Positions 1 to 64,000 of a stretch of DNA of 64,000 nt are shown piece by piece. This stretch comes from Leucobacter sp. PH1c (lineage in GTDB: Bacteria > Actinomycetota > Actinomycetes > Actinomycetales > Microbacteriaceae): the NCBI RefSeq assembly GCF_000633415.1, contig NZ_AYMV01000030.1, positions 1-64,000 on the forward strand, read 5' to 3'. Both the position numbers and the translations under genes were made by a program. Every line of letters begins with the position of its first letter. Position 1 is the stretch's first letter. The notes under the pieces were generated by a model, which was given only the letters and a program-made list of their open reading frames with translations, did no database searches and was not told the origin of the DNA.

Positions 1-109
1 CCGCGATCCAGCGCGCCGCCGCCACCCGGATCCAGCGCCCCGCCGCGATCCTCTCGCTGGGAGCCCGCCCAGCCTCCGGACACGAAACTCCCAGGCGCGT
101 GGGAAAAGC
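1..109. other. Leading non-coding stretch
   Basis: No gene is recognisable here. The sequence is GC-rich with repeated Pro/Ala-type codons and could be the tail of a gene that begins outside the window, but no frame can be supported. Confidence 0.4.
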
Positions 110-823
110 TTGTCGCAACAACCAATTGCGAATGCGGGGAACACTGTGGCGGCACCCACCGGGCGAAAGACGATCAAGCAGGAGCGCGCCGAGCGCCGCG
201 CCGAGAAGGTGCAGCAGTACCAGCGGGAGCAGGCCGCGAAGGCGCGCCGACGCCGGATCGGCATCATCAGCGGCGCGGTGGGCGGTGCGGCCGTCGTTGC
301 CCTGCTCGTCACGTTCATCGCGACGACGTCCGAGCCGCGGCAGCGCCCCCAGGACATCGCGATCGAGGGGCTGCAGGAGTACCCGAACCTCCCGGCCACC
401 CACGTGGGCCCGGCGCCCGTCGACTACGCCGCGGAGTACGGCATGACCCCGCCCGCGGGCGGCAATCACTTCCCGGCCTGGCTGAACTGCGGCGTCTACT
501 CCGTGCCCCAGCCCAACGAGAACGCCGTGCACTCGCTCGAGCACGGCGCCGTCTGGGTGACGTACAACCCCGACTCCGTCTCCGAGGAGCAGCTCGCCGA
601 GCTGCGCCGCAGCATTCCCGAGCTCTACACGATCATCTCGCCGTTCCCCGATCTGGAAACGCCCTTCGTGGCCTCCGCCTGGGGCGCACAGATCACGTTC
701 GAGGAGCCCAGCGACCCCCGCCTCGGCCAGTTCATCGACCGCTTCTGGAAGTCGGCCGACGCCCCCGAGCCCGGCGCCTCCTGCTCGGGTGCGGTCGAGG
801 GCCTCGGCCGAGTCGCCGCGTGA
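110..823 (+). CDS. DUF3105 membrane-anchored protein
   Basis: The 237-residue product has a basic, charged N-terminus (about residues 20-48), one transmembrane helix (about 50-72) and an extracytoplasmic domain matching DUF3105, with the family motif HSLEHGAVWVTY near residues 141-152 and a conserved GGNHFPAW element. Function is unknown; the family is a single-pass membrane protein of actinobacteria. The start is TTG at 110, preceded by a purine-rich GGGAAAAG that could be the ribosome binding site; no ATG lies nearby in frame. The stop overlaps the GTG start of the DUF305 gene by four bases, so the two are translationally coupled, a common pairing for these families. Confidence 0.85.
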   Translation: MSQQPIANAGNTVAAPTGRKTIKQERAERRAEKVQQYQREQAAKARRRRIGIISGAVGGAAVVALLVTFIATTSEPRQRPQDIAIEGLQEYPNLPATHVGPAPVDYAAEYGMTPPAGGNHFPAWLNCGVYSVPQPNENAVHSLEHGAVWVTYNPDSVSEEQLAELRRSIPELYTIISPFPDLETPFVASAWGAQITFEEPSDPRLGQFIDRFWKSADAPEPGASCSGAVEGLGRVAA

Positions 824-1494
824 CCGAGGAGCGCGCTCGCCGCAGCGTCGGGTTCACCGCGTTCATCGCCACGATGCTGGCGCTCGTGCTTGTCGCCTCA
901 GCGCTCATGATCGGGCGGGTCACGGCGACGCCGGATCCGGTGCCGAGCACGCGCAGCGCGGAGGCGGGCTTCGCGCGCGACATGCAGACCCACCACGATC
1001 AGGCGGTCGAAATGTCGATCATGGTGCGGGATCGCACCGACGACGAGGCCGTGCGCCTCCTCGCGTACGACATCCTCACGTCGCAGGCGCGGCAGTCCGG
1101 GCAGATGTACGGCTGGCTCGCGGTCTGGGGCCTTCCGCCCGCCGCTCCCGAGCCCGCGATGACCTGGATGCACCGCCCGATTCCGGGGGAGGGTGGCGCG
1201 CACGCTGGGCACGAGGCGGAGGCCGAGGTCGATCCGGCCGTGGTGCCCGCGACGATGCCGGGCATGGCCACGCGCGAGCAGCTCGCGGAGCTCGGCTCGC
1301 TCTCTGGCCGCGCGGCCGAGCGGCGCTTTCTCGAACTGATGATCGCGCACCACGAGGGCGGCGTCGACATGGCCGAGGCCGTGGTGGCGCGCAGCTCCCT
1401 GCCCGTCGTCACCGACCTCGCACGCAGCATGGTCGCGGCGCAGCGCAGCGAGATCCAGCTCATGCAGGACATGCTCGCCGAGCGGGAGGCCTGA
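820..1494 (+). CDS. DUF305 domain-containing protein
   Basis: The 224-residue product has an N-terminal signal-anchor helix (about residues 11-31) and an extracytoplasmic DUF305 four-helix region of ferritin-like type. Two family signatures are visible: FARDMQTHHDQAVEMS near residue 51 and LMIAHHEGGVDMAEAV near residue 171. A His-rich insert (HAGHEAEAE) lies between them. The paired His and Met residues suggest metal, possibly copper, binding at the outer membrane face; this is inference. The gene starts on a GTG that overlaps the stop of the DUF3105 gene. Family assignment is firm, biochemical role is not. Confidence 0.88.
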   Translation: MTEERARRSVGFTAFIATMLALVLVASALMIGRVTATPDPVPSTRSAEAGFARDMQTHHDQAVEMSIMVRDRTDDEAVRLLAYDILTSQARQSGQMYGWLAVWGLPPAAPEPAMTWMHRPIPGEGGAHAGHEAEAEVDPAVVPATMPGMATREQLAELGSLSGRAAERRFLELMIAHHEGGVDMAEAVVARSSLPVVTDLARSMVAAQRSEIQLMQDMLAEREA

Positions 1495-1526
1495 TCCGCC
1501 CGGCCGCGACCCGCACGACCGCACTC

Positions 1527-1564
1527 ACGTCCCCACGCACCCACCCATCCACGTCCCCACGCAC
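1527..1564 (+). repeat. Short direct repeat in an intergenic C-rich tract
   Basis: ACGTCCCCACGCAC occurs at 1527-1540 and again at 1551-1564 (period 24 bp), in a purine-poor leader between the DUF305 gene and the VOC gene. No function is evident. Confidence 0.6.
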
Positions 1565-1605
1565 GCACCCCGCCCACCCACACGCAGAGAAGAGACCTCA
1601 CCGCT

Positions 1606-2634
1606 ATGCCCGCAGCACCTCAGTCCACCCGCCGCAGCCCGCGCCTGCGCGCGGCGATCATCGGCGGGGCGGTCCTCGTCGCGCTCGCGATCGGCGCGAT
1701 CTGGTGGTTCACTGCCCGCGCCCAGGCCTCCGGCACCGCGGGCGGCGCGAGCTCGGGGGAGGTGCGCGGGCCCGACGGCGCCCCGCGCGAGCGGGCCGAC
1801 GGGCTCCCCGCGGCCACGCACCTCTCGGTGAACGAACTCCGGGTGCGCGATCTCGCCGGCGTGCGCGCGTTCTACGCGGACGCGGTCGGGCTCGACGTGC
1901 TCGACGAATCGGAGGACGAGGTGCTGCTCGGCCTCGGCGGCGAGGGGATCATACGGCTCGTGCGCTCGGAGCAGCCGCTGCCGCAGCCCGACGACGCCGG
2001 GCTGTACCACACGGCGATCCTGTTCCCCGATGAGGCGACGCTCGCCGCGACCCTCCTGCGCGTGGCCGAGCGCGCGCCGAGCAGCTACCAGGGCGCCGCC
2101 GACCACGCGGTGAGCCGGGCGTTCTACTTCGGCGATCCCGAGAACAACGGCGTCGAGCTCTACGTCGACCGCCCCGAGACCGAGTGGGTGTGGGAGGACG
2201 GCCAGGTCGTGATGGGCAGCGAGGCGCTCGATCCCAATCAGTTCATCACCGACTACCTGGATGGCGAGGCCCGCGGCACCGCGACCGTGGGGCACGTGCA
2301 CCTGAAGGTGGGCGACCTGGGCGAGGCGCGCAGCTTCTACGCGGACACGCTCGGCTTCGACGTCGTGTCCGAGGCCGACGGCGCGCTCTTCTACTCAGCG
2401 GGCGGCTACCATCACCACCTCGCGACGAACACGTGGATGAGTGCCGGATCCGGCCCGCGCAGCACCGAGGTGGGCCTCGGCGCAGTGACCGTCGTGCTGC
2501 CCGATGCCGCGAGCGTCGATGCGGTGGCGGATCGCCTCGCCGACGCCGGCGTGACGACCGGGACCATCCCCGACGGGATCCGCGCAGACGATCCGTGGGG
2601 CAACACGATCCGGCTCGTCGCGGCGGGGGAGTAG
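1606..2634 (+). CDS. VOC family (glyoxalase/extradiol dioxygenase fold) protein, membrane-anchored
   Basis: The 342-residue product has an N-terminal transmembrane segment (about residues 16-38) and two vicinal-oxygen-chelate modules. The first (about 65-190) starts near ATHLSVNELRVRDLAGVRAF and contains YHTAILFP and NNGVELYVDRP; the second (about 226-340) starts near ATVGHVHLKVGDLGEARSFY and contains GGYHHHLATNTW. The layout matches the CatE-like/BkdF-type two-domain VOC proteins annotated as catechol-2,3-dioxygenase or glyoxalase. Metal-ligand His and Glu candidates are present in both halves. A signal anchor is unusual for a typically cytosolic family and implies an extracytoplasmic location. 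Substrate unknown. The ATG at 1606 follows an AGAGAAGAG ribosome binding site. Confidence 0.8.
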   Translation: MPAAPQSTRRSPRLRAAIIGGAVLVALAIGAIWWFTARAQASGTAGGASSGEVRGPDGAPRERADGLPAATHLSVNELRVRDLAGVRAFYADAVGLDVLDESEDEVLLGLGGEGIIRLVRSEQPLPQPDDAGLYHTAILFPDEATLAATLLRVAERAPSSYQGAADHAVSRAFYFGDPENNGVELYVDRPETEWVWEDGQVVMGSEALDPNQFITDYLDGEARGTATVGHVHLKVGDLGEARSFYADTLGFDVVSEADGALFYSAGGYHHHLATNTWMSAGSGPRSTEVGLGAVTVVLPDAASVDAVADRLADAGVTTGTIPDGIRADDPWGNTIRLVAAGE

Positions 2635-2646
2635 CCCGCCCGGACA

Positions 2647-2690
2647 CGCCCGAGGCCCCGGACCGCAGGAGCGGGCCGGGGCCTCGGGCG
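2647..2690. terminator. Hairpin between convergent genes
   Basis: A perfect 15-bp GC-rich stem (2647-2661 pairing with 2676-2690) with a 14-nt loop lies between the convergent VOC gene and the NAD(P)-binding gene. There is no T-run, as is usual in actinobacteria; it can serve both strands. Confidence 0.8.
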
Positions 2691-2703
2691 TCGGGTGCGC
2701 CGC

Positions 2704-3348
2704 TCAGTAGGCGACCGTGAAGCGCTCGCGCCGGTGCGCGGGGCGCTCGATCTCGTCGACGAAGGCGTGCGCGAAGTCGGCGCCCGAGATGCTCGACTCG
2801 CCCGCCGCGTCGGTGAGCAGCACGTCGCCGCCCAGGCGGAACGTGCCGGTGTGCTCGCCGGGCGCCCACGCGCCGAAGCTCGCCGCGGGGCTGACGAGGA
2901 ACCAGTCGAGCGCTGCGTCGGAGGCGCGCAGATCGGCGAGCACGGCGCCCATCTCCTCGGCCTCGGCCTTGAACGCCTCGGGGAACTCGGGGCCCGAGGA
3001 GACGGTGGGCCCGCCCTCGGCGACGAGCAGCGATCCCGCGCCGCCCACGACGCCGAGCCGCGCGCCCGCGGCCTGCGCCTCCGCCGCGAGCGTGCCCATG
3101 AGGCCCCGCAGCTCGCCCTCGAGCGGACCGCGCGGCGCGAGGGCGCCGACCACGACCTCGGCGCCCGCGACCGCCGAGCGCAGTGCTTCCGCGTCGCGCA
3201 CATCGGCGGCCACGTACGTGACCCCCTCGACGGCCTCGCTCGGCACGGAGCGGGAGACCGCCGTGACCTCGTGGCCGCGGGCCGCCGCCTCGCGCACGAT
3301 GTTTCCCCCGGCGTAGCCGGTGCCGCCGATCACGGTGATGCGTGCCAT
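2704..3348 (-). CDS. NAD(P)-dependent epimerase/NmrA-like oxidoreductase
   Basis: The 214-residue product is an atypical short-chain dehydrogenase of the NAD(P)H-binding (NmrA/YwnB-like) group. The N-terminal nucleotide-binding motif GGTGYAGGNIV (residues 7-17) is clear; the usual SDR catalytic YxxxK is not obvious, as in other members. The chosen ATG at 3348 (protein begins MARITVIGGTG) puts the Rossmann motif right at the N-terminus and is preceded by GAAAGGACG; a longer frame up to 3450 would run through the promoter. It is divergently transcribed from an HxlR regulator with a palindrome between them, a common arrangement in which a redox-sensing HxlR protein controls a quinone or electrophile reductase. 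Confidence 0.85.
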   Translation of the reverse strand: MARITVIGGTGYAGGNIVREAAARGHEVTAVSRSVPSEAVEGVTYVAADVRDAEALRSAVAGAEVVVGALAPRGPLEGELRGLMGTLAAEAQAAGARLGVVGGAGSLLVAEGGPTVSSGPEFPEAFKAEAEEMGAVLADLRASDAALDWFLVSPAASFGAWAPGEHTGTFRLGGDVLLTDAAGESSISGADFAHAFVDEIERPAHRRERFTVAY

Positions 3349-3394
3349 GTGTTTCGTCCTTTCGTCAGGGAGGGCTTCCGTTCGGAGCCGCCAA

Positions 3395-3431
3395 TACTTA
3401 CGATAGGAGAGTAAGGAAGTATTCGTAAGTA
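3395..3431. promoter_or_regulatory. Probable HxlR operator in the divergent promoter
   Basis: TACTTACG (3395-3402) and CGTAAGTA (3424-3431) form a perfect 8-bp inverted repeat separated by 21 bp, with a further GTAAG half-site at 3411-3415. This AT-rich island stands out in GC-rich DNA and lies between the divergent oxidoreductase and HxlR genes, as expected for autoregulation by the neighbouring HxlR protein. Confidence 0.7.
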
Positions 3432-3479
3432 GGCACTTTCCGGTAACCAAGGTTCCCGGCGGTGCCGGAGGGGGCGCGC

Positions 3480-3845
3480 ATGACCGAGCCGCACTGGGAT
3501 CCCTACGAGCGTGACTGCCCCACGCGGCAGCTGCTCGACCGCATCGGCGACCGCTGGACGGTGCTCGTGATCGGCGCGCTCGCGGACGGCCCGCTCCGCT
3601 TCGGCGAGCTCTCGCGCCGCGTCGACGGGGTCTCGCAGAAGATGCTCACGCAGACGCTGCGCGCGCTCGAACGCGACGGGCTCGTCACCCGCACGCTGTT
3701 CCCGCAGGTGCCGCCGCGCGTGGAGTACGAGCTGACGCACGCGGGGCGCACGCTGCGCGAGCCGCTCGGCGCGCTCGACGCGTGGGCCCGCACGCACATG
3801 GCCGACGTGCTCTCGGCCCGCGAGGCCTACGACCTCGCGGGCTAG
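3480..3845 (+). CDS. HxlR family transcriptional regulator
   Basis: The 121-residue product is a complete HxlR winged-helix protein: the N-terminal Cys in ERDCPTRQLLDRIGDRW (about residues 8-24), the recognition-helix region RVDGVSQKMLTQTLRALERDG, and the wing VPPRVEYELTHAGRTL. The single Cys near the N-terminus is typical of thiol-redox-sensing HxlR members such as HypR/YodB/QorR. The ATG at 3480 is chosen over the upstream GTG at 3462 because GGAGGGG sits eight bases before it. It is divergent from the NAD(P)-binding oxidoreductase, the likely target. Confidence 0.9.
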   Translation: MTEPHWDPYERDCPTRQLLDRIGDRWTVLVIGALADGPLRFGELSRRVDGVSQKMLTQTLRALERDGLVTRTLFPQVPPRVEYELTHAGRTLREPLGALDAWARTHMADVLSAREAYDLAG

Positions 3846-3871
3846 CTGCGCAGCCTACGACCTCGCGGGCT
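3825..3871. repeat. 19-bp direct repeat spanning the 3' ends of two convergent genes
   Basis: An identical 19-bp segment occurs at 3825-3843 and 3853-3871 (28-bp period). The first copy encodes the HxlR C-terminus (EAYDLAG), and the second, read on the other strand, encodes the C-terminus of the PucR regulator. It looks like a small tandem duplication that reset one of the two stop codons. Confidence 0.85.
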
Positions 3872-5483
3872 CGTCGCGCAGGGAGCGCGCGAGCTCGGCC
3901 AGCCGCAGCTGCAGCCACAGGGCGAGCGTGCGATCCGGATCGTCGAGGTCGATGTCGAGCCGCCCCGCGAGCTGCCGCATGCGGTAGCGCACGGTCTGCT
4001 CGTGCACATTGAGCCGCTCGGCCACCCGGGGCGCGCTGCCGCGCTCTTCGAGCCAGGCGAGCAGCGTCGCGCGGGTCTCGCGCTCCTCGGGGGCGAACAG
4101 CCGCTCCGCCTCGGGGAGTTGCAGGTCGGTCGCCTGCAGGGCGTCGGCGCACTCGCGGAGGATCAGCTGCGGCTGCACCGCCTCCGGCGTCGCGACCGCG
4201 AGGCCCAGGCCGCGCGCGCACTCGGCCACCCGGATCGCGCGCTCCGCGTCGGCCGCGAGCGTGGCGCTCGGCTTCCGCGGGTGGCTGATCCCGCAGTGCG
4301 CGGCGCTGCCGATGAGGCGCGTGAGCTCCGGCAGCAGCCGCTCGAGCGACCGGGTGACGGGATCCGTCGCGCTGCTCGGCAGGAGCGCGACGACCTTGCC
4401 CTCCATGATCGTGCACACGCTGCCCGGGAAGTACACGGACAGGTGGCGCGACGCCGCCGTGCGCACCTCGGAGAGATCCCCCTCGGGCACGGTGCCGCAG
4501 TCGACCGCGAGCACGAGGTAGTGCTGCTCGGGGCGGATCCCGAGCACGGTCGTGTCGTTCTCGTGCGGGGTGCCCGAGAGGAGTCGGCGCAACGCCGTCT
4601 CGCGTGAGCGCTCGTCGCCGTGGTCGAAGCGCCACGCGTCGACGATGTAGCCAGCCGCGAGCTCGGCCGCACTGCGCAGCACCTCCTCCTTCTCGGGCGG
4701 GATCGGGGTGTCCAGCTCGTCGCCGAGCGGGTCGATCACCCAGATCGAGCCGAGCGGGATGTTGCCCGCGCGGAGGGGGAGCGCGGCGCGTGGCGCGAAG
4801 CCGTTCTCGGTGGGAAAGCGCGAGACGCCGTCGGCCGCGAAGACCTGGCGATAGCGGACCTCGTTGAGCGGGCCATCTGGGGTGCGGCGCGTCAGGATCC
4901 CGTTGGCGCGCAGGCTGTCGATCGCCTGTCCAGGCAGCGCCGAGTACGCGAGGATGTTGCGGCGGTGATCCTCGATCGCCACCGAGCCGCCGAACGCCTG
5001 CGCCACCGAGTTCGCGAGCGCGAAGAGCCGGTCGCCCGAGTTCGTGCCGAGCTGCAGACCCGCGCCGTGCTCGCCGAGGAGCCGGCTCACGAGCGCGTCG
5101 AACTCGCGCCAGCCCACGCTCGGCGCGAGCCCGAGCAGGTGGATGTTGTGCCGCACGCACGCGCTCACGAGGCCGGCCGCCGCTTCGCCGTGCGCGGCGC
5201 GCGCCACGATCCCGCTCGCCCGCGCCGCCGCGAGCCGCTCGCAGAGCAGGTCGATGCGCTCGGGGCTCAGCTCGGCGTGGGCCGTGAGCATGACGAGCTG
5301 CCCGGCGAGCTGCTGCTCGAGCAGATCCGTGTCGTAGTAGGCCACCCCGAGGAGGGCCGCGGGGTGCTGCGGCGCGTGCAGCACCGTCAGCACGCCGTGC
5401 CCCATCTGCGTGACGAGGCTGCCGATGGGCAGGCCGGTCGACAGCGGGGAGAGGGCGCTCGTGCGCGAGTTCGATAGAGCCAC
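3855..5483 (-). CDS. PucR-type helix-turn-helix regulator
   Basis: The 542-residue product has an N-terminal PucR-like ligand-sensing region, a central GAF-like/GGDEF-derived part, and the characteristic C-terminal PucR HTH (PF13556): SAPRVAERLNVHEQTVRYRM near residues 488-507. Such proteins control purine, amino-acid or amine catabolism in actinobacteria. The gene is divergent from the decarboxylase-ABC transporter operon that begins 83 bp away, so that operon is the likely regulon. The effector is unknown and is probably the transported or decarboxylated amino acid (inference). Confidence 0.85.
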   Translation of the reverse strand: MALSNSRTSALSPLSTGLPIGSLVTQMGHGVLTVLHAPQHPAALLGVAYYDTDLLEQQLAGQLVMLTAHAELSPERIDLLCERLAAARASGIVARAAHGEAAAGLVSACVRHNIHLLGLAPSVGWREFDALVSRLLGEHGAGLQLGTNSGDRLFALANSVAQAFGGSVAIEDHRRNILAYSALPGQAIDSLRANGILTRRTPDGPLNEVRYRQVFAADGVSRFPTENGFAPRAALPLRAGNIPLGSIWVIDPLGDELDTPIPPEKEEVLRSAAELAAGYIVDAWRFDHGDERSRETALRRLLSGTPHENDTTVLGIRPEQHYLVLAVDCGTVPEGDLSEVRTAASRHLSVYFPGSVCTIMEGKVVALLPSSATDPVTRSLERLLPELTRLIGSAAHCGISHPRKPSATLAADAERAIRVAECARGLGLAVATPEAVQPQLILRECADALQATDLQLPEAERLFAPEERETRATLLAWLEERGSAPRVAERLNVHEQTVRYRMRQLAGRLDIDLDDPDRTLALWLQLRLAELARSLRDEPARS

Positions 5484-5566
5484 GGGTAAATATTAGCGAT
5501 TCCGATAACCGTGCGGCACTTTTCGCTTTCTACAGTCGGTACTGACGAAAACAAAGGAGTGGTCAA
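5484..5566. promoter_or_regulatory. Divergent promoter region, PucR gene / decarboxylase operon
   Basis: This 83-bp gap is AT-rich against its surroundings (AAATATTAGCGATTCCGATA near 5487-5506) and carries the ribosome binding site AAAGGAG at about 5554-5560 for the GTG start at 5567. It must hold both promoters and probably the PucR site; no clear palindrome was found. Confidence 0.55.
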
Positions 5567-6865
5567 GTGGTAGCGAGCGGGTTCTACGATCCCCGGTTCG
5601 AGCGGGTGTTTCCCCCGAACGCGGCGGTCAACGCCGAAGGCGTCCTCGAGGTGGGCGGTTGCTCCGTGCCCGCCCTCGCCGAGGAGTACGGAACCCCGCT
5701 GTACGTGATCGACGAGCAGGGCCTGCGCGACCGCATGCGGGCCTACCGGGAGGGCCTCGCCGCCCGCTGGCCGAACAGCCAGGTCGCGTTCGCCTCCAAA
5801 TCCTTCCCCGTGCTCGCGGCCTACGCGATCGCCGCGGCCGAGGGGCTCGCGATCGACGTCGCCGGTGCCGGCGAGCTGCTGCTCGCCCTCGAATCGGGCG
5901 CACCCGCCGAGCTCATCCACCTCCACGGCAACGCGAAGAGCCACGAGGAGCTCGTGCTCGCGGTCGACGCCGGGATCGGCGCGATCGTGCTCGACGGCGA
6001 GGCCGACGTCGAGCGTCTCGACGCGCTCCTCACCCGCCCGCAGGACGTGCTGATCCGGATCATCCCCGGCGTCAACCCCCGCGTGCCCAAGGCGATCTCC
6101 ACGGGCGGCGAGACCTCGAAGTTCGGTCTCCCGATCCCGCAGGCGAAGGCGCTCATCGCGCGGCTCGAGAGCCACCCGTTCATCAACGTGGTCGGCCTCC
6201 ACCTGCACATCGGCTCGCAGGTGCTCGAGGTGGAGCCGTTCGAGCGGGCCGTCGAGGCCGTGCGCGAGCTGGGGGAGTTCCCCGTCTACAACATCGGCGG
6301 CGGGCTCGGCGTGAACTACAACGTGTCGCACGACGCCCCGAGCCTCGACGCCTACCTCGACGCGATCACGGCGGCCGCGCGCCGCGTGCTCCCCGCGGGC
6401 AGCCGCCTCATCATCGAGCCCGGCCGCTCGCTCGTCGCCCGCGCCGGCATGACCGCGTACCGGGTGAACAACGTGAAGCGCACGGGCGCCACCTTCGTGG
6501 CCGTCGACGGCGGCCTCGCCGACCAGCTCAACGTCGCGCTCATGAACATGGAGTTCACCCCCATCGTGGCCGACCGCGCGAACGCGCAGCCCGACACGAC
6601 CGCGCAGCTCGTGGGCCGCCAGTGCGAGTCGGGCGACCTGCTCGTCGACCGCGCCGAGCTCGCCGCCCCCGCCACGGGCGATACCATCGTCCTCGCCGCG
6701 ACGGGGGCCTACGGCTACACGCTCTCGAACAACTACAACGGCGCGCTGAAGCCCGCCGTCGTGTTCTGCCGCGACGGCGAGAGCCGCCTCGCGGTGCGGC
6801 GCCAGACGTACGCCGAGTTCCTCGGCCACCACGTCGGCCCGAGCGAGGAGGCCTGGGCCTCCTGA
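5567..6865 (+). CDS. Diaminopimelate decarboxylase family PLP enzyme
   Basis: The 432-residue product is a fold-type III (alanine-racemase-like barrel) decarboxylase. The PLP lysine lies in AFASKSFP (about residues 75-82). The Gly-rich phosphate loop is NIGGGLGVNYN (about 243-253), the substrate/PLP motif EPGRSLVA follows, and the dimer-interface active-site motif is QCESGDLLVDR (about 352-362); GAYGYTLSNNYNG near 384-396 is also classic for LysA. Length matches LysA. Its place as first gene of an amino-acid ABC operon under a PucR regulator suggests uptake and decarboxylation of a diamino acid rather than the housekeeping lysine step, though meso-DAP decarboxylation remains the default. GTG start with a good AAAGGAG. 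Confidence 0.85.
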   Translation: MVASGFYDPRFERVFPPNAAVNAEGVLEVGGCSVPALAEEYGTPLYVIDEQGLRDRMRAYREGLAARWPNSQVAFASKSFPVLAAYAIAAAEGLAIDVAGAGELLLALESGAPAELIHLHGNAKSHEELVLAVDAGIGAIVLDGEADVERLDALLTRPQDVLIRIIPGVNPRVPKAISTGGETSKFGLPIPQAKALIARLESHPFINVVGLHLHIGSQVLEVEPFERAVEAVRELGEFPVYNIGGGLGVNYNVSHDAPSLDAYLDAITAAARRVLPAGSRLIIEPGRSLVARAGMTAYRVNNVKRTGATFVAVDGGLADQLNVALMNMEFTPIVADRANAQPDTTAQLVGRQCESGDLLVDRAELAAPATGDTIVLAATGAYGYTLSNNYNGALKPAVVFCRDGESRLAVRRQTYAEFLGHHVGPSEEAWAS

Positions 6866-6960
6866 TCCGGCCCCGGTGCTCTGACCCGGCCTGCTGACCC
6901 GACTTTCTGCCCGATTTCCCACCCCACCGACCACGATTCCCCAAGGAAGAGGAACCCACC

Positions 6961-7896
6961 ATGAAGAAGCTCATCAAGATCTCCGCGGCCGCGGCCTTCG
7001 TCGCAGCGCTCGGCCTCACCGCCTGCTCCGGCGGCGGCTCGGGGGACGCGGCCCCCGCGAAGGACGACGCTGCGGCGACGCTCACCTCGGGCGTCGACAA
7101 GGCCGCAGAGGCGGCCCTGCCCCAGTCGATCCGCGACGCCGGCGTGATCCGCGCCGCAGCGGGCATCCCCTACCCGCCGTTCATCCTCCTCGAGGGTGAG
7201 AAGCAGGTCGGCCTCGATCCCGATCTCGCGCAGGCCCTCGGCGAGAAGCTCGGCGTCGAGATCAAGCTCTCGCACCAGGCCTTCGAGACCGTGATCCCGT
7301 CGCTGCAGGCGAAGAAGTTCGACATCATCATGTCGGGCATGAACGACACGATCGAGCGCGAGGGCACCCTCAACTTCATCGAGGAGATCTACGCCGGATT
7401 CACGATCGTCGTGAAGCAGGGCAACCCCGAGGGGATCCAGAGCCTCAACGACCTCTGCGGCCACCCGGTCGCCGTGCAGAAGGCGAGCGCGCAGCTCGAT
7501 CTGCTCACCGAGCTCGCCGCCACCTGCGAGGCCGAGGGCAAGGGCACGCTGACCATCCAGCAGCTGCCCACTGCGCAGGATCCGCAGACCGCGCTGAAGG
7601 CCGGCCGCGTGGTCGCCTACCCCGTCGACGCGCCCGTCGCCGCGTACACCGTCGCCACCGCGGGCAACGGCAAGGACTTCGAGATGGTCGAGGATCCCGA
7701 GTACCCGGCTGGCGTGAACCCCGTCTACACGGGCATCGGCACCCTCAAGGAGAACACCGAGCTGACCGAGGCGCTGCGCCTCGCGATGCAGGCGCTCATC
7801 GACGAGGGCGTCTACCAGGACATCCTCGCGAAGCACAACCTCGGCAACTTCGCGACCGACGAGGCGATCGTCAACGGCGCATCGCTGGAGGGATAA
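6961..7896 (+). CDS. Amino-acid ABC transporter substrate-binding lipoprotein
   Basis: The 311-residue product has a lipoprotein signal peptide with lipobox LTAC (Cys22), then a family 3 solute-binding domain (SBP_bac_3). Visible motifs are AAGIPYPPFILLEGEKQVGL at the start of lobe 1, DLAQALGEKLGVEI, and IIMSGMNDTIEREGTLNF. It captures a polar amino acid outside the cell for the permease and ATPase encoded immediately downstream. Ligand is not predictable; the decarboxylase encoded upstream hints at a basic or diamino acid. A strong AAGGAAGAGGAA precedes the ATG. Confidence 0.9.
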   Translation: MKKLIKISAAAAFVAALGLTACSGGGSGDAAPAKDDAAATLTSGVDKAAEAALPQSIRDAGVIRAAAGIPYPPFILLEGEKQVGLDPDLAQALGEKLGVEIKLSHQAFETVIPSLQAKKFDIIMSGMNDTIEREGTLNFIEEIYAGFTIVVKQGNPEGIQSLNDLCGHPVAVQKASAQLDLLTELAATCEAEGKGTLTIQQLPTAQDPQTALKAGRVVAYPVDAPVAAYTVATAGNGKDFEMVEDPEYPAGVNPVYTGIGTLKENTELTEALRLAMQALIDEGVYQDILAKHNLGNFATDEAIVNGASLEG

Positions 7897-7904
7897 CCCA
7901 CACC

Positions 7905-8867
7905 ATGAGTACCGCAACTGTGACGGCCCCGGAGCGGGATCGGAGCTTCGACATCGAAGCCCTCCCGCTCCGGCGGCCCGGCCGGTGGATCTGGGCGATC
8001 GCCCTGATCCTGTTCGCCGCCTGGTTCATCCAGGCGCTCTGGACCAACAAGAACATCGACTACTCGGTCGTTGGCCAGTACATGTTCAACCCGGAGATCG
8101 TGTCGGGCGTCGGCGTGACGCTCCTCATCACGGCGATCTCGATGATCATCTCGACCGTGCTCGCCGTGATCCTCGCCGCCATGCGCCTGTCGGGCAACCC
8201 CGTCGCAGTCGTGTTCTCCTCCTTCTACGTGTGGCTCTTCCGCGGCACGCCGCTCCTCGTGCAGATCGTGATCTGGGGCTACTTCGGCCTCATCTTCGAG
8301 AAGATCTCGCTCGGCATCCCGTTCACCGACGTGGTGTTCTGGTCGATCGACACGAACGTGCTGCTGACCGCCTTCGTGGCCGGCATCATCGCGCTCACGC
8401 TCAACGAGGCCGCCTACTCGGCCGAGATCGTGCGCTCGGGCATGCTGTCCGTCGACGCCGGCCAGAAGGAGGCCGCCGCCTCGCTCGGCATGAGCCCGCT
8501 CGCCACCTTCACGCGGATCCTGCTGCCGCAGGCGATGCGCGTGATTATCCCGCCGCTCGGCAACGAGCTCATCTCGATGATCAAGAACACCTCGCTGCTC
8601 TCGCTCATCGCCGTGATGGAGGTCTACACGCGGGCCACCCAGATCTCGGCGCAGAACCTGAAGCAGGTCGAGCTGCTCATCGTGGTGAGCATCTGGTACC
8701 TCCTCATCGTGTCGATCCTGTCGATCCCGCAGCACTACCTCGAGCGCTACTTCGGCCGCGGCGTGGAGCGCAACGCGCCCACCTCGCCGCTGCAGAAGGC
8801 CCGCGAGATGACCGGCGCGATCGCCGTCCAGTTCCAGGGAAAGAAGAAGGGGGAGCGTCGTGGCTGA
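7905..8867 (+). CDS. Amino-acid ABC transporter permease
   Basis: The 320-residue inner-membrane protein has an N-terminal charged segment, about six transmembrane helices and the BPD_transp_1 signature. The EAA loop reads [20 protein letters not shown] (about residues 182-201) and interacts with the ATPase. [17 protein letters not shown] is typical of HisM/GlnP-type amino-acid permeases, which often act as homodimers; only one permease is encoded here, consistent with that. The gene starts eight bases after the binding-protein stop and overlaps the ATPase start by eight bases. Confidence 0.92.
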
Positions 8868-9651
8868 TCTCACCACCCCGCAGCTCAGTGATTCCGCCCT
8901 CGTGCAGCTCCGCGGCGTGCGCAAGCACTTCGGCAGCCTCGAGGTACTCAAGGGAATCTCCATGGACGTGCACGCCGGCCAAGTGTCGGTGCTGCTCGGC
9001 CCCTCGGGATCCGGCAAGTCCACCCTGCTGCGCTGCATCAACCACCTCGAGACGATCGACGGCGGCCGCATCTCGGTCGACGGGGAGATCGTGGGCTACC
9101 GCCCGGAGGGGGACCGCCTCCGCGAGATGCACCCCCGTGAAGTGGCCAAGCAACGCCGCTCCATCGGTATGGTGTTCCAGCGCTTCAACCTGTTCCCGCA
9201 CAAGACCGCGCTTGAGAACATCATCGAGGCGCCCATGGTCGTCTCGAAGCGGAACAAGGCCGATGCCGTGGCCGAGGCCCGCCAGCTGCTCCGCCGCGTG
9301 GGCCTCGACGCCTGGGCCGACCACTACCCGTCGCAGCTCTCGGGCGGGCAGCAGCAGCGCGTGGCCATCGCCCGCGCGCTCGCGATGAAGCCCAAGCTCA
9401 TGCTCTTCGACGAGCCCACCTCGGCGCTCGATCCGGAGCTCGTGGGCGAGGTGCTCGACGTGATGAAGGAGCTCGCCCAGGAGGGCATGACGATGATCGT
9501 GGTGACCCACGAGATCGGCTTCGCCCGCGAGGTGGCCGACCAGGTCGTCTTCATGGACGGCGGCGTGGTGGTCGAGGCGGGCGCCCCCGCTGACGTGATC
9601 GACAACCCGCAGCACGCCCGCACGCAGGGCTTCCTCCAGAGCGTGCTCTAG
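8860..9651 (+). CDS. Amino-acid ABC transporter ATP-binding protein
   Basis: The 263-residue ATPase has Walker [10 protein letters not shown] (about residues 47-55), Q-loop [11 protein letters not shown], signature [17 protein letters not shown], Walker [15 protein letters not shown] and the switch His in VVTHEIGF. It belongs to the GlnQ/HisP polar-amino-acid group. A 16-residue insert (about 83-98, including [12 protein letters not shown]) precedes the Q-loop, as in some HisP-like proteins. The start is GTG at 8860, overlapping the permease gene; GGGGGAGCG lies upstream. Confidence 0.93.
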
Positions 9652-9690
9652 CTGGGGTGGGGTCCGGGCGCGGCGCGGCTGCGGCTCCCT

Positions 9691-9831
9691 GTCCCGCTCG
9701 GTGCCTGTGCCTCCATCCCGCTGGGCGAGTGTGCCGCTGTCGGCCGCGCTCTCATCCCGTTCGGTGCGTGTGCTCCGGTCGGCTGCCTCCCCATCCCGCT
9801 CGGTGCGTGTGCCCCGGTCGCCGTTTTGGCG
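9691..9831 (+). repeat. Tandem 39-bp imperfect repeats downstream of the ABC operon
   Basis: Three units begin at 9715, 9754 and 9793 (exactly 39 bp apart), each starting ATCCCG(C/T)T and containing a GTGTGC element, with a shorter related unit at 9691. They lie between the ATPase gene and tRNA-Pro. The last unit runs into a terminator hairpin, so repeat copy number sets the length of the 3' untranslated region. Confidence 0.75.
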
Positions 9832-9840
9832 ACCGGGGCA
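9810..9840 (+). terminator. Hairpin terminating the ABC operon
   Basis: Perfect 13-bp stem (9810-9822 with 9828-9840) and a GTTTT loop, about 160 bp after the ATPase stop. Confidence 0.75.
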
Positions 9841-9941
9841 CAGCCGTTTCAGGGCGCGACGCGCCCGGCCTGCGACCGTGGTCAGCGGCCACCAAAAGTA
9901 TGGGTAAGATAGAGGAGTTGTCCACGAGCAATCGTGACCAA

Positions 9942-10018
<77 letters not shown>

Positions 10019-10020
10019 GA

Positions 10021-10063
10021 AAGCCCTGACGAGATTCTCTCTCGTCAGGGCTTCTTTCGTTTT
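10021..10063 (+). terminator. tRNA-Pro transcription terminator
   Basis: A perfect 14-bp stem (10021-10034 with 10040-10053), loop TTCTC, followed by the T-rich CTTTCGTTTT, three bases after the tRNA. Confidence 0.93.
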
Positions 10064-10401
10064 GGGGAACACTTGCTAAAGTCCGGATTGGAACCGAAGG
10101 CCTACCGGTTCGAGGGCTGTGTTGCCTGACTTAGCCAACGAGCTTACGGGCAGATGGGCGATCTGGCGGCCTGTTTCGGGCAGAAAGGGCGCTGGAGCCC
10201 CTAGGAAGTCGGGTTCACGGACAGGTGCCAGGGCGCTGAAAGTCGTGGCGAATGATGCAGACACCTGTTGAGTAACGGCCCCCCAGTGCGAGGTAATAGC
10301 TGCCGCTGTCGGGTGGGGCCAGTGTCAGCGGTTGCTGGGAGCATACTCGCAACCGGCAAGGCGGATTCAGCGCCGGTTGAAACGATGAGAGGATAAGACA
10401 C
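10064..10401. other. Intergenic region at the left edge of the accessory island
   Basis: No gene is supported. It holds the methyltransferase promoter and a 7-bp inverted repeat CGGTTGC/GCAACCG at 10329-10335 and 10349-10355, about 50 bp before the methyltransferase start, which could be an operator. Composition is already lower in GC than the tRNA-proximal backbone. Confidence 0.5.
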
Positions 10402-11397
10402 ATGCCGACAACGTCCGAACTTAGTGTCCTGGAGATCTGCGCAGGTGCCGGCGGGCAATCATCGGGCCTCGAACATGCAGGCTTCAGCCACTCGCTCGCC
10501 GTCGAGATCGACAAGGATGCCGCCGCTACGCTCCGCCTGAACCGGCCCGAGTGGGACGTACACGAAGGCGATGTGCGCGACATCAACGGCAAGGATCACC
10601 GCGGCATCGATCTCCTGGCTGGCGGCGTACCCTGCCCCCCGTTCAGTGTCGCCGGCAAGCAGCTCGGCGCCGATGACGAACGAGATCTCTTCCCCGAAGC
10701 TCTCCGGCTAGTCCGGGAGGCCAAGCCGACCGCAGTCATGCTGGAGAACGTCAAAGGCCTCGCATCAGCCCGGTTCGCAAATTACCGCGAATCCATCATT
10801 GAAGCACTCGACAAAGCCGGATACGAAGCCGACTGGCAGCTCATTTACTCCAGCGAGTACGGGGTGCCCCAGCTGCGCCCCCGCTTCATCCTGGTAGCGC
10901 TCAAGCGCCGTCAGTTCCGTAAGTTCGAGTGGCCCCGCCCGATGGGAACCCCGCCGACCGTGGGGAAGGTACTCCGCCCGCTCATGGCCTCCCGGGGCTG
11001 GACCGGCGCGGAGCAGTGGGCCAAGCAGGCGAACAATATCGCTCCGACGCTCGTCGGCGGTTCCAAGAAGCACGGCGGCGCGGATCTCGGCCCGACCCGC
11101 GCGAAGCAGTCCTGGCTGGCCCTCGGCGTTGACGGCAAGGGCATCGCTGACGAAGCTCCCGCAGCTGACGCCCCGCTCGACTACATTCCACGGCTGACGA
11201 ACGAGATGGCCGCCCGCATCCAGGGCTTCTACCCCGAGTGGCAGTTCGCCGGACGGAAAACCTCAACCTACCGGCAGATCGGGAACGCGTTCCCGCCGCC
11301 GGTTGCTGCCGCAATCGGCGGCGCGATCGCTGAAGCCCTCGGCGCCGTGAGCCAGCGCACCACTGACACCGGAAACGTGCTCCGGGCTGTCAGCTAA
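10402..11397 (+). CDS. DNA (cytosine-5) methyltransferase of a NaeI-type R-M system
   Basis: The 331-residue enzyme has all main C5-methylase motifs: motif I ICAGAGGQSSGLEHAG (about residues 12-27), motif IV GGVPCPPFSVAGKQLG with the catalytic Cys (about 74-89), motif VI MLENVKGLAS (about 113-122), motif VIII PQLRPRFILVAL, a target-recognition stretch at about 180-260, and motif X IGNAFPPPVAAAIG (about 293-306). It would methylate and protect the site cut by the NaeI-like nuclease encoded nearby on the other strand; if specificity is conserved the site is GCCGGC (inference). Its TAA overlaps the TAG of the convergent HNH gene. Confidence 0.92.
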   Translation: MPTTSELSVLEICAGAGGQSSGLEHAGFSHSLAVEIDKDAAATLRLNRPEWDVHEGDVRDINGKDHRGIDLLAGGVPCPPFSVAGKQLGADDERDLFPEALRLVREAKPTAVMLENVKGLASARFANYRESIIEALDKAGYEADWQLIYSSEYGVPQLRPRFILVALKRRQFRKFEWPRPMGTPPTVGKVLRPLMASRGWTGAEQWAKQANNIAPTLVGGSKKHGGADLGPTRAKQSWLALGVDGKGIADEAPAADAPLDYIPRLTNEMAARIQGFYPEWQFAGRKTSTYRQIGNAFPPPVAAAIGGAIAEALGAVSQRTTDTGNVLRAVS

Positions 11398-12227
11398 CCC
11401 TTCGGGTTCTGCGCTTTCCTGGCCTTTTCCCGCCTACGGATCTCCGCGGCAGTATCTCCTTCTGGCCATTCAGTCCATTTGGTGAGGATGTAGAAGGTGT
11501 GGACCCGCTCGGGGCGAGTCTCCTTACGGGTGGTGTAGTCCCAGCCAAGTTCACGGAGCTCGCGCATGCGCTTCTGCCAGTCTTCCTGGTACTGGTGCAT
11601 CGACGCGACGACGCCCACGACCTGGGACGGTGCTTCCGCTCCAGCAGCGGCAAAGGCCTTCAGGAGCTCGCCGATACGCCTATGCGGCTCCATGTGCTGC
11701 GTTGCTGCACGGATCTGGTCCTCGAACGGGTCCATCGTGGCGTAGAACGCTTGCTTGTCATGGTTGCACTGGGTGCACAGCGGCTGCAGGTTGTCTATGT
11801 CGTCGGTACCGCCCCAGCTCTGCGGAACCTTGTGGTCTACTTCGAGCTTCACGCCGTCTTCAGACGGGGTCTTCCCGCACTGCGCGCACCGATTGCTGCT
11901 AAGTACTTCGCCACGGACCTTACCCGAGATTCCTGCGCTATCCGAGGTCGGGCCGGTCTGCCAGCCACGCAACTCGTAATAGTGAGTCCTGCCTTTCTGC
12001 ACGGTACGAAGCAAGAACCACTTGCGAAGCTCTCGAACACGGCGACCGGTCTGCGCATGAGATTCACCACGGCCAGCGTCCGCATGAGCCTGGATCTCAA
12101 CCATTGTCGGCGGATTGTCGCGGCGCTCGTAGAGGAACTTGTAGAGCTTGTGCTTCTCCTTGCTTCTAAGAATTCCAGCGAGCTCGGCGCTGTCAGGCTC
12201 CGGCAGAGGCCGCTCGGCCGCCGTCAT
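11394..12227 (-). CDS. HNH endonuclease domain protein
   Basis: The 277-residue product carries a zinc-ribbon HNH nuclease domain: CAQCGKTP (about residues 114-121), LEVDHKVPQSWGG (about 128-140) with the His pair, and NLQPLCTQCNHDKQ (about 145-158). The N-terminal 100 residues look like a winged-helix DNA-binding region (RRVRELRKWFLL); the C-terminal part is helical with WQKRMRELRELGWDY. It overlaps the NaeI-like gene by four bases (ATGA) and is probably co-translated with it. It may be a second nuclease of the cassette or a specificity accessory; its role is unknown. Confidence 0.82.
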   Translation of the reverse strand: MTAAERPLPEPDSAELAGILRSKEKHKLYKFLYERRDNPPTMVEIQAHADAGRGESHAQTGRRVRELRKWFLLRTVQKGRTHYYELRGWQTGPTSDSAGISGKVRGEVLSSNRCAQCGKTPSEDGVKLEVDHKVPQSWGGTDDIDNLQPLCTQCNHDKQAFYATMDPFEDQIRAATQHMEPHRRIGELLKAFAAAGAEAPSQVVGVVASMHQYQEDWQKRMRELRELGWDYTTRKETRPERVHTFYILTKWTEWPEGDTAAEIRRREKARKAQNPKG

Positions 12228-13147
12228 CGCGGCACTACCGGCGCAGGGACTGTGACAGCTTCGCCCTCCTCGGCCAGGCGCCAGAATGCCTCGCCGATCT
12301 GCACCCCATCCGCTGGGGACGCCGGAACGACCTGAATGCTCACGAGCTCACCGGGTTCAGGGATCGCAGCACCGAGCGCTTCAGCAAGATTGCGCTGCAC
12401 CTTGTAGTCGCCGCCGAGGATCAGATACCCTTCGGGGCGAAGCGCACCGCGGGAGCCGCCGTTGTCACGGACGCGCTTCATGTAGTCGTCCTGCTGCGCG
12501 ACTGTCGCGATGATGTTCCGGGAAAGCCGCCGGTTCGTTGCGCGGCGGAAGAGCTCATTGAGCCGTGCTTGTCCGCTCCTGCCCGACATGATCTCGGCGA
12601 CGACTTCAGTGGGTAGCTGGAGGAGCGCGTTCGGCTGCATCGGGGCGTCTTTGAACAGCCAGGTGATCTGGCTCCGCCCGTGCGTGTTCAGGCCCGTCTT
12701 CTTGTCCCGATTCTCGCTCGTGCGCCGGTTCTCTACCGTGACCCGCACTACTCCGGCGCTCCACACGGACTTCTGGTCATTGGCCTGCGTGACGAGCACG
12801 ATCTGCTCGAAGCTCTCCACCGGGAGCATCCAGGCGCCCGTGTGCGAGTATTTGCAGTCGACTTCCAGGCCCGCGATCTTGAAATCCAGCACATCGCCGT
12901 CCTCGAACTTCAGCTCACGCTGCAAGTTGATCTCGATGAGCGTGCCGAAGTGAGTCTTCTCCGTTTTGAAGAGCTGGTCGACGCTGTACCGGCCGGTGTG
13001 TTGACCATCATAGAGCTGATCAAAAGTCGCCCGGAAGACTTTCGCCATACGGGAGCCGTCGGGGTCGAGCTCCCGGAGCTTCTTGACAACCGCAACGACG
13101 CCAGCGTCGGCCTGCTCGGCCTCATTACCTGGGAACATCATGCTCAC
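12224..13147 (-). CDS. NaeI-type (type IIE) restriction endonuclease
   Basis: The 307-residue product closely follows NaeI as I remember that family: the Endo domain includes YDGQHTGRYSVDQLFKTEKT, LIEINLQRELKFEDGD and the catalytic IAGLEVDCKYS (Glu, Asp and Asp-x-Lys equivalents of NaeI E70, D86, D95 and K97). The C-terminal CAP-like Topo domain includes RNIIATVAQQDDYMKRVRDN and LRPEGYLILGGDY. NaeI cuts GCCGGC and needs a second site as effector; one residue in its active site separates it from topoisomerase activity. Length fits (about 317 for NaeI). The catalytic set appears intact, so the nuclease should be active and need the methyltransferase encoded at 10402. Confidence 0.92.
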   Translation of the reverse strand: MSMMFPGNEAEQADAGVVAVVKKLRELDPDGSRMAKVFRATFDQLYDGQHTGRYSVDQLFKTEKTHFGTLIEINLQRELKFEDGDVLDFKIAGLEVDCKYSHTGAWMLPVESFEQIVLVTQANDQKSVWSAGVVRVTVENRRTSENRDKKTGLNTHGRSQITWLFKDAPMQPNALLQLPTEVVAEIMSGRSGQARLNELFRRATNRRLSRNIIATVAQQDDYMKRVRDNGGSRGALRPEGYLILGGDYKVQRNLAEALGAAIPEPGELVSIQVVPASPADGVQIGEAFWRLAEEGEAVTVPAPVVPR

Positions 13148-13209
13148 AGCCTATGGGCTAGTGCACTTGACTATTGGCCCACTAACCTCGCCATCGTTCC
13201 TCACCCAAC

Positions 13210-13683
13210 TCAGAGATGGGCAGATTCCAGGGAAACGACGACTCGGGCCATTCCTCTCTCAACGACTTTGTGCTCCCAAACTCGGACGACGACCCAGTCG
13301 GCCTCGGTGAGCATTCTCGTGTTGCGAGTATCTCGCTCGACGTTCCGCGCAAGTTTCGATGACCAGTAGGACTGATTGACCGAGGGGCGGCTTCCACGCT
13401 CGGGGCAGGAGTGTCAGAAGCAACCATCGACGAAGACGGCAACCCGTTTCCGGGTGAAGACGATGTCGGGTCGTACTCGGCCCTCCGGCAAGTCGATTGG
13501 GAAATCGCAACGATAGCGGTATCCATCGCGATGGAGAGCAGAGCGCAGGGCGAGTTCCGGACCCGTATCTCTCCGGCGGTTCGCCGGCATGTTCCTACGT
13601 CGCGCGGTGCCCACCGCCCCGGACCGGGTATTTCTTTCGGACGCAACCTGTTGACCCATGTGGACACCTTGCGGCCTGAGCAA
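13210..13683 (-). pseudogene. Very short patch repair endonuclease (vsr), broken by a stop codon
   Basis: The reading frame encodes a typical Vsr protein: RRRDTGPELALRSALHRDGY, then RVRPDIVFTRKRVAVFVDGCF, and after the stop HSCPERGSRPSVNQSYWSSK, ARNVERDTRNTRMLTEADW and VVVRVWEHKVVE. The only break is an in-frame TGA at 13414-13416, exactly where Vsr proteins have Trp (CFWHxCP), consistent with a TGG-to-TGA change. One residue later, Arg also replaces the usual His/Gly context. Vsr repairs T:G mismatches created by deamination of 5-methylcytosine, so it is a normal partner of the C5 methyltransferase. The start is uncertain: ATG codons occur at several points upstream of RRRDTGPE. Confidence 0.88.
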
Positions 13684-13775
13684 GGAAGCGGGGCAGAATT
13701 CTGACGCATGACGGCTGTCTGACGTCCCGGCTGATGTGATTGAAACTTGATTAGTGCCAGACCTACTCGTGTGAG

Positions 13776-14003
13776 TCAGGCCTCCGGCAGGTCCTTGAGG
13801 AGTAGCGGGTAGCGGAATCTTGAGGCTAGTTTGCTACGCGATGTCTCTGCGCGCTCGCCGGGGTCAATGGACAAGTAGTAGTCGAGCTGTTTGGGCAGCG
13901 ACTCAGCTGCCCAATGCTCTCTTCGCAACTCTTTCCGCCAGTTCTCGGCTCTTAGACGCGCGGTCAAGAGCCCACCCCTTCTCCTCTGAGAGAATACGAG
14001 CAA
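13776..14003 (-). CDS. Possible small gene overlapping the end of the AIPR gene
   Basis: A 75-residue frame starts with ATG inside the AIPR gene and continues 127 bp beyond its stop, ending LASRFRYPLLLKDLPEA. The non-overlapping half has natural-looking composition. It could be a small coupled gene or the ancestral AIPR C-terminus displaced by a frameshift. No homology is recognised. Confidence 0.3.
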   Translation of the reverse strand: MLVFSQRRRGGLLTARLRAENWRKELRREHWAAESLPKQLDYYLSIDPGERAETSRSKLASRFRYPLLLKDLPEA

Positions 14004-15633
14004 CTTCGGCTACTGCTAGGAAGGCTCTTTGCACATCCTCGATCGTCAGATCAGGTCCTGAATCGACTATCCCCATTAGCTGATGAGGGCTGCGAACTTG
14101 AGAGCCTACCTTTTGAATCGCGACAAACATGCTGACCAAGAACCGGGTGTTTGTTCGCGTGAAACTGTCTGTTTCCAGCTCCGGCGCAAGCAGCAGGGAA
14201 TCGATTCTTCGTTGAAGCTTTGCTGCCCAAAGATATACGGGAAGGGGGACAGACTCCGAGAACATCGCCTTATAGTCAGCTTCGTTGTTCAGGAGAGTTG
14301 TCGGGCGAGCTCGCGCGTCGTCTGGTCGCCCCAGCGTAATTGCCGCCATTGCCTGCCCAAGCGCCGGAATGCTTACTATCCGGTCGCTGGGTTTCCCCAT
14401 GTTCTTGTAGAAGTTCTTGCGGCGATCGTAGTACCAGCCTTCCGCCGCGAAATGTGACTCAATCTGCCGATGAATGTCTTCCGTCGCGTGCAGGGATGCA
14501 TCGGGCACCTTTGTCTGACTATTCGTGGCACGAATGACGTCATCGCGCGTCTTCTCGTCCCTTGTCTCAATAATGCGAACTTGTACCGACTTGCCAGAGT
14601 TTGGTTCTGAGTCAAGGTCTGTTTCACTCAAGGCCTGATGGATGGTGTGAGAAGTCTGCAGTCCATTGACGATTTGAACATCAGAAAGGGTGAAGGTCTT
14701 GCTGCCGCCGATGTGTGCCTTGGAACATATGACCGTTACGCCGTTATTGAACCACCAGAAATCACGGGCCTCATCGTCTCTAAGGCTCTGGCGAATCTGC
14801 CTATTTACTGCGATGGACCCCTGATAATCGCGGACATTCGAGTCAAAAAGATGTGAGAGCAGGTTCCCCGACTCATCGGTAAAGAAACGGTAGAGATCGG
14901 GTAGCCGGACCAGCCCGAGGTAGGAGTCTTCCTTTGACACATAGTCTTCGAATCGGATCTGAAGGTCGTACTCCGGAAGTGTAGTTGCGCTTTCCCAGAG
15001 CTCGTGAGCGCCGAGCATGCTTGCTTCTCCAGTAGCGCCAGGGATCTGTGCTGAGACATGGTCGATGAAGTCTTGTGCTTTGTGCTGAACGCCCGCCGCG
15101 ATATTGGTTGTCGACGCCTTTGTCGCGTAGGAAAAGTGGACTGTAATCCTGGGCGCCCTAATTCCGAGAAGCAGCCACGCTCGAGTGAATATCCGGATTC
15201 TCTCAACGAGCTCGGGTGAGTAGATCTTTAGAACCTCCTCGTCACTGAGGTTGAGATCGAATAGCTTTGTGGTACTGAGGATTGCTTTCTCAAAGGCCGT
15301 TTCCTTAAACGAGGACTCGCGCTTTGCCTGAACAAGGTGAAGCGTGAGTTCAGGCCCGCGTCTTAGGCTTTTAGGGCTGAATCCATCTTCGAAGATGGGA
15401 TCATCTGATTCGAGCAGGGCGCCGTCAAGGAATGTGTAGACCCCATCGATGCCACCATCTCTGCCGCCGCCAATGCGACCAGCGGCGATCTCCTCATCTG
15501 TCAAGTTCATATCTGCGAGAACCATAGTGGCCGAGAAGATCTCGAAGGCCACGTCGTCGGGGAGTGGGGTATCTCTCGCTCGCTGAGCTTCATCGATGAA
15601 CTGCTCGATCAGGATCACTTCGTTGGCACCCAA
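13903..15633 (-). CDS. AIPR family abortive-infection protein
   Basis: The 576-residue product matches the AIPR domain (PF10592), originally from lactococcal abortive-infection plasmids. The diagnostic stretches are ARDFWWFNNGVTVICSKA (about residues 286-303), LSDVQIVNGLQTSHTIHQAL (about 311-330) and VIRATNSQTKVPDASLHA. The N-terminal segment IGGGRDGGIDGVYTF followed by LHLVQAKRESSF is a good D-x(n)-QxK nuclease-like core of PD-(D/E)XK type (about residues 53-105). Such genes occur in phage-defence islands, often with C5 methylases and Vsr as here. A phage-defence role is inferred from family and context; no partner ATPase or Z1 helicase is present. Confidence 0.85.
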   Translation of the reverse strand: MGANEVILIEQFIDEAQRARDTPLPDDVAFEIFSATMVLADMNLTDEEIAAGRIGGGRDGGIDGVYTFLDGALLESDDPIFEDGFSPKSLRRGPELTLHLVQAKRESSFKETAFEKAILSTTKLFDLNLSDEEVLKIYSPELVERIRIFTRAWLLLGIRAPRITVHFSYATKASTTNIAAGVQHKAQDFIDHVSAQIPGATGEASMLGAHELWESATTLPEYDLQIRFEDYVSKEDSYLGLVRLPDLYRFFTDESGNLLSHLFDSNVRDYQGSIAVNRQIRQSLRDDEARDFWWFNNGVTVICSKAHIGGSKTFTLSDVQIVNGLQTSHTIHQALSETDLDSEPNSGKSVQVRIIETRDEKTRDDVIRATNSQTKVPDASLHATEDIHRQIESHFAAEGWYYDRRKNFYKNMGKPSDRIVSIPALGQAMAAITLGRPDDARARPTTLLNNEADYKAMFSESVPLPVYLWAAKLQRRIDSLLLAPELETDSFTRTNTRFLVSMFVAIQKVGSQVRSPHQLMGIVDSGPDLTIEDVQRAFLAVAEVARILSEEKGWALDRASKSRELAERVAKRALGS

Positions 15634-15890
15634 AAACGAACCACTTTCTTCTCGACGAGTCGTTCCTCTTGAGGGAGCCTATCGCAGGAGAGTCGAATGC
15701 ATAGCGGGAGGCTCTGATAACGCATGAAGTTCTCCGGTGCGCAACCAGTGAATTTAGTGAGTCAACATAGTGGTCGACTTCCTGCCCATGCAAAATGTGA
15801 CGCGCCCTGCAATGTATGGAACGTCTTGGTTCACGAGAGGATGACCGCGGTGCTCGGGAGACGCGTTCCTCGTCCGTGGAACTGGAAACG
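15634..15890. other. Intergenic, 257 bp
   Basis: Separates the AIPR start from the 3' end of the ParB-like/nuclease-like pair. It should carry the AIPR promoter (and perhaps a terminator for the pair); no clear element is visible. Confidence 0.4.
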
Positions 15891-16922
15891 TCAAAGATCC
15901 GAGGCCTCCTGCTGCCGGAAAGTATCGAATGCGTTGAGGTCGAGTGCGCCGAGCAAGTCCGGTTCCAGCTCGATTGGATCAGCTGGGTCGGTACCGGCGG
16001 AAAGGAGCTTGACGATTCGGTAGCGGTCTATGACAGTGCTCTTGTGAATATGCCTGCTCGTGTACCACTCGGCGCCGGGCCGACGGTAGTCATACGGGAT
16101 GAAAACCATGTTCACAGGGTCTGCGGTCAAAGTCATAACTGACGACCAGGATGAAGAATGCGAGGAGTGCTGCTTCGAAACCCAGGCCGGCGTGCATGCA
16201 GCTTGCCCGAAAACCGTAAGGCGGCCGGGCAACTCATCATGTAAAGGCACCCATGCGATAAGGTCCAGACCGTTATCCCCGCGGTCTCCCCGTTCGAAGT
16301 CAGTGTTCGTTGCCAGCACACGTTCCCCGAGATCGGCGGCGAGGGCCTTCACCTTTTCGAAGAGCAGGCCGGAGTATTTGCCGGTCGTCAGGGAGTTCGC
16401 GCCGAAGAGGTGAACTTCCGCGCTTGTCGGCAAAATACGCTTGAGCACCTCGATGCCTGCCAGCTCGAACTGGGCGGCCAACTTAGTGCGGTCAGCTGGC
16501 TTCTCAACGTAGCGCAGGCAGGCGCATGCCAGGAGAAAGAGGTAGAAGCGGCGGGAGTTGGTTGCCGACCGCAAGGAAACCGTACGTGCGTTCAAGTCGA
16601 CTTCAAACGGATATGCCGGGCCGTATCGTGTTGCACGATCCTGCAGATAGCTGAGAACGTCACCGGCGCGCCGTGCGAGGGCATCCTGATACTTCGCTGG
16701 CTCGCCCTGAGATTCCTCAATTAGCGGCTCTGATTCGAGCTCACTCTCGTCCTGATCGTCTTCAGATTCGGTATCTATGAAGTCTGTCCGCCGTTCGGTG
16801 GTCTCGGCAAGTTCAGGCATCGAGATCGCCCCGACCGCAGACGTGTATGCGAGTAGCTCAGCCCAGTCCGTCCATCGATGCAGCTGCGGAGCACCTGGCA
16901 GGCGCTCTACTTCGTCGAACAC
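15891..16922 (-). CDS. Possible PD-(D/E)XK-like protein partnered with a ParB-like protein
   Basis: The 343-residue product is not confidently assigned. An acidic low-complexity linker (DTESEDDQDESELESE, about residues 49-64) follows a short N-terminal region. The central part contains GDRGDNGLDLIAWVPLHDE then LTVFGQAACTPAW (about residues 207-245), which reads like the D-x(n)-(D/E/Q)x(K/A) core of restriction-nuclease-fold proteins. The GTG start at 16922 is two bases after the ParB-like stop; the longer frame upstream is only a shadow of that gene. The pair is clearly one operon. A nuclease role is inference; the Gln/Ala positions leave open that it is inactive. Confidence 0.6.
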   Translation of the reverse strand: MFDEVERLPGAPQLHRWTDWAELLAYTSAVGAISMPELAETTERRTDFIDTESEDDQDESELESEPLIEESQGEPAKYQDALARRAGDVLSYLQDRATRYGPAYPFEVDLNARTVSLRSATNSRRFYLFLLACACLRYVEKPADRTKLAAQFELAGIEVLKRILPTSAEVHLFGANSLTTGKYSGLLFEKVKALAADLGERVLATNTDFERGDRGDNGLDLIAWVPLHDELPGRLTVFGQAACTPAWVSKQHSSHSSSWSSVMTLTADPVNMVFIPYDYRRPGAEWYTSRHIHKSTVIDRYRIVKLLSAGTDPADPIELEPDLLGALDLNAFDTFRQQEASDL

Positions 16923-16924
16923 GC

Positions 16925-18013
16925 CTAGACCGATCCGTCGATCCGGTGTTGCACGAGATTGCGCAACTCCATGGCGCTTACTCGCACCCGCTCCACCGCT
17001 TCCACGTCTTGAACACCGACGCTGACGCCGACGGACTCCTGACGTGCCAGCTGAAGATCTTGTTCCGCCTGCGACACCAGGCTGCGGAAAGCGCTTCCGC
17101 TGCCGCCGAGCAACTGACGCGCCTGGGCGAGAGTGGCAGAACCATCTTCTAAGGCAGCCCGTGCTCGGGCGTCTGCCAGGACATCCGCCAGGATTCGGGT
17201 ATTGCGAGATTCGCCGAGACCGGTCTTGCCATTGTCGTCCCGCTCGAAGATGAAGCGCGCGATAAACTTCCACTTCCCAAGGACCAGCTCGTGCATGCTC
17301 AAGTCCTGGCTTCCTTGCAGGCCGAGATAGTCCACGATGTTTGAGTACGCAAGGACTGAGGGAATAAGGGAGAAATTGATGCTCGTTTCGGAGAGGCCTC
17401 GGATATCGAAAAAACCGTTCTCTTCCAGCACCTGGTACAGCCCGTAAGCTGTCAGTAGCCGTCCGACATAGTCTGACCGGCTTCCGATGGATCTGGCCGT
17501 GCTCCGCAGGCGCTCCTCAACCGTTCCCTCTTCGCCCTCAAACTGTTGTTGGAGGAACCGCGCCTTGGCAAGCGGATCCCACTCCTTAATTCCTGTTACG
17601 TGCCGGTACCCCAGGTGAGCGAGGATGGCATCGCGTGACGCAAATTTGAGACACGGGATATGAAGGACCTTGGTCGGGTCTGCACCTGCAGCAACCTCAC
17701 GTACCGCGTGCTGGCTGATCGGTGCTAGGTGCGGCTCCGACAAGAGAGTGCACGCTGCGAGACGCCGGTTGCCTTCCACTACAACCCAGCCTCTGCTCTC
17801 CATTGCGGGCGAAACTAGCAATGGCTCACCCGGGAAGAACCCCTGCTTCGCGATTGATCGCATCAAGTCGATCAACCCTGCATCCTGAAGCATGAACTTA
17901 AGAACTGCTCGCTGGTCCCCTCCATCAAGAGACGTTGGGAAGCGCGGGTTTGCGGTGTCGAATTGGAGATCGGCTAACGGTACATAGTCAAAATCGGGGG
18001 TGTTCGAAGGCAT
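16925..18013 (-). CDS. ParB/Srx-like N-terminal domain protein
   Basis: The 362-residue product begins with a ParB-like nuclease/CTPase domain: YVPLADLQFDTANPRFP (about residues 10-26), LLVSPAMESRGWVVVEGNRR with the ParB GxRR-like VVEGNRRLAA (about 77-86), then a KorB/Noc-like helical region (TARSIGSRSDYVGRLLTAYG, about 168-187). It is not a housekeeping ParB: no parA is adjacent and the C-terminal half is unlike Spo0J. In defence islands, such ParB-Srx proteins accompany nucleases or act as NTP-using toxins; here it is coupled to the protein encoded at 15891-16922. The start ATG at 18013 faces the integrase gene. Confidence 0.78.
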   Translation of the reverse strand: MPSNTPDFDYVPLADLQFDTANPRFPTSLDGGDQRAVLKFMLQDAGLIDLMRSIAKQGFFPGEPLLVSPAMESRGWVVVEGNRRLAACTLLSEPHLAPISQHAVREVAAGADPTKVLHIPCLKFASRDAILAHLGYRHVTGIKEWDPLAKARFLQQQFEGEEGTVEERLRSTARSIGSRSDYVGRLLTAYGLYQVLEENGFFDIRGLSETSINFSLIPSVLAYSNIVDYLGLQGSQDLSMHELVLGKWKFIARFIFERDDNGKTGLGESRNTRILADVLADARARAALEDGSATLAQARQLLGGSGSAFRSLVSQAEQDLQLARQESVGVSVGVQDVEAVERVRVSAMELRNLVQHRIDGSV

Positions 18014-18188
18014 GGCGCTCCTTCCAGGGCGGGCACTATCAGCGTGTCCTTTTAGGACAAGACTGTCGGAGTACCCGGAGCGCGGTCAAGTCGAGGCGCT
18101 TTGGGGTTCGCTGCAGGGCGTCGGATGGGGCATCATGTTCATTATCTGCGTCGCGAGGTGTTGGTTTGGTTTGAGGAGTTGGACTCCG
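18014..18188. other. Divergent intergenic region before the integrase
   Basis: 175 bp between the ParB-like start and the integrase start; holds both promoters. No palindrome stands out. A GAGGAG at about 18172-18177 is the likely integrase ribosome binding site. Confidence 0.4.
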
Positions 18189-19393
18189 ATGGCTAAACAG
18201 AAGCTTCGCGCCGGAGAGCTTGGAACCATTCAGGTGATCACGCTACCCAGCGGCAGGTTTCAAGCTCGTGCCCGCCTCTGTGATGAGGTGGGGAAGTTGC
18301 ATCAGCTCAAAGCCAGTGGCGCTACCGCAGCCCTTGCAGAGACCGCGCTGCGGGAGAAGGCTGATTCGGTGCTGAACGATTCGGGCGGCCCGACCCTCGG
18401 TAAGGACGCCACTATTACGCAAGCTGCTGTTGTGTTTCTCTATGACAAGGGTCGCTCGGGCACGGTTGAGGACTCCACAACGGAGGCTTACGAGGCTTCG
18501 GTACGGAACGTGATCACCCCGACCTGCGGCGACCTGTTGTTGCGGGATTTCACGGTGCGTCGGTGTAATCGCATCCTTGCGGATATTCGGGAGCAGCGGT
18601 CGTTGGCGGCGGCGCGGAAAGCGCGGAGCGTGCTGTCGTTGATCTGCCAGACCGAGATCGAGTACGACATCTTCTCCTTCAACCCGGTGCGGGACGCCAG
18701 GCGGTTGCCGTTGCCGGAAAGGAAGACCTCGGTGCTTACTCCGGAACAGCTTCTGCTGGTGCAGCGACTCATCCGTGCTTGGCGGAAAGACTCGGGCTAT
18801 GGGCCGCGCCCAAATGTGGAGACGCTGGAAAACGCGATGTGGATCATGGTCGGCACCAGCGTCCGCATCGGGGAAGTCCTCGCGCTGCGCCGTTGCGATG
18901 TTGACGTGGCGTCGAGCCCATCGAGCGCGTTGGTGAACGCGACGATCAAACAGCAAAGAAGAATGGCATTTACCGGAAACCGTCACCGAAGCGGACGCGG
19001 CAGAAGCGGCGGATCGTGCCGCCGAGTTTCACTGCGGCCGCCGTCCGTAGCCAGCTCGCCCGGACGGGTAGGGGAGTGGAGGCGTACTTGTTTGCGACGA
19101 AGACGGGCAAGCCGCTCAGCGTCAGCAACTACGAACGCCTTCTGCGCACCTTCATCGACGACAATAAGCAAGAGTTAGAAGCAGCGGGCATCGAGACTGA
19201 CCAGTTCAGCACGCACATCTTCCGCCGCTCTACCGCGACGCTCATGGAAGCCGTTGCGGGGACTACGCTCGCCTCCCGATTGCTCAGGCATGCGAACGAG
19301 CAGATCACCCGCGCTAGCTACGTTGTCAGCGCCGAGTTGGTCGACCCGATCACGGCAGACATTATCGACGATGCCTTCTCAGAACTTCGTTGA
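18189..19393 (+). pseudogene. Tyrosine recombinase/phage integrase, frameshifted
   Basis: The first part (from ATG 18189) has an N-terminal SAM-like core-binding domain (DSTTEAYEASVRNVITPTCG) and the first catalytic Arg region (MVGTSVRIGEVLALRRCDV, about residues 217-235). At about 18951-18962 the frame is lost by one base. The following frame carries on without a gap: PPSFTAAAVRSQLARTGRG, then THIFRRSTATLMEA (His-x-x-Arg), LLRHAN and the nucleophile Tyr in RASYVV. All catalytic residues (R, HxxR, H, Y) exist but in two frames. The lesion is in AGCAAAGAAGAATGG; it is not a classical slippery heptamer, so inactivation or a sequencing error is more likely than programmed shifting. It is presumably the integrase that brought in the island. 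Confidence 0.88.
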
Positions 19394-19841
19394 CACCCGG
19401 TGGCCTATGGGTAGCGCGCCATGCTGCGGTCAGCGCAGTAGAGGATTCGGTATAAGGAGCTGAGCTGCATTGGACTGACTCTATGGTGCCGTGAAGTTCG
19501 TTCCTCACACAAGTACGCGACTCGCTGCCCGTGAACCGCAACTGAAGGAACGGTGCCATCACCAATGATGATTGAACGACTCAGCGACTTGGGCAACGAC
19601 GGAGCTGCAAAAAACCGTCAAGGCTTGCTTGCACCCGGCCGCGTAGAGACCCCTGCGCATGGAAGGGTATCGGAGGCAATTGCTCACTGTCGGGAGTGAG
19701 CGAACCATCGCAGATGTGGGCTTCATTGGGTGGAAATTCTGACCGTTCATCTGGCTGTTGGTCTAGGCGGTGAGGAATCTCACACCGAGAATTCCTACAT
19801 GCCCCTGACCTGCTGGTTCTCGGGGCGGGGGTTCCTGTCGT
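19394..19841. other. Intergenic, 448 bp after the integrase remnant
   Basis: No gene is supported; short frames on both strands lack recognisable domains. Runs such as GCAAAAAACCGTC and several near-repeats of GGTGCC are visible but form no clear att site or terminator. It may contain debris of earlier mobile elements. Confidence 0.4.
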
Positions 19842-21359
19842 TCAGAACAACAGACCGTACTTTCTCCCGCTATTCATTGATAGGTCAATACTGTTGGCGG
19901 CAGATGCCTTTTTGGCGTCGATTCCTGCTTCGTCTGTGACAGTCAGGGTGTAGCGGCGACGATTGTCAGGCCCTGGTGAGTCGCGAGCAAAGAGCAAAAA
20001 AGTACCTTGATAAGTCTCGACGCCGTTCTCTTCAGGGATCGGCAGATTGATGATATCCATACTGTTGTTGCTGAAGCGAACGGTGCGGTCGTGGTAGTCG
20101 TGACCGATGACTCTCAGATCTATCGCCCCGAGGGTGGTGTCTCGGGGGACTTTCTCGGACGCGAAACCGAAAAAAACGCGAGTCCCTCGAGGGGTGTTGA
20201 GCTGGCTTCCCGGTCGAGTGCCCCGGTTACGAATCACTGACGAGGCATCTATCCACAGTTCCTTGGCTGCCGCGAGTTGGACGGAAAGATCTCCGGAAAT
20301 CTCATGGTCTTCCATGGAAGCTAGATAATGCCGCGTTGCTGGGGTCTTTTCCTCGCGGATTCGTGGGGGTCTCGGTAGCGCACTGCGCTTTAGTCGGTAC
20401 TCATCGAGCACGTTATCAAGCGCGTCAGCATTTTCCCATGTGTCTTCGAACCATTTGTGGACAGATTGTGCCCGTCTCAAGTCGTTCCAGGCGGTTGCGT
20501 GTGACTTCCAGGTCTGAGTTGTGACCACTTCGGCACCGGTCGAGAGCGCGCTTGCGGTTAGGTTGGCGGATCCGACTACCAACGCGCGCAGGTTTGGATA
20601 CTGTTCCACGCCGAAGCTGAACACCTTGGCATGGAACGCCGATTGTGGTCGCAGAGCAGGTGAACTTAGCACTTCTCGTCCGTTGGGAATACGCACCTCA
20701 GTGTTGCCGATCTCGGCGAGACGCGTGAGCGCCTTGGGCTGCGTAAACCCGAAGTCTAAACTGACGAGAAAACGTTTCCGGGCTTCGGCCCAGCTCGGGC
20801 CTGCCAGTTTCTCTTCGAGAAGTCGGACTCCCTCAGCGGATGCATACGCGACAGCGATATCGATGCATTCGTAGTCACCGGCCCTGTCGGCAGCATGAGC
20901 AATCGCTTCAAGCACGACACCGACTCGGCCGATGGTGGAATCCTGCGCGTGAACCGCGACCTGGTAGCAGGAGTCCTCGAAGTCGGCTAGCCGGTTTGTG
21001 GTTCGCGTTGAGCCCCTGGGCTCAGCGGCGTGTGCTTCCCGGTCATACTTCGCACGCGCTGCCATGAAGACTCGGGCGTTCACGTCATATCGTGTAACGG
21101 CAGCGACAACCCCATCCTCGGATTGGAAAAGATCGGCGTTGCTGTACACTCGCCCGCAACGTGAGCACACCGCGAACGCTGCAGGATCAGATGATCCGGA
21201 AGCTGCGAATGTCAGTCGGCCGGTCGGATCAGCGTAAGCCCAATCCTGGACGTACAAGTCACTTCCTCCGCACGCACATCGCTGCTTCTCACTGTCGACG
21301 TCCATGGTGAGGCTCCCACGGACGGGAATAGTGGGGTACGGCCAGCTTCTCTCAATCAT
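19842..21359 (-). CDS. Phospholipase-D-fold protein with N-terminal zinc ribbon
   Basis: The 505-residue product begins with CACGGSDLYVQ and CSRCGRVYSN (about residues 13-60), a four-Cys zinc ribbon, and has a central PLD-like half-site: SAFHAKVFSFG followed by LVVGSANLTASALSTGAEV (His-x-Lys, then Gly-Ser-x-Asn; about 224-260), as in NgoFVII/DISARM DrmC-type PLD nucleases. The Asp of a full HKD motif is not obvious. The C-terminal 200 residues are unassigned. The ATG at 21359 overlaps the TGA of the MmeI-like gene (ATGA), so it is made together with that enzyme; the longer upstream frame is a shadow. A nuclease or DNA-end role in defence is inferred. Confidence 0.8.
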   Translation of the reverse strand: MIERSWPYPTIPVRGSLTMDVDSEKQRCACGGSDLYVQDWAYADPTGRLTFAASGSSDPAAFAVCSRCGRVYSNADLFQSEDGVVAAVTRYDVNARVFMAARAKYDREAHAAEPRGSTRTTNRLADFEDSCYQVAVHAQDSTIGRVGVVLEAIAHAADRAGDYECIDIAVAYASAEGVRLLEEKLAGPSWAEARKRFLVSLDFGFTQPKALTRLAEIGNTEVRIPNGREVLSSPALRPQSAFHAKVFSFGVEQYPNLRALVVGSANLTASALSTGAEVVTTQTWKSHATAWNDLRRAQSVHKWFEDTWENADALDNVLDEYRLKRSALPRPPRIREEKTPATRHYLASMEDHEISGDLSVQLAAAKELWIDASSVIRNRGTRPGSQLNTPRGTRVFFGFASEKVPRDTTLGAIDLRVIGHDYHDRTVRFSNNSMDIINLPIPEENGVETYQGTFLLFARDSPGPDNRRRYTLTVTDEAGIDAKKASAANSIDLSMNSGRKYGLLF

Positions 21360-24163
21360 TTCGTGGCACCAGATTCGACATTCTTTCGGCGGGATCTTTT
21401 GACAGCGATCGGCAGCTCGTTGGCTGTCGTGAGCTTGGCGTAGCTGGTGAACAGCGCGCGCAGTCGGCTTTCGTCGCTGACGGCACCTCTCAACCCAAAG
21501 CACTTGTCGACGGAGGAGTCGAGTTCGCGGTGTGCTCGCACGAGTTCCGGGGACATCGCGAGGGGGTTGTAGTGGTCTGCCAACGAGCGTTCAGGGTGTA
21601 GCGCTCGCGCATCCAACACGGCCCGGCCGCCAGCGATGACGGCAGCCCGCTCTTTGTCGGTCATTGGCAGCAGGGGAAACGTGTTCCAGGTCAGCGTGTT
21701 CGAGAAGCGCAAGTCCGACTTGATACGACCGCCCACCGCCTTCTGCCAGGCGATGAAGGCTGAGGAGGAGATGATTGCGAACGCGATGCCATCCGGGTCA
21801 TCAGCTTTGAAGTTCGCATCACCGCAGATTACTTCCGGTGGAAACACTGCGGTCGGAAAGTAGCGTCGGGTTTCGCTAACGTGACGTGGAACGCACACGT
21901 ATGGCGTGTCTGGTTGGGAGCGCTGACCGAACAGGTGCGGAGTCTCAGCCATCTTTCGAGTTGACTCCGCAGCGGAGTCCGCCCGGAACTGCCGGACGGC
22001 ATCCAGTCGGCGCCGCAGAATGGGCGAGCGGGCGATGTCACTCGGGTCCAGATCGACGAGCCAGAAGCACCAGCGCGGCTCGTTGTGGATGAGCTGACGC
22101 GCACCTACAAACGGTCGGATGTATTTCGCCGCTACGGGGTCTGCGGAGACTTCGTCGTAATCCTCGACCTCGATTAGGAGGTTCCCGCCATCACGAGCCA
22201 TGTTGCCGAACACCATCTGTGGAAGTTGCGGAGCCAATAGCGTACGACGCTGCTCGACGAGTACGTTAGGTCCGTCCACCAAGTAGCCGTTGAGCTGTCC
22301 GATAACTGGCAGCTCAACGGCTTCACCCTTCACGTTGCCTGAGTAGTCGAACAGGCGAGCGCGTTTTTTCTGTGTTCGGTCGAATCCTATGACAGAGCAG
22401 TGCACCGCGGCGGCACCGGGTGCTTCGCTTGTCCAGGCGAAGGTGCGGTGCGCAAACTTGATACGCCATGCGGCAGCGAAGACAGGACCGAACAGTGCCG
22501 GCACCGGTTCGCCCTGCGCAATTGAGTTCGTGGACACGAAAGCGAACTCTCCTGCATACCCTGGTCGGTTGAACAGATCGAGGGATTTGGCGTACCAGCC
22601 GGTGACGTAGTCGAGTCGGCCGATGTCTTTGCGGCGCCACACGTCCCGCAGTTCCTGGGCCTGCTCATTCGAACGGGTCGCGTGGCCGAGGAATGGCGGG
22701 TTGCCCATGATGTACAGATGTTCGGTGGGCTCGACGACGTCGCCCCAGTCCGTGCGTAGCGCGTTATCGACCTGGATGCTTCGGATTTTGTTCAGTGGAA
22801 GGGTGTCTGGCGCAGCACCGAGGGCCAGCTCCATTGCTTGATTGGCCTGGTGTTCTACCAGGTGGAGGGCAGTGGCAGCGATCTGTGCTGGCCATTCCTC
22901 AAGCTCAATCCCGTGGAAGCTCGACAGCCGGACGGAAAGGTGCTCCTCGGTGAAGAACATCGTGCGAGCTGTGTCGCCCGAGAGCTCCTGGATACGGAGG
23001 AGGATTTCAAGATCGAGCGCGCGCATCTGTCTGTAACCGACGACGAGGAAATTGCCGCATCCGCACGCTGGGTCGAGGAATCGCATCTGGCCCATGTCCG
23101 CGCGCAGCTTCTTGAGCGTGGCGGTGTCGTAATAGCCGTCCGTGAACCGCTGCCGCAGCTCGTCAAGAAACATCGGGCCGATGACCTTCAGAATGTTTGT
23201 TTCGGTGGTGTAGTGCTCGCCGAGCTCGCGACGTGCGGATTTATCTTTGACGGCTTGGAAGAGGCTGCCGAAGATGGCAGGCGAGATCGCCGACCAGTTG
23301 AACATCGCCGAAGCGATCAGCCGATCGCGCATTTCAGTATCGAACGAGGGGATTGACACCGATTCCTCGAAGACGCCGCCGTTGACGTATGGGAAACGTG
23401 AGATCAACTCGTCTAGGTTTGATTGCCGCCGGCTAGGGTGCCGACCCATAACCTGGTATAGCAGCGATAGCTGCGGGCCGAGATCAGAGCCGTCATGAGC
23501 GGTACGCGTTTCAAGGAACTCGAGGAATAGATCGCGATCCCACACGCCGGCGTCATCGGCATAAAGTGCGAAGAGAGTGCGTACCAAGAACACCGAGGCC
23601 TCGTGATCGTCGTACCCCGACCCCTCAAGAGCCTCGTACAGCGAAGCCATCAGCTTCGCGGCCTTGATCGATGCAGCTTCCTGATCCTTTGATCCGAAGG
23701 TGCGTTCACCGTATCCTGAGAGGAAGGCCAGCTTGTCAGCGTGTTCCCGCAGCTGAGTCAGCGTGAACTCCTGGACACTGTCATTCTCGGCGTGCAGGTC
23801 GAGTAGGCGGAGCCTGCGGAAGTCGCTGGTGAGAACCCAGCGGGGGACCTCCGGATCGGGGAGGTCATCAATGTAGTCGAGCGCTTGTTTTTCGGCGGCG
23901 ACGAGATCTTTACCGGCGGATTTCATCTCGATCAGTGCGAGACCGGGGACCAGGGCATCGATGTATCCACGTGAGCCGGTTGAGGAGCGCTTAACACGCT
24001 TCTCATAGAAGGCAGCTCGGGTCTGGGTGATCCCGTATACCCCGAGCAGGTCCCGAACGAATGATTGAGCTTGCTGCCGCTCGTCCCCGGGCTCGTCTTG
24101 CCAATCGCGAATGAACTGCGAGGCTCGAGTTCGGATCTCATTCATCGACAAAGACTTTGGCAC
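21356..24163 (-). CDS. MmeI-like restriction-modification protein (nuclease plus adenine methyltransferase)
   Basis: The 935-residue product has the MmeI/type IIL order. An N-terminal PD-(D/E)XK nuclease has Asp69 in YIDALVPG and Glu79-x-Lys81 in LIEMKSAG. A helical spacer ends with KSARRELGEHYTTETNILKV. The methyltransferase has motif I RFLDPACGCGNFLVVGY (about 361-377) and motif IV YIMGNPPFLG (about 484-493), and a C-terminal target-recognition region with SDLRFSNTLTWNTFPLLP follows. Such single-chain enzymes methylate adenine in one strand and cut at a distance. Both catalytic centres look intact. Length is close to MmeI (919). What is unusual is the translationally coupled PLD-type protein downstream. 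Confidence 0.88.
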   Translation of the reverse strand: MPKSLSMNEIRTRASQFIRDWQDEPGDERQQAQSFVRDLLGVYGITQTRAAFYEKRVKRSSTGSRGYIDALVPGLALIEMKSAGKDLVAAEKQALDYIDDLPDPEVPRWVLTSDFRRLRLLDLHAENDSVQEFTLTQLREHADKLAFLSGYGERTFGSKDQEAASIKAAKLMASLYEALEGSGYDDHEASVFLVRTLFALYADDAGVWDRDLFLEFLETRTAHDGSDLGPQLSLLYQVMGRHPSRRQSNLDELISRFPYVNGGVFEESVSIPSFDTEMRDRLIASAMFNWSAISPAIFGSLFQAVKDKSARRELGEHYTTETNILKVIGPMFLDELRQRFTDGYYDTATLKKLRADMGQMRFLDPACGCGNFLVVGYRQMRALDLEILLRIQELSGDTARTMFFTEEHLSVRLSSFHGIELEEWPAQIAATALHLVEHQANQAMELALGAAPDTLPLNKIRSIQVDNALRTDWGDVVEPTEHLYIMGNPPFLGHATRSNEQAQELRDVWRRKDIGRLDYVTGWYAKSLDLFNRPGYAGEFAFVSTNSIAQGEPVPALFGPVFAAAWRIKFAHRTFAWTSEAPGAAAVHCSVIGFDRTQKKRARLFDYSGNVKGEAVELPVIGQLNGYLVDGPNVLVEQRRTLLAPQLPQMVFGNMARDGGNLLIEVEDYDEVSADPVAAKYIRPFVGARQLIHNEPRWCFWLVDLDPSDIARSPILRRRLDAVRQFRADSAAESTRKMAETPHLFGQRSQPDTPYVCVPRHVSETRRYFPTAVFPPEVICGDANFKADDPDGIAFAIISSSAFIAWQKAVGGRIKSDLRFSNTLTWNTFPLLPMTDKERAAVIAGGRAVLDARALHPERSLADHYNPLAMSPELVRAHRELDSSVDKCFGLRGAVSDESRLRALFTSYAKLTTANELPIAVKRSRRKNVESGATK

Positions 24164-24305
24164 GGTTACTACAATATCGGTCGACCGTCAGGCCTCGACT
24201 GAGCGCTTAGCGCATCGGAGGTCCTCTGAGCCTTCGCTGAGCTAGGCGATTGGCGATGTCAATCACCAAGGTCCTCGAAATAGCATCACAACCGCACTCA
24301 ACCAC

Positions 24306-24330
24306 GGGTCTGATGCACGTTTAGGTGACA
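24306..24330. repeat. IS terminal inverted repeat (orfB side)
   Basis: 25 bp, exact reverse complement of 25548-25572; contains TGATGCACGTTTAGGTGACA. Confidence 0.95.
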
Positions 24331-24336
24331 GTTTGG

Positions 24337-25201
24337 TCAGGCAGCGAGTGCGAGCTGTTCGTTCATGATGGTCGCGTATTCGATCGGCGTCAAACGCCCC
24401 AACCGGGCCTGTCTGCGGCGTCGATGGTACGTGCGCTCGATCCAAGTCACGATCGCTGACCGGAGCCCGTCACGAGTACCCCAGGTCTTGCGGTTCAGGA
24501 CGTTTTTCTGGAGCAGGCTGAAGAACGAGTCCATCGCCGCGTTGTCACCTGCAGCACCAACGCGCCCCATCGAACCGGCCATGCCATGACCGGTGAGCGC
24601 GCGCTGTAGTTTCCGGCTTCGGAACTGCGATCCGCGATCCGTGTGCAGTTACACACCCACGCACGTCTCCACGGCACAGCACAGCGTTATTCAACGCCGT
24701 CACCGGGGGCGCGGACGTCATCTTTGAGTCGATGGAGTAACCCACGATCCGGTTTGACCACACGTCTTTCACCGCGCATAGGTAGAGCTTGCCTTCACCA
24801 GTCCAATGCTCGGTGATGTCCGAAAGCCATAACTCGTTCGGGGTAGCGGCCACGAACTCGCGCTGCACCAGGTCGTCATGAACGGGTGGGCCAGGATTCC
24901 TGCCTTTCCCGCGGGCTTTCTTCTTCCCAAACGCTGACCACCACTGCTGATCGCGGCAGAGCCGCCACGCAGTCCGGTCACACATCGGTTCCCCGAGAGT
25001 CCTCGCTTCGTCGGCGAGGAACCGGTACCCGAACTCGGGGTCCTCAAGGTGGGCGTCATGGAGCGCGTTCGCGCGATACGCCTGCACGAGGTCACGCCCG
25101 GTGACTGGACTACGCAGCCACCGATAGTAGGGCTGGCGTGAGAGCTTCAATACCCGGCACGACACCTGGACGGGGATCCCGTCGCGGGCGAGCTCTTTCA
25201 C
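24337..25201 (-). pseudogene. IS3 transposase orfB, frameshifted
   Basis: The 5' part (from 25201) has the IS3 HTH_21 region (VLKLSRQPYYRWL) and the start of the DDE domain (NELWLSDITEHW, first Asp). At about 24649-24651 one extra base changes the frame; removing it restores CVLHTDRGSQFRSRK (second Asp) and runs on to the stop at 24337. The third catalytic position reads NAAMDSFFSLL, with Asp in place of the usual Glu of AAMESFF-type sequences. Normally orfB is expressed by -1 shifting from orfA at GGGAAAAGG (25214-25222), after which RLYPLVKELARDG continues in frame. Confidence 0.88.
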
Positions 25202-25506
25202 GAGCGGGTAGAGCCTTTTCCCGGCAGGTGCGCCTGCGAGAGATACGCGGCCGCCCGACGAAGCACTTCCACTTCTTGTTCAAGGAGCTTGTTATGTTTG
25301 CGAAGCTCACGAAGTTCCGCATTCTCGGAACGCGTGACGCCGGGCTTCTGGCCATGTTCGACGCGTTCTTCTCGGAGCCATTTGTCGAGGGTGCTGACGT
25401 GGATTCCGAAGCCTTTCGCGATCTGCGCCAGTGTGACCTCCGGGCCGCGATCCAACGCGATCCTCACGACGTCATCACGGAACTCTTTGGGATAACGAGG
25501 GGGCAT
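25198..25506 (-). CDS. IS3 transposase orfA (HTH_Tnp_1)
   Basis: The 102-residue product is intact: helix-turn-helix (YPKEFRDDVVRIALDRGPE, VTLAQIAKGFGIHVSTLDKW), then a leucine-zipper-like coiled coil (ENAELRELRKHNKLLEQEVEVLRRAAAYL). Its stop overlaps the first orfB ATG (ATGA), and the GGGAAAAGG near its end is a plausible frameshift site. By itself it would act only as a repressor or dimerisation partner. Confidence 0.92.
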   Translation of the reverse strand: MPPRYPKEFRDDVVRIALDRGPEVTLAQIAKGFGIHVSTLDKWLREERVEHGQKPGVTRSENAELRELRKHNKLLEQEVEVLRRAAAYLSQAHLPGKGSTRS

Positions 25507-25547
25507 AGGTTCATCCTTCCAGGCCAGCAGAAACTAGCCATGTTGAA

Positions 25548-25572
25548 TGTCACCTAAACGTGCATCAGACCC
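25548..25572. repeat. IS terminal inverted repeat (orfA side)
   Basis: 25 bp, exact reverse complement of 24306-24330. Confidence 0.95.
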
Positions 25573-25796
25573 TTCCTCCGCTTGCTCCAGAAGTAGGTCA
25601 GGTCAGAGCGGAAACCAAACTTCATGTCAAGTCGGGCGCAGGCTGAGAGCGCAAGACGGCCCATGCCCGAGCTTGGCGACAACGCTTGCGTCGTCGTCGT
25701 CGCCAAACAAGACTGACGTGCGGGAAACCACATGCGGACCACATCACGCCTCATTTGCGGTGTCGCGTGCAGGGCGTGAATCCATACGGTTGGGCC
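25573..25796. other. Leader region of the biosynthetic cluster
   Basis: 224 bp between the IS and the MFS exporter start. No gene is supported; a minus-strand frame of 66 codons ends inside the IS repeat and may be a gene fragment cut by the IS. The cluster promoter must lie here or have been displaced by the IS. Confidence 0.4.
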
Positions 25797-27278
25797 ATGT
25801 CGGGTTCCCCAACCATCCGCGTTTCAGCTCAGCTCGGACGCGCCGCTAGCAGGCCCTCCCTGGTCGTTCTGTCGGCCTGCCTCGCTCAAGTCATCATCGT
25901 TCTCGACACCACGATTGTTGCAGTCGCGCTCCCTGACGCGCAGTTGGATCTGGGGTTCGCCAGCGCTGACCGTCAATGGGCTGTCACTGCATACACACTC
26001 GCATTCGGATCCCTGCTCCTTGTAGGGGGACGCGTGTCAACCTTCCTTGGCGCAAAACGCGCCTTTCTGATCGGCGCAGCAGGTTTTGGCATCGCGAGCC
26101 TTCTTGGAGGCCTTGCGAATGACTTTGGAACTTTGATCGCTTTCCGTGTCCTCCAAGGAGTCTTCGCCGCGTTGCTTGCCCCTACAAACCTCTCGCTCAT
26201 GAATGCTGCGTTCCCAGGGGCAGCTGGACGGTCCAAGGCCTTTGCAATCTTCGGCTCCGTCGCAGGGGCTGGTGCTGCGCTGGGGCTTGTTCTGGGCGGA
26301 GCGCTTACTGAGTTGGGGGATTGGAGGTGGTGCTTCTTCATAAATGTCCCCCTGGTCGCTGGAACAATCCTCGTCGCGATCAATGGGCTCCGCGGCACGG
26401 CCGGCAGAACTTCGGGTTCACTCCTTGATGACGTGACCGGACTACTGTTGGGAACCGCGTCGGTGTCGGCACTGGTGTTCGCTTTCTCGTGCGCCGAATC
26501 CGACGGCTGGACTCACTTATCGACTCTGGTGTTGCTCGTCGGCGGCGCAGTTCTCGCCATCGTATTCGTGATCCGTGAACGATTGGCGGCTGAACCTCTT
26601 GTCCCGTTGAGCCTGCTCGCTGACGCTCGGCGTTCGTCTTCGTATCTCGCGATCGCCCTGGTCGGCTTCGCTCAGATGGGCGCGTCCGTGTACCTCACCT
26701 TTTACCTGCAAGAGGACCTGGGGTACTCGCCGCTGCGAACTGGACTCGCTTTCCTCCCCATGGTTGTGGGGCTGATCGTCGCTGCAATCGTTAGCACGCG
26801 ATTCCTTGTGCCTCGCTTCGGACTCGGAGTCGTCCTGACTGTTGGCCCTCTCATGCAAAGCATCGGCTTCATTTGGTTGTCTGGTCTGGGAACCGTGGAC
26901 GAATACGTTTCAGAGTTGGTCTCGCCCATGGTGGTGATAGGGATGGGGCTCGGGACCGTTATGGCTCCCGCGATGTCTTCCGCGACCGTGGGTCTTAACC
27001 CAGCACGGGGCGGCCTTGCCTCCGCACTCGCCAACACAAGCCAACAGCTGGGGGCCTCACTTGGTGTGGCTTTCCTCAGCACGATCGCAACGTCGATTGT
27101 GTCCGAGCGAATAGAGGCTGCGGCTCCTCTGACGCGAGCTGAGGCTGCCACTGTTCGTCTCTCTGCCGACGTCGCGGCCTACTCCGCGGGATTTCAATGG
27201 CTCGCAGGCATCACCGCGTTGGTCGCGGCCCTCATCGCGATGCGCTTCGCCCTCGGCCGACTTGTCGGTGGCCAATGA
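25797..27278 (+). CDS. MFS exporter, DHA2/EmrB-QacA type
   Basis: The 493-residue product has about 14 predicted transmembrane segments. Helix 1 contains the DHA2 motif LDTTIVAVALP (about residues 37-47), and RVLQGVFAALLAP is the motif after helix 3-4. It is a proton-driven drug exporter by family, most likely pumping out the product of the NRPS/KS genes downstream and giving self-resistance (inference). The ATG at 25797 is preferred because it precedes the first helix by a normal 20-25 residues; the frame extends upstream without support. The TGA overlaps the next start (ATGA). Confidence 0.88.
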   Translation: MSGSPTIRVSAQLGRAASRPSLVVLSACLAQVIIVLDTTIVAVALPDAQLDLGFASADRQWAVTAYTLAFGSLLLVGGRVSTFLGAKRAFLIGAAGFGIASLLGGLANDFGTLIAFRVLQGVFAALLAPTNLSLMNAAFPGAAGRSKAFAIFGSVAGAGAALGLVLGGALTELGDWRWCFFINVPLVAGTILVAINGLRGTAGRTSGSLLDDVTGLLLGTASVSALVFAFSCAESDGWTHLSTLVLLVGGAVLAIVFVIRERLAAEPLVPLSLLADARRSSSYLAIALVGFAQMGASVYLTFYLQEDLGYSPLRTGLAFLPMVVGLIVAAIVSTRFLVPRFGLGVVLTVGPLMQSIGFIWLSGLGTVDEYVSELVSPMVVIGMGLGTVMAPAMSSATVGLNPARGGLASALANTSQQLGASLGVAFLSTIATSIVSERIEAAAPLTRAEAATVRLSADVAAYSAGFQWLAGITALVAALIAMRFALGRLVGGQ

Positions 27279-27952
27279 GCGTGAGAATCATAGCGGCCCG
27301 CCTCCCCGCAGACCTGGCAACGCTCGATCGAGGCGGCTGGAGCCCAGCGTCAGCCGCTCGAGCGGCGATGATCGCCCGCAAGCACCGCGCAATTGACCGG
27401 GTTCGATCACGGATGGCTGATTACCTCCTTCACCACGTCTGCGGCGCTCCAGCAGGGTACGACCACATCGGTCGGCCGATACATCCCACTGGCGCTGGTG
27501 CCTCTGCAAGCCACGATGGAGTATGGGTGGTCGCGGCTACTGCAAGGTACGCGATTGGGGTCGATGTCGTCGCCATTGACCGGGCTTCATCTATCCCCAA
27601 TACTGCGTTCGACCCGCTTGAGCTCACTCGAATCGGCAAGGGCGTTACCAGCGAAGCCCAGCTACTCAAGGCCCGGATATGGGCGGCGAAGGAAGCTCAC
27701 CTCAAACGACTGGGCATAGGCCTACTCCGCCATCCGGGCACGATAGTCAGCAGTCCGTCCGCTCGGCACATCCGCATTCTCGACGGCAACGATTCTTCGT
27801 GTGTTGCCCTCCAAAGTCTCGACGCGAGCCACATCCTCGCTGTCACGGTCCCTGACGAGAACACCGGGGTCCAGCTCCTTGAATACACCACTCCGATCGA
27901 TGCGCGGCGCAATCAGGCCCGCCCCCGCTACTCGGCCCCCGAAAGGACTTAG
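27275..27952 (+). CDS. Sfp-type 4'-phosphopantetheinyl transferase
   Basis: The 225-residue product has the two family signatures: GVDVVAIDRASS (about residues 93-104; Asp for magnesium) and KARIWAAKEAHLKRLGIGL (about 131-149; the WxxKEA motif). An N-terminal HPTGAGASASHD matches the family SHS region in a modified form. It transfers phosphopantetheine from CoA to the carrier domains of the adjacent NRPS (Ser in GGTS) and KS-ACP-TE (Ser in GADSL). The start overlaps the MFS stop and its own TAG overlaps a GTG at the NRPS start. Confidence 0.9.
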   Translation: MSVRIIAARLPADLATLDRGGWSPASAARAAMIARKHRAIDRVRSRMADYLLHHVCGAPAGYDHIGRPIHPTGAGASASHDGVWVVAATARYAIGVDVVAIDRASSIPNTAFDPLELTRIGKGVTSEAQLLKARIWAAKEAHLKRLGIGLLRHPGTIVSSPSARHIRILDGNDSSCVALQSLDASHILAVTVPDENTGVQLLEYTTPIDARRNQARPRYSAPERT

Positions 27953-27954
27953 TG

Positions 27955-30900
27955 ATGATGACGAACACCTTCGGCCCTTACCCTGCAACATCGGCACAGC
28001 GCAGCATGTTTTTGCACTCTGCTGCCCACCCGTCCGACACTGCGTTCGACCTCGGATTCGTCTTCCGGGTCGAAGGGGACGTCGACCGCGCTCGCCTCAT
28101 CGATGCGACACGCGCCGTATTCTCGGCTACGACAGCATTCTCAACCACCTTCCGGCACTCTGACGATGGTTTGATCGCTGCGCCGGGAACAGGTGTTGCG
28201 CGAGTGCTCGAGTTCGATCGGACACAGACGCCGACAGAGCTTCTCGAAGCCATGGTCCTTGAGGAAACCGAGCAGATGCTCGCATCAGGTCCGATTGCCC
28301 CGCACGATCCTCATCAGGTCACGGCTCGTTTCTACTACGGTCGGAAGACGTTGCTCCTCTCCTTCGTTGCCTCACACCTCGTCAGCGATGCGTACTCCTT
28401 CTATCGAGTCGTTGGCATGATCTCGACGCTGTACGCATCGATCGAGGCTGCATGGCCCGATCTCGTAAGTGGTCTAGGTGAGCACCCCGGCACCGTCGCT
28501 CCGCCGCCCATCTCTCCCCGGTCGATCGATCGCTACCGTGCACTCGTCGAAACGGTACCTGAGCCAGCTTCCTTGCCACTTGCAGTTCGCGACCGTGGGC
28601 GAATCAGAGGAACCCGCTCGCGGCTCCGGCTCGATGGGCCCGAAGTTCGTGCGCTGCGTGAGAGCGAGATGGTGGGGGAGTACGGTTTGGCGGCCGTTCT
28701 CTTCGCCGCCCACGCCCATGTCCTGAGTCGCCTTGCTGGCTCCGGGGCGATCACCGTCGGAGTACCAGTTGCAGGCCGTGCGGGGCATCGAGCTAAGAAT
28801 GCCGTCGGCTTCTTCGTAAACACTCTTCCGCTCCCCGTTTTGATCGACGGAAGCACGACGTGGCGGAGCCTGTGCGGGCAGATCTCCTCCGGTATCCGAA
28901 CCCTCCAGGGCGCTCAAGGTCTCAACATCCACGGGGAAACTGGCTCCGTCCTGTTCCCGGGGCCGAGAGCGACGGTCGACAACGCCGTGACGTTTTACGC
29001 TCAGGATCTCGCTCTCGAACTTGAGGGCGCTAGTGTGGTCTCTCTTCCCATAAATCGCACGGATCTCCCGTATCCACTCACAATCACTTTCGCCGATGAA
29101 CAGGATGCGATTCGCATCGAGGTTGGCGTGTCGGATGCCTTCCATCAGCCGACGGCAGCGGCGCAGGTGATGCAAGCCCTCGCTCTCGCGACGGCACAGC
29201 CTGACGCTCTCGTTGTCGACGATGCCGTGTTCGACGATGCATCAACGTCATCCAGCCCCGTGGAAGTTGCGAAGCCCGAGCTCACGGTTATCGACCTCAT
29301 CCGTTCGATCGCCGTCACCCAGCCCCACTCCATCGCCCTGAGCGCCGACGAAGAGATCAGCTACGCGGAGCTCGCTGACCGGATGCTCTCGGGCGCCGGT
29401 GAACTGGACGCCCATGAAGCCAGCCGGCTCGTGGTTGTGCGGATGAGAAAGAGCATAGACGCCGTGATTGCGATCCTGTCCGTCCTCGCATCCGGTCGAG
29501 CCTACGTTCCGATCGACCCCGCCGCACCTCCCCACCGCGTCCAGCTCATCCTGAGCAAGATCGCCAAGGAACTCGATGCATCACCAACGATTCTCGTCGA
29601 CGATAGTGCCACCGGCCCTGGCGAGATGTGTGCCGCAGTGATTACCCGCACATCGCGGCGCACTCGGCCAATGCGCCCGCCGACAGTAGCGGATCGCGCC
29701 TATGTGATCTTCACATCGGGCTCCACGGGGGAACCGAAAGGAGTCGTCGTCTCTCACAGTGCGCTTTCGGCGCTACTCGGCTCTGCTCGTTCGGTCATCA
29801 GTTCGAGCGCCGGAGACCGCTGGTGTCTCTTTCATTCACTTGCGTTCGACTTCAGCGTTTGGGAGCTCTTCGGAGCGATTACTACGGGTGGCACGCTGAT
29901 AGTTCCACGCCCAGAAGAGGTGTCCCACCCTGATGCCTTTGCCGACCTTGTCGAGCACGCGGGTATTACGGTGCTCAACCAGACACCATCCGCGTTCCGG
30001 CGACTGGCTGACGCTCTGCGCAGAAGCACTCGCACTTTTCCCGACGTTCGCGTGGTTGTCTTTGGGGGCGAGGCGCTCCACCCCGCTGATCTCCGGTCCT
30101 GGCGAGGCGAAGCGAACGCCCAGACACGATTCATCAACATGTACGGGATTACTGAAACGACGGTACATGTGACGGCAAAGGAGATCACGGAGCCCGAGAT
30201 TGACTGTGAAAGTCGGAGCATGATCGGGGAACCCCTGGCACATCTTGGCATCATTATCCTCGACGAGCTCGGCCGCCCAGCAGCAGTTGGCGTGGCAGGC
30301 GAATTGCTGGTCTTCGGCGCTGGCCTCGCGGACGAGTATCTCGGGCAGGAAGAGCTGACGGCAGCCAGATTCCGCACCATCGAGGTCCAGGGGCGCAAGC
30401 TACGCGCATATTGCACAGGCGACCGTGTGCGCCGCGACATCGACGGAGAACTCGTCTACCTGGGGCGCATCGACCAACAGGTCCAGCTGCGTGGTTACCG
30501 AATCGAGCTAGGAGAGATCGAAGCCGCCATCGCTGCGACCGGCCGAACGAGCGCAGCGGTAGCTGCGCTCGTCTCACCGGAGGGGCGGGAACCGTTCCTC
30601 TGCGCTTGGGTCGTCACCACCTCTGAGGAGGACGCAGACGCCATCCGCGCGGAGCTCGGGGATCACATCCCGTCGTACATGGTTCCGGCCGTCGTCGTAG
30701 CCCTCGAGACGATCCCGATGACTCGGAACGGGAAACCGGATGTCGCCGCCCTTCCCCTTCCTGCACATGAGACGGACGAGGAAGTCGACGATAGCCTCTC
30801 CGGGCGCATCGCTCGGGTCTGGGCGGAGGCGATTGGGGCTGGGCGTGTGCGAGCTCAAGACCGCTTCCTCGAAGTTGGCGGCACCTCGATGCACGTGATG

Positions 30901-31017
30901 GAAGTCCACGAGCGATTGCGCACTGACCTCGGGCTACACGACTTGACGCTCGTCGACCTCTTCGAATATTCCACCCCAGCCGCCCTGGCCGACTACGTGC
31001 TCAGCACTCGCGCCTAA
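27955..31017 (+). CDS. Nonribosomal peptide synthetase module, C-A-T
   Basis: The 1020-residue protein has one complete module. The condensation domain (about 1-430) has a variant active motif SHLVSDA (HHxxxDG with first His to Ser and Gly to Ala, catalytic His kept). The adenylation domain (about 440-930) has A3 FTSGSTGEPKG (about 583), A4 FDFSVWELFG, A5 NMYGITE (about 728), A7 YCTGDRVRRD, A8 QVQLRGYRIELGEIE and A10 NGKPD. The carrier domain (about 945-1020) has Ser in VGGTSMH. Aligning the pocket with GrsA gives the ten-residue code DFWNVGMVHK, the classic threonine code. ATG at 27955 follows GAAAGGA; GTG 27952 and ATG 27958 are alternatives. A starter-type C domain implies acylation of threonine. 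It feeds the KS protein encoded 18 bp downstream. Confidence 0.92.
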   Translation: MMTNTFGPYPATSAQRSMFLHSAAHPSDTAFDLGFVFRVEGDVDRARLIDATRAVFSATTAFSTTFRHSDDGLIAAPGTGVARVLEFDRTQTPTELLEAMVLEETEQMLASGPIAPHDPHQVTARFYYGRKTLLLSFVASHLVSDAYSFYRVVGMISTLYASIEAAWPDLVSGLGEHPGTVAPPPISPRSIDRYRALVETVPEPASLPLAVRDRGRIRGTRSRLRLDGPEVRALRESEMVGEYGLAAVLFAAHAHVLSRLAGSGAITVGVPVAGRAGHRAKNAVGFFVNTLPLPVLIDGSTTWRSLCGQISSGIRTLQGAQGLNIHGETGSVLFPGPRATVDNAVTFYAQDLALELEGASVVSLPINRTDLPYPLTITFADEQDAIRIEVGVSDAFHQPTAAAQVMQALALATAQPDALVVDDAVFDDASTSSSPVEVAKPELTVIDLIRSIAVTQPHSIALSADEEISYAELADRMLSGAGELDAHEASRLVVVRMRKSIDAVIAILSVLASGRAYVPIDPAAPPHRVQLILSKIAKELDASPTILVDDSATGPGEMCAAVITRTSRRTRPMRPPTVADRAYVIFTSGSTGEPKGVVVSHSALSALLGSARSVISSSAGDRWCLFHSLAFDFSVWELFGAITTGGTLIVPRPEEVSHPDAFADLVEHAGITVLNQTPSAFRRLADALRRSTRTFPDVRVVVFGGEALHPADLRSWRGEANAQTRFINMYGITETTVHVTAKEITEPEIDCESRSMIGEPLAHLGIIILDELGRPAAVGVAGELLVFGAGLADEYLGQEELTAARFRTIEVQGRKLRAYCTGDRVRRDIDGELVYLGRIDQQVQLRGYRIELGEIEAAIAATGRTSAAVAALVSPEGREPFLCAWVVTTSEEDADAIRAELGDHIPSYMVPAVVVALETIPMTRNGKPDVAALPLPAHETDEEVDDSLSGRIARVWAEAIGAGRVRAQDRFLEVGGTSMHVMEVHERLRTDLGLHDLTLVDLFEYSTPAALADYVLSTRA

Positions 31018-31035
31018 CCCAGAAGAAGGCTTACT

Positions 31036-33576
31036 ATGACCGTACAAGATCCTGCTCCCGCCTACGGGAACGACGTTGCGATAACCGGGATCGCTCTCCG
31101 TGTACCCGGAGCCGACGATGTGAACGCCTTCTGGCAATTGACCGCTGAGGGGACGTCAACATTCCGATCCGTCTCAAGGGCAGAATCAGAACGATTCGGA
31201 TACACGTCCGCTCAGATCGACGATGAGGACTTCGTGTCCGTAGTGAGCGCGCTCGACGATTTCGATGCCTTCGACCACGATGCGTTCGGCATCTCAGCAC
31301 GTGACGCGGCGCTCATGGATCCACAACACCGCGTCTTCTTGGAATGCGCTCGCAGGGCACTCGATGATGCTGGATTCGGTGACGTTACAGGACTCAAGGT
31401 CGGCGTTTTCGGCTCAGCAAGTTCGAGTACCTACCTCACCGGACCCGTGCGCGCGGCAGGGCTTTGGGATGAGTCAGATCTCAATTTCAGTGCCATGCTC
31501 GCCAACGACAAGGACTTCCTGTGCACGCGCACGAGCTACGCGCTCGGACTCACCGGTCCGTCTGTAGTGGTGCAGTCCGCGTGCTCGAGCTCGCTTCTGG
31601 CTGTCCACCTCGCCAGGCAAGCACTCCTGCACGGGGAATGCGACGCGGCAATCGTCGGTGGTGTCTCCATATCGATCCCGCATCTCGGAGGCTACCTCAA
31701 GCGCTCCGGAAGCATCTTTAGCCCAACCGGATCGTGCCGGCCATTCGACCGCACTGCCGATGGAACAGTAAAAGCACATGGTGCCGCGGCCGTTGTCCTA
31801 GTGAGATCAGAGGACGCCAACCTTCAACATGTATATGCGAACGTGGCCGGAACCGCTGCCAACAACGACGGGGCTGACAAGGTCGGATTTCCCGCGCCAG
31901 GGGTATCTGGGCAGGCTGCCGTAATCCGATCTGCAATGGCGTCTGCTGGCATCACCGCCGACAAGGTGCGCTACATCGAGTCTCACGGGACAGGCACGCT
32001 TCTGGGGGATCCGATTGAGATTCGCGCTCTTCGACTTGCGCGCGAAGGTTCAACCAAATCGTGCTATCTCGGTAGTGCGAAGGCGAACGTCGGCCATCTC
32101 GACGCGGCTGCCGGTGTCATGGGGCTCGTGCGAGCTGCACTCGTGCTCGAGAAGGGCGTCATTCCTCCGCTCGCCGGTTTCTCCGAATCGAATCCGCTCC
32201 TCGATGTGGGTGAGGAAGTCGTCCTCCCTACAGAACCCGTCGATGCGCCGTGGCTGACCCACGCTGGTGTCAGCTCGTTCGGGATGGGCGGGAGTAACGT
32301 GCATGCCATTCTTCGCCGACGCGCCGACGCGCGCGGCCGGCAGGTTTCCCCCCAAGGCCGTCGCCTCGTGCGAACGCGGCACTGGGTTGGCCACCCCCGG
32401 CACACTCGAACACCGGAAGTCTCGAAGGCCGCCGGTCGCGCGACGGAATCGGCACGTTCAGTATCGCTTCCATCTCTGGAAGAACTGCTTGCTACCGTCC
32501 GCGAGGTCCTGCAGCTTCCCGAACTCGCGGCCGAGGACCGACTCGTGGATGCTGGTGCCGATTCGCTCGCCCTTATCGATATCACGGCAGCTCTCGCGGA
32601 ACGGCACGGAACGGCATTGGACGTCGCCGAACTCGAACGGATCGGCACGGTCGAGAAACTGTTTCAGACACACGTCATCGACAGGACGTCTGGCAAGGTG
32701 GGCCCGGTCGATGAACCGACCCGCCGTCACATAGCTCGGCAGCCACGATCGGCCTCCGATAACGCCGTCCACATCACGCCACCTCGTGAGCGTACGCTTT
32801 TCCTTGTACATCCCGCTGGTGGGACTACGACCTGCTACGCCGGCGTCGCTACTCACATTGGAGAGGATGTCGGAGTCACTGGTCTCGCTTTCCCTGCTGA
32901 CTTCCTCGGGCAGCGCATTACGATGAGAGAGCTAGCGGCCTCCTATCTCGCCACGATCACCGGAATCCAGCCGTCCGGACCTTACCTAATCGGTGGGTAC
33001 TCATTTGGCGGGAACCTTGCCGCCGAGCTGGCACTGCAGTTGGAGGAGGCTGGCGAGACAGTCGAGCTTCTCGTCATGATTGATTCGCATCCTCCGCACG
33101 CCTACACCAGCGGTGCCTGCGATGAGCAGGCGTACGTCGCTGCCTTCCCGGCGCTGCTCAGCACGCTTGTCCCTGGCATTCGATTCGCCGAGGACGTTCG
33201 TGCTCGCGCGGACGCACGCGGAATCCTCGAGGCTGTCGAACACCCGGCCTGGCCTGAGAGCGTGCGCAACGAATTCGCGCGATTCTTCGAGATCTGGCGA
33301 GAAAACCACGGCATGCTTAAGCGCTGGACGCCAGATCGACTGATCGACTGTCCTGTGCTCATCATCGAGGCTTCCGAACCGGAGCCCGAGGAAGTGCTCG
33401 ATTGTCTCTCGATCTCCCCGTCGACTGTGAACGAGTGGTCGAGATATCTCTCCCGGGCCCCGCAGATTATTGGCGTCGATGGCGACCACTACTCCATTTT
33501 CCGAGATCTGACCTCGCTTCGGCGCATCGGTGAGATTCTCGGTCAAGCGGCGACGCAGCGAGAACTGGTTCGATGA
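31036..33576 (+). CDS. KS-ACP-TE polyketide synthase without acyltransferase
   Basis: The 846-residue protein has a ketosynthase (about 12-425) with catalytic Cys in QSACSSS (about 178), His in IESHGTGTLLGDP (about 314) and His in ANVGHLDAAAG (about 350). An acyl-carrier domain (about 470-545) has Ser in GADSLAL, and a type I thioesterase (about 590-846) has nucleophile Ser in GYSFGG (about 653), Asp in VMIDSH and His in GDHYSIF (about 815). There is no AT, KR, DH or ER domain and no trans-AT gene in the cluster. The KS lacks the usual GEGAG loop, reading ADGTVKAHGAA. It could extend the threonyl-T intermediate once with malonate from a FabD-loaded ACP, or use the KS for a non-extending reaction such as cyclisation. 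Product unknown. Confidence 0.9.
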   Translation: MTVQDPAPAYGNDVAITGIALRVPGADDVNAFWQLTAEGTSTFRSVSRAESERFGYTSAQIDDEDFVSVVSALDDFDAFDHDAFGISARDAALMDPQHRVFLECARRALDDAGFGDVTGLKVGVFGSASSSTYLTGPVRAAGLWDESDLNFSAMLANDKDFLCTRTSYALGLTGPSVVVQSACSSSLLAVHLARQALLHGECDAAIVGGVSISIPHLGGYLKRSGSIFSPTGSCRPFDRTADGTVKAHGAAAVVLVRSEDANLQHVYANVAGTAANNDGADKVGFPAPGVSGQAAVIRSAMASAGITADKVRYIESHGTGTLLGDPIEIRALRLAREGSTKSCYLGSAKANVGHLDAAAGVMGLVRAALVLEKGVIPPLAGFSESNPLLDVGEEVVLPTEPVDAPWLTHAGVSSFGMGGSNVHAILRRRADARGRQVSPQGRRLVRTRHWVGHPRHTRTPEVSKAAGRATESARSVSLPSLEELLATVREVLQLPELAAEDRLVDAGADSLALIDITAALAERHGTALDVAELERIGTVEKLFQTHVIDRTSGKVGPVDEPTRRHIARQPRSASDNAVHITPPRERTLFLVHPAGGTTTCYAGVATHIGEDVGVTGLAFPADFLGQRITMRELAASYLATITGIQPSGPYLIGGYSFGGNLAAELALQLEEAGETVELLVMIDSHPPHAYTSGACDEQAYVAAFPALLSTLVPGIRFAEDVRARADARGILEAVEHPAWPESVRNEFARFFEIWRENHGMLKRWTPDRLIDCPVLIIEASEPEPEEVLDCLSISPSTVNEWSRYLSRAPQIIGVDGDHYSIFRDLTSLRRIGEILGQAATQRELVR

Positions 33577-34115
33577 GCGCCGAGCGCAGTGCCGGGGCAG
33601 GACGTACGGCGATGCTCATCGCCTTCGGATGTCACAACGCCGAAGAGATCGCCTTCTCTGACCATGGCAGCAGGCTTGATCCCCGTTTCCTCGCCAATCT
33701 CGGTCTTTCTGAAGAAGACTATCGCGCGGACCGAATGAGTATCGCCACCGCGCTATTGAGCGCTGTGGTGACCTGTGCAACGCATTCGAGAGGTGGTCGA
33801 GCTCGGCGGCCGATCACTGCCGCGATCGCGATTGCGTCTGCTGGTGCACTGTCCGTGAATGCTGCAGGGCATCTGCTGCAGGCCTTGGTGCGGCGTAATT
33901 ACAACCCTGGTCTTGTCACCGCACCCTTGCTCCTGATGAGTTCTATCGCCGCTATCCGTGGGTTCCGGGCCGATTCCAGTATCTCCAGAGTGGGCGCCGG
34001 AACCGCGGTCGTGGCTGGAACGGCACTCTCCGTGCCCGCGATCGTCGCCTCGCTCCGCATTGCTCGGCTTGTCAGACCCACCACCATACAAACTCGAAAG
34101 GAAAGCTCCCAATGA
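33573..34115 (+). CDS. HXXEE-domain membrane protein
   Basis: The 180-residue product has the HxxEE motif (HNAEE, residues 21-25) that defines the HXXEE family and a second family element, NAAGHLLQALVRRNYNPGLVT (about residues 93-113), among about four hydrophobic helices. The conserved His and Glu residues in membrane segments suggest a metal-dependent membrane enzyme, but no member's reaction is firmly known to me. It overlaps the KS-ACP-TE stop and the FolD-like start by four bases each, so it belongs to the cluster. Confidence 0.8.
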   Translation: MSAERSAGAGRTAMLIAFGCHNAEEIAFSDHGSRLDPRFLANLGLSEEDYRADRMSIATALLSAVVTCATHSRGGRARRPITAAIAIASAGALSVNAAGHLLQALVRRNYNPGLVTAPLLLMSSIAAIRGFRADSSISRVGAGTAVVAGTALSVPAIVASLRIARLVRPTTIQTRKESSQ

Positions 34116-35026
34116 CCGCACAGCTCATTCATGGGCGCCCAGTGCAGCAAGGCCTCGTCGCGGCGGCACTCGCCAAGACCTCCTCGGCAGGCGTACTGCC
34201 GCGTGTCGCCCTGCTTTCAGTGGCCAGTGATGACCCGATGCTCGCAATCAACCGAGAGCTTCACTTGCGCACCTTCGCCGCCTACGGCGTTGAGGGTATT
34301 GACGTCGCACTTCCCGCCGACGCAACGCTCGACACTCTTCTCGAACGCATCCATGAGGCCAACGACGACCAAGCGGTCCACGGCGTCATGGTGCTGATGC
34401 CGCTTCCCTCGCGCCTTTCCATCCGCGACATCCTTCCAGCAATTGATCCAAGGAAAGAACTTGAAGGCCTGCATCCGGAGCACACCGCTGGATTGCTCCC
34501 ATCGAACCGTCCGGCACCCACTGGTGTCCTGCCCCTCGTTGGAGAGGCGGTCATCCTCGCTCTTGCCGAATATGGCATCCCGCTAGAAAGCCGAAACATT
34601 GTTCTCCTGACGGAAGAGCCATTGATGCGCAGCAACCCCGTCGCCAATGTTGTCGCCAGATGCGTCGCGCCTGCGATGCTCCCGCCGAGTTCACCGTTGG
34701 CGATCGTGCCCATCGATCATCCCCAAGCTCGCCGACTCGCTTCCGCGGCTGATGTTCTGATTGTGAGTCTTGAGCGCCCGGAGGTCGTCTCCGCTGAGTG
34801 GGTGAAGCCCGGCGCAACTGTGATCGATTTCAACCCGAGTCTCGTCGGCTTCGTCGAACGTGAGGACGGCACCCAGGCACCGATTCTTCGTGGTGGAATC
34901 GCGACTGAGGACGTCGCCTCCGTCGCGGGACATATCCTCCCCGTGCCTGGGGGTATCGGTCCCGTCATGCTCGGTGTCCTCATTCGGAACGCTGCGCTGG
35001 CGGCGCTCGCATCGCGCACCCCGTAA
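34112..35026 (+). CDS. FolD-like protein with degenerate active site
   Basis: The 304-residue product aligns end to end with methylenetetrahydrofolate dehydrogenase/cyclohydrolase: VMVLMPLPSRL in place of VQLPLP, IDPRKELEGLHPEHTAGLL in place of PxKDVDGFHPxNxGxL, and ITPVPGGVGPMT seen as LPVPGGIGPVM. The Tyr and catalytic Lys of the YxxxK helix (E. coli Tyr50, Lys54) are missing: the segment reads LAINRELHLRTF. Asp of KDVDG is Glu-Leu-Glu, and the NADP loop GxSxxVGxP is changed to LTEEPLMRSNPV. Classical FolD chemistry is therefore doubtful. Co-translation with the biosynthetic genes suggests a recruited role, perhaps handling a one-carbon or folate-like substrate. A normal FolD should exist elsewhere in the genome. 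Confidence 0.8.
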   Translation: MTAQLIHGRPVQQGLVAAALAKTSSAGVLPRVALLSVASDDPMLAINRELHLRTFAAYGVEGIDVALPADATLDTLLERIHEANDDQAVHGVMVLMPLPSRLSIRDILPAIDPRKELEGLHPEHTAGLLPSNRPAPTGVLPLVGEAVILALAEYGIPLESRNIVLLTEEPLMRSNPVANVVARCVAPAMLPPSSPLAIVPIDHPQARRLASAADVLIVSLERPEVVSAEWVKPGATVIDFNPSLVGFVEREDGTQAPILRGGIATEDVASVAGHILPVPGGIGPVMLGVLIRNAALAALASRTP

Positions 35027-35034
35027 ATAGTTTG

Positions 35035-35058
35035 TCGGGTGAGCTCGACCCCACCCGA
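35035..35058 (+). terminator. Weak hairpin after the FolD-like gene
   Basis: 7-bp stem TCGGGTG/CACCCGA with a 10-nt loop, nine bases after the stop; no T-run. It may end the cluster mRNA before the regulator gene. Confidence 0.4.
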
Positions 35059-35194
35059 TGCGCAGGGTCGGGGCCACACCGCGTGAGAATGACTTCTCCA
35101 CGTAATATTGACACCAGCTCAAGAGTATCGGGGGGACTGCATCTCAAACACGTATCGCTGAATGACCGACTAATCGAGGAGCTGGAGAAATCAG

Positions 35195-37807
35195 ATGCCG
35201 TTCTTCCGACGCAACGAGTTGATGAAAGCCGTAGAGCTGACAAACGGTGGCGCTGGCGCGACGGTCATCGTGCACGGCGCAGCGGGTTCCGGCAAATCTC
35301 GCTTTGTGACAGAGGCTGCAAGCATCCTTCAGCACTCAATAGCGGTGAGAGTGAATCCAGCCGAGTCGAACCGTCCCTTTTCCGGCATTGTGAATCTCCT
35401 TGCTGCGCTACCCAACCCTCGTACGCATCACCTATCCCGCGCAATCGCAAGTGCGAAGGACCGTGATTCGTTTATCGTGGCTGAACGGGTTGTGTCATGC
35501 CTGCAGGACGCAGAGGATCTCCCTGAGCTCATCTTGATCGACGACGCTGATGTGATGGACAGCGAGAGCACGAGTGCTCTCGCTGTCATCTCTCGCCGCC
35601 TCGGCGGAACATCCGTACGCCTCGTGATTATGGTCTCGACATTCGGGGGGCGCCGCCCGTTCGACGGCTTGCCTACCCTTGAGATTGGGGCCCTCGACCA
35701 CAGCAGAATCCGAACCCTGGTCGAAACAGAGACGGGTGCAACGCCACACGATGCGGTTCTCGAACACATCGAAACGATCTCTGCTGCAATTGCGGGCAGA
35801 GTTGTCGATGCGGCTCACCACCTGAAGCCTGCGCAGCTCACCGGGTCCTCCCCATTGCCGACCCCACTCCGACAAGGCCGGCATGTTGCCGCGGCTTTCC
35901 TCGAACCACTCGAGGGGATGGACGACCGAATGGTGGAGGCGATCGAGTATCTCGCTTCTACGCCGAGGATGCGAGCCTCCGACTTGCGCTCCCTGGTCGG
36001 GAGCGGAGTAGTTGACGAATTGCTCGATAGGTCATGGGTTGTAGCAGCCGACCAATGGGTAGCCATACGAGACGCCTCGGCCCGTTCGGCGATCTACTAC
36101 CAACACCTCGACACAGCTTCACGCCAACGTATCCATTCGTTCCTAGCGGAAATGAGCGACCAACCGGTCGACGTTGCGTGGCATGCGGGATACCTGGATC
36201 CTTCCCCGGAGCATGCATCCGCGCTACGACAAGTAGCTGCGGATTTGCTGCACTCAGGCGACGTAGCACTAGCACTCGAGTACATCGAACGCTCACTCTC
36301 ACTTCCTGTCTCGGACGATACTGGTCCAGAGCTGTTGATGCTCGCCGAGACGCTCTTTTACCGAAAGAACACCTCTGCGGCAGGGCGGCTCATTGACATT
36401 GTGGATCGCGCTGCGCCGACAGTTCCTCGAACTCGCCTCGCAATGGTAAGCCTGCGCGTTCGTATCGAGTATCTAACTTCGCAGAGCATACTCGGCACAC
36501 TCGCGGCAGAAGCTCTGGACCGCGACGAACACGCTGCTCCAGAAGACGCGACGCTCCTCACCGCCCTTCTGGCTATCTACTGCGCCGAGCGCTGGGAATT
36601 CAAGGAAGCAGAGTCGTACCTCGCACGTCTCAACGACCTGTCCGTGGGCAACGACCGCACGGCCACAGTTGTCGGGAACGCTCGCATCCAGATCGCGGCC
36701 ATGCAAGGCCAGACGCCGCAGCTCCCCACCGCCGCTGAAATTGCAATCAGTGTCGCGGACAAGTCCGCAGCCGTCCTCGCCCGACTCGCGTACGGCCGCG
36801 CCCTCACCTTTGCGGGCCGCTATCACGACGCACGTGACTTATTCGCACTCATCGTAGGGGCGTCGGCGGAGAGCGACCCACTCTGGGTGTCGACAGCACG
36901 GTTCTATTCCATTGAGAACGACCGACTTGCAGGCGACTTCCACGGCGCATTCAGTGCGCTCGCGGACATTCTCCGCATGTCCAGCGGAGAGGGTGCGCCA
37001 GAACCGTTTCGCTTGTTCTATGAGTACTGGTACCACATCGAGCATGACGCGGATGCGGCGGCCAATGTGGTTCTCGATAGACTGTATGCGACTCTTCAAG
37101 GCCGTCGGAACCCCGCAATTGCAGCTCGTCTTGACGCTTACCTCGGTGCGCTTGCCCTTCACCGCGATGATCTTTCGGATGCCGTTCGGCTTTTGATGCG
37201 CGCCAGACTGATCACTGCGGAGATAGAAGATCCTCAACTCGCACGCGTCGATGCTGACTTGGTGGAGAGCCTTGTCCGATCTGGAGACGAGAGCACGGCC
37301 CGCACGATCTTGTCTGACTTTGAACGGCGAGCTGCGCTGGCGCCATCGCGCTGGGCCGAGCTCGCAATCGAACGCTGCCATGCGGTAATGGCTCCACCTC
37401 CAGAAACAGTGCGCACCTTCGAGAGGCTCCTCGCGCAGTTTGGCCCACACGACTCCGACTACGAGTACGCCAAGACGCTCCACGCGTACGCGGGCGCACT
37501 GGCTGCAGCAAACATGCCTGCAGAGGCCGGTCAGGCCGCTTCTGCGGCAGCAAGTGTTTTCCGCCGCATCGGCCTCCCCAGATGGGCAACACGCGCTGCC
37601 GCGGTACCGGTGTCGGATCTGAGCCGTTCAGAGAAAGCCGTCGTGGATTTGGTCGTTGCTGGACGGCGCAATAGAGAGATCGCAGCGACGCTGTTCATTT
37701 CAGTGCGCGCCGTTGAGGCGCGGCTCACGGGGGTGTATCGCAAGCTCAATATCTCTTCACGAGCTCAACTGATTGCGCGATTCAGCTCGACGGCCGATAT
37801 GGGCTGA
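35195..37807 (+). CDS. LAL-type LuxR family regulator with AAA ATPase domain
   Basis: The 870-residue product is a large ATP-binding LuxR regulator: Walker A GAAGSGKSR (about residues 29-37), Walker B LILIDDADVMD (about 110-120), a long TPR-like helical middle and a C-terminal LuxR HTH (about 808-868: LSRSEKAVVDLVVAGRRNRE, then ATLFISVRAVEARLTGVYRK). Such regulators often sit at the edge of actinobacterial biosynthetic clusters and activate them; that is the likely role here. Unlike the two other large LuxR proteins in the window it has a canonical P-loop. GGAG precedes the ATG at 35195. Confidence 0.88.
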   Translation: MPFFRRNELMKAVELTNGGAGATVIVHGAAGSGKSRFVTEAASILQHSIAVRVNPAESNRPFSGIVNLLAALPNPRTHHLSRAIASAKDRDSFIVAERVVSCLQDAEDLPELILIDDADVMDSESTSALAVISRRLGGTSVRLVIMVSTFGGRRPFDGLPTLEIGALDHSRIRTLVETETGATPHDAVLEHIETISAAIAGRVVDAAHHLKPAQLTGSSPLPTPLRQGRHVAAAFLEPLEGMDDRMVEAIEYLASTPRMRASDLRSLVGSGVVDELLDRSWVVAADQWVAIRDASARSAIYYQHLDTASRQRIHSFLAEMSDQPVDVAWHAGYLDPSPEHASALRQVAADLLHSGDVALALEYIERSLSLPVSDDTGPELLMLAETLFYRKNTSAAGRLIDIVDRAAPTVPRTRLAMVSLRVRIEYLTSQSILGTLAAEALDRDEHAAPEDATLLTALLAIYCAERWEFKEAESYLARLNDLSVGNDRTATVVGNARIQIAAMQGQTPQLPTAAEIAISVADKSAAVLARLAYGRALTFAGRYHDARDLFALIVGASAESDPLWVSTARFYSIENDRLAGDFHGAFSALADILRMSSGEGAPEPFRLFYEYWYHIEHDADAAANVVLDRLYATLQGRRNPAIAARLDAYLGALALHRDDLSDAVRLLMRARLITAEIEDPQLARVDADLVESLVRSGDESTARTILSDFERRAALAPSRWAELAIERCHAVMAPPPETVRTFERLLAQFGPHDSDYEYAKTLHAYAGALAAANMPAEAGQAASAAASVFRRIGLPRWATRAAAVPVSDLSRSEKAVVDLVVAGRRNREIAATLFISVRAVEARLTGVYRKLNISSRAQLIARFSSTADMG

Positions 37808-38253
37808 GCGCTGTTGGGACTCTCCACGAGTTCTTGAGCGAAACGCCCTTCGACTTCCGCTCGTTGTCGCTCCCGGTGGGGTTGTGGGCGTGGTCCGATT
37901 GAGTCTGTCCACTGATTCCGGCATCGGGTCGATGATCATTGTCATAAGGACGCCGGTGTTCCCATACTGCGTCTCTGGCCTCATTGCGGTCATACGTGGC
38001 CGCATACGCCCACTACCCACGCACCGCGCGGCGCGTCCCCAGAGTAGGGGCTGAGCATACCTACGCAGATCCCTGGTCAGCGCGACGATTGGGCATGGGT
38101 GCTAGGTAGTGCTCGGCTTTCGCCGTGAGTGCGAAAAAAATGCTCCCTAGTGCAGGTGCCTGCGTGGTGAAATTGCTGTGCACTCGTGAGAAGCACCCCA
38201 ATGATGTGACGTGACACGCTGCTCCGGGCGCCTCGATGGATGGGAGGCAGCTG
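37808..38253. other. Right boundary region of the accessory segment
   Basis: No gene is supported in these 446 bp. Composition returns from island-like to backbone-like toward the right. It contains CACTACCCA (38011-38019), GCTAGGTAGTGC (38101-38112), an A7 run (about 38134-38140) and CCTAGTGC (38146-38153); the first and last recur before the surface-protein gene at 40.9 kb. No copy of the tRNA-Pro 3' end was seen. Confidence 0.5.
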
Positions 38254-40719
38254 ATGCTGGTCTACGGAGAAGCGGTCCAGGAGGCCGCGGCGGCGATTCG
38301 CGCGAGACGCAACGTTCGCATCGTGGGGCGCCGCCTGAGCGGACGCACCTCGGTGCTCGACGCCACGGTGGCCGCGCTCGAGAGCGGCGGCGGCCGCGTG
38401 TTCTCGGTGGCCGGCGACGAACTCGCCAGCGAACACCCGGGCTATGCGCTCCAGAAGCTGCGCGATTCGCTCGCGCTCGGCCCGCGCCAGCGGGATCTCT
38501 CCTCGGTGGTCGACTCGCTCGCCGGAGCGCTCACCGTGCGCGACGTGATCGCGCTCGACGACGTCCACCTCATCGACTCGCTCTCGCTGCGCGCGCTGAC
38601 CGTGCTCCGGCGACGGGTCGGCCTCGTGATCCTCAGTACCGAGCTCGCGGGTCGCCCGAACGACGTGGAGTTTCCGCCGGTCTGGCCGGAGGCCGTGATC
38701 CCGATCCCGGATCTCGATCTCGCGAGCAGCGCGATGCTCCTCGAATCCGCGCTCGGGCACCCCGTCGAGTCGCGCACCCACCTGCAGATCTACGGGAAGG
38801 TGGGCGGCAACGCGGGGCTCACGATCGCGCTCGCGGAGAGCGCGCAGTACGCCGGGCTGCTCGAGCTCGACGGCTCGCACTGGCGGGCAAACGGCCCGCG
38901 CCTCTGGAACAACCATCTGGCGCCGCTCATCGACGGGCTGCTCGCTGAGCTCGAACCTGACGAGCGGGAGCTCGTCTGCTGGCTCGCCGATGAGGGGCCG
39001 GTGCTCCACGACCGCGTGGTGGAGCGATTCTCTGAGCCGCTGCTGCGCCGCGTCTTCGACCTCCACTACGCCGCGCCGGTGGGCGTGCGCGCCTCGCTGC
39101 TCGTGCAGGCCTGGCCGCCGCTGCTCGTCAACCGCGCGCGGCAGAACACCTATGTCGGTGCCGCCGGTGAGCGCGTCACGGGACCCGGGGGAGAGCTCCT
39201 CGCTGAGGCTCCCGGCAACGAGCTTGCGCTGCTCGCCCGGAGCTTCGTGGAGCACGAGGAGCGCACGACGCGGGAGACGTTCCGGGCGTGGAGCGTCGCG
39301 CCGACGCCCGCGAACGCGATCGCCTACGTGCGGGCGGCGATGGGCGTCACGAGCGAGATCGATCGCGTGCGCCGCGTCTTCACGCAGACGACGATGTCGC
39401 ACCGGCTCGGGGATCAGCCCGTGCACCTCGCCTTCGCCATGCGCCGACTCCAGTGGCTGCGCTTCGAGGAGCACGACGCGGAGGGGGAGCAGACGATGCT
39501 CGCCCAGCTGCTCGATCTGAATCCGAGCATGGAGACCTCGATCATGGCGGCGATGGCCGCGGTCGAGATCGCCGACGGCAACGGCGTGCCCATGGAGGTC
39601 GCCCGCCTCGAATCGCCGCCTCACGACGAGTGGGAGCTCGTCGGCCGCATCGCGTGCGCGCTCTCACTCGGGGACGTCGAGGGGGTGCGCCGAGGCATCG
39701 CGGGCGCCGCGCACCTCGCCGGGCACAGCGTCTTCGTCGGCTTCGTCGAGGCCGCGAAGCTGTACCTCGAGGGGGAGGTGCGCGCCTCCGTGCGCCTCGC
39801 ACTGGAGCAGCGGGAGCACGCGCGCGAGCGGTTCAGCCGCTCCGAGTTTTCGATGCTCAGCTACGTGGCGGCCGTCGGCGCGCTGTACCTCGGGGACATC
39901 GCGGGGATGCGGCAGTACGTCGACGAGGGCACCGTTGCCGGGCAGCCGTCGAGCTCGCTCAACATCTTCTACGGCGCGCTCTTCGGGCTCGAAGCCGGCC
40001 TGGCGCACTACTCGGGGCAGACCGGGCTGCGCGATACGCTCCACCGCGAAGCGGCGATCCGGCTCCCCGCCGCGGGCCCCGGCATCGGCATGGGCGCCGA
40101 CTTCCTCGACGCGACCATCCGCCTCTCCGAGCGACCGGAGGCGTTCGCGGGAGCGGTGGAGGCGGCCGTGGAGCGGAGCCTCGGCCTCGGCTACCGCCTG
40201 AACGCGGTGCAGGTCGGGGCGCTCAGCCTCACGATCCGCTGGAGCGCGGTGACCGCGGGCGCGTTCCTCCGCGCGTTCGAGGCGGCGCCCATTCCGGCGT
40301 TTGCCTCCGCGGCCAGCGGCGTGCGGCTGATCCTGGACGGGGATCTCGCGGGGCTCACGGCCTGGGCCGCGACGCTCGAGCCGGATCGGGACGATGCCGA
40401 GATGCTCGTGCGCGTGCTCGGCGCCGCCTACCGCCAAGCGCGCCGGGCCGAGCTGCCGCTCGCGGACGTGCTCGAAGAGATCCTCTCGACGGTGCTCCAG
40501 CGGCGTACCGAGACGATCGCCTCGGGGAACCTGACGGAGCTCCTGAGCGCTCGCGAGCTCGAGATCGGGCTGCTCGGGGGAGAGCTCAGCAACATCGAGA
40601 TCGCCGAGCGGCTGCGCATCAGCCGGCGCACCGTCGAGAACCACATCACGAACGGGCTCAAGAAGACGGGCCTCGCGAACCGCAAGGAGCTCGCGCGGCT
40701 CCTGCACTCGCTGCAGTAG
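38254..40719 (+). CDS. Large LuxR family regulator, Arg-substituted P-loop
   Basis: The 821-residue product has an N-terminal ATPase-like domain in which the P-loop reads GRRLSGRTS (Lys replaced by Arg; about residues 24-32), a Walker B-like DVIALDDVHL (about 92-101), a long helical middle and a C-terminal LuxR HTH (LSARELEIGLLGGELSNIEI, then RISRRTVENHITNGLKK). It is a paralogue of the gene at 61164-63638 over the full length. The start at ATG 38254 is chosen over ATG 38236 because GGGAGG lies seven bases upstream and the paralogue also begins MLV. The downstream surface-protein genes on the same strand are candidate targets, given shared promoter motifs. Confidence 0.88.
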   Translation: MLVYGEAVQEAAAAIRARRNVRIVGRRLSGRTSVLDATVAALESGGGRVFSVAGDELASEHPGYALQKLRDSLALGPRQRDLSSVVDSLAGALTVRDVIALDDVHLIDSLSLRALTVLRRRVGLVILSTELAGRPNDVEFPPVWPEAVIPIPDLDLASSAMLLESALGHPVESRTHLQIYGKVGGNAGLTIALAESAQYAGLLELDGSHWRANGPRLWNNHLAPLIDGLLAELEPDERELVCWLADEGPVLHDRVVERFSEPLLRRVFDLHYAAPVGVRASLLVQAWPPLLVNRARQNTYVGAAGERVTGPGGELLAEAPGNELALLARSFVEHEERTTRETFRAWSVAPTPANAIAYVRAAMGVTSEIDRVRRVFTQTTMSHRLGDQPVHLAFAMRRLQWLRFEEHDAEGEQTMLAQLLDLNPSMETSIMAAMAAVEIADGNGVPMEVARLESPPHDEWELVGRIACALSLGDVEGVRRGIAGAAHLAGHSVFVGFVEAAKLYLEGEVRASVRLALEQREHARERFSRSEFSMLSYVAAVGALYLGDIAGMRQYVDEGTVAGQPSSSLNIFYGALFGLEAGLAHYSGQTGLRDTLHREAAIRLPAAGPGIGMGADFLDATIRLSERPEAFAGAVEAAVERSLGLGYRLNAVQVGALSLTIRWSAVTAGAFLRAFEAAPIPAFASAASGVRLILDGDLAGLTAWAATLEPDRDDAEMLVRVLGAAYRQARRAELPLADVLEEILSTVLQRRTETIASGNLTELLSARELEIGLLGGELSNIEIAERLRISRRTVENHITNGLKKTGLANRKELARLLHSLQ

Positions 40720-40947
40720 CCTCGCGCGGGCGCCGCCGCGCATACCGAGTCCCGGCGCAGCCCTCACCCGCGCCGCCGCGCCGAACACACCTATTGTTCG
40801 GAGCCGAATACCCACTCTGGACGGGCATACGCACACGGCGGATGGGTAGTGATACCTAGTGCGTCGGGCCCCGTGGTGCCATGGAAATGGACACTCCCGC
40901 CAGCCGGGCGGAAGTGCCACGGCATGGGAAGTGTGAGGGGCTCGGAT
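40720..40947. promoter_or_regulatory. Promoter region of the surface-protein genes with shared motifs
   Basis: This 228-bp gap holds TGGGTAGTG (40843-40851) directly followed by ATACCTAGTGC (to 40862). Reverse-oriented CACTACCCA and direct CCTAGTGC also occur upstream of the LuxR gene (38011 and 38146). The AT-rich, repeated character suggests binding sites for the adjacent LuxR regulator (inference). GAGGGG at 40935-40940 is the ribosome binding site for 40948. Confidence 0.5.
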
Positions 40948-42735
40948 ATGGCTCTGACGGGAACGCGCGCCACGGGCGCTCGCTCGCTGCGGCGCAGCGT
41001 GGGGCTGATGATCGGGGCGCTCGCAGCGGGCGCGGTCATTGCGGGCGGCGCGATCGCGCCGCCGGCGGCGCAGGCGCTCTCCGCCGAACTGGCGGATATC
41101 CCGGTCGGCGCGGATTCCGGGCTCGGCACGACCGAGCCGAGCGGCCTCGCGACCGCAGCAGCCGACGCGGACACCGCCGCGGATGCCACCCCGGAAGCCG
41201 CCCCGGAAGCCAACGCGGACGCCGACGCGCTGAGCGCCGAACTGCTCCAGAGCCGTGCCCTCCCCGACGATCGTGAGCCCGCGGTGATCCCCGATCCCGT
41301 GCTGCGCCGCGAGATCGCCCGCAAGCTCAACATCAGCTCGCCGCAGTCGCTCACGAAGGGCGACGTGCGCCGCCTCCAGTCGCTCACCGCGAAGAACGTC
41401 GGGATCACCGACCTCACCGGGCTCGAGATCGCGACGAACCTCGACCTGCTCTACGTCGACCAGAACAACATCACCTCCCTCGAGCCCCTGCGCAATCTGA
41501 CGGCCATGCGGCAGATCACCGCGAGCCGGAACCCGATCACCGACATCTCCGCGCTTGAGACTCTGCCGAACATCAACTGGCTCGAGCTGAACTGGACGGA
41601 CATCACCTCCCTCGAACCGCTGCGCGGCAACACGAAACTGTCGTGGCTGCAGGTGGCGTACACGGGGATCGACTCGATCGAGCCGCTCAGCGAGAGCACA
41701 AACATCGGCAGCCTGTACTTCCAGAACACGCAGGTGTCGGATCTCACCCCGCTCAGCGGGATCGACAACATCATGGTGATCTCGGCGCCCGATGCGCAGA
41801 TCCGAGACCTGGAGCCGTTGCGCGGGAAGCAGAAGCTCTACCTGCTGAACATCAACCGCAATCACGTCACCGACCTGTCGATGCTCGAGACCTGGCCGGA
41901 CATCTCCACCGTCGGCTTCAACAACCAGCTGATCGACGGTGGGGCGGCGCTCGTGCCCGCCGCGGCCACGGGCTATACCCGGAGCGACGTCGTCTCCCTG
42001 TTCGCGATGCCCTTCGGGGAGCGGCAAGCCGTCGCGGATCTCGCCGCGCCCACCGACGATGGGGAGGGGGCCGTGTGGAGCGACATCGAGGCCGACGCCG
42101 ATCGCCTCGACGTGTTCGTCTCGAAGCCCGTGGTGCCGAACGGCCCGCCCTTCTCCGCGACCGTGAGCTACGCGGTGGAGCGGGCGGAGTTCCTCTCTGG
42201 CGAACCGGACGAGGCCGCGCTCGAGACGCCGTACGAGTTCGAGTTCCGCACGACGGCAGGGTTCACCGACGCGGCGAAGACCCGCGCCACGTCCGAGGCG
42301 GGCTATCGCCTGACCGCGGGCGAGGTGCCCGGCCTGCAGCTGAGCGCCGCGGGCGTGCTCAGCGGCACGCCGACCGAGCAGGGCGACTTCGCGCTCACTG
42401 TTCGTGCAGCGGACCGCCACGGCAACGTCCTGGACCGCGACGTCACCGTCTCGGTCGGGGCGGCGCCCGAGCGGCCCGAGCCGCCGGTCGTTGAGCCGCC
42501 CACCGTGACGCCGCCGACGACCCCGCCGACCGTCACCCCGCCCACGACCGTGCCGCCCACCACCCAGCCGCCCACGACGGCTCCGGTCACCCCGGGGACG
42601 CAGGCGCCGGGCGTCGGCGAGCTGGCCACCACGGGCGCGGCCCTGCCGTGGGCCCTGGGGGCTGTCGCGCTGCTGCTCAGTGCAGCAGGCACCGTTCTCG
42701 CGCTCCGCGCGCGGCGACTCCGCGCGAACGCGTAG
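40948..42735 (+). CDS. Leucine-rich repeat surface protein with LAxTG anchor
   Basis: The 595-residue product has a signal peptide (about 1-45, ending near APPAAQA), an internalin-like LRR array of about 22-residue units (about 115-300; repeated LEPLRxxTxL and ITDLTxLxxxTNL patterns), an Ig-like putative adhesin domain (GLQLSAAGVLSGTPTEQGD), a Pro/Thr-rich wall spanner (PPTTVPPTTQPPTTAP), and the cell-wall sorting signal LATTG followed by a hydrophobic helix and RARRLRANA. LAxTG is the sortase E-type signal of high-GC actinobacteria. It is displayed on the cell surface; ligand unknown. The start at 40948 follows GAGGGG; upstream in-frame starts lack one. Confidence 0.85.
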   Translation: MALTGTRATGARSLRRSVGLMIGALAAGAVIAGGAIAPPAAQALSAELADIPVGADSGLGTTEPSGLATAAADADTAADATPEAAPEANADADALSAELLQSRALPDDREPAVIPDPVLRREIARKLNISSPQSLTKGDVRRLQSLTAKNVGITDLTGLEIATNLDLLYVDQNNITSLEPLRNLTAMRQITASRNPITDISALETLPNINWLELNWTDITSLEPLRGNTKLSWLQVAYTGIDSIEPLSESTNIGSLYFQNTQVSDLTPLSGIDNIMVISAPDAQIRDLEPLRGKQKLYLLNINRNHVTDLSMLETWPDISTVGFNNQLIDGGAALVPAAATGYTRSDVVSLFAMPFGERQAVADLAAPTDDGEGAVWSDIEADADRLDVFVSKPVVPNGPPFSATVSYAVERAEFLSGEPDEAALETPYEFEFRTTAGFTDAAKTRATSEAGYRLTAGEVPGLQLSAAGVLSGTPTEQGDFALTVRAADRHGNVLDRDVTVSVGAAPERPEPPVVEPPTVTPPTTPPTVTPPTTVPPTTQPPTTAPVTPGTQAPGVGELATTGAALPWALGAVALLLSAAGTVLALRARRLRANA

Positions 42736-42781
42736 CCGCTCCCCACAGATCCGAACCCGAACCCGAATACGAGGATCCCGT

Positions 42782-45364
42782 ATGCAGAAGCGAACACGAC
42801 GGTTCGCCGCGAGCGCCGCAACCGCCGCGGCGCTCGCCGTCGGCCTGCTGCTCGCACCCGCGCTGAGCACCGCCCCCGCACTCGCGGAGGACAGCGCTCC
42901 CGACGAGCGCGGCGCGACGACCGAGCTCACGCCGCCCGGGCCGCAGACCCGAGCGATCGGACCGGCCCAGGTGACCCGCACCTTCGCTGGCGTGCCCGCT
43001 CAGTTCGGCGCGGGCGCCGCCGTGGTGCTCCCGGGCGCTGACGGTGTGCCGCCCCGCGCCGTGGTGAGCTCCTTCTACACGGGCATCGCGCCGATCCTCG
43101 ACCTCCCCACGGGGAACGCCGCGGTCACCGCGGTGACGGGGCTGAACGGTGCCCACGGGGTTGCGGCGGCCCCCGGAGCGACTTCGGCCAGCGGGCGCCT
43201 CTTCTTCGTCTCGGTGTTCTCGCGGAGCGTCGGGGTCTACGACATCGCCTCGCGTAGCTGGGTGGACGAGATCTCGGTGCCCGGCCCGCAGCCAGTATCT
43301 CTGGCCTTCGTGGGCAGCGATGACGGCACCGAGGGCACACTGTTCGTTGGCGCCGACACCGAGGACTCGATCTACGGCGTGGACGTCGCGACCGGAGACA
43401 CGGTCATGGAGGCGCACGTGCCCTGGGGCGGGTGGATCGGCGGGCTCGCCCCCGGCGCCGACGCGCAGGCGCGATCCGGCAGTCTCCTGGTCGTCGACGC
43501 CGGGATCAAGGGCCAGATCCTCCGCATCGATATCGCGACGGGCGCGGTCACCGAGACGCACCGCCTGCCGAACACGGAGGGGCCCAACTCGGCGCGCAAC
43601 ATCGCCGTGATCCCCGGCGGGACGGCGGGATCGGAGCACGTGCTCGTGACGAGCCAGGAGAGCGGCGCGATCCGGCGCATCGACCTGGCGACCGACCAGG
43701 TCGTGGCCACGTACGCGTACGGCCCGGCGGAAGCATTCCCGAGGAACGACGCGGGCATGTCCGCCGTCGCGTACCTGCCCGGTGAACAGGCTGGTCAGGG
43801 CACCGTGCTCGGCTTCCTGCCGCGCGGCGGGATCGTCGCGTTCGCCGAGGCGAGCACGCAGCTCGAGTACGTGACGGACACGCTCGGATACCCCACGGGC
43901 GGGATCGGGTTCCGGCCCAGCAGCGCGGGGAGCGCCGACGGGGAGGTGTTCGTGGCGGATCGGCTGTCGAAGAACATTAAGGTCTACGACACCACGAGCG
44001 ACACGCTCGCGCGCGAGCTCACCCTGTCGGGTAAGGACTTCCCGATGGTCGCGGTGAGCGGTGCGGGGGACGCGCGTCTCGTGGTGGGCTGGGCCGATGG
44101 CCCGGTCGAGATCCGCGACCCGGACACCGGAGCCGTGCAGCAGACGCTCTCGCTTCGTGCGAACGCGATCGGCAGCGCGCCGGGATCGAGCCAGGTGTTC
44201 GTCTCGGAGGAGGCGGCGTCCTCGTTCACGATCATCGATGCGCTCACCGGCAAGACCGTGGGTGCGCACAGTCTCCCGTACGCACCCGGCGCCGTGACGG
44301 TCGCGGACTACGCGGGGGCACCCGCGTACTTCATTCCGGATCGCGCGGGCGGCCGCGTCGAGGTGCGCAGCGTCGACACGTTCGCAGTGCTGGCGGCCTT
44401 CTCCGGGTTCAACGCGCCGATGCACGTGAGCGTTTCGGACGGGACGCTGAGCGTGCTGGAGCGCCGGGGCGTGCTCCACCTCGTGACCCTCGAGGACGGA
44501 TCGGTGCTGCGCTCGGTGCGCACCGGATTCAGCGGCGCGGGCGTGGCCTCCGTGGCGGACACCGCCGCCGGCGGCACCCTGGCCTACACGACCGACGGGA
44601 CGATGGGGATCGCGCGGACCCGCGTCTCGGGGCTCACGCTCGCGCCAGACTCGCTCCCGAACGGGCTCGTGGGCGACGCGTACACCGCAGAGATCGATGC
44701 CTTCGGTACCCCCGAGCCGACGCTCAGCCACACCGGCGAGCTGCCGGACGGGCTGACGCTCGACGCGGCAACCGGCGTGATCACGGGCACGCCGAGCCGC
44801 GCCGGGAGCTTCGAGTTCACGGTGACCGCGGCCAACGGGGTCGATCGGGATCAGGTGCGCAGCTACACGGTCGTGATCGGAGAGCTGCCGACCATCCAGA
44901 CGGACTCGTTGCCCGAGACCGAGGTCGGCCGCGCGTACGACAGCCGGATCGAGTTCCGCGGCTTCCCCGAGCCGAGCCTCTCGGTGAGTGCGGGCGCCCT
45001 CCCCGCGGGCATCGAGCTCGATCCCGCGACCGGGCAGCTCATGGGCACCGCCAGCGCGGCCGGCGAGTTCACCTTCACCGTGGTCGCGCGGAACGACTTC
45101 GGCGAGGCCGCCCAGCCGCTCACCATCGTCGTGGCGCAGGACGCGGTGACCCCGCCCGGGCCGGGTAAGCCGGGCAAGCCGGGCGGGAAGACGCCGGGCG
45201 GCGCGGAGCAGCCGAAGCCGACCGCCCCGAAGACGGGTGCGCCCGCGCTCGCGTCGACGGGTGCCGCGTCGTGGGGCGCCGCGGGCCTCATTGGGGGAGC
45301 GGCGCTCGTGCTCGGCGGCTCGCTGCTCGTGGTGCGTCGCCTCCGGCGCCCGCGCGCGGACTAG
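42782..45364 (+). CDS. Beta-propeller-like surface protein with Ig-like domains and LAxTG anchor
   Basis: The 860-residue product has a signal peptide (about 1-37, ending PALA), a long region of WD/YVTN-like repeats (about 60-600; recurring VDVATGDTV, IDIATGAV and IDLATDQVV units typical of beta-propellers), two Ig-like He_PIG modules (LPNGLVGDAYTAEI..., LPETEVGRAYDSRI...) and a C-terminal GKPGKPGGKTPGG spacer with LASTG, a hydrophobic helix and RRLRRPRAD. It is a wall-anchored surface protein 46 bp downstream of the LRR protein gene and probably in the same operon. Function is unknown; YVTN propellers usually mediate binding. Confidence 0.83.
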   Translation: MQKRTRRFAASAATAAALAVGLLLAPALSTAPALAEDSAPDERGATTELTPPGPQTRAIGPAQVTRTFAGVPAQFGAGAAVVLPGADGVPPRAVVSSFYTGIAPILDLPTGNAAVTAVTGLNGAHGVAAAPGATSASGRLFFVSVFSRSVGVYDIASRSWVDEISVPGPQPVSLAFVGSDDGTEGTLFVGADTEDSIYGVDVATGDTVMEAHVPWGGWIGGLAPGADAQARSGSLLVVDAGIKGQILRIDIATGAVTETHRLPNTEGPNSARNIAVIPGGTAGSEHVLVTSQESGAIRRIDLATDQVVATYAYGPAEAFPRNDAGMSAVAYLPGEQAGQGTVLGFLPRGGIVAFAEASTQLEYVTDTLGYPTGGIGFRPSSAGSADGEVFVADRLSKNIKVYDTTSDTLARELTLSGKDFPMVAVSGAGDARLVVGWADGPVEIRDPDTGAVQQTLSLRANAIGSAPGSSQVFVSEEAASSFTIIDALTGKTVGAHSLPYAPGAVTVADYAGAPAYFIPDRAGGRVEVRSVDTFAVLAAFSGFNAPMHVSVSDGTLSVLERRGVLHLVTLEDGSVLRSVRTGFSGAGVASVADTAAGGTLAYTTDGTMGIARTRVSGLTLAPDSLPNGLVGDAYTAEIDAFGTPEPTLSHTGELPDGLTLDAATGVITGTPSRAGSFEFTVTAANGVDRDQVRSYTVVIGELPTIQTDSLPETEVGRAYDSRIEFRGFPEPSLSVSAGALPAGIELDPATGQLMGTASAAGEFTFTVVARNDFGEAAQPLTIVVAQDAVTPPGPGKPGKPGGKTPGGAEQPKPTAPKTGAPALASTGAASWGAAGLIGGAALVLGGSLLVVRRLRRPRAD

Positions 45365-45574
45365 CGCCGGGCGGAGCGGGCTCGGCTGGTCCGGGCCCGT
45401 TCCACTCAGCGCCGCGCGCTGCGCTATCGAGGGGATCGGGGTGCTGCACTCAACTCTTGGCGTGCTTTCCACTCACATCGCCCCTGGGCGTTCGGGGAGC
45501 GGGCCGCGTTCTGAGAACGTGGGTCGCAGGACGGCGGCATCCAGCCGCCCGAACTCCTGAGAGGTGGCGCCGTG

Positions 45575-45847
45575 ATGAGCTGCACAGAATCGAAGGCTCA
45601 GCGCATGCGCCCGCTCACGCGACTGCACCGTCGAGCACGGCTCTGGTGGATCCTGCTCATCCTTGCAGGGCTCGGCCTCCTTGCCGCCGGCGCCACGTCG
45701 GCCATCAGCGAGGGCTCCGCAGCAGACACTGAGGGGCGGAGCGCGAACAGTCTTATTCCGTTCGTCATCATGGGGGCGGGAGGCGCGGGATGCTGCCTCG
45801 CCGGGAGCGTCGGCGTCGCCCTGAGCGGCCGCGTGTCAGCGACGTGA
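45575..45847 (+). CDS. Small two-helix membrane protein
   Basis: The product of about 90 residues has an N-terminal basic segment and two hydrophobic helices (WWILLILAGLGLLAAGAT and FVIMGAGGAGCCLAGSVGVA). GAGGTGG lies seven bases before ATG 45575 (GTG 45572 is possible). It overlaps the end of the convergent small gene by 12 bp. No family is recognised. Confidence 0.5.
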   Translation: MSCTESKAQRMRPLTRLHRRARLWWILLILAGLGLLAAGATSAISEGSAADTEGRSANSLIPFVIMGAGGAGCCLAGSVGVALSGRVSAT

Positions 45848-46138
45848 ACGGAAGAACGGCACGCGGCTCTGCGGGGTCTCCGCGGCCCGGTCAGCGGGGC
45901 GCTCAGGCTCGGGGAGCAGGGTCAGATCCTCGTGGACGCGATGCTCGACGACGGTGGCGGGATGCCAGAATTCCGCCGGGGTGACCCCGTTGATGACGGG
46001 CATCTCAACTTCGATCCGGCGCACCTGACCGCGCTCCACTGAGAACACCTCGGTGAAGATCGAGTTCGTGCTCCGGATGAGGCAGACGGACGTGATCCAG
46101 TGGCGCCCGTCAGCGGTGAAGACCTGGCTGGCACTCAT
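45836..46138 (-). CDS. Hypothetical protein, about 100 residues
   Basis: The frame encodes MSASQVFTADGRHWITSVCL and VFSVERGQVRRIEVEMPVIN, with ordinary amino-acid balance and a C-terminal Arg/Pro-rich tail. A GTG nearer the upstream lipoprotein gene (about 46201) is an alternative start that would couple the two. Domain unknown; likely part of the minus-strand group with 46203-47439. Confidence 0.5.
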   Translation of the reverse strand: MSASQVFTADGRHWITSVCLIRSTNSIFTEVFSVERGQVRRIEVEMPVINGVTPAEFWHPATVVEHRVHEDLTLLPEPERPADRAAETPQSRVPFFRSRR

Positions 46139-46202
46139 ACGGGTGATCTCGCTGGGAGCGTTTCTCGTGAAGATGTGTGCGGAGCGCGGTCGCCTAGCCA
46201 CG

Positions 46203-47036
46203 TCAGGAATTCCCCGCACGGCCGAGGATCCTGGCGACATCGGCATCGGAGACATCGAGGTACCCGACGAGGATCGGGTCGAACGGGTGCTGGGCTGCAC
46301 CAGGGGCGGCTGCGGGAGGCTCGCCGGGCGCCGCGGGTTCGGCTGGCTGGGCAGAGTGGCTCGCAGTGATGACGTAGAAGTCGAAGCGGTCCGAGCAACG
46401 CAGATCGAGCACGAGGTCTGTGCCGCCCGACGGAGCAGAGAGGATCCCCGAGCGGGCACCGAGGTGCACCCCAGGCTGATCCACGTGCACGGTTCCCTGC
46501 GCCGCACCGTCGGCGGTCGAGGGAAGCGGGATCGTCAGCGTCTCGCAGTCGCCGATCGCCGCAGGCCAGTCGTCCACCGCATCCGCTTCGGTGTGCTCCT
46601 GCGTCGGCTCGAAACGCCACTGGCCAACTGGGTGGGTCGTTTCTGTTCGGTCATCCCACATGACGACAATCTCGTCGAACTCGAACGGCTCCGTGCCGAC
46701 GGGAATGGGAGCCAGGATGCTTGCGATACTCACGCCCGAACGTGTCTCTCCGCGGCTGAGGGGCGCCGCGTCGGCATCGAACACGGCGACACCGTCGATG
46801 CGGATGCCCGCGTAGGAGTCGAGACTGCGCGTGTGCGGTCTCGCCGCCAGCACGAGCGTCGCCGGGAACTCCGTGTGCTTCGGCTGGAGGATCCGAGCGC
46901 TCGTGAGAGCGAAGTGCGGCGCTTCGGTGCGCGATGCGCAGGCTGAGAGCCAGCTCGGGCCCAGCAGCGCGAGCGCCGCGGTCGTGGCGAGCACCGTGAG
47001 CCCGGCCGGGCCCCAGCCGAACTGCTCACCGTGCAC
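46203..47036 (-). CDS. Putative lipoprotein, unknown family
   Basis: The 277-residue product has a lipoprotein-type signal with lipobox LSAC (Cys33) and an extracytoplasmic part containing WDDRTETTHPVGQWRF and VHLGARSGILSAP, suggestive of a beta-rich fold. A Pro/Ala-rich linker (QPAEPAAPGEPPAAAPGAAQ) lies near residue 235. Starts on GTG and overlaps the upstream gene by 11 bp. Function unknown. Confidence 0.7.
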   Translation of the reverse strand: MHGEQFGWGPAGLTVLATTAALALLGPSWLSACASRTEAPHFALTSARILQPKHTEFPATLVLAARPHTRSLDSYAGIRIDGVAVFDADAAPLSRGETRSGVSIASILAPIPVGTEPFEFDEIVVMWDDRTETTHPVGQWRFEPTQEHTEADAVDDWPAAIGDCETLTIPLPSTADGAAQGTVHVDQPGVHLGARSGILSAPSGGTDLVLDLRCSDRFDFYVITASHSAQPAEPAAPGEPPAAAPGAAQHPFDPILVGYLDVSDADVARILGRAGNS

Positions 47037-47439
47037 AGACGAACGCCCAGCCGATCAGGTTCGTGGGGCCGGGGGCGCAAGCCGCGCTCTCGGGGCGGCA
47101 GTACTCGCCGAATACCGAGACGATCCCCTCCTTCGGGAAGAGCCGCGCGTCGAACTCGAGCGTGCGGGAGCGCGGCCCGAGCGTCACCGTGCCCGGGCCG
47201 GCGGCGCTCAGCCCGTCGATGGAGAGGGCGGGCTCGCCCAGGGGATCGATCGTGGCGAGCGGCCCGGCGTACGCGGCGATCGAGAGGCCCGCCGGCTGCG
47301 CGGGGGAGGAGAGCACGAGGCGCAGCACCCCCGCGATCTGCAGGCGCTGCTGCGGGAGCTGTTCCTCGGGGCGGAGCAGCGCGTGCCCCTCGGGGGTGCA
47401 CCAGTCGAGCGACGCGCGCTCGATGCGCACGCCGTTCAC
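47026..47439 (-). CDS. Hypothetical beta-rich protein
   Basis: The 137-residue product contains alternating hydrophobic segments (GVLRLVLSSPAQPAGLSIAA, FDARLFPKEGIVSVFGEYC) and three Cys residues; no signal peptide is visible at the listed start, so the N-terminus may be misplaced or the export signal missing. It overlaps the following lipoprotein gene by 11 bp and is probably co-expressed. Confidence 0.5.
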   Translation of the reverse strand: MNGVRIERASLDWCTPEGHALLRPEEQLPQQRLQIAGVLRLVLSSPAQPAGLSIAAYAGPLATIDPLGEPALSIDGLSAAGPGTVTLGPRSRTLEFDARLFPKEGIVSVFGEYCRPESAACAPGPTNLIGWAFVCAR

Positions 47440-47715
47440 GGAGAGCTCGGGCGGGCGCGACGGGCCTGCGTCGGGGGAGTGCGGGGTGAGCGGGGTGAGC
47501 GGGGTGCGAGTCCTGGGGGCCTTTCCGGGGTCTGGCGGCGAGGGTACCGCCAGCCTGCGCCCTCGGGGCCGTGCTGGGTGCGGTGCAGTCGTGGAATGAG
47601 TGGGTCTGGGCCGGGCGAATAGGTGCGCGCACCCCGAATTCCACCCCCGCGACCATCATCAGACGTACTTTAGGGTAACCTTATCCCCGGAAATCTTCAC
47701 CGCATAAGGAGCCCC
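47440..47715. promoter_or_regulatory. Divergent promoter region of the siderophore operon
   Basis: 276 bp between the minus-strand hypothetical genes and the iron-uptake operon. It includes the iron box (47668-47686, listed separately) and the ribosome binding site TAAGGAG at about 47705-47711. Confidence 0.6.
47668..47686. promoter_or_regulatory. Iron box (DtxR/IdeR-type operator)
   Basis: The 19-mer reads ACTTTAGGGTAACCTTATC, an imperfect dyad close to the DtxR/IdeR consensus TTAGGTTAGCCTAACCTAA. It lies about 30 bp before the siderophore-binding protein start, as expected for repression by Fe(II)-loaded DtxR/IdeR. Confidence 0.8.
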
Positions 47716-48774
47716 ATGTCCGTCACCCGTTCCCGCTCCCGCTCGGCCGGCCGCGCGCTCGGCGCGCTCGCCGCCGTCACCGTCGCCGCCTTCGCCCTCT
47801 CGGCCTGCGCCGCCCCCGCGGCGGACGAGAACGCCGGGGGAGGATCGGCCGCCGCCGAGAGCGGCGCCTTCCCCGCTTCGGTGACGCACGTGTACGGCAC
47901 GACCGAGATCCCGGCCCAGCCGGAGCGGGTCGCCACGATCGGCTGGGGCAGCTTCGACTCCGCCATCGCGCTCGGCGTCGATCCCGTCTCGATCGGGAAG
48001 GCGACGTTCGGCGCCGACGCCGAGGGCTACCTGCCCTGGACGAAGGAGGCGCTCGAAGCGTCGGGGAGCCCGCTGCCCGCCCTGCACGACGAGCTCGACG
48101 GCGCCCCCTACGAGGCGCTCTCCGATCTCGGCGTCGACCTGATCCTCGGCACGAACTCCGGGCTGAGCGAGCAGGAGTACGACACGCTCAGCAAGATCGC
48201 CCCCACCATCGCCTACGCGGACACCCCCTGGGGCACGCCCTGGCGCGAGAGCACCCGCATGGTCGGCGAGGCGCTCGGCGTGCCGAAGGCCGCCGATCAG
48301 CTCATCGCCGACACCGAGCAGTTCACGGCCGACGAGATGGCGAAGCACCCCGAGGTCGCCGGCAAGACGGCCATGATCATCTGGGTCGACGCGAAGGACC
48401 TCGGCAAGGTGCAGTACTACACGCCGAACGACACGCGACTGCAGTACCTCACCGACCTCGGCCTCACGATCGCGCCGTCGATCGAGCAGCTCGCCGAGGG
48501 CTCGCAGGAGTTCGTGTCCTCGATCAGCGCGGAGGAGGCCGACGCGCTCGATGCCGACATCGCGGTCGTCTTCGTGCAGGGCGGGGGAGACCTCTCCACG
48601 CTGCAGAACGATCCGCTGCTGAGCAAGATCCCGGCCGTCCAGTCGGGCGCCCTCGTCTACATCGACGACGACGCGCAGCTCATGGCCATCTCCTCGCCCA
48701 CCCCGCTGTCGATCCCGTGGGCGCTCCCCGGGTACGCCACGCAGCTGGGCGAGGCCGCCGCCAAGGTCCGGTGA
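47716..48774 (+). CDS. Iron-siderophore ABC transporter substrate-binding lipoprotein
   Basis: The 352-residue product has a lipobox LSAC (Cys31) and a FecB/FepB-type (TroA fold) periplasmic-binding domain: TTEIPAQPERVATIGWGSFD at the start of lobe 1 and ALGVPKAADQLIADTEQF. It captures ferric siderophores at the cell surface. It is the first gene of a five-gene, overlapping, iron-regulated operon with two FecCD permeases, an ATPase and a siderophore-interacting reductase. Confidence 0.92.
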   Translation: MSVTRSRSRSAGRALGALAAVTVAAFALSACAAPAADENAGGGSAAAESGAFPASVTHVYGTTEIPAQPERVATIGWGSFDSAIALGVDPVSIGKATFGADAEGYLPWTKEALEASGSPLPALHDELDGAPYEALSDLGVDLILGTNSGLSEQEYDTLSKIAPTIAYADTPWGTPWRESTRMVGEALGVPKAADQLIADTEQFTADEMAKHPEVAGKTAMIIWVDAKDLGKVQYYTPNDTRLQYLTDLGLTIAPSIEQLAEGSQEFVSSISAEEADALDADIAVVFVQGGGDLSTLQNDPLLSKIPAVQSGALVYIDDDAQLMAISSPTPLSIPWALPGYATQLGEAAAKVR

Positions 48775-49811
48775 CCCGCACCTCCGCGCCGACACGGGTC
48801 CCGGTGCGCCGCAAGGCGCGCCTGGCCCCGGCCTGGGCGATCGGGATCGCGCTCCTCGCGGTCCTCCTCGCGGCTGCGCTCTCCCTCGCCGTCGGGGTAC
48901 GCGACGTCCCGCTCGCGTCGGTGTGGGCGGCGCTCACCGTCGGTGACACCGGGCAGATCGAGCAGGCCGCCGTGCTGGCCCGGATCCCCACGACCGTCAC
49001 GGGGCTCGTCGTGGGCGCCGCGCTCGGCGTCGGCGGCGCCCTCATGCAGGGCATGGCCCGCAACCCGCTCGCGGACCCCGGCCTGCTCGGCGTGAACGCG
49101 GGCGCCTCCCTCTTCGTGGTGCTCGGCATGAGCCTCCTCGGCTTCGAGGCGCCGCTCGCGATCGTGTGGTGCGCGCTCGCGGGAGCCGCCGCCGCGGTCC
49201 TCGTCGGCTACGGCGCCGCGAGCGCGAGCCCCGCGGGTGCCACGCCCGTCACCCTCGCCCTCGCGGGGGCCGCGGTTGCCGCGATCGCCGCCTCCGTGAT
49301 CTCCGCGATCCTCATCACCGACCAGTCCACCCTCGAGAGCTTCCGTTTCTGGCAGATCGGCTCGCTCACCGCGGGCACCCTCGACACGATCGCGCAGCTC
49401 GCCGGGTTCCTCGGTGCGGGTGCGATCATCGCCGTGCTCTGCGCCGGTGGGCTCAACGGGCTGGCGCTCGGCGACGATGTCGCGCGCGGACTCGGGATCC
49501 GGGTCAGCCTCGTGCGCGCGCTCGCCGCCGTCGCGGTCGTGCTGCTCTGCGGCACCGCCACCGCGATCGCCGGGCCCATCGGCTTCGTCGGCCTCGCCGT
49601 GCCGCACGCGGTGCGCCTCGTGGCGGGCAGCGACTACCGCCTCGTGGTGCCGCTCTCCGCGTGCACGGGGGCGGCGTTCCTCCTCGTCTGCGACGTGCTG
49701 GGGCGCCTCATCGCGCGCCCCGGGCTGCTCGAAGTGGGCATTGTCACCGCGGTGCTCGGCGCCCCGCTCTTCATCGTGCTGCTGCAGCGGCGGAAGACGG
49801 TGGGGCTGTGA
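48771..49811 (+). CDS. FecCD-family iron-siderophore permease (1)
   Basis: The 346-residue protein has about ten hydrophobic helices and the FecCD signatures RIPTTVTGLVVGAALGVGGA, MARNPLADPGLLGVNAGAS and GPIGFVGLAVPHAVRLVAGS. It forms a heterodimeric channel with the next product. GTG start overlaps the binding-protein stop (GTGA). Confidence 0.93.
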   Translation: MTRTSAPTRVPVRRKARLAPAWAIGIALLAVLLAAALSLAVGVRDVPLASVWAALTVGDTGQIEQAAVLARIPTTVTGLVVGAALGVGGALMQGMARNPLADPGLLGVNAGASLFVVLGMSLLGFEAPLAIVWCALAGAAAAVLVGYGAASASPAGATPVTLALAGAAVAAIAASVISAILITDQSTLESFRFWQIGSLTAGTLDTIAQLAGFLGAGAIIAVLCAGGLNGLALGDDVARGLGIRVSLVRALAAVAVVLLCGTATAIAGPIGFVGLAVPHAVRLVAGSDYRLVVPLSACTGAAFLLVCDVLGRLIARPGLLEVGIVTAVLGAPLFIVLLQRRKTVGL

Positions 49812-50833
49812 GCGCGCCGCTCGCGCAGCGGCTGCGCACTTCCCGCACGGCCCGGATCCGGCGCGACGCGCTCGTCTGCGCGCTCCTCGCGCTTCTCGCC
49901 CTCGCCCTGTTCGCGGTCTCGCTCGTCTGGGGCAACTCGGTCACGCCGATCGGGGAGGTGCTGCGCGTGCTCGCGGGCGAGCCCGTGCCCGGCGCCTCGT
50001 TCGTGGTGGGCGAGCTCCGCCTGCCGCGCGCGCTCGGCGGTCTGCTCGCCGGGCTCGCGTTCGGCCTCGGCGGAACGCTCTTCCAGACCATGCTGCGCAA
50101 CGTGCTCGCCAGCCCCGATGTGATCGGGATCTCGGCCGGGGCGAGCGCCTCCGCGATCATCGCGATCGGCCTGTTCGGGGCCTCCGGGATCGTCGTCTCC
50201 GGCGTCGCCGTGCTCGGCGCGCTCGCGGCCGCGCTCCTCGTGTGGGCGTGCGCGTACCGGCGCGGGCTGTCCGGGATCCGCTTCGTCCTCGTCGGCATCG
50301 CGGTCGCGGCCGCGCTCCAAGCCGTGATCAGCTACGTGCTGACGCGCAGCGACGTGCGCGCGGCCCAGGAGGCCGTCGTGTGGATGACCGGATCGCTCAG
50401 CCGCAGCCTGTGGGATCAGCTCGGCCCCACCGCCCCCGTGCTCCTCGTGCTCATCGCGCTCGGCCTGTTCGCCGCGGCCCGCCTCCAGACGCTCCGCCTC
50501 GGCGACGACACCGCCGCCGCGCTCGGCGTGCGCGTGCAGGCGGCGCGGCTCGGCGTGATCCTCTGCGGCGTGCTGCTCATCGCCGTCGCCACCTCGCTCA
50601 CCGGCCCGATCGCGTTCGTCGCGTTCCTCGCCGGCCCGATCGCGCTGCGCCTCGTGCGCCGCGCGGAGGCGGTGCCGGTCGCCGCCGCGCTGGTGGGCGC
50701 CCTGCTCGTGCTCGGCGGCGACCTCATCGCCCAGCACCTCACCCCGGCCGTGCTGCCGGTCGGCGTCGTCACCGGCCTCCTCGGCGCCCCCGTTCTGCTG
50801 ATCCTGCTCATGAGAGGACGCACCCGCGTATGA
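49808..50833 (+). CDS. FecCD-family iron-siderophore permease (2)
   Basis: The 341-residue protein carries RLPRALGGLLAGLAFGLGGT, LRNVLASPDVIGISAGASAS and GPIAFVAFLAGPIALRLVRR; about ten helices. Partner of the upstream permease. GTG start at 49808 overlaps the previous stop; upstream extension in this frame is a shadow. Confidence 0.92.
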   Translation: MSAPLAQRLRTSRTARIRRDALVCALLALLALALFAVSLVWGNSVTPIGEVLRVLAGEPVPGASFVVGELRLPRALGGLLAGLAFGLGGTLFQTMLRNVLASPDVIGISAGASASAIIAIGLFGASGIVVSGVAVLGALAAALLVWACAYRRGLSGIRFVLVGIAVAAALQAVISYVLTRSDVRAAQEAVVWMTGSLSRSLWDQLGPTAPVLLVLIALGLFAAARLQTLRLGDDTAAALGVRVQAARLGVILCGVLLIAVATSLTGPIAFVAFLAGPIALRLVRRAEAVPVAAALVGALLVLGGDLIAQHLTPAVLPVGVVTGLLGAPVLLILLMRGRTRV

Positions 50834-51657
50834 CTCGCGCACGCACCCACGCCACCCCCGCGGCCCGCTCCCTCCGCGCCGACGGCCTCGTGGTCGGCTA
50901 CGACGGCGAGCCCGTGATCGCGGGCCTCGACCTCGCGCTGCCGAGCGCCGGGGTCACGATGATCGTGGGCGGCAACGGCTGCGGCAAGTCGACGCTGCTC
51001 CGCGCCCTCGCCCGGCTCATCCGCCCGCGCGGCGGCGCCGTGCTGCTCGACGGCGAGCCCATCGCCCGGCTCGCGACGAAGCAGGTGGCGCGCATCGTCG
51101 GCCTGCTGCCGCAGGCGCCCACGGCGCCAGACGGGATCACGGTCTCCGAGCTGGTCGACCGCGGCCGCACGCCGCACCGTGGCGGCTTCGGGCGGCGCGG
51201 CGCCGGCGACGACGCGGTGGTCGCCGAGGCGCTCGAGCTCACCGGCATGGTGGAGTTCGCGGAGCGCGGCGTCGACGAGCTCTCGGGCGGTCAGCGGCAG
51301 CGGGCCTGGGTCGCGATGGCGCTCGCGCAGGAACCCGACATCCTGCTGCTCGATGAGCCGACCACCTACCTCGACCTCGCCCACCAGGTGGAGCTGCTCG
51401 AACTGCTCGTGCGGCTCTCCCGCGAGCGCGGCACGCAGGTGGTGGTTGTCATCCACGAGCTGAACCTGGCGACACGCTACGCGGACCACCTGATCGCGAT
51501 GGCCGACGGCGCCGTCGTCGCGCAGGGCCGCCCGGCCGAGGTGGTCACGGTCGAGCTGGTGCGCGAGGTGTTCGGCCTCGAGACCGTGATCTGCCCGGAT
51601 CCCGTCGCGGGTACGCCCATGATCGTGCCCGTCGGCTCGGGCGGGGGCGCCGCATGA
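50830..51657 (+). CDS. Iron-siderophore ABC transporter ATP-binding protein
   Basis: The 275-residue ATPase has Walker A GGNGCGKST (about residues 48-56), signature LSGGQRQRAWVAMALAQ, Walker B ILLLDEPTTYLD and switch His in VVIHELNLA, typical of FepC/FhuC. The ATG overlaps the permease stop (ATGA); its own TGA overlaps the next start. Confidence 0.93.
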   Translation: MTRARTHATPAARSLRADGLVVGYDGEPVIAGLDLALPSAGVTMIVGGNGCGKSTLLRALARLIRPRGGAVLLDGEPIARLATKQVARIVGLLPQAPTAPDGITVSELVDRGRTPHRGGFGRRGAGDDAVVAEALELTGMVEFAERGVDELSGGQRQRAWVAMALAQEPDILLLDEPTTYLDLAHQVELLELLVRLSRERGTQVVVVIHELNLATRYADHLIAMADGAVVAQGRPAEVVTVELVREVFGLETVICPDPVAGTPMIVPVGSGGGAA

Positions 51658-52598
51658 GCGGGCTGGGCGCCTACCGGCTGTTCCGGGTCGAGGTGCGCTC
51701 CGCCGAGTGGGTGACGCCGGGCTTCGTGCGCGTCACCTTCACGGGGGCGTCGCTCGCCGACTTCGGCTTCGTCGGGATCGACCAGCGGGTGAAACTGCTG
51801 CTGCCCGACAGCCGCGGGGTGCTTCCCGAACTGCGCGCGGGGGACGACTGGTACGCCGAGTGGTGCGCGCTGAGCGCCGCCGAGCAGCCGCCCATGCGCA
51901 CCTACACGCCGCGCGCACTGCGCCCGGCCGACCCCGCGACGGGCGAGCCCGCCACGGTCGCGATCGACTTCGCCTGGCATCCGGATCCCGGCCCGGCCGC
52001 GGCGTGGGCCGCGGCGGCGCGGCCCGGTGACGTCGCCGCGATCGTGGGGCCGAACGGCGCGTACTCCGCGAGCACCCGCGCCGTGGGCTGGCTCCCGCCG
52101 CGCGACGCCCGCCGCCTGCTCATCGTCGGCGACGAGAGCGCCCTGCCCGCGATCGCGGGGATCCTCGAGACCGTCGACCCGGCCGTCGCCGCGGTGCGCG
52201 TGATCCTGGAGCTCGGGGATCCCACCGATGCTGCCCTGCTCGACGCACCGGCCGGGGTGACCGTGGACGTGCACGAGCGGGCCGGGCGGCCGTACGGGGA
52301 AGCGCTCGTCGCCGCCGTGCGCGCGCTCGACGACCCCGCGTTCCGGCCGGCCTCAGCCGCGCGGGAGGTCGAGGACATCGACGTCGACACAACCGTGCTC
52401 TGGGAGGTGCCCGGACTCGACGAGGCGACGGGGATGCCGCTCGCGCACGACTCCCGCTCGGCCCGCGCCTACGCCTGGCTGGCGGGGGAGGCCGGGGCGA
52501 TCAAGCAGATCCGGCGCGAGCTCGTGACCGAGCGTGGCATGCCCCGCGATGCCGTCGCGTTCATGGGCTACTGGCGCTTCGGCCGACCGGAGCGCTGA
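51654..52598 (+). CDS. Siderophore-interacting protein (ferric-siderophore reductase)
   Basis: The 314-residue protein has the FAD-binding SIP domain (FRVEVRSAEWVTPGFVRVTF, RTYTPRALRP for flavin binding) and the C-terminal SIP reductase domain (RRLLIVGDESALPAIAGILE, AYAWLAGEAGAIKQIRREL). It reduces Fe(III) bound to siderophore in the cytosol, releasing Fe(II). Last gene of the operon; ATG overlaps the ATPase stop. Confidence 0.93.
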   Translation: MSGLGAYRLFRVEVRSAEWVTPGFVRVTFTGASLADFGFVGIDQRVKLLLPDSRGVLPELRAGDDWYAEWCALSAAEQPPMRTYTPRALRPADPATGEPATVAIDFAWHPDPGPAAAWAAAARPGDVAAIVGPNGAYSASTRAVGWLPPRDARRLLIVGDESALPAIAGILETVDPAVAAVRVILELGDPTDAALLDAPAGVTVDVHERAGRPYGEALVAAVRALDDPAFRPASAAREVEDIDVDTTVLWEVPGLDEATGMPLAHDSRSARAYAWLAGEAGAIKQIRRELVTERGMPRDAVAFMGYWRFGRPER

Positions 52599-52682
52599 GC
52601 AGATCACGCAGCGACGCGGCAATGCGCGCACTGTTTGGGGGATCGCCGCCCGCGGGGCGCCCCGCATTGTTAGCGTTCTCGC

Positions 52683-53432
52683 GTGAAAACATCTGGAACT
52701 GGATTCTTGCGCGTGGCACGTCGCCGTGCCGCGCTCGCGCTCGGTGCCGCGCTCGGCATCGTGGTCGGTGGCCTCGGCGCCTCCGCAGCGTTCGCGGCCC
52801 CGAGCCCCGAGCCCCTCACCGTTACCGCGACGGCGCCCGCCGGGAGCACCCAGGTCTGGATCGATCTCGAGGGAGCCGATCCCGCCGAGGTCCAGGTGAC
52901 GCTCTCCGCACCGGACGCGGCGGATCAGCCCGTGAGCTGGACGGCCACCGTGGCCGGCGCCGGCTTCCGCGGCGCCGTGCAGCCGGGGGACGTGACGGCC
53001 TCGGTCGTCGCCTCGGCAGAGGCGCTCGCGGCGGAGCCCGCGCTCGCCCTCACCTTCGCCGATGACGCCGGGACGGTGCTCGCGGAGCAGCGGACCACGC
53101 TCGCAGCGAAGCCCGACGGCGGCACGGACGGTACGACCGACGGTTCGAGCGATGGCGGCACTGACGGCTCGACCGATGGATCGACCGATGGCTCGGGCAC
53201 CCCGGCCGGGCCCGGCTCGGGCACCGGCGCGAAGCCGGGCGGGCCGCTCGCCACGACCGGCTCCGGGCCGATGCTCCCCATCGCGCTCCTCGCTGGCGTG
53301 CTCGTGCTCGGCGGCGGCGCGGCGCTCGCGCTCCGCGGGACGCGCGCCCGTCGTGCGGCAGGACACCCCGCATCCGTGCACTCCGCATCCGTGCACCCCG
53401 CATCCACCGACTCCGAGGAGCCGCGCGCATGA
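52683..53432 (+). CDS. LAxTG-anchored secreted protein with DG-repeat linker
   Basis: The 249-residue product has a signal peptide ending ASAAFA (about residue 38), a small beta-rich domain (about 45-140), a repetitive DGxTDGS linker (about 145-172), a Pro/Gly spacer, the sorting signal LATTG, a membrane helix and an RxRR tail. An unusual 25-residue cytoplasmic extension contains two HPASVHSAS-type repeats. GTG start. The stop overlaps the next gene's ATG, coupling it to the 1093-residue secreted protein. Confidence 0.75.
   Translation: MKTSGTGFLRVARRRAALALGAALGIVVGGLGASAAFAAPSPEPLTVTATAPAGSTQVWIDLEGADPAEVQVTLSAPDAADQPVSWTATVAGAGFRGAVQPGDVTASVVASAEALAAEPALALTFADDAGTVLAEQRTTLAAKPDGGTDGTTDGSSDGGTDGSTDGSTDGSGTPAGPGSGTGAKPGGPLATTGSGPMLPIALLAGVLVLGGGAALALRGTRARRAAGHPASVHSASVHPASTDSEEPRA
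53114..53196 (+). repeat. Near-12-bp tandem repeat coding for DG(T/S)(T/S)
   Basis: About seven degenerate units of GACGGNTCGACC-type sequence encode the DGxTDGS linker of the LAxTG protein; a likely site of length variation. Confidence 0.7.
53366..53403 (+). repeat. 15-bp tandem repeat near the end of the LAxTG protein gene
   Basis: CCGCATCCGTGCAC(T/C) occurs at 53366-53380 and 53381-53395 with a partial third copy to 53403. It encodes the HPASVHSAS tail. Confidence 0.8.
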
Positions 53433-56400
53433 CCCGCTCACCGAACCGAACGTCCGCGTTCGGCCGCATCATCGCCGCGACCGCCACGGCCGCGCTCGTC
53501 GGCGGTCTCGCCACCGCGACCGCCGCCCCCGCCCTCGCGATGCCCTCGGATCTGCGCGAGGTCGCCGACGCCGCGAACATCTTCACGCCCGTCGGCGGGC
53601 GCCTTCCCGCCGTCGAGAGCAGCCTCGGCTGGGGCGCGGCGCTCACCGCGGCACCCGGCGCCGGCGTCGTGCTGCCCGGGCTGCAGCCCGGGCAGACGGG
53701 TGCGCTCGTGCGCGTCTCGCTCGCGGCCTCGCCGCAGGCGCGTACCCTCTTCACGGGAACGGCGGATCACCCCGTCGCCGTGCTCAGCGTCCCCGCGGGC
53801 CAGGCCGCCTCGACGACCACGCTGCTGCGGGTCGCCGACGGCCAGGCGCCGCTCTGGGCCTCCGACGCCACCGACGCCCGGGTCGAGCTCCTCGCGGGGC
53901 TCGACGGCACCGCCCCGACTTTCGGCGAGGACGGCACGCTCCTCACCGCGGGCACTCCGGGCTCCACGCTCACGCTCGACGCCCCCGTCACGCGCGCCGA
54001 CAGCGCGGCCGGGCTCGGCGGCTTCGGCATCGCGCCGAACCGCCCCATGGAGATCGGCGTCACCGGCGAGGGCGGGATCCCCACCACCGATGTGCGCGCG
54101 ATCTACGCGGCCGTGACGGTCGAGCTCAGCGATCCCGCGAACCTCACCCTCGACGACTCCGAGCTGCACCTCCCGGCGGGAACGACCTCGTTCACGACGG
54201 TCGTGACCCCTGACGAGCAGGGCCTCGTACGCGCCGAGATCGACGGAGGCAGCGCCGCGCTGCGCCTCGACGTGCTCGGCTGGATGCCCGACGCCGACGA
54301 GTTCCACTCGCGCGTCAACGTGACCGGCAGCTTCGACCTCGCGAGCGACCGCGATCTGGAGTTCACCACCCCCGTCTCGTCGCGACCGAGCGAGGTGCCC
54401 ATCGGCGACACGAGCGAGGGCGGATCAGTGCTCGTGCTCGTTCAGGCGGAGCCCGGGAGCGAGCCCGCCATGCTCGACTTCGGCGACGCCCCCGCGGGCC
54501 GCGCCACGGGCGCCCTCGTGGATCCCGCGCGAGGCGCGGGGCCGCAGCTCGCACTCGTCCCCGCCGCCGACATCGATCGGATCCAGCTCACCCGAGGCGC
54601 GAGCCGCGCGGGGATCCACCTCATCGGCGAGTACCTCGGCGCCCCGGATCCCGCAGCGGGAGCGCCCGCATCGGTGACGATCGACTCGCAGCGCGACGGC
54701 GCCGCGATCGACCTCTCCGAGTTCGGCTTCACGGAGCTCGCCGGCGCGCTCGACGCGGGCGACCAGCAGGTGGACCACGTCGAGATCGCGATCGCGGGGG
54801 TCGACGCCCCCGGCTTCGATCCCGCCGACTTCCCCGGGGAGATCGGCCCCGACGGATACATCGGCAACGCCGAGGTGTTCGTCACGGACGACGGGCGGCT
54901 CCGCTTCGCGGCAGACGTCGGTGCGCCCGTCGACGGGCGGTACCGCTTCACCGTGACCCTCGTGGACCGCGTCGGCGGCCGCACCTCGCAGGCCATCGAG
55001 CTCCAGCTCACCGCGGTCGCGGAGGACGCCGACACCATCAGCGCCGACGCGCTCGTGGTGAACGGCACGGGCGGGCCGCAGATGGGCGCGAGCGACGATC
55101 CTCGCGTGGTGACCTTCGCTGAACTGCCTGAAGGCCTCGACCTCGACAGCCTGATCGTGTCGCAGGCGACCGAGGAGCTGCCGGACGGCTTCCTCGGCCG
55201 CGTGGCGAGCATCGAGCGGCGCGGGGACACCTGGTGGGTGCGCACCACGGAGGCCGCGCTCGGCGATGTGATCCTCAACTCCTCGCTCGACGAGACGCTC
55301 GACTTCACCGCCGACACCGTGGATCCCGAGGGCGAGGCGCTCGCGCCCCTCGCGGGGGAGCCCGGGGAGGATCCGCTCACGGTCTCGGTGACCGATCCCG
55401 AGACCGGCGAGACGCTCGAGCGCGACCAGCTCACCTACCGGAACGAGCGGGTCGGCACCGGCACGATCGTCACGGGCGAGGACGCGCTCTTCCCGCACGA
55501 GCCGGGCACCGCGCGCGCGGCGAGCGCCGACGCGCTCGCGTCGGACGCCCCGGCCGCGGGCGCATCGCTCGCAGGCACGTGGGACAAGGAAGCCGCCCTC
55601 GAGGTGAACCCCGTGTTCTACCTCATGGTGGGGAAGGGCTCCGGCTCGAGCAACGTGATCGTCACCTCCATGACGGACGCGAAGCGCGAGGACACCGACA
55701 ACATCCGCGACCGCATCGTGAACTACCCGGTGACGGGGCTCTTCGAGGCCATGATCCGCGCCGAGGTGAAGGCGAAGGCGAACGTGCACATCGTGCTCGA
55801 CGTCCAGCTGATCAAGAAGCTGCGTGTGGTGCCCGTCGGTGCCCGGGTCAACGAGTTCACCGTCTCGGCCGAGGTCGTGGCGAGCGTGGATGCGGAGATC
55901 GCGGCGAACGGCAGCGCCGAGCGCGCGGTGAAGCTCGCCGAGCCGATGAAGCGCACCGAGGTGGGCTCGTTCACGGTGTATCTCGGGCCGATCCCGATCG
56001 TGGTGAAGAACTACGTCACGCTCACGATCGACGCCGAGGCGAAGATCCAGGCCAACGTGCAGATCACCAATCTGCGCTACGACCGCACCGTGGTGCAGGG
56101 CTTCACTTACTCCTCGGCCCACGGGGTGCAGCCGATCGACAAGCAGGGCAGTTCGAAGATCGCGACGCCCGTCGTCACAGCGCTCAACGGGAAGATCGCC
56201 CCCGAGCTCTCGGGGGAGCTCGCGATCGGGCCGACGCTCAAGACCGAGACCCTCATCTACGGCGCCGTCGGGCCGCAGTTGCTCGTGAAGCCGCGCGTGA
56301 ACGTCTCGGGCACGCTGACCGATGTCGTCACGCCGCCGAATCAGCACAACCTCTCGCTGAATGTGCGCACGTGGGCCTCGCTGGAGGGCAAGTTCTCGGG

Positions 56401-56710
56401 CAAGCTGCGCATCTACAAGTGGGACATCGTGAACATCAACGCGGCGTCCCCGAAGCGGGAGTGGCCGATCTGGAGCCACACGTGGTTCTGGACGATCAAC
56501 AAGCCGAATCCGCCGGCCCCGGCGTTCGTCGATCCGGCAGCTGCGGATCCGGCACTCCTGGATCCCGCGTCCGGGGATCCTGCGCCTGGGGATCCCGCGC
56601 CCGGGGATTCGGAGTCCGAGGCGGAGCAGACGACTCCGGACTCGGCGCCTGAGGCGGATCCGGCCTCCGAGGCGCCCGCTCCCGAAGCGGAGCCGGCACC
56701 CGCGGGCTAG
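53429..56710 (+). CDS. Large secreted protein, 1093 residues, unknown family
   Basis: The product has a signal peptide (about 1-34, ending PALA), then several beta-rich domains: N-terminal repeats with ATTLLTAGTPGSTLTL-like style (about 40-260), a region with FTVTLVDRVGGRTSQAIELQ (about 500-535) and a C-terminal domain with INKPNPPAPAF. The last 70 residues are acidic and repetitive (DPAPGD, EAEPAP). There is no LPxTG/LAxTG signal, so it is released or bound non-covalently, possibly by its co-translated LAxTG partner. Starts with ATG overlapping the upstream stop. No enzymatic motif is recognised. Confidence 0.75.
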   Translation: MTRSPNRTSAFGRIIAATATAALVGGLATATAAPALAMPSDLREVADAANIFTPVGGRLPAVESSLGWGAALTAAPGAGVVLPGLQPGQTGALVRVSLAASPQARTLFTGTADHPVAVLSVPAGQAASTTTLLRVADGQAPLWASDATDARVELLAGLDGTAPTFGEDGTLLTAGTPGSTLTLDAPVTRADSAAGLGGFGIAPNRPMEIGVTGEGGIPTTDVRAIYAAVTVELSDPANLTLDDSELHLPAGTTSFTTVVTPDEQGLVRAEIDGGSAALRLDVLGWMPDADEFHSRVNVTGSFDLASDRDLEFTTPVSSRPSEVPIGDTSEGGSVLVLVQAEPGSEPAMLDFGDAPAGRATGALVDPARGAGPQLALVPAADIDRIQLTRGASRAGIHLIGEYLGAPDPAAGAPASVTIDSQRDGAAIDLSEFGFTELAGALDAGDQQVDHVEIAIAGVDAPGFDPADFPGEIGPDGYIGNAEVFVTDDGRLRFAADVGAPVDGRYRFTVTLVDRVGGRTSQAIELQLTAVAEDADTISADALVVNGTGGPQMGASDDPRVVTFAELPEGLDLDSLIVSQATEELPDGFLGRVASIERRGDTWWVRTTEAALGDVILNSSLDETLDFTADTVDPEGEALAPLAGEPGEDPLTVSVTDPETGETLERDQLTYRNERVGTGTIVTGEDALFPHEPGTARAASADALASDAPAAGASLAGTWDKEAALEVNPVFYLMVGKGSGSSNVIVTSMTDAKREDTDNIRDRIVNYPVTGLFEAMIRAEVKAKANVHIVLDVQLIKKLRVVPVGARVNEFTVSAEVVASVDAEIAANGSAERAVKLAEPMKRTEVGSFTVYLGPIPIVVKNYVTLTIDAEAKIQANVQITNLRYDRTVVQGFTYSSAHGVQPIDKQGSSKIATPVVTALNGKIAPELSGELAIGPTLKTETLIYGAVGPQLLVKPRVNVSGTLTDVVTPPNQHNLSLNVRTWASLEGKFSGKLRIYKWDIVNINAASPKREWPIWSHTWFWTINKPNPPAPAFVDPAAADPALLDPASGDPAPGDPAPGDSESEAEQTTPDSAPEADPASEAPAPEAEPAPAG
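56527..56610 (+). repeat. GGATCC-rich tandem repeats encoding DPA(P/S)GD
   Basis: About four to five degenerate 18-bp units containing GATCC(C/G)GC encode the acidic Asp-Pro tail of the secreted protein. Confidence 0.7.
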
Positions 56711-56723
56711 GCGGAGCGTCACC

Positions 56724-56763
56724 GTGCGGGCCGGGCCGGGGGAGTCCCCGGCCCGGCCCGCAC
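56724..56763. terminator. Strong bidirectional hairpin
   Basis: Perfect 18-bp GC stem (56724-56741 with 56746-56763) with loop GAGT, between the convergent secreted-protein gene and the F420-reductase-like gene. Confidence 0.9.
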
Positions 56764-56767
56764 CCGG

Positions 56768-57388
56768 TTACGGGAGCAGCGCGAAACCGGACTCGTTGCG
56801 GGTCTTCCCGGCCGCCGCGAGCGCGATCTGCAGGAATCCCATGGCCTCCAGCTCTCGGGCGCGCGGCAGCGGGCCGACATCGACCGCGCGGAGCCCCGCG
56901 CCCTCGATGAGCCCCGCGACCGCGATCTTCGCCTCCGCGTAGTCGCCCGCGAAGAGCACGGTGGTGGGGGTCGTGCCGTTCGTGCCGCTCGTGAGCGTGT
57001 CGCCGAGGTTCACGTTGAACGCCTTCACGACGGCCGTGCCCGGCGGGAGGAGCCGCGCGAGCTCGGCCGCGGTGGAGGAGCCCCCGGGCAGCGCGAGCGG
57101 CTCGTAGGTGGTGAAATCGATCGGGTTGCTGATGTCGACCACCACGCGGTCGGCGAGCTGGTCGCGGTAGTGCTCGAGTACGCTCGGGTAGGCCACGAAC
57201 GGGACGGCGAGCACCACGAGCTCGCCCGTGAGAGGCTCGCCGAGCGCGCTGTACGCGACACCCGGCAGCTCGCCCGAGCTGCTCGTCGTGCTGCGGCGGA
57301 CGATCTGGGTGGGGGCGCCAGCCCGTGCGGCGACCGCGGCGAGCGCCGCGCTCATCTTCCCGCTGCCGATGATGCTGATCGAGGTCAT
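56768..57388 (-). CDS. NADPH-dependent F420 reductase-like protein
   Basis: The 206-residue product has a Rossmann motif IIGSGKMSAALA (about residues 5-16) and the family elements VVLAVPFVAYPSVLEH, VVVDISNPIDF and VVKAFNVNL. This matches the F420-dependent NADP reductase/pyrroline-5-carboxylate-reductase-like fold. It would bind NADP(H); whether it uses F420 is not shown. The ATG overlaps the monooxygenase stop (ATGA), so the two are expressed together, possibly regenerating reductant. Confidence 0.83.
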   Translation of the reverse strand: MTSISIIGSGKMSAALAAVAARAGAPTQIVRRSTTSSSGELPGVAYSALGEPLTGELVVLAVPFVAYPSVLEHYRDQLADRVVVDISNPIDFTTYEPLALPGGSSTAAELARLLPPGTAVVKAFNVNLGDTLTSGTNGTTPTTVLFAGDYAEAKIAVAGLIEGAGLRAVDVGPLPRARELEAMGFLQIALAAAGKTRNESGFALLP

Positions 57389-58605
57389 GCGACCGGGGTC
57401 CTTTCGAATCGGGTGAGCGCCTGCTCGGCGACCTTCTGCGCGTCGTAGTCGAAGACGGCGCTGCGGCGGAAGTCGCGCCCCACGCGCAGATCGGCGTCGC
57501 GCTTCGCGAGATCCGCGAACTCGTGCTGCGCGTCGAACATCCAGCCGGAACGCCGCGAGCCGTGCTGCAGGATCGCGGTGCGCTGCATGCGCACGGCCGT
57601 GTAGCGCCGGAACGCCTCGGGAATGTCGGCCGGGGTCTTCGCGGCCCTGAGGAACGTGGCGAGCGCCATACTGTCCTCGATCGCCTGGTTCACCCCCTGC
57701 CCCTGGTGGGGCAGCATCGTGTGGGCGGCGTCGCCGAGCAGCGCGATCGGTCCCCGCGACCAGTTCGTGAGCGGCTCGTGGTCGAAGAGGCCCCACCAGA
57801 ACGTCTCCTCGATCGCGTCGATGAACCGCGCGAGCCGGGGATCCCAGATGTCCGAGGAGAACTCGGCCGCGAGCTCGCTCACCTCCGCCGGTCCGGACCA
57901 GGGGCCGGCGAGCGGGCGGTCGCTCGGCACCCCGGCGACGAAGTTGAAGAGCTTTCGCTGCTTGAGCGGGTAGCACATGAAGTGGCGCTCATCGCCCATC
58001 CACACCTGGCTGATCATGGGCCAGTCCGCGGGTAGGCGCGCGGCGTCGACGACGCCGCGATAGACGATGTACCCCGAGTAGACCGGCTCGGGGAACTGGC
58101 CGATCGCGCGCCGCACGACCGAGTGAATGCCGTCGGCGCCGATCAGGGCATCGAACTCGGCCGTCTCGCCGTTCTCGAAGTCGAGGCGCACGCCGGCCCC
58201 CGAATGGTGGACAGCGGCCAGCCGATGCCCGAGCCGGATCGTGGCGGGGGCGACCTCGCTCGCGAGGACGCTGATCAGGTCGGGGCGGTACATGCCGATG
58301 TTGCGGTACTGCCGCGCCGAGTCCTCCCACGCGGCGTCGGTGACGAGGCCGCCCATCGAGTTCTGGTACACGCCGTGCCCGTCGGGGACCGCGCCCGCCT
58401 CGCGCACGCGGTCGAGCACCCCGAGAGCGTCGAGCACGCGCTGCGCGTTCGGCGCGACCGTGACCCCGGCGCCCACCTCGCCCAGGCGGCTCGCCTGCTC
58501 GAAGATGGTGACCTCGACGCCCGCGATCCGGGTCAGCGCGATGGCGGCGGTGAGGCCGCCCATCCCGCCCCCGATGATCGCGATGCTGGTGGATTGACTG
58601 ACCAT
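57385..58605 (-). CDS. FAD-dependent aromatic monooxygenase, salicylate hydroxylase-like
   Basis: The 406-residue product is a class A flavoprotein monooxygenase: GGGMGGLTAAIAL (about residues 11-23), DG motif ALIGADGIHSVVRRAIG (about 151-167) and GD motif IALLGDAAHTMLPHQGQG (about 287-304). It hydroxylates an aromatic ring with NAD(P)H and O2. It resembles salicylate, 3-hydroxybenzoate and 6-hydroxynicotinate hydroxylases; substrate is not decided. With an MFS uptake protein and a divergent LysR regulator it forms a small catabolic locus. Confidence 0.87.
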   Translation of the reverse strand: MVSQSTSIAIIGGGMGGLTAAIALTRIAGVEVTIFEQASRLGEVGAGVTVAPNAQRVLDALGVLDRVREAGAVPDGHGVYQNSMGGLVTDAAWEDSARQYRNIGMYRPDLISVLASEVAPATIRLGHRLAAVHHSGAGVRLDFENGETAEFDALIGADGIHSVVRRAIGQFPEPVYSGYIVYRGVVDAARLPADWPMISQVWMGDERHFMCYPLKQRKLFNFVAGVPSDRPLAGPWSGPAEVSELAAEFSSDIWDPRLARFIDAIEETFWWGLFDHEPLTNWSRGPIALLGDAAHTMLPHQGQGVNQAIEDSMALATFLRAAKTPADIPEAFRRYTAVRMQRTAILQHGSRRSGWMFDAQHEFADLAKRDADLRVGRDFRRSAVFDYDAQKVAEQALTRFERTPVA

Positions 58606-58667
58606 TGCTGCTCCTTCGTACTGCTGGTCAACGTGGAATGCTGCGGTGCGGGATCAAGCCGCGCGGC

Positions 58668-60095
58668 TCACGCTCGCGCGGCGAGCTCGCGCGCGGGTGC
58701 CGCCGGCGTGAACACCGTCGCGCCGCTCGCCTGCTCCGCCTCGTGGTCGGGGCCGAGCGGGATCCCGCTCCGATCCCGGAGGCAGAGGGTCGCCGCGCCG
58801 CCGAGGAGCGAGGCGAGGAGGAGGTACGCGGAGACGGCGATCGTCGATCCCGTCGATTCGAGCAGCATCTGCGCGATGAGGGGAGCGAACGCGCCGCCGA
58901 GGATCGCGCCGAGCGCGTAGGTGATGGAGACGCCCGAGAAGCGCACCGACGCGGGGAAGATCTCCGAGTACCACGCCGCGAGCGGGCCGTAGGTGAGGCC
59001 GAGGCTCGTGGAGATGAGCACGAGCGCCGCGTAGAGGCCCGGGAGGCCGCCGTGATCGACGAGCCAGAACACGGGGAACACGATGAGCGCCTGCAATGCG
59101 AAGCCGAGCAAGAAAGTGGTGCGGCGGCCGATCGTGTCGGCGAGGATGCCCGCGAGCAGCGTCGAGCCGAACCAGACGAGCGCCGCGAAGGCGGCCGCGA
59201 TCAGCACGGCTGTGGTGTCGATCTGCTGCACGTTGATCGCGTAGTTGTTGAGGAAGCCGCCCGTGGTCATGTACCCGAGCGTGCCGTTGCCCGCGAACAC
59301 GAGCGCGGCGAGCAGCACGAGGTGCCAGTGGCGGCGGAACAGTTCGAGCACCGGCACGCTGCTCTGCGCGCCGCGCTCGGCGATCTCGGTGAAGACGGGG
59401 CTCTCCTCGACGGAGCGGCGGATCACGAAGCCCACGGCGATGAGCACGATGCTCACGAGGAACGGCACGCGCCAGCCCCACTCGAGGTAGGCCGCGCCGG
59501 GGGAGATGAGGCCTGTCATGAGCGCGGTCATGCCGGAGGCGAGGAGGAAGCCGAGCGGCACCCCGAGCTGGGGCCAGGAGCCCGCGCGGCCCCGACGATC
59601 CGCGGGGGCGTGCTCGACGGCCATGAGCACGGCGCCGCCCCACTCGCCGCCCGCGGACAGGCCCTGCAGGATCCGGAGCACGAGGAGCATGATGGGCGCT
59701 GCAATGCCGATCTGGGCGTAGGTGGGCAGCACCCCGATGAGGGTCGTCGCCGCGCCCATGAGCACGAGGGTGATGACGAGCACCGCGCGTCGCCCGATCA
59801 CATCGCCGAAGTGGCCGGCGAGGAACGCGCCGAGCGGGCGGAACAGGAAGGAGATGCCGACGGTGGCGAGCGAGAAGAGCAGGCCGAGTTCGCCGCCCGC
59901 GGGCTGGAAGAAGAGCTGCGCGAACACGAGGCCGGCGCTCGTGGCGTAGATGAAGAAGTCGTACCACTCGATCGTGGTGCCGATGATCGTCGCGAAGGCG
60001 ATCCGGCGCAGCGAGGTGGAGCGGCCAGCGGCGGTGCCTGCTGTGGTGCCTGCGGAAGTGCCGGCGGAAGCGTCGGCGGCGGGGGAAGAAGTCAT
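58668..60095 (-). CDS. MFS transporter, aromatic acid/metabolite:H+ symporter type
   Basis: The protein of about 475 residues has 12 predicted helices and the sugar-porter-like signatures GHFGDVIGRRAVLV (loop 2-3) and AGILADTIGRRTTFLLG (loop 8-9), as in ShiA/MhpT/proline-betaine transporters. It likely imports the substrate of the monooxygenase. ATG 60095 follows AGGGACC; ATG 60113, six codons upstream, is an alternative. Confidence 0.87.
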   Translation of the reverse strand: MTSSPAADASAGTSAGTTAGTAAGRSTSLRRIAFATIIGTTIEWYDFFIYATSAGLVFAQLFFQPAGGELGLLFSLATVGISFLFRPLGAFLAGHFGDVIGRRAVLVITLVLMGAATTLIGVLPTYAQIGIAAPIMLLVLRILQGLSAGGEWGGAVLMAVEHAPADRRGRAGSWPQLGVPLGFLLASGMTALMTGLISPGAAYLEWGWRVPFLVSIVLIAVGFVIRRSVEESPVFTEIAERGAQSSVPVLELFRRHWHLVLLAALVFAGNGTLGYMTTGGFLNNYAINVQQIDTTAVLIAAAFAALVWFGSTLLAGILADTIGRRTTFLLGFALQALIVFPVFWLVDHGGLPGLYAALVLISTSLGLTYGPLAAWYSEIFPASVRFSGVSITYALGAILGGAFAPLIAQMLLESTGSTIAVSAYLLLASLLGGAATLCLRDRSGIPLGPDHEAEQASGATVFTPAAPARELAARA

Positions 60096-60203
60096 CGTGG
60101 TCCCTAACGTCATTGTCGGGCGCCGCAGCGGGGAGCTGGCGGCGGGTGACTCTCATGTTCCCGGCCCCGGCTCTCCGTGTAAATCACAGTAATATGAGGA
60201 ACA

Positions 60204-60217
60204 AGTTCGGTTGAACT
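60204..60217. promoter_or_regulatory. Probable LysR-type operator
   Basis: AGTTC-GGTT-GAACT is a 5-bp dyad in the divergent gap between the MFS transporter and LysR genes, 28 bp before the LysR start. A -10-like TAATAT lies at about 60190-60195. Confidence 0.55.
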
Positions 60218-60244
60218 GAAGTAACCCGAGGGAGGTGCGGCGAA

Positions 60245-61222
60245 GTGGCCGACGTCAGCCTGCGCCAACTGGAGCTCTTCGCCGAGCTGCCCAACTTCAC
60301 CACGCTCAGCGCGGCCGCCGCGCACCTGCACATCTCGGAGTCGGCGCTCTCCCAGGCCATCACGGTGCTCGAACACACCGTCGGCGAGCAGCTCTGCGTC
60401 CGGCGGAAGGCGCGCGGCCTCACCCTCACGCCCACGGGGCAGGAGTTCGCGCGGCAGGCGCGGCGGATCGTGGCCGACACCCGGGAGCTCGTGCTCAGCG
60501 CGGGCCGGGGCGAGGAGCTCCGGGGCCCCGTGAAGCTCGGCTGCTACTCCACCTTCGCGTCGAACGTGGTGCCCGAGCTGCTCGAAGGCTTCCCGCAGCG
60601 GCATCCCGGCGTACAGGTCGAGATCCTCGTGGGCACGAACGAGAAGCTCCTCGCCGAGCTGCAGGGCGGGCGCCTCGACGTCGCCCTCGTGTACGACGTC
60701 TCCCTGCCCGCGGGGTATCGCCGCAGGAACATCTACGAGACGCGGCTCGAAGCGCACCTCCACCCGGAGCACCCCCTCGCCGCGGCCGACGCGATCGACC
60801 TGGCCGAGCTGGCGCCCGAGCCCTACATCCAGTTCGACGCGACCCCCGGCACCACGAACGTGCTCGACGCGTTCGCGGCGCGCGGCCTAGAGCCGGACAT
60901 CGCCGCGAGCGTGACCGAGATCGGACTCGTGCAGGCGCTCGTGGCGCGTGGCCTCGGCTACGGGCTGCTGATGTCGCGGCCCCACGTGCTGCCGCTGAGC
61001 CTCGAGGGGCGCCCCGTCGTGATCCGGCCGCTCGACCCGCCCGTCACCGTCTCGCACGTCGTGGGGATCTGGCCCCGCGACACCGGGCTCACGCCCCGCG
61101 CCTCCGCGCTGCTCGACTTCGCGGAGGAGCAGTTCGGCGCCGCCCCGCTCAGTGCCGCCCCGCTCAGCGCCGGGTCGCGAAGCGCGAGAGCTCGCGCCGG
61201 TTCGAGTGCCGCGTCTTCTTGA
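60245..61222 (+). CDS. LysR family transcriptional regulator
   Basis: The 325-residue protein has the N-terminal winged HTH (LRQLELFAELPNFTTLSAAA, SESALSQAITVLEHTVG) and a C-terminal type 2 periplasmic-binding-like effector domain (VKLGCYSTFASNVVPELLEG, VEILVGTNEKLLAELQGGRL). It probably activates the divergent catabolic genes on sensing an aromatic or related compound. GTG start with GGGAGG nine bases upstream. The last 59 bp overlap the 3' end of the convergent LuxR gene, giving a non-conserved tail. Confidence 0.9.
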   Translation: MADVSLRQLELFAELPNFTTLSAAAAHLHISESALSQAITVLEHTVGEQLCVRRKARGLTLTPTGQEFARQARRIVADTRELVLSAGRGEELRGPVKLGCYSTFASNVVPELLEGFPQRHPGVQVEILVGTNEKLLAELQGGRLDVALVYDVSLPAGYRRRNIYETRLEAHLHPEHPLAAADAIDLAELAPEPYIQFDATPGTTNVLDAFAARGLEPDIAASVTEIGLVQALVARGLGYGLLMSRPHVLPLSLEGRPVVIRPLDPPVTVSHVVGIWPRDTGLTPRASALLDFAEEQFGAAPLSAAPLSAGSRSARARAGSSAASS

Positions 61223-63638
61223 GCGCGTTCGCGATGTGGTTCTCCACCGTGCGCCGGCTGATGCCGAGCCGCTCCGCGATCTCGTGGTTCGTGAGTTCGC
61301 CCGCGAGGACCGCGACCTGCTGCTCCCGGGTGCTCAGCACGGTCGCGTCGTCCTCGCTCAGCTGCGTGGGCGCCTGGCGGTCCAGCACGAGCGTAACGAT
61401 CTCCTCGAGCGCCCGGGCGAGCTCATCGGCCCCGCGACTGCGCGCGTCGCGGAACGCGGCCCCGAAGAGCCGGATCAGGAGATCGGCGTCGTCCTCCTCC
61501 GCTGAGAGAGCCTGCCCCCACGCCCGCAGCTCGGTCACGTCGCCGGCCTCGACGAGCCGCGCGCCGGCCGCCGCCGCAGCGTAGAGCGGCAGCGGAGTCT
61601 CCTCGTGGCTCGCGAGAAACGCCGCGGCGAGCTCGGCGCTCCACTGGATCGTGAGCGCGGTCACGGCCGTCTGCTGCGCGCCGACGCGGTAGCCGAGCTC
61701 GCGGCTGCGCGTCACGACCGAGACCGAGTCGCGTGCGAAACTCGGCGGGGTGTCCGAGTGCCGGATCACGGTGTCGAGGAACTCGAGGCTCATGCCGAGG
61801 AACGGGCCGATCGAGGGGATCCGCGCGGCGGCCTCGCGGAGGAGGCTGTCGCGCAGCGCGTGCTGGTTGTTGAAGTGGGCGGCACCCGCCTCCATGTTGA
61901 AGAGTGCGCCGTAGAACGCGCTCAGCTCGCCGCGCGGGGCGCCGACGACGGTGCCCTCCGAGAGGTACTGGTGCATCCGCTCGGTGGCGCCGAGGTGGTG
62001 GGCGCAGACGGCGGCCCAGTAGCTGAGCACGCAGAACTGGGTGCGATCGGACCGCTCCCGCGCGTCGAGCCTGCGCTCGAGCGTGAGGCGGAGCGCGTCG
62101 CGCACGCGGCCGTCGAAGAGCAGCTTCGCGGAGGCGATGCAGGCCGGGATCGCGGCAAGCGCCGCGCGCGACCGGGCGAGTTCGAGCAGTTCCTCGACCC
62201 GGTCAAGCTCGCCGCGCGCGAGCGCCGCGACCATGCTCCCCGTGAGCGTGAACGCCTCGCCCGGCGCGGTCGCCGCCGCGCCGAGCTGGGCGAGCTCGGG
62301 CACGCCCTGCCCCGTGAACACCGAGACGGTGGCGTCCGCGCCGAGGAGCGCCGACTCGTGCAACGGGTTGAGTGAGCGCAGCTGCTCGAGCAGCGCGTCG
62401 GCTCCCGCCTCGTCGTGCTCTTGGAGCCGCAGCCACTGCATGCGGCGCACCGCGTACTCGAGGTGGGCGGCGGACTGGCCGATCCGCGTGCCGTGCGGGG
62501 TCTGGCGGAACACGCGGCGCACGTGCTCGGCCTCCCGCGGCAGACCGAGCGCGAGCCGCAGGTAGGTGAGCGCGTTCGCGAGCGTGGGCGCGATGCGCCA
62601 GGCGCGGAGCGCCTCCTGGGCGGCGCGGACCTCGTGATCGGCGAACTCCTTCGCGAGCATGGCGAGGCTGTTCCCGGCGGCGTCGGTGGTGTGCTGCCCG
62701 TGGCGGGCCACGGCGTCCTCGGGGAACGCGGTGTGCGCGTCCGCGGAGTACTGGTGGCGGCTCGCGAGGATCGGCGGCCAGACCTGCACGAGAAGCGCGC
62801 CCTGCGCCCCCATCTGCGCCGCGAAGTGCTGCTCAAAGACGCGGCGCAGCACGCTCGCCGAGAAGCGCTCGGTCACCGATTCGAGCGGGGTGGGGCCGTT
62901 CTCGGCCAGCCAGGACACGAGCTCCTGCTCCTCCGGTTCGAGCTCGGCGACGAGCCCGCTGAGGAGCGGCCCGAGGTGGGTGTTCCACAGCCGGAGGTTG
63001 CGGGCCTGCCACGAGCCGTTCGTGAAGATCAGCAGCTCGGCGTGCCGCGCGCTCTCGGCGAGCGCGACGGTGAGGCCCACGTTGCCGCCGACCTTGCCGT
63101 AGATCTGGGCGTGCGCGTGCGGGTCGACGGGCCCGCCGAGGACCGATTGGAGCAGCAGCGCGCTCGTCGCGAGATCGACCTCGGGGATCGCGAGCACGTG
63201 CTCGGGCCAGAGTGCGGGGAACTCGTCGTCGCGGCTGCGCCCCGTGACCTCCGTCGTGATGACCCGCACGCCGACCCGCTGGCGCACGGCCGAGACGACC
63301 CGGAGCGAGAGCGAGTCGGCGAGGTTCACGTTGTCGATCGCGATGATGTCGCGCGCCGAGAGCACCGATGCGAGCGTGTCGACCACCGTGTACAGATTGT
63401 GCCTGCGCTGCGAGATGGCGAGCGATTCGAAGAGCTGCTCGAGTACGTAGCCCGGCTGCTGCCGTGACAGCTGATCGCCCGCGGCCTGGAACACATTGTG
63501 CCCCGTCAGTTCGAGCGCCTCGACGATGCCGCGCAGCACCGTCGACCGCCCGCTCAGTCGGCGGCCGAGCACGCGGATGCTGCGGCCCGCTCGGGCCGCC
63601 TCGACGGCATCCTGCACGTTCTGGTCAAACACGAGCAT
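61164..63638 (-). CDS. Large LuxR family regulator, Arg-substituted P-loop (paralogue)
   Basis: The 824-residue protein is a full-length paralogue of the product of 38254-40719: P-loop GRRLSGRST with Arg for Lys (about residues 25-33), Walker B-like DIIAIDNVNL, a shared QIYGKVGGN element (about 188-196), helical middle and LuxR HTH (LSTREQQVAVLAGELTNHEI, then GISRRTVENHIANALKK). ATG 63638 follows GAGGGA and fits the paralogue's N-terminus; the longer frame to 63755 is not needed. Targets unknown. Confidence 0.88.
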   Translation of the reverse strand: MLVFDQNVQDAVEAARAGRSIRVLGRRLSGRSTVLRGIVEALELTGHNVFQAAGDQLSRQQPGYVLEQLFESLAISQRRHNLYTVVDTLASVLSARDIIAIDNVNLADSLSLRVVSAVRQRVGVRVITTEVTGRSRDDEFPALWPEHVLAIPEVDLATSALLLQSVLGGPVDPHAHAQIYGKVGGNVGLTVALAESARHAELLIFTNGSWQARNLRLWNTHLGPLLSGLVAELEPEEQELVSWLAENGPTPLESVTERFSASVLRRVFEQHFAAQMGAQGALLVQVWPPILASRHQYSADAHTAFPEDAVARHGQHTTDAAGNSLAMLAKEFADHEVRAAQEALRAWRIAPTLANALTYLRLALGLPREAEHVRRVFRQTPHGTRIGQSAAHLEYAVRRMQWLRLQEHDEAGADALLEQLRSLNPLHESALLGADATVSVFTGQGVPELAQLGAAATAPGEAFTLTGSMVAALARGELDRVEELLELARSRAALAAIPACIASAKLLFDGRVRDALRLTLERRLDARERSDRTQFCVLSYWAAVCAHHLGATERMHQYLSEGTVVGAPRGELSAFYGALFNMEAGAAHFNNQHALRDSLLREAAARIPSIGPFLGMSLEFLDTVIRHSDTPPSFARDSVSVVTRSRELGYRVGAQQTAVTALTIQWSAELAAAFLASHEETPLPLYAAAAAGARLVEAGDVTELRAWGQALSAEEDDADLLIRLFGAAFRDARSRGADELARALEEIVTLVLDRQAPTQLSEDDATVLSTREQQVAVLAGELTNHEIAERLGISRRTVENHIANALKKTRHSNRRELSRFATRR

Positions 63639-64000
63639 GGTCGGCTCCCTCGGGTCTCGGGTGTGCGGGGGCGGCGCGCGTGCCGTCCGCCGGGGCGGCT
63701 GCGCATACCGTGCCTCGTCGCGGGCGGGATCGCGGCCAGCGGCGAGACCCCGCACGTGGCGGGACCCTGCAAGTGTTGACCGGGGGCCGTGCGGTGAGTG
63801 TGACGGGGGAGCGGCGCTAGGTGCCGGCAGGGCGCGCTCGCGCAGGCCCGTCGCGGTTTGCGCACGGGCCGGGGGCCGAAGCGCAGCTCGAATGAGTGTG
63901 GGGCTCGGTCGACTGAGTGTCGTCGCCGCTCGTCCGTGGGTGTCGTGGCGGGTGTGGTGGCGGTGTTGTGGCGGGCGGCGCGCGGGCGCCGCCGACCGGG
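63639..64000. other. Trailing region without a recognised gene
   Basis: 362 bp upstream of the LuxR gene. GAGTGTGGGGCTCG and GAGTGTCGTCG near 63893-63926 are repeated short elements; otherwise only GC-rich low-information sequence and no supported frame. Confidence 0.4.

Follow-up and report, generated by a model that had tools for sequence, protein, structure and literature searches.

A probable threonine-selecting variant of the mutanocyclin/reutericyclin assembly line in a gene cluster of Leucobacter sp. PH1c

The mutanocyclin cluster mucA-J of Streptococcus mutans is described (PMC10161427, PMC9112991, PMC6694145) as an acyltransferase (AT)-less cluster with a two-protein assembly line. 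MucD (C-A-PCP) acts together with MucE (KS-ACP-TE), malonyl is supplied by an AT encoded elsewhere, the TE closes the N-acyl tetramate ring as a lactam, the HXXEE protein MucF removes the N-acyl chain and the DHA2-type protein MucI serves as exporter (PMC10161427, PMC6694145); the latter paper terms MucE a trans-AT PKS dependent on the host AT. In vitro, and with a trans MAT added to the assay, MucE formed the N-acyl tetramate from acyl-D-Leu-SNAC plus malonyl-CoA, closing the ring as a lactam and accepting only the D-configured substrate; each of the 16 selected MucF homologues assayed proved to be a deacylase (PMC10161427). An HMG-synthase-like protein, a thiolase and a zinc ribbon protein, encoded by mucABC, account for C-3 acetylation, and a distribution survey based on mucA-E yielded 60 Firmicutes strains and three strains of the Bifidobacteriaceae group (PMC10161427). 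As mucA-E formed the core of that survey, muc-like clusters without mucABC would not have been counted in it.

In the window, i.e., the whole analysed stretch of 64,000 nucleotides, seven genes on the + strand were found as open frames that overlap or are tightly spaced (25797-35026 plus the LAL gene). Gene order and assignments of the initial annotation (exporter, PPTase, C-A-T, KS-ACP-TE, HXXEE protein, FolD-like protein, then the LAL regulator) were borne out by the frames and by Pfam:

25797..27278, + strand, DHA2-type MFS exporter with a predicted MucI/RtcT-like role (PF07690, E 2e-41)
27275..27952, + strand, 4'-phosphopantetheinyl transferase (PPTase; PF01648, ACPS/PPTase, E 1.1e-9)
27952..31017, + strand, NRPS C-A-PCP, counterpart of MucD (Pfam Condensation, AMP-binding and PP-binding)
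31036..33576, + strand, AT-less PKS KS-ACP-TE, counterpart of MucE (Pfam ketoacyl-synt N and C, PP-binding and Thioesterase)
32326..32475, + strand, short KS-ACP linker (alignment with the L. plantarum and S. blattellae proteins)
33573..34115, + strand, HXXEE protein, candidate MucF-type N-deacylase (PF13787, E 1.3e-11; HNAEE at residues 21-25)
34112..35026, + strand, FolD-like protein (PF00763/PF02882, both THF_DHG_CYH domains)
35195..37807, + strand, LAL-type LuxR regulator (GerE, E 1.4e-11; AAA_16, E 1.2e-8)

The best NCBIfam model for the exporter was TIGR00711 with 216 bits, below its cut-off of 230, and the protein is 59% and 63% identical to its homologues in Cellulomonas (L013) and Isoptericola (L015), respectively. 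The PPTase frame is open from 27197; the in-frame ATG at 27275, which creates a 4-base ATGA overlap with the stop of the MFS gene, is the more likely start.

No cluster could be named for this architecture in the initial annotation; its core turned out to be that of the muc/rtc clusters, with counterparts of MucD, MucE, MucF and MucI. NRPS and PKS have the same domain composition as MucD and MucE, respectively. We conclude that the locus probably encodes a variant of the mutanocyclin/reutericyclin assembly line that selects threonine and has moved recently, acting by the steps proposed below. Being a relative of these clusters, it needs no further explanation for its missing AT. The AT-less MucD/MucE-type core is the known part, and the Thr code, the absence of mucABC, the LAL regulator and the FolD homologue are what differs. 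A match to a characterised cluster with known product, which the initial annotation had named as refuting its reading, was obtained for the core, albeit at low identity; it does not extend to the selected residue, to the tailoring genes or to the FolD homologue. The low identity to muc-type proteins speaks against a muc-type reading. Among the matches listed from the open-access literature searched, no paper dealt with a MucD/MucE-type cluster that uses threonine, or with such a cluster containing a FolD-like gene. With this assignment, tetramate assembly of the MucD/MucE type would also cover threonine and environmental actinobacteria.

Compared with the mutanocyclin cluster, the window has a Thr code, its own PPTase, a FolD-like gene and no mucABC match, and a LAL gene stands in the place of the TetR regulators of S. 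mutans. The reutericyclin-type cluster on L. plantarum plasmid pLQ801 (L059) unites NRPS, KS-ACP-TE, PPTase, MFS and HXXEE genes as the window does, with the PPTase gene 3' of the PKS gene, but additionally contains mucABC and two TetR genes, and its A-domain code is DYFTLGLVVK. The muc-like cluster of Priestia megaterium (L060) shares with the window the KS-ACP-TE protein, a nearby HXXEE gene and a Thr-like code (DFWNIGMIHK), whereas its NRPS is split into two genes, as in type IV of PMC10161427, and mucABC is present. A tblastn search for mucABC at E 0.01 hit all three genes in L060 and L061 but none in the window, in L012-L015 or in L054; a search of the Leucobacter genome itself with the MucB thiolase, run with no positive control, was empty.

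The ten-position A-domain signature of the NRPS was read from motifs as DFWNVGMVHK, a code that reads threonine. The Thr-type module proposed in the initial annotation agrees with this reading, and leucine, the mutanocyclin residue, is not what this code indicates. The code is identical in all four actinobacterial relatives aligned with the window NRPS. The C domain carries H142 and D146 in the motif SHLVSD, aligning with SHxxxD of the L. plantarum MucD homologue; its putative starter-type character is judged by motif only. S979 is present in the PCP. Over the full length (1049 columns), the NRPS is 26% identical to the MucD homologue of pLQ801. MucE is D-specific (PMC10161427), yet no epimerase domain was seen by Pfam in the assembly line of the window, an observation that counts against a muc-type reading.

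As stated in the initial annotation, the set is devoid of an acyltransferase: Pfam found no AT domain in the cluster, and Acyl_transf_1 (PF00698) had no match at E 0.01 in the KS-ACP-TE protein. Genome-wide, PF00698 matched only one protein, which is FabD-like and adjoins FabH; on this ground, the existence of a separate gene for a dedicated trans AT was rejected. The catalytic residues of the PKS are present (KS C183/H317/H354, ACP S510, TE S656/H818). In view of the intact Cys-His-His set, the sole, FabD-like AT match and the MucE precedent, loading of malonyl in trans by the fatty-acid FabD and elongation by the KS fit best.

Of the two KS roles considered in the initial annotation, this is the one retained; the other, a non-elongating KS that closes or cyclises the acyl-threonyl intermediate, by TAS1-like Dieckmann or SalC-like beta-lactone chemistry, is very improbable. 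It would suit a cluster without an AT. Fungal TAS1 (tenuazonic acid) also derives a tetramate from one amino acid and a KS, but is a single protein with a terminal KS that performs Dieckmann closure and has no ACP-TE. The window, instead of a single C-A-PCP-KS protein, has its KS on a separate protein, followed by an ACP and a TE that keep their Ser and His, and the KS keeps its Cys-His-His residues. The window KS scored 337 bits with 4wky, presumably OzmN KS2, but only 234 with the TAS1 KS (6kog) and 219 with SalC (7s2x). On these scores and the residues of ACP and TE, a TAS1-like or SalC-like KS was rejected.

The phylogenetic placement of the KS suggested in the initial annotation points the same way as regards the grouping with muc-type KSs. 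Common descent unites the KSs of the window, Cellulomonas, Klugiella, Isoptericola, S. blattellae and the L. plantarum muc-like protein (support 100/99 in a 54-row tree), and the same clade with four more such rows reached 100/99 in a 94-row tree, the L. plantarum and Priestia homologues standing in for S. mutans MucE. The 94 rows were matches of more than 100 bits and more than 340 residues, gathered mostly with the window's own protein; for the smaller tree, 10 long or duplicate rows, including the muc-like L060 and L061, L012 and the inactive Klugiella copy, were dropped by hand and near-duplicates were thinned. In the 94-row tree, the muc KSs were nearer to the window group than the S. blattellae KS (99/86, with long-branch warnings), an order that the 54-row tree did not resolve, and a second S. 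blattellae KS (L054_1_53) was placed outside the window/muc-type group. Identity to the L. plantarum protein is 40% in the KS and 26% in the ACP-TE part. By alignment, the KS-ACP linkers of the proteins from L. plantarum and S. blattellae exceed that of the window protein by about 100 residues; RhiE-like/CurL-like linker models of Pfam matched L059, L054 and the inactive Klugiella paralogue, but had no match in the proteins of the window, L013, L015 and L060 or in the active Klugiella protein (L014).

Modelled on the published MucD, MucE and MucF work, the following route is proposed. The PPTase would arm both carrier domains, the starter-like C domain would link PCP-bound threonine to a fatty acyl group drawn from primary metabolism, giving N-acyl-Thr-S-PCP, and the ACP of the KS-ACP-TE protein would receive malonyl from FabD of the fatty-acid pathway. 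Following condensation of N-acyl-Thr with the malonyl unit by the KS, attack of the amide nitrogen during TE release would form the pyrrolidine-2,4-dione (tetramic acid) ring. The most likely product is an N-acyl 5-(1-hydroxyethyl) tetramic acid, predicted to be free of the 3-acetyl group because mucABC is absent, and partly N-deacylated. The HXXEE protein could cleave the N-acyl chain for detoxification and/or to yield the deacylated product, the MFS protein would export and the LAL protein would regulate. A definite small molecule is thereby predicted from two proteins.

Since the A domain reads Thr rather than Leu, the side-chain hydroxyl would compete for the TE. The same chain assembly with release via this hydroxyl would give a six-membered lactone, 5-acylamino-6-methyl-dihydropyran-2,4-dione, an outcome that we regard as unlikely. 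Conservation of the Thr code in the aligned actinobacterial relatives suggests that the hydroxyl may be used, and the ACP-TE is distant from the muc-type protein; on the other hand, MucE, the relative whose biochemistry has been studied, forms a lactam (PMC10161427), the presence of an HXXEE deacylase is easiest to understand if its substrate is an N-acyl lactam, and Priestia combines a Thr-like code with mucABC.

Regarding the deacylation proposed for the tetramate, both PF13787 and the HXXEE motif, which mark the MucF deacylase family, are present in the HXXEE protein, making it a candidate MucF-type N-deacylase. H21, E24, E25, H100, P112 and G113 are invariant in all five aligned actinobacterial copies. 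With the window protein as phmmer query, the L. plantarum copy was not found, only the Pfam family being common to both; the absence of an HXXEE protein in S. blattellae was checked with the Pfam family.

Canonical FolD employs a catalytic Tyr, Lys, Gln and Asp. In the FolD-like protein, these positions are occupied by N47, H51, M96 and E118, the first two being assigned by reading the aligned segment without gaps, and alignment with the genome's own FolD revealed the glycine motif for NADP binding to be replaced. The four substitutions are invariant in 4 of 4 FolD-like copies, two of which are near-identical; the gene occurs in the window, L012, L013 and L015 and was not found in the Klugiella cluster. 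Judged from these residues, the protein does not function as a methylene-THF dehydrogenase/cyclohydrolase. The idea that it serves self-resistance as a second, functional FolD was rejected, because it lacks the canonical residues and a canonical FolD is encoded in the genome as well (469 bits versus 113). The FolD-like protein probably binds or tailors the product. More specifically, and only tentatively, the folate-enzyme fold might be re-purposed to bind or tailor the threonine tetramate, for instance by dehydrating the 1-hydroxyethyl group to 5-ethylidene or by one-carbon transfer; if true, this would be a new job for the fold and would hint at a class of actinobacterial tetramates not seen before. 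A FolD paralogue whose active site has been lost is a tractable puzzle. The structure model (mean pLDDT 59.8) was too poor for a structural argument, and Foldseek with this model, where all among the 50 matches listed were FolD/MTHFD, added little beyond sequence.

Leucobacter chromiireducens L-1 carries the entire set as well, with 98.2% identity over 25647-38011; this and the recurrence of the set in other genera mark it as more than a chance grouping. Besides L. chromiireducens, related clusters were found in Cellulomonas uda, Isoptericola and Klugiella, the set recurring in Cellulomonas and Isoptericola and partly in Klugiella; the Isoptericola genome was present twice (L015 and G740/G1484, identical coordinates) and counted once. 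The cluster region is low in GC and adjoins a transposase, and its distribution is patchy. These features would suit a transferred cluster that survives only as a silent relic without a product, a reading which we consider highly improbable, given that every frame is open, the catalytic residues looked for are present, the second Leucobacter genome keeps the near-identical set and related sets occur in five genomes. No direct repeats of at least 14 bases were found between 9900-10250 (tRNA-Pro) and 10251-64000, so that no attachment site is shown. For the PPTase, no match above 60 bits was obtained in L013-L015. Where present in Cellulomonas, Isoptericola and Klugiella, the MFS, NRPS, PKS and FolD-like proteins are 43-65% identical, the HXXEE protein 37-49% and the LAL protein 28-39%, and LAL homologues lie beside the clusters in L012, L013, L014 and L015.

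The seven genes listed in the initial annotation, encoding an MFS exporter, a PPTase, an NRPS, a PKS, an HXXEE protein, a FolD-like protein and a LAL regulator, were recovered from reading frames and domain models at 25797-37807 on the + strand (source genome, 3.12 Mb). Pfam analysis revealed the domain order of the NRPS to be C-A-PCP and that of the PKS to be KS-ACP-TE, with no match for an acyltransferase (AT) domain in the PKS; all catalytic residues looked for in both proteins were present. In the mutanocyclin (muc) cluster of Streptococcus mutans, C-A-PCP is MucD and KS-ACP-TE is MucE (PMC10161427). PMC6694145 describes MucE as a trans-AT PKS and the muc cluster as being without an AT gene, so that the host must provide the AT. 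Because MucE relies on a host AT, the missing AT has a precedent among such assembly lines, and the earlier statement that the architecture matches no nameable cluster has to be withdrawn, the MucD/MucE type being already known. The window cluster is a variant of it, set apart by its amino acid, the lack of acetylation genes, the group of bacteria that carries it and the FolD-like gene. We use "MucD/MucE-type" rather than strict "muc-like", since the cluster departs from the mucA-E features defining the latter in the 2023 survey (PMC10161427).

For comparison, three plasmid-borne muc-like loci were used, L059 (pLQ801) and L061 (pLP315) from L. plantarum and L060 from Priestia megaterium. The L059 cluster contains HXXEE, MFS, two TetR, mucA-C, NRPS, KS-ACP-TE and PPTase genes. 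Identity to L059 was 26% for the NRPS in a whole-length alignment, and 40% (KS) and 26% (ACP-TE) for the PKS. In L061, an IS256-type transposase gene at 12202-13497 stands between the KS part and a separate thioesterase gene; L059 has one KS-ACP-TE gene there. Searching with MucA, MucB and MucC of L059 at E 0.01 gave no match in the 64 kb window, in the loci of Leucobacter chromiireducens (L012), Cellulomonas uda (L013), Klugiella xanthotipulae (L014) and an uncultured Isoptericola (L015), or in Streptomyces blattellae (L054); all three were matched in L060 and L061. With no mucABC match in the window, the product should therefore lack the 3-acetyl group.

The ten-residue A-domain code DFWNVGMVHK, which we take to be a threonine code, was common to the window, Cellulomonas, Klugiella, Isoptericola and S. 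blattellae; the code was DFWNIGMIHK in Priestia and DYFTLGLVVK in L. plantarum. Since the Priestia code is threonine-like, relatives of the threonine type may exist in Bacillota, too. The Priestia locus (L060, 2355-9995) is a muc-like cluster with this code and a split NRPS, and has an HXXEE gene nearby, contrary to the survey statement that type IV muc-like clusters lack mucF (PMC10161427). PMC9112991 describes the HXXEE protein MucF as an acylase and predicts that MucI is a DHA2 transporter. The window product is probably an N-acyl 5-(1-hydroxyethyl) tetramic acid, for which the MFS protein would serve as exporter and part of which the HXXEE protein would N-deacylate; release as a lactone through the threonine hydroxyl, the main rival, is unlikely.

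The FolD-like protein scored 113 bits against the FolD model, compared with 469 bits for the genome's own FolD. In alignment with the latter, the active-site Tyr, Lys and Gln are replaced by Asn47, His51 and Met96, and the active-site Asp by Glu118 (Tyr and Lys equivalents by ungapped reading; active-site roles as presumed by us); the NADP-binding glycine motif is also replaced. With these replacements, a spare working FolD for self-protection is unlikely. The four substituting residues were invariant in all four copies aligned, two of them near-identical, which argues for a fixed new function rather than decay. Tetramates with a 5-ethylidene group are known, e.g., magnesidin, and by likeness to these it would be a reasonable guess that the FolD-like protein is an extra enzyme dehydrating the product side chain.

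The GC content, determined in 2 kb steps, was about 54-63% at 10-38 kb versus 67-76% in the flanks; the cluster itself had 61% and its flanks 71-72%. The features left of the cluster are as follows.

Features upstream of the cluster
9942-10018: tRNA-Pro (GGG), left edge of the low-GC region
10402-24163: defence genes of the low-GC region (C5 DNA methylase, HNH nuclease, NaeI restriction enzyme, AbiU-like AIPR protein, PD-Lambda-5_A-like protein, MmeI-type IIG enzyme)
24545-25506: transposase genes directly upstream of the cluster (rve domain at 24545-25201; IS3 type by eye)

No direct repeat of the tRNA-Pro region of 14 or more bases was found further right in the window. The cluster shared 98.2% identity with its L. 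chromiireducens counterpart, against 76% for the next downstream gene and 86-90% for the folD regions when both genomes were compared, which points to a recent transfer of the cluster. The genome's own FolD protein was 95%, 79% and 69% identical to that of L. chromiireducens, Klugiella and S. blattellae, respectively, so that the source organism probably belongs to Leucobacter. The L. chromiireducens contig starts 167 bases ahead of the shared stretch, which begins at 25647 in the window.

In a tree of 94 KS sequences, calculated with long-branch warnings, a clade of 10 was obtained (100/99); in addition to six actinobacterial rows of the window kind, it took in all three muc-like rows and a KS-ACP-TE from S. 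blattellae. When long branches and near-duplicates were taken out, leaving 54 rows in the tree, six members of the clade were still included and again grouped together (100/99). The muc rows adjoined the window group in the 94-row tree (99/86); their order was not resolved in the 54-row tree. Sampling was uneven, most rows having been collected with the window's own protein as the query. None of seven other KS-TE proteins scanned matched an AT domain at E 0.001.

One GTDB contig scan yielded 47 loci, in four of which (L012-L015) the PKS adjoins C-A-PCP and HXXEE genes; L012 showed 98-99% identity to the window. The FolD-like gene was present in L012, L013 and L015 and absent from Klugiella, where the sole match was a FolD (32%). 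At E 1e-40, it was detected in 1 of 394 genomes of a class-wide sample, the window's own. In the family sample (398 genomes), the matches listed included at least two genomes with a full-length PKS relative, one of them the window's own. The order sample (396 genomes) had two (nine passed E 1e-90, seven through the KS part alone), and the phylum sample (396 genomes) had one, the window's own (two passed E 1e-100, one through the KS part alone). This PKS type is rare and patchily spread in these samples.

In S. blattellae, 6793-13745 of L054 encodes a threonine-coded C-A-PCP and a KS-ACP-TE protein, followed by a leucine-carboxyl-methyltransferase-family gene. No HXXEE protein was found in this genome by a C. 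uda protein search or by the Pfam family; of the six genomes or records searched with the latter, the five others all matched. The pair may represent a further branch of this cluster type. Klugiella carries at 2-2596 of L014 a second, long KS-ACP-TE paralogue adjoining a LAL gene, in which the KS Cys, both KS His and the TE Ser are replaced and a PP-binding domain match is absent; judged by these residues, it is an inactive copy whose frame has been kept open.
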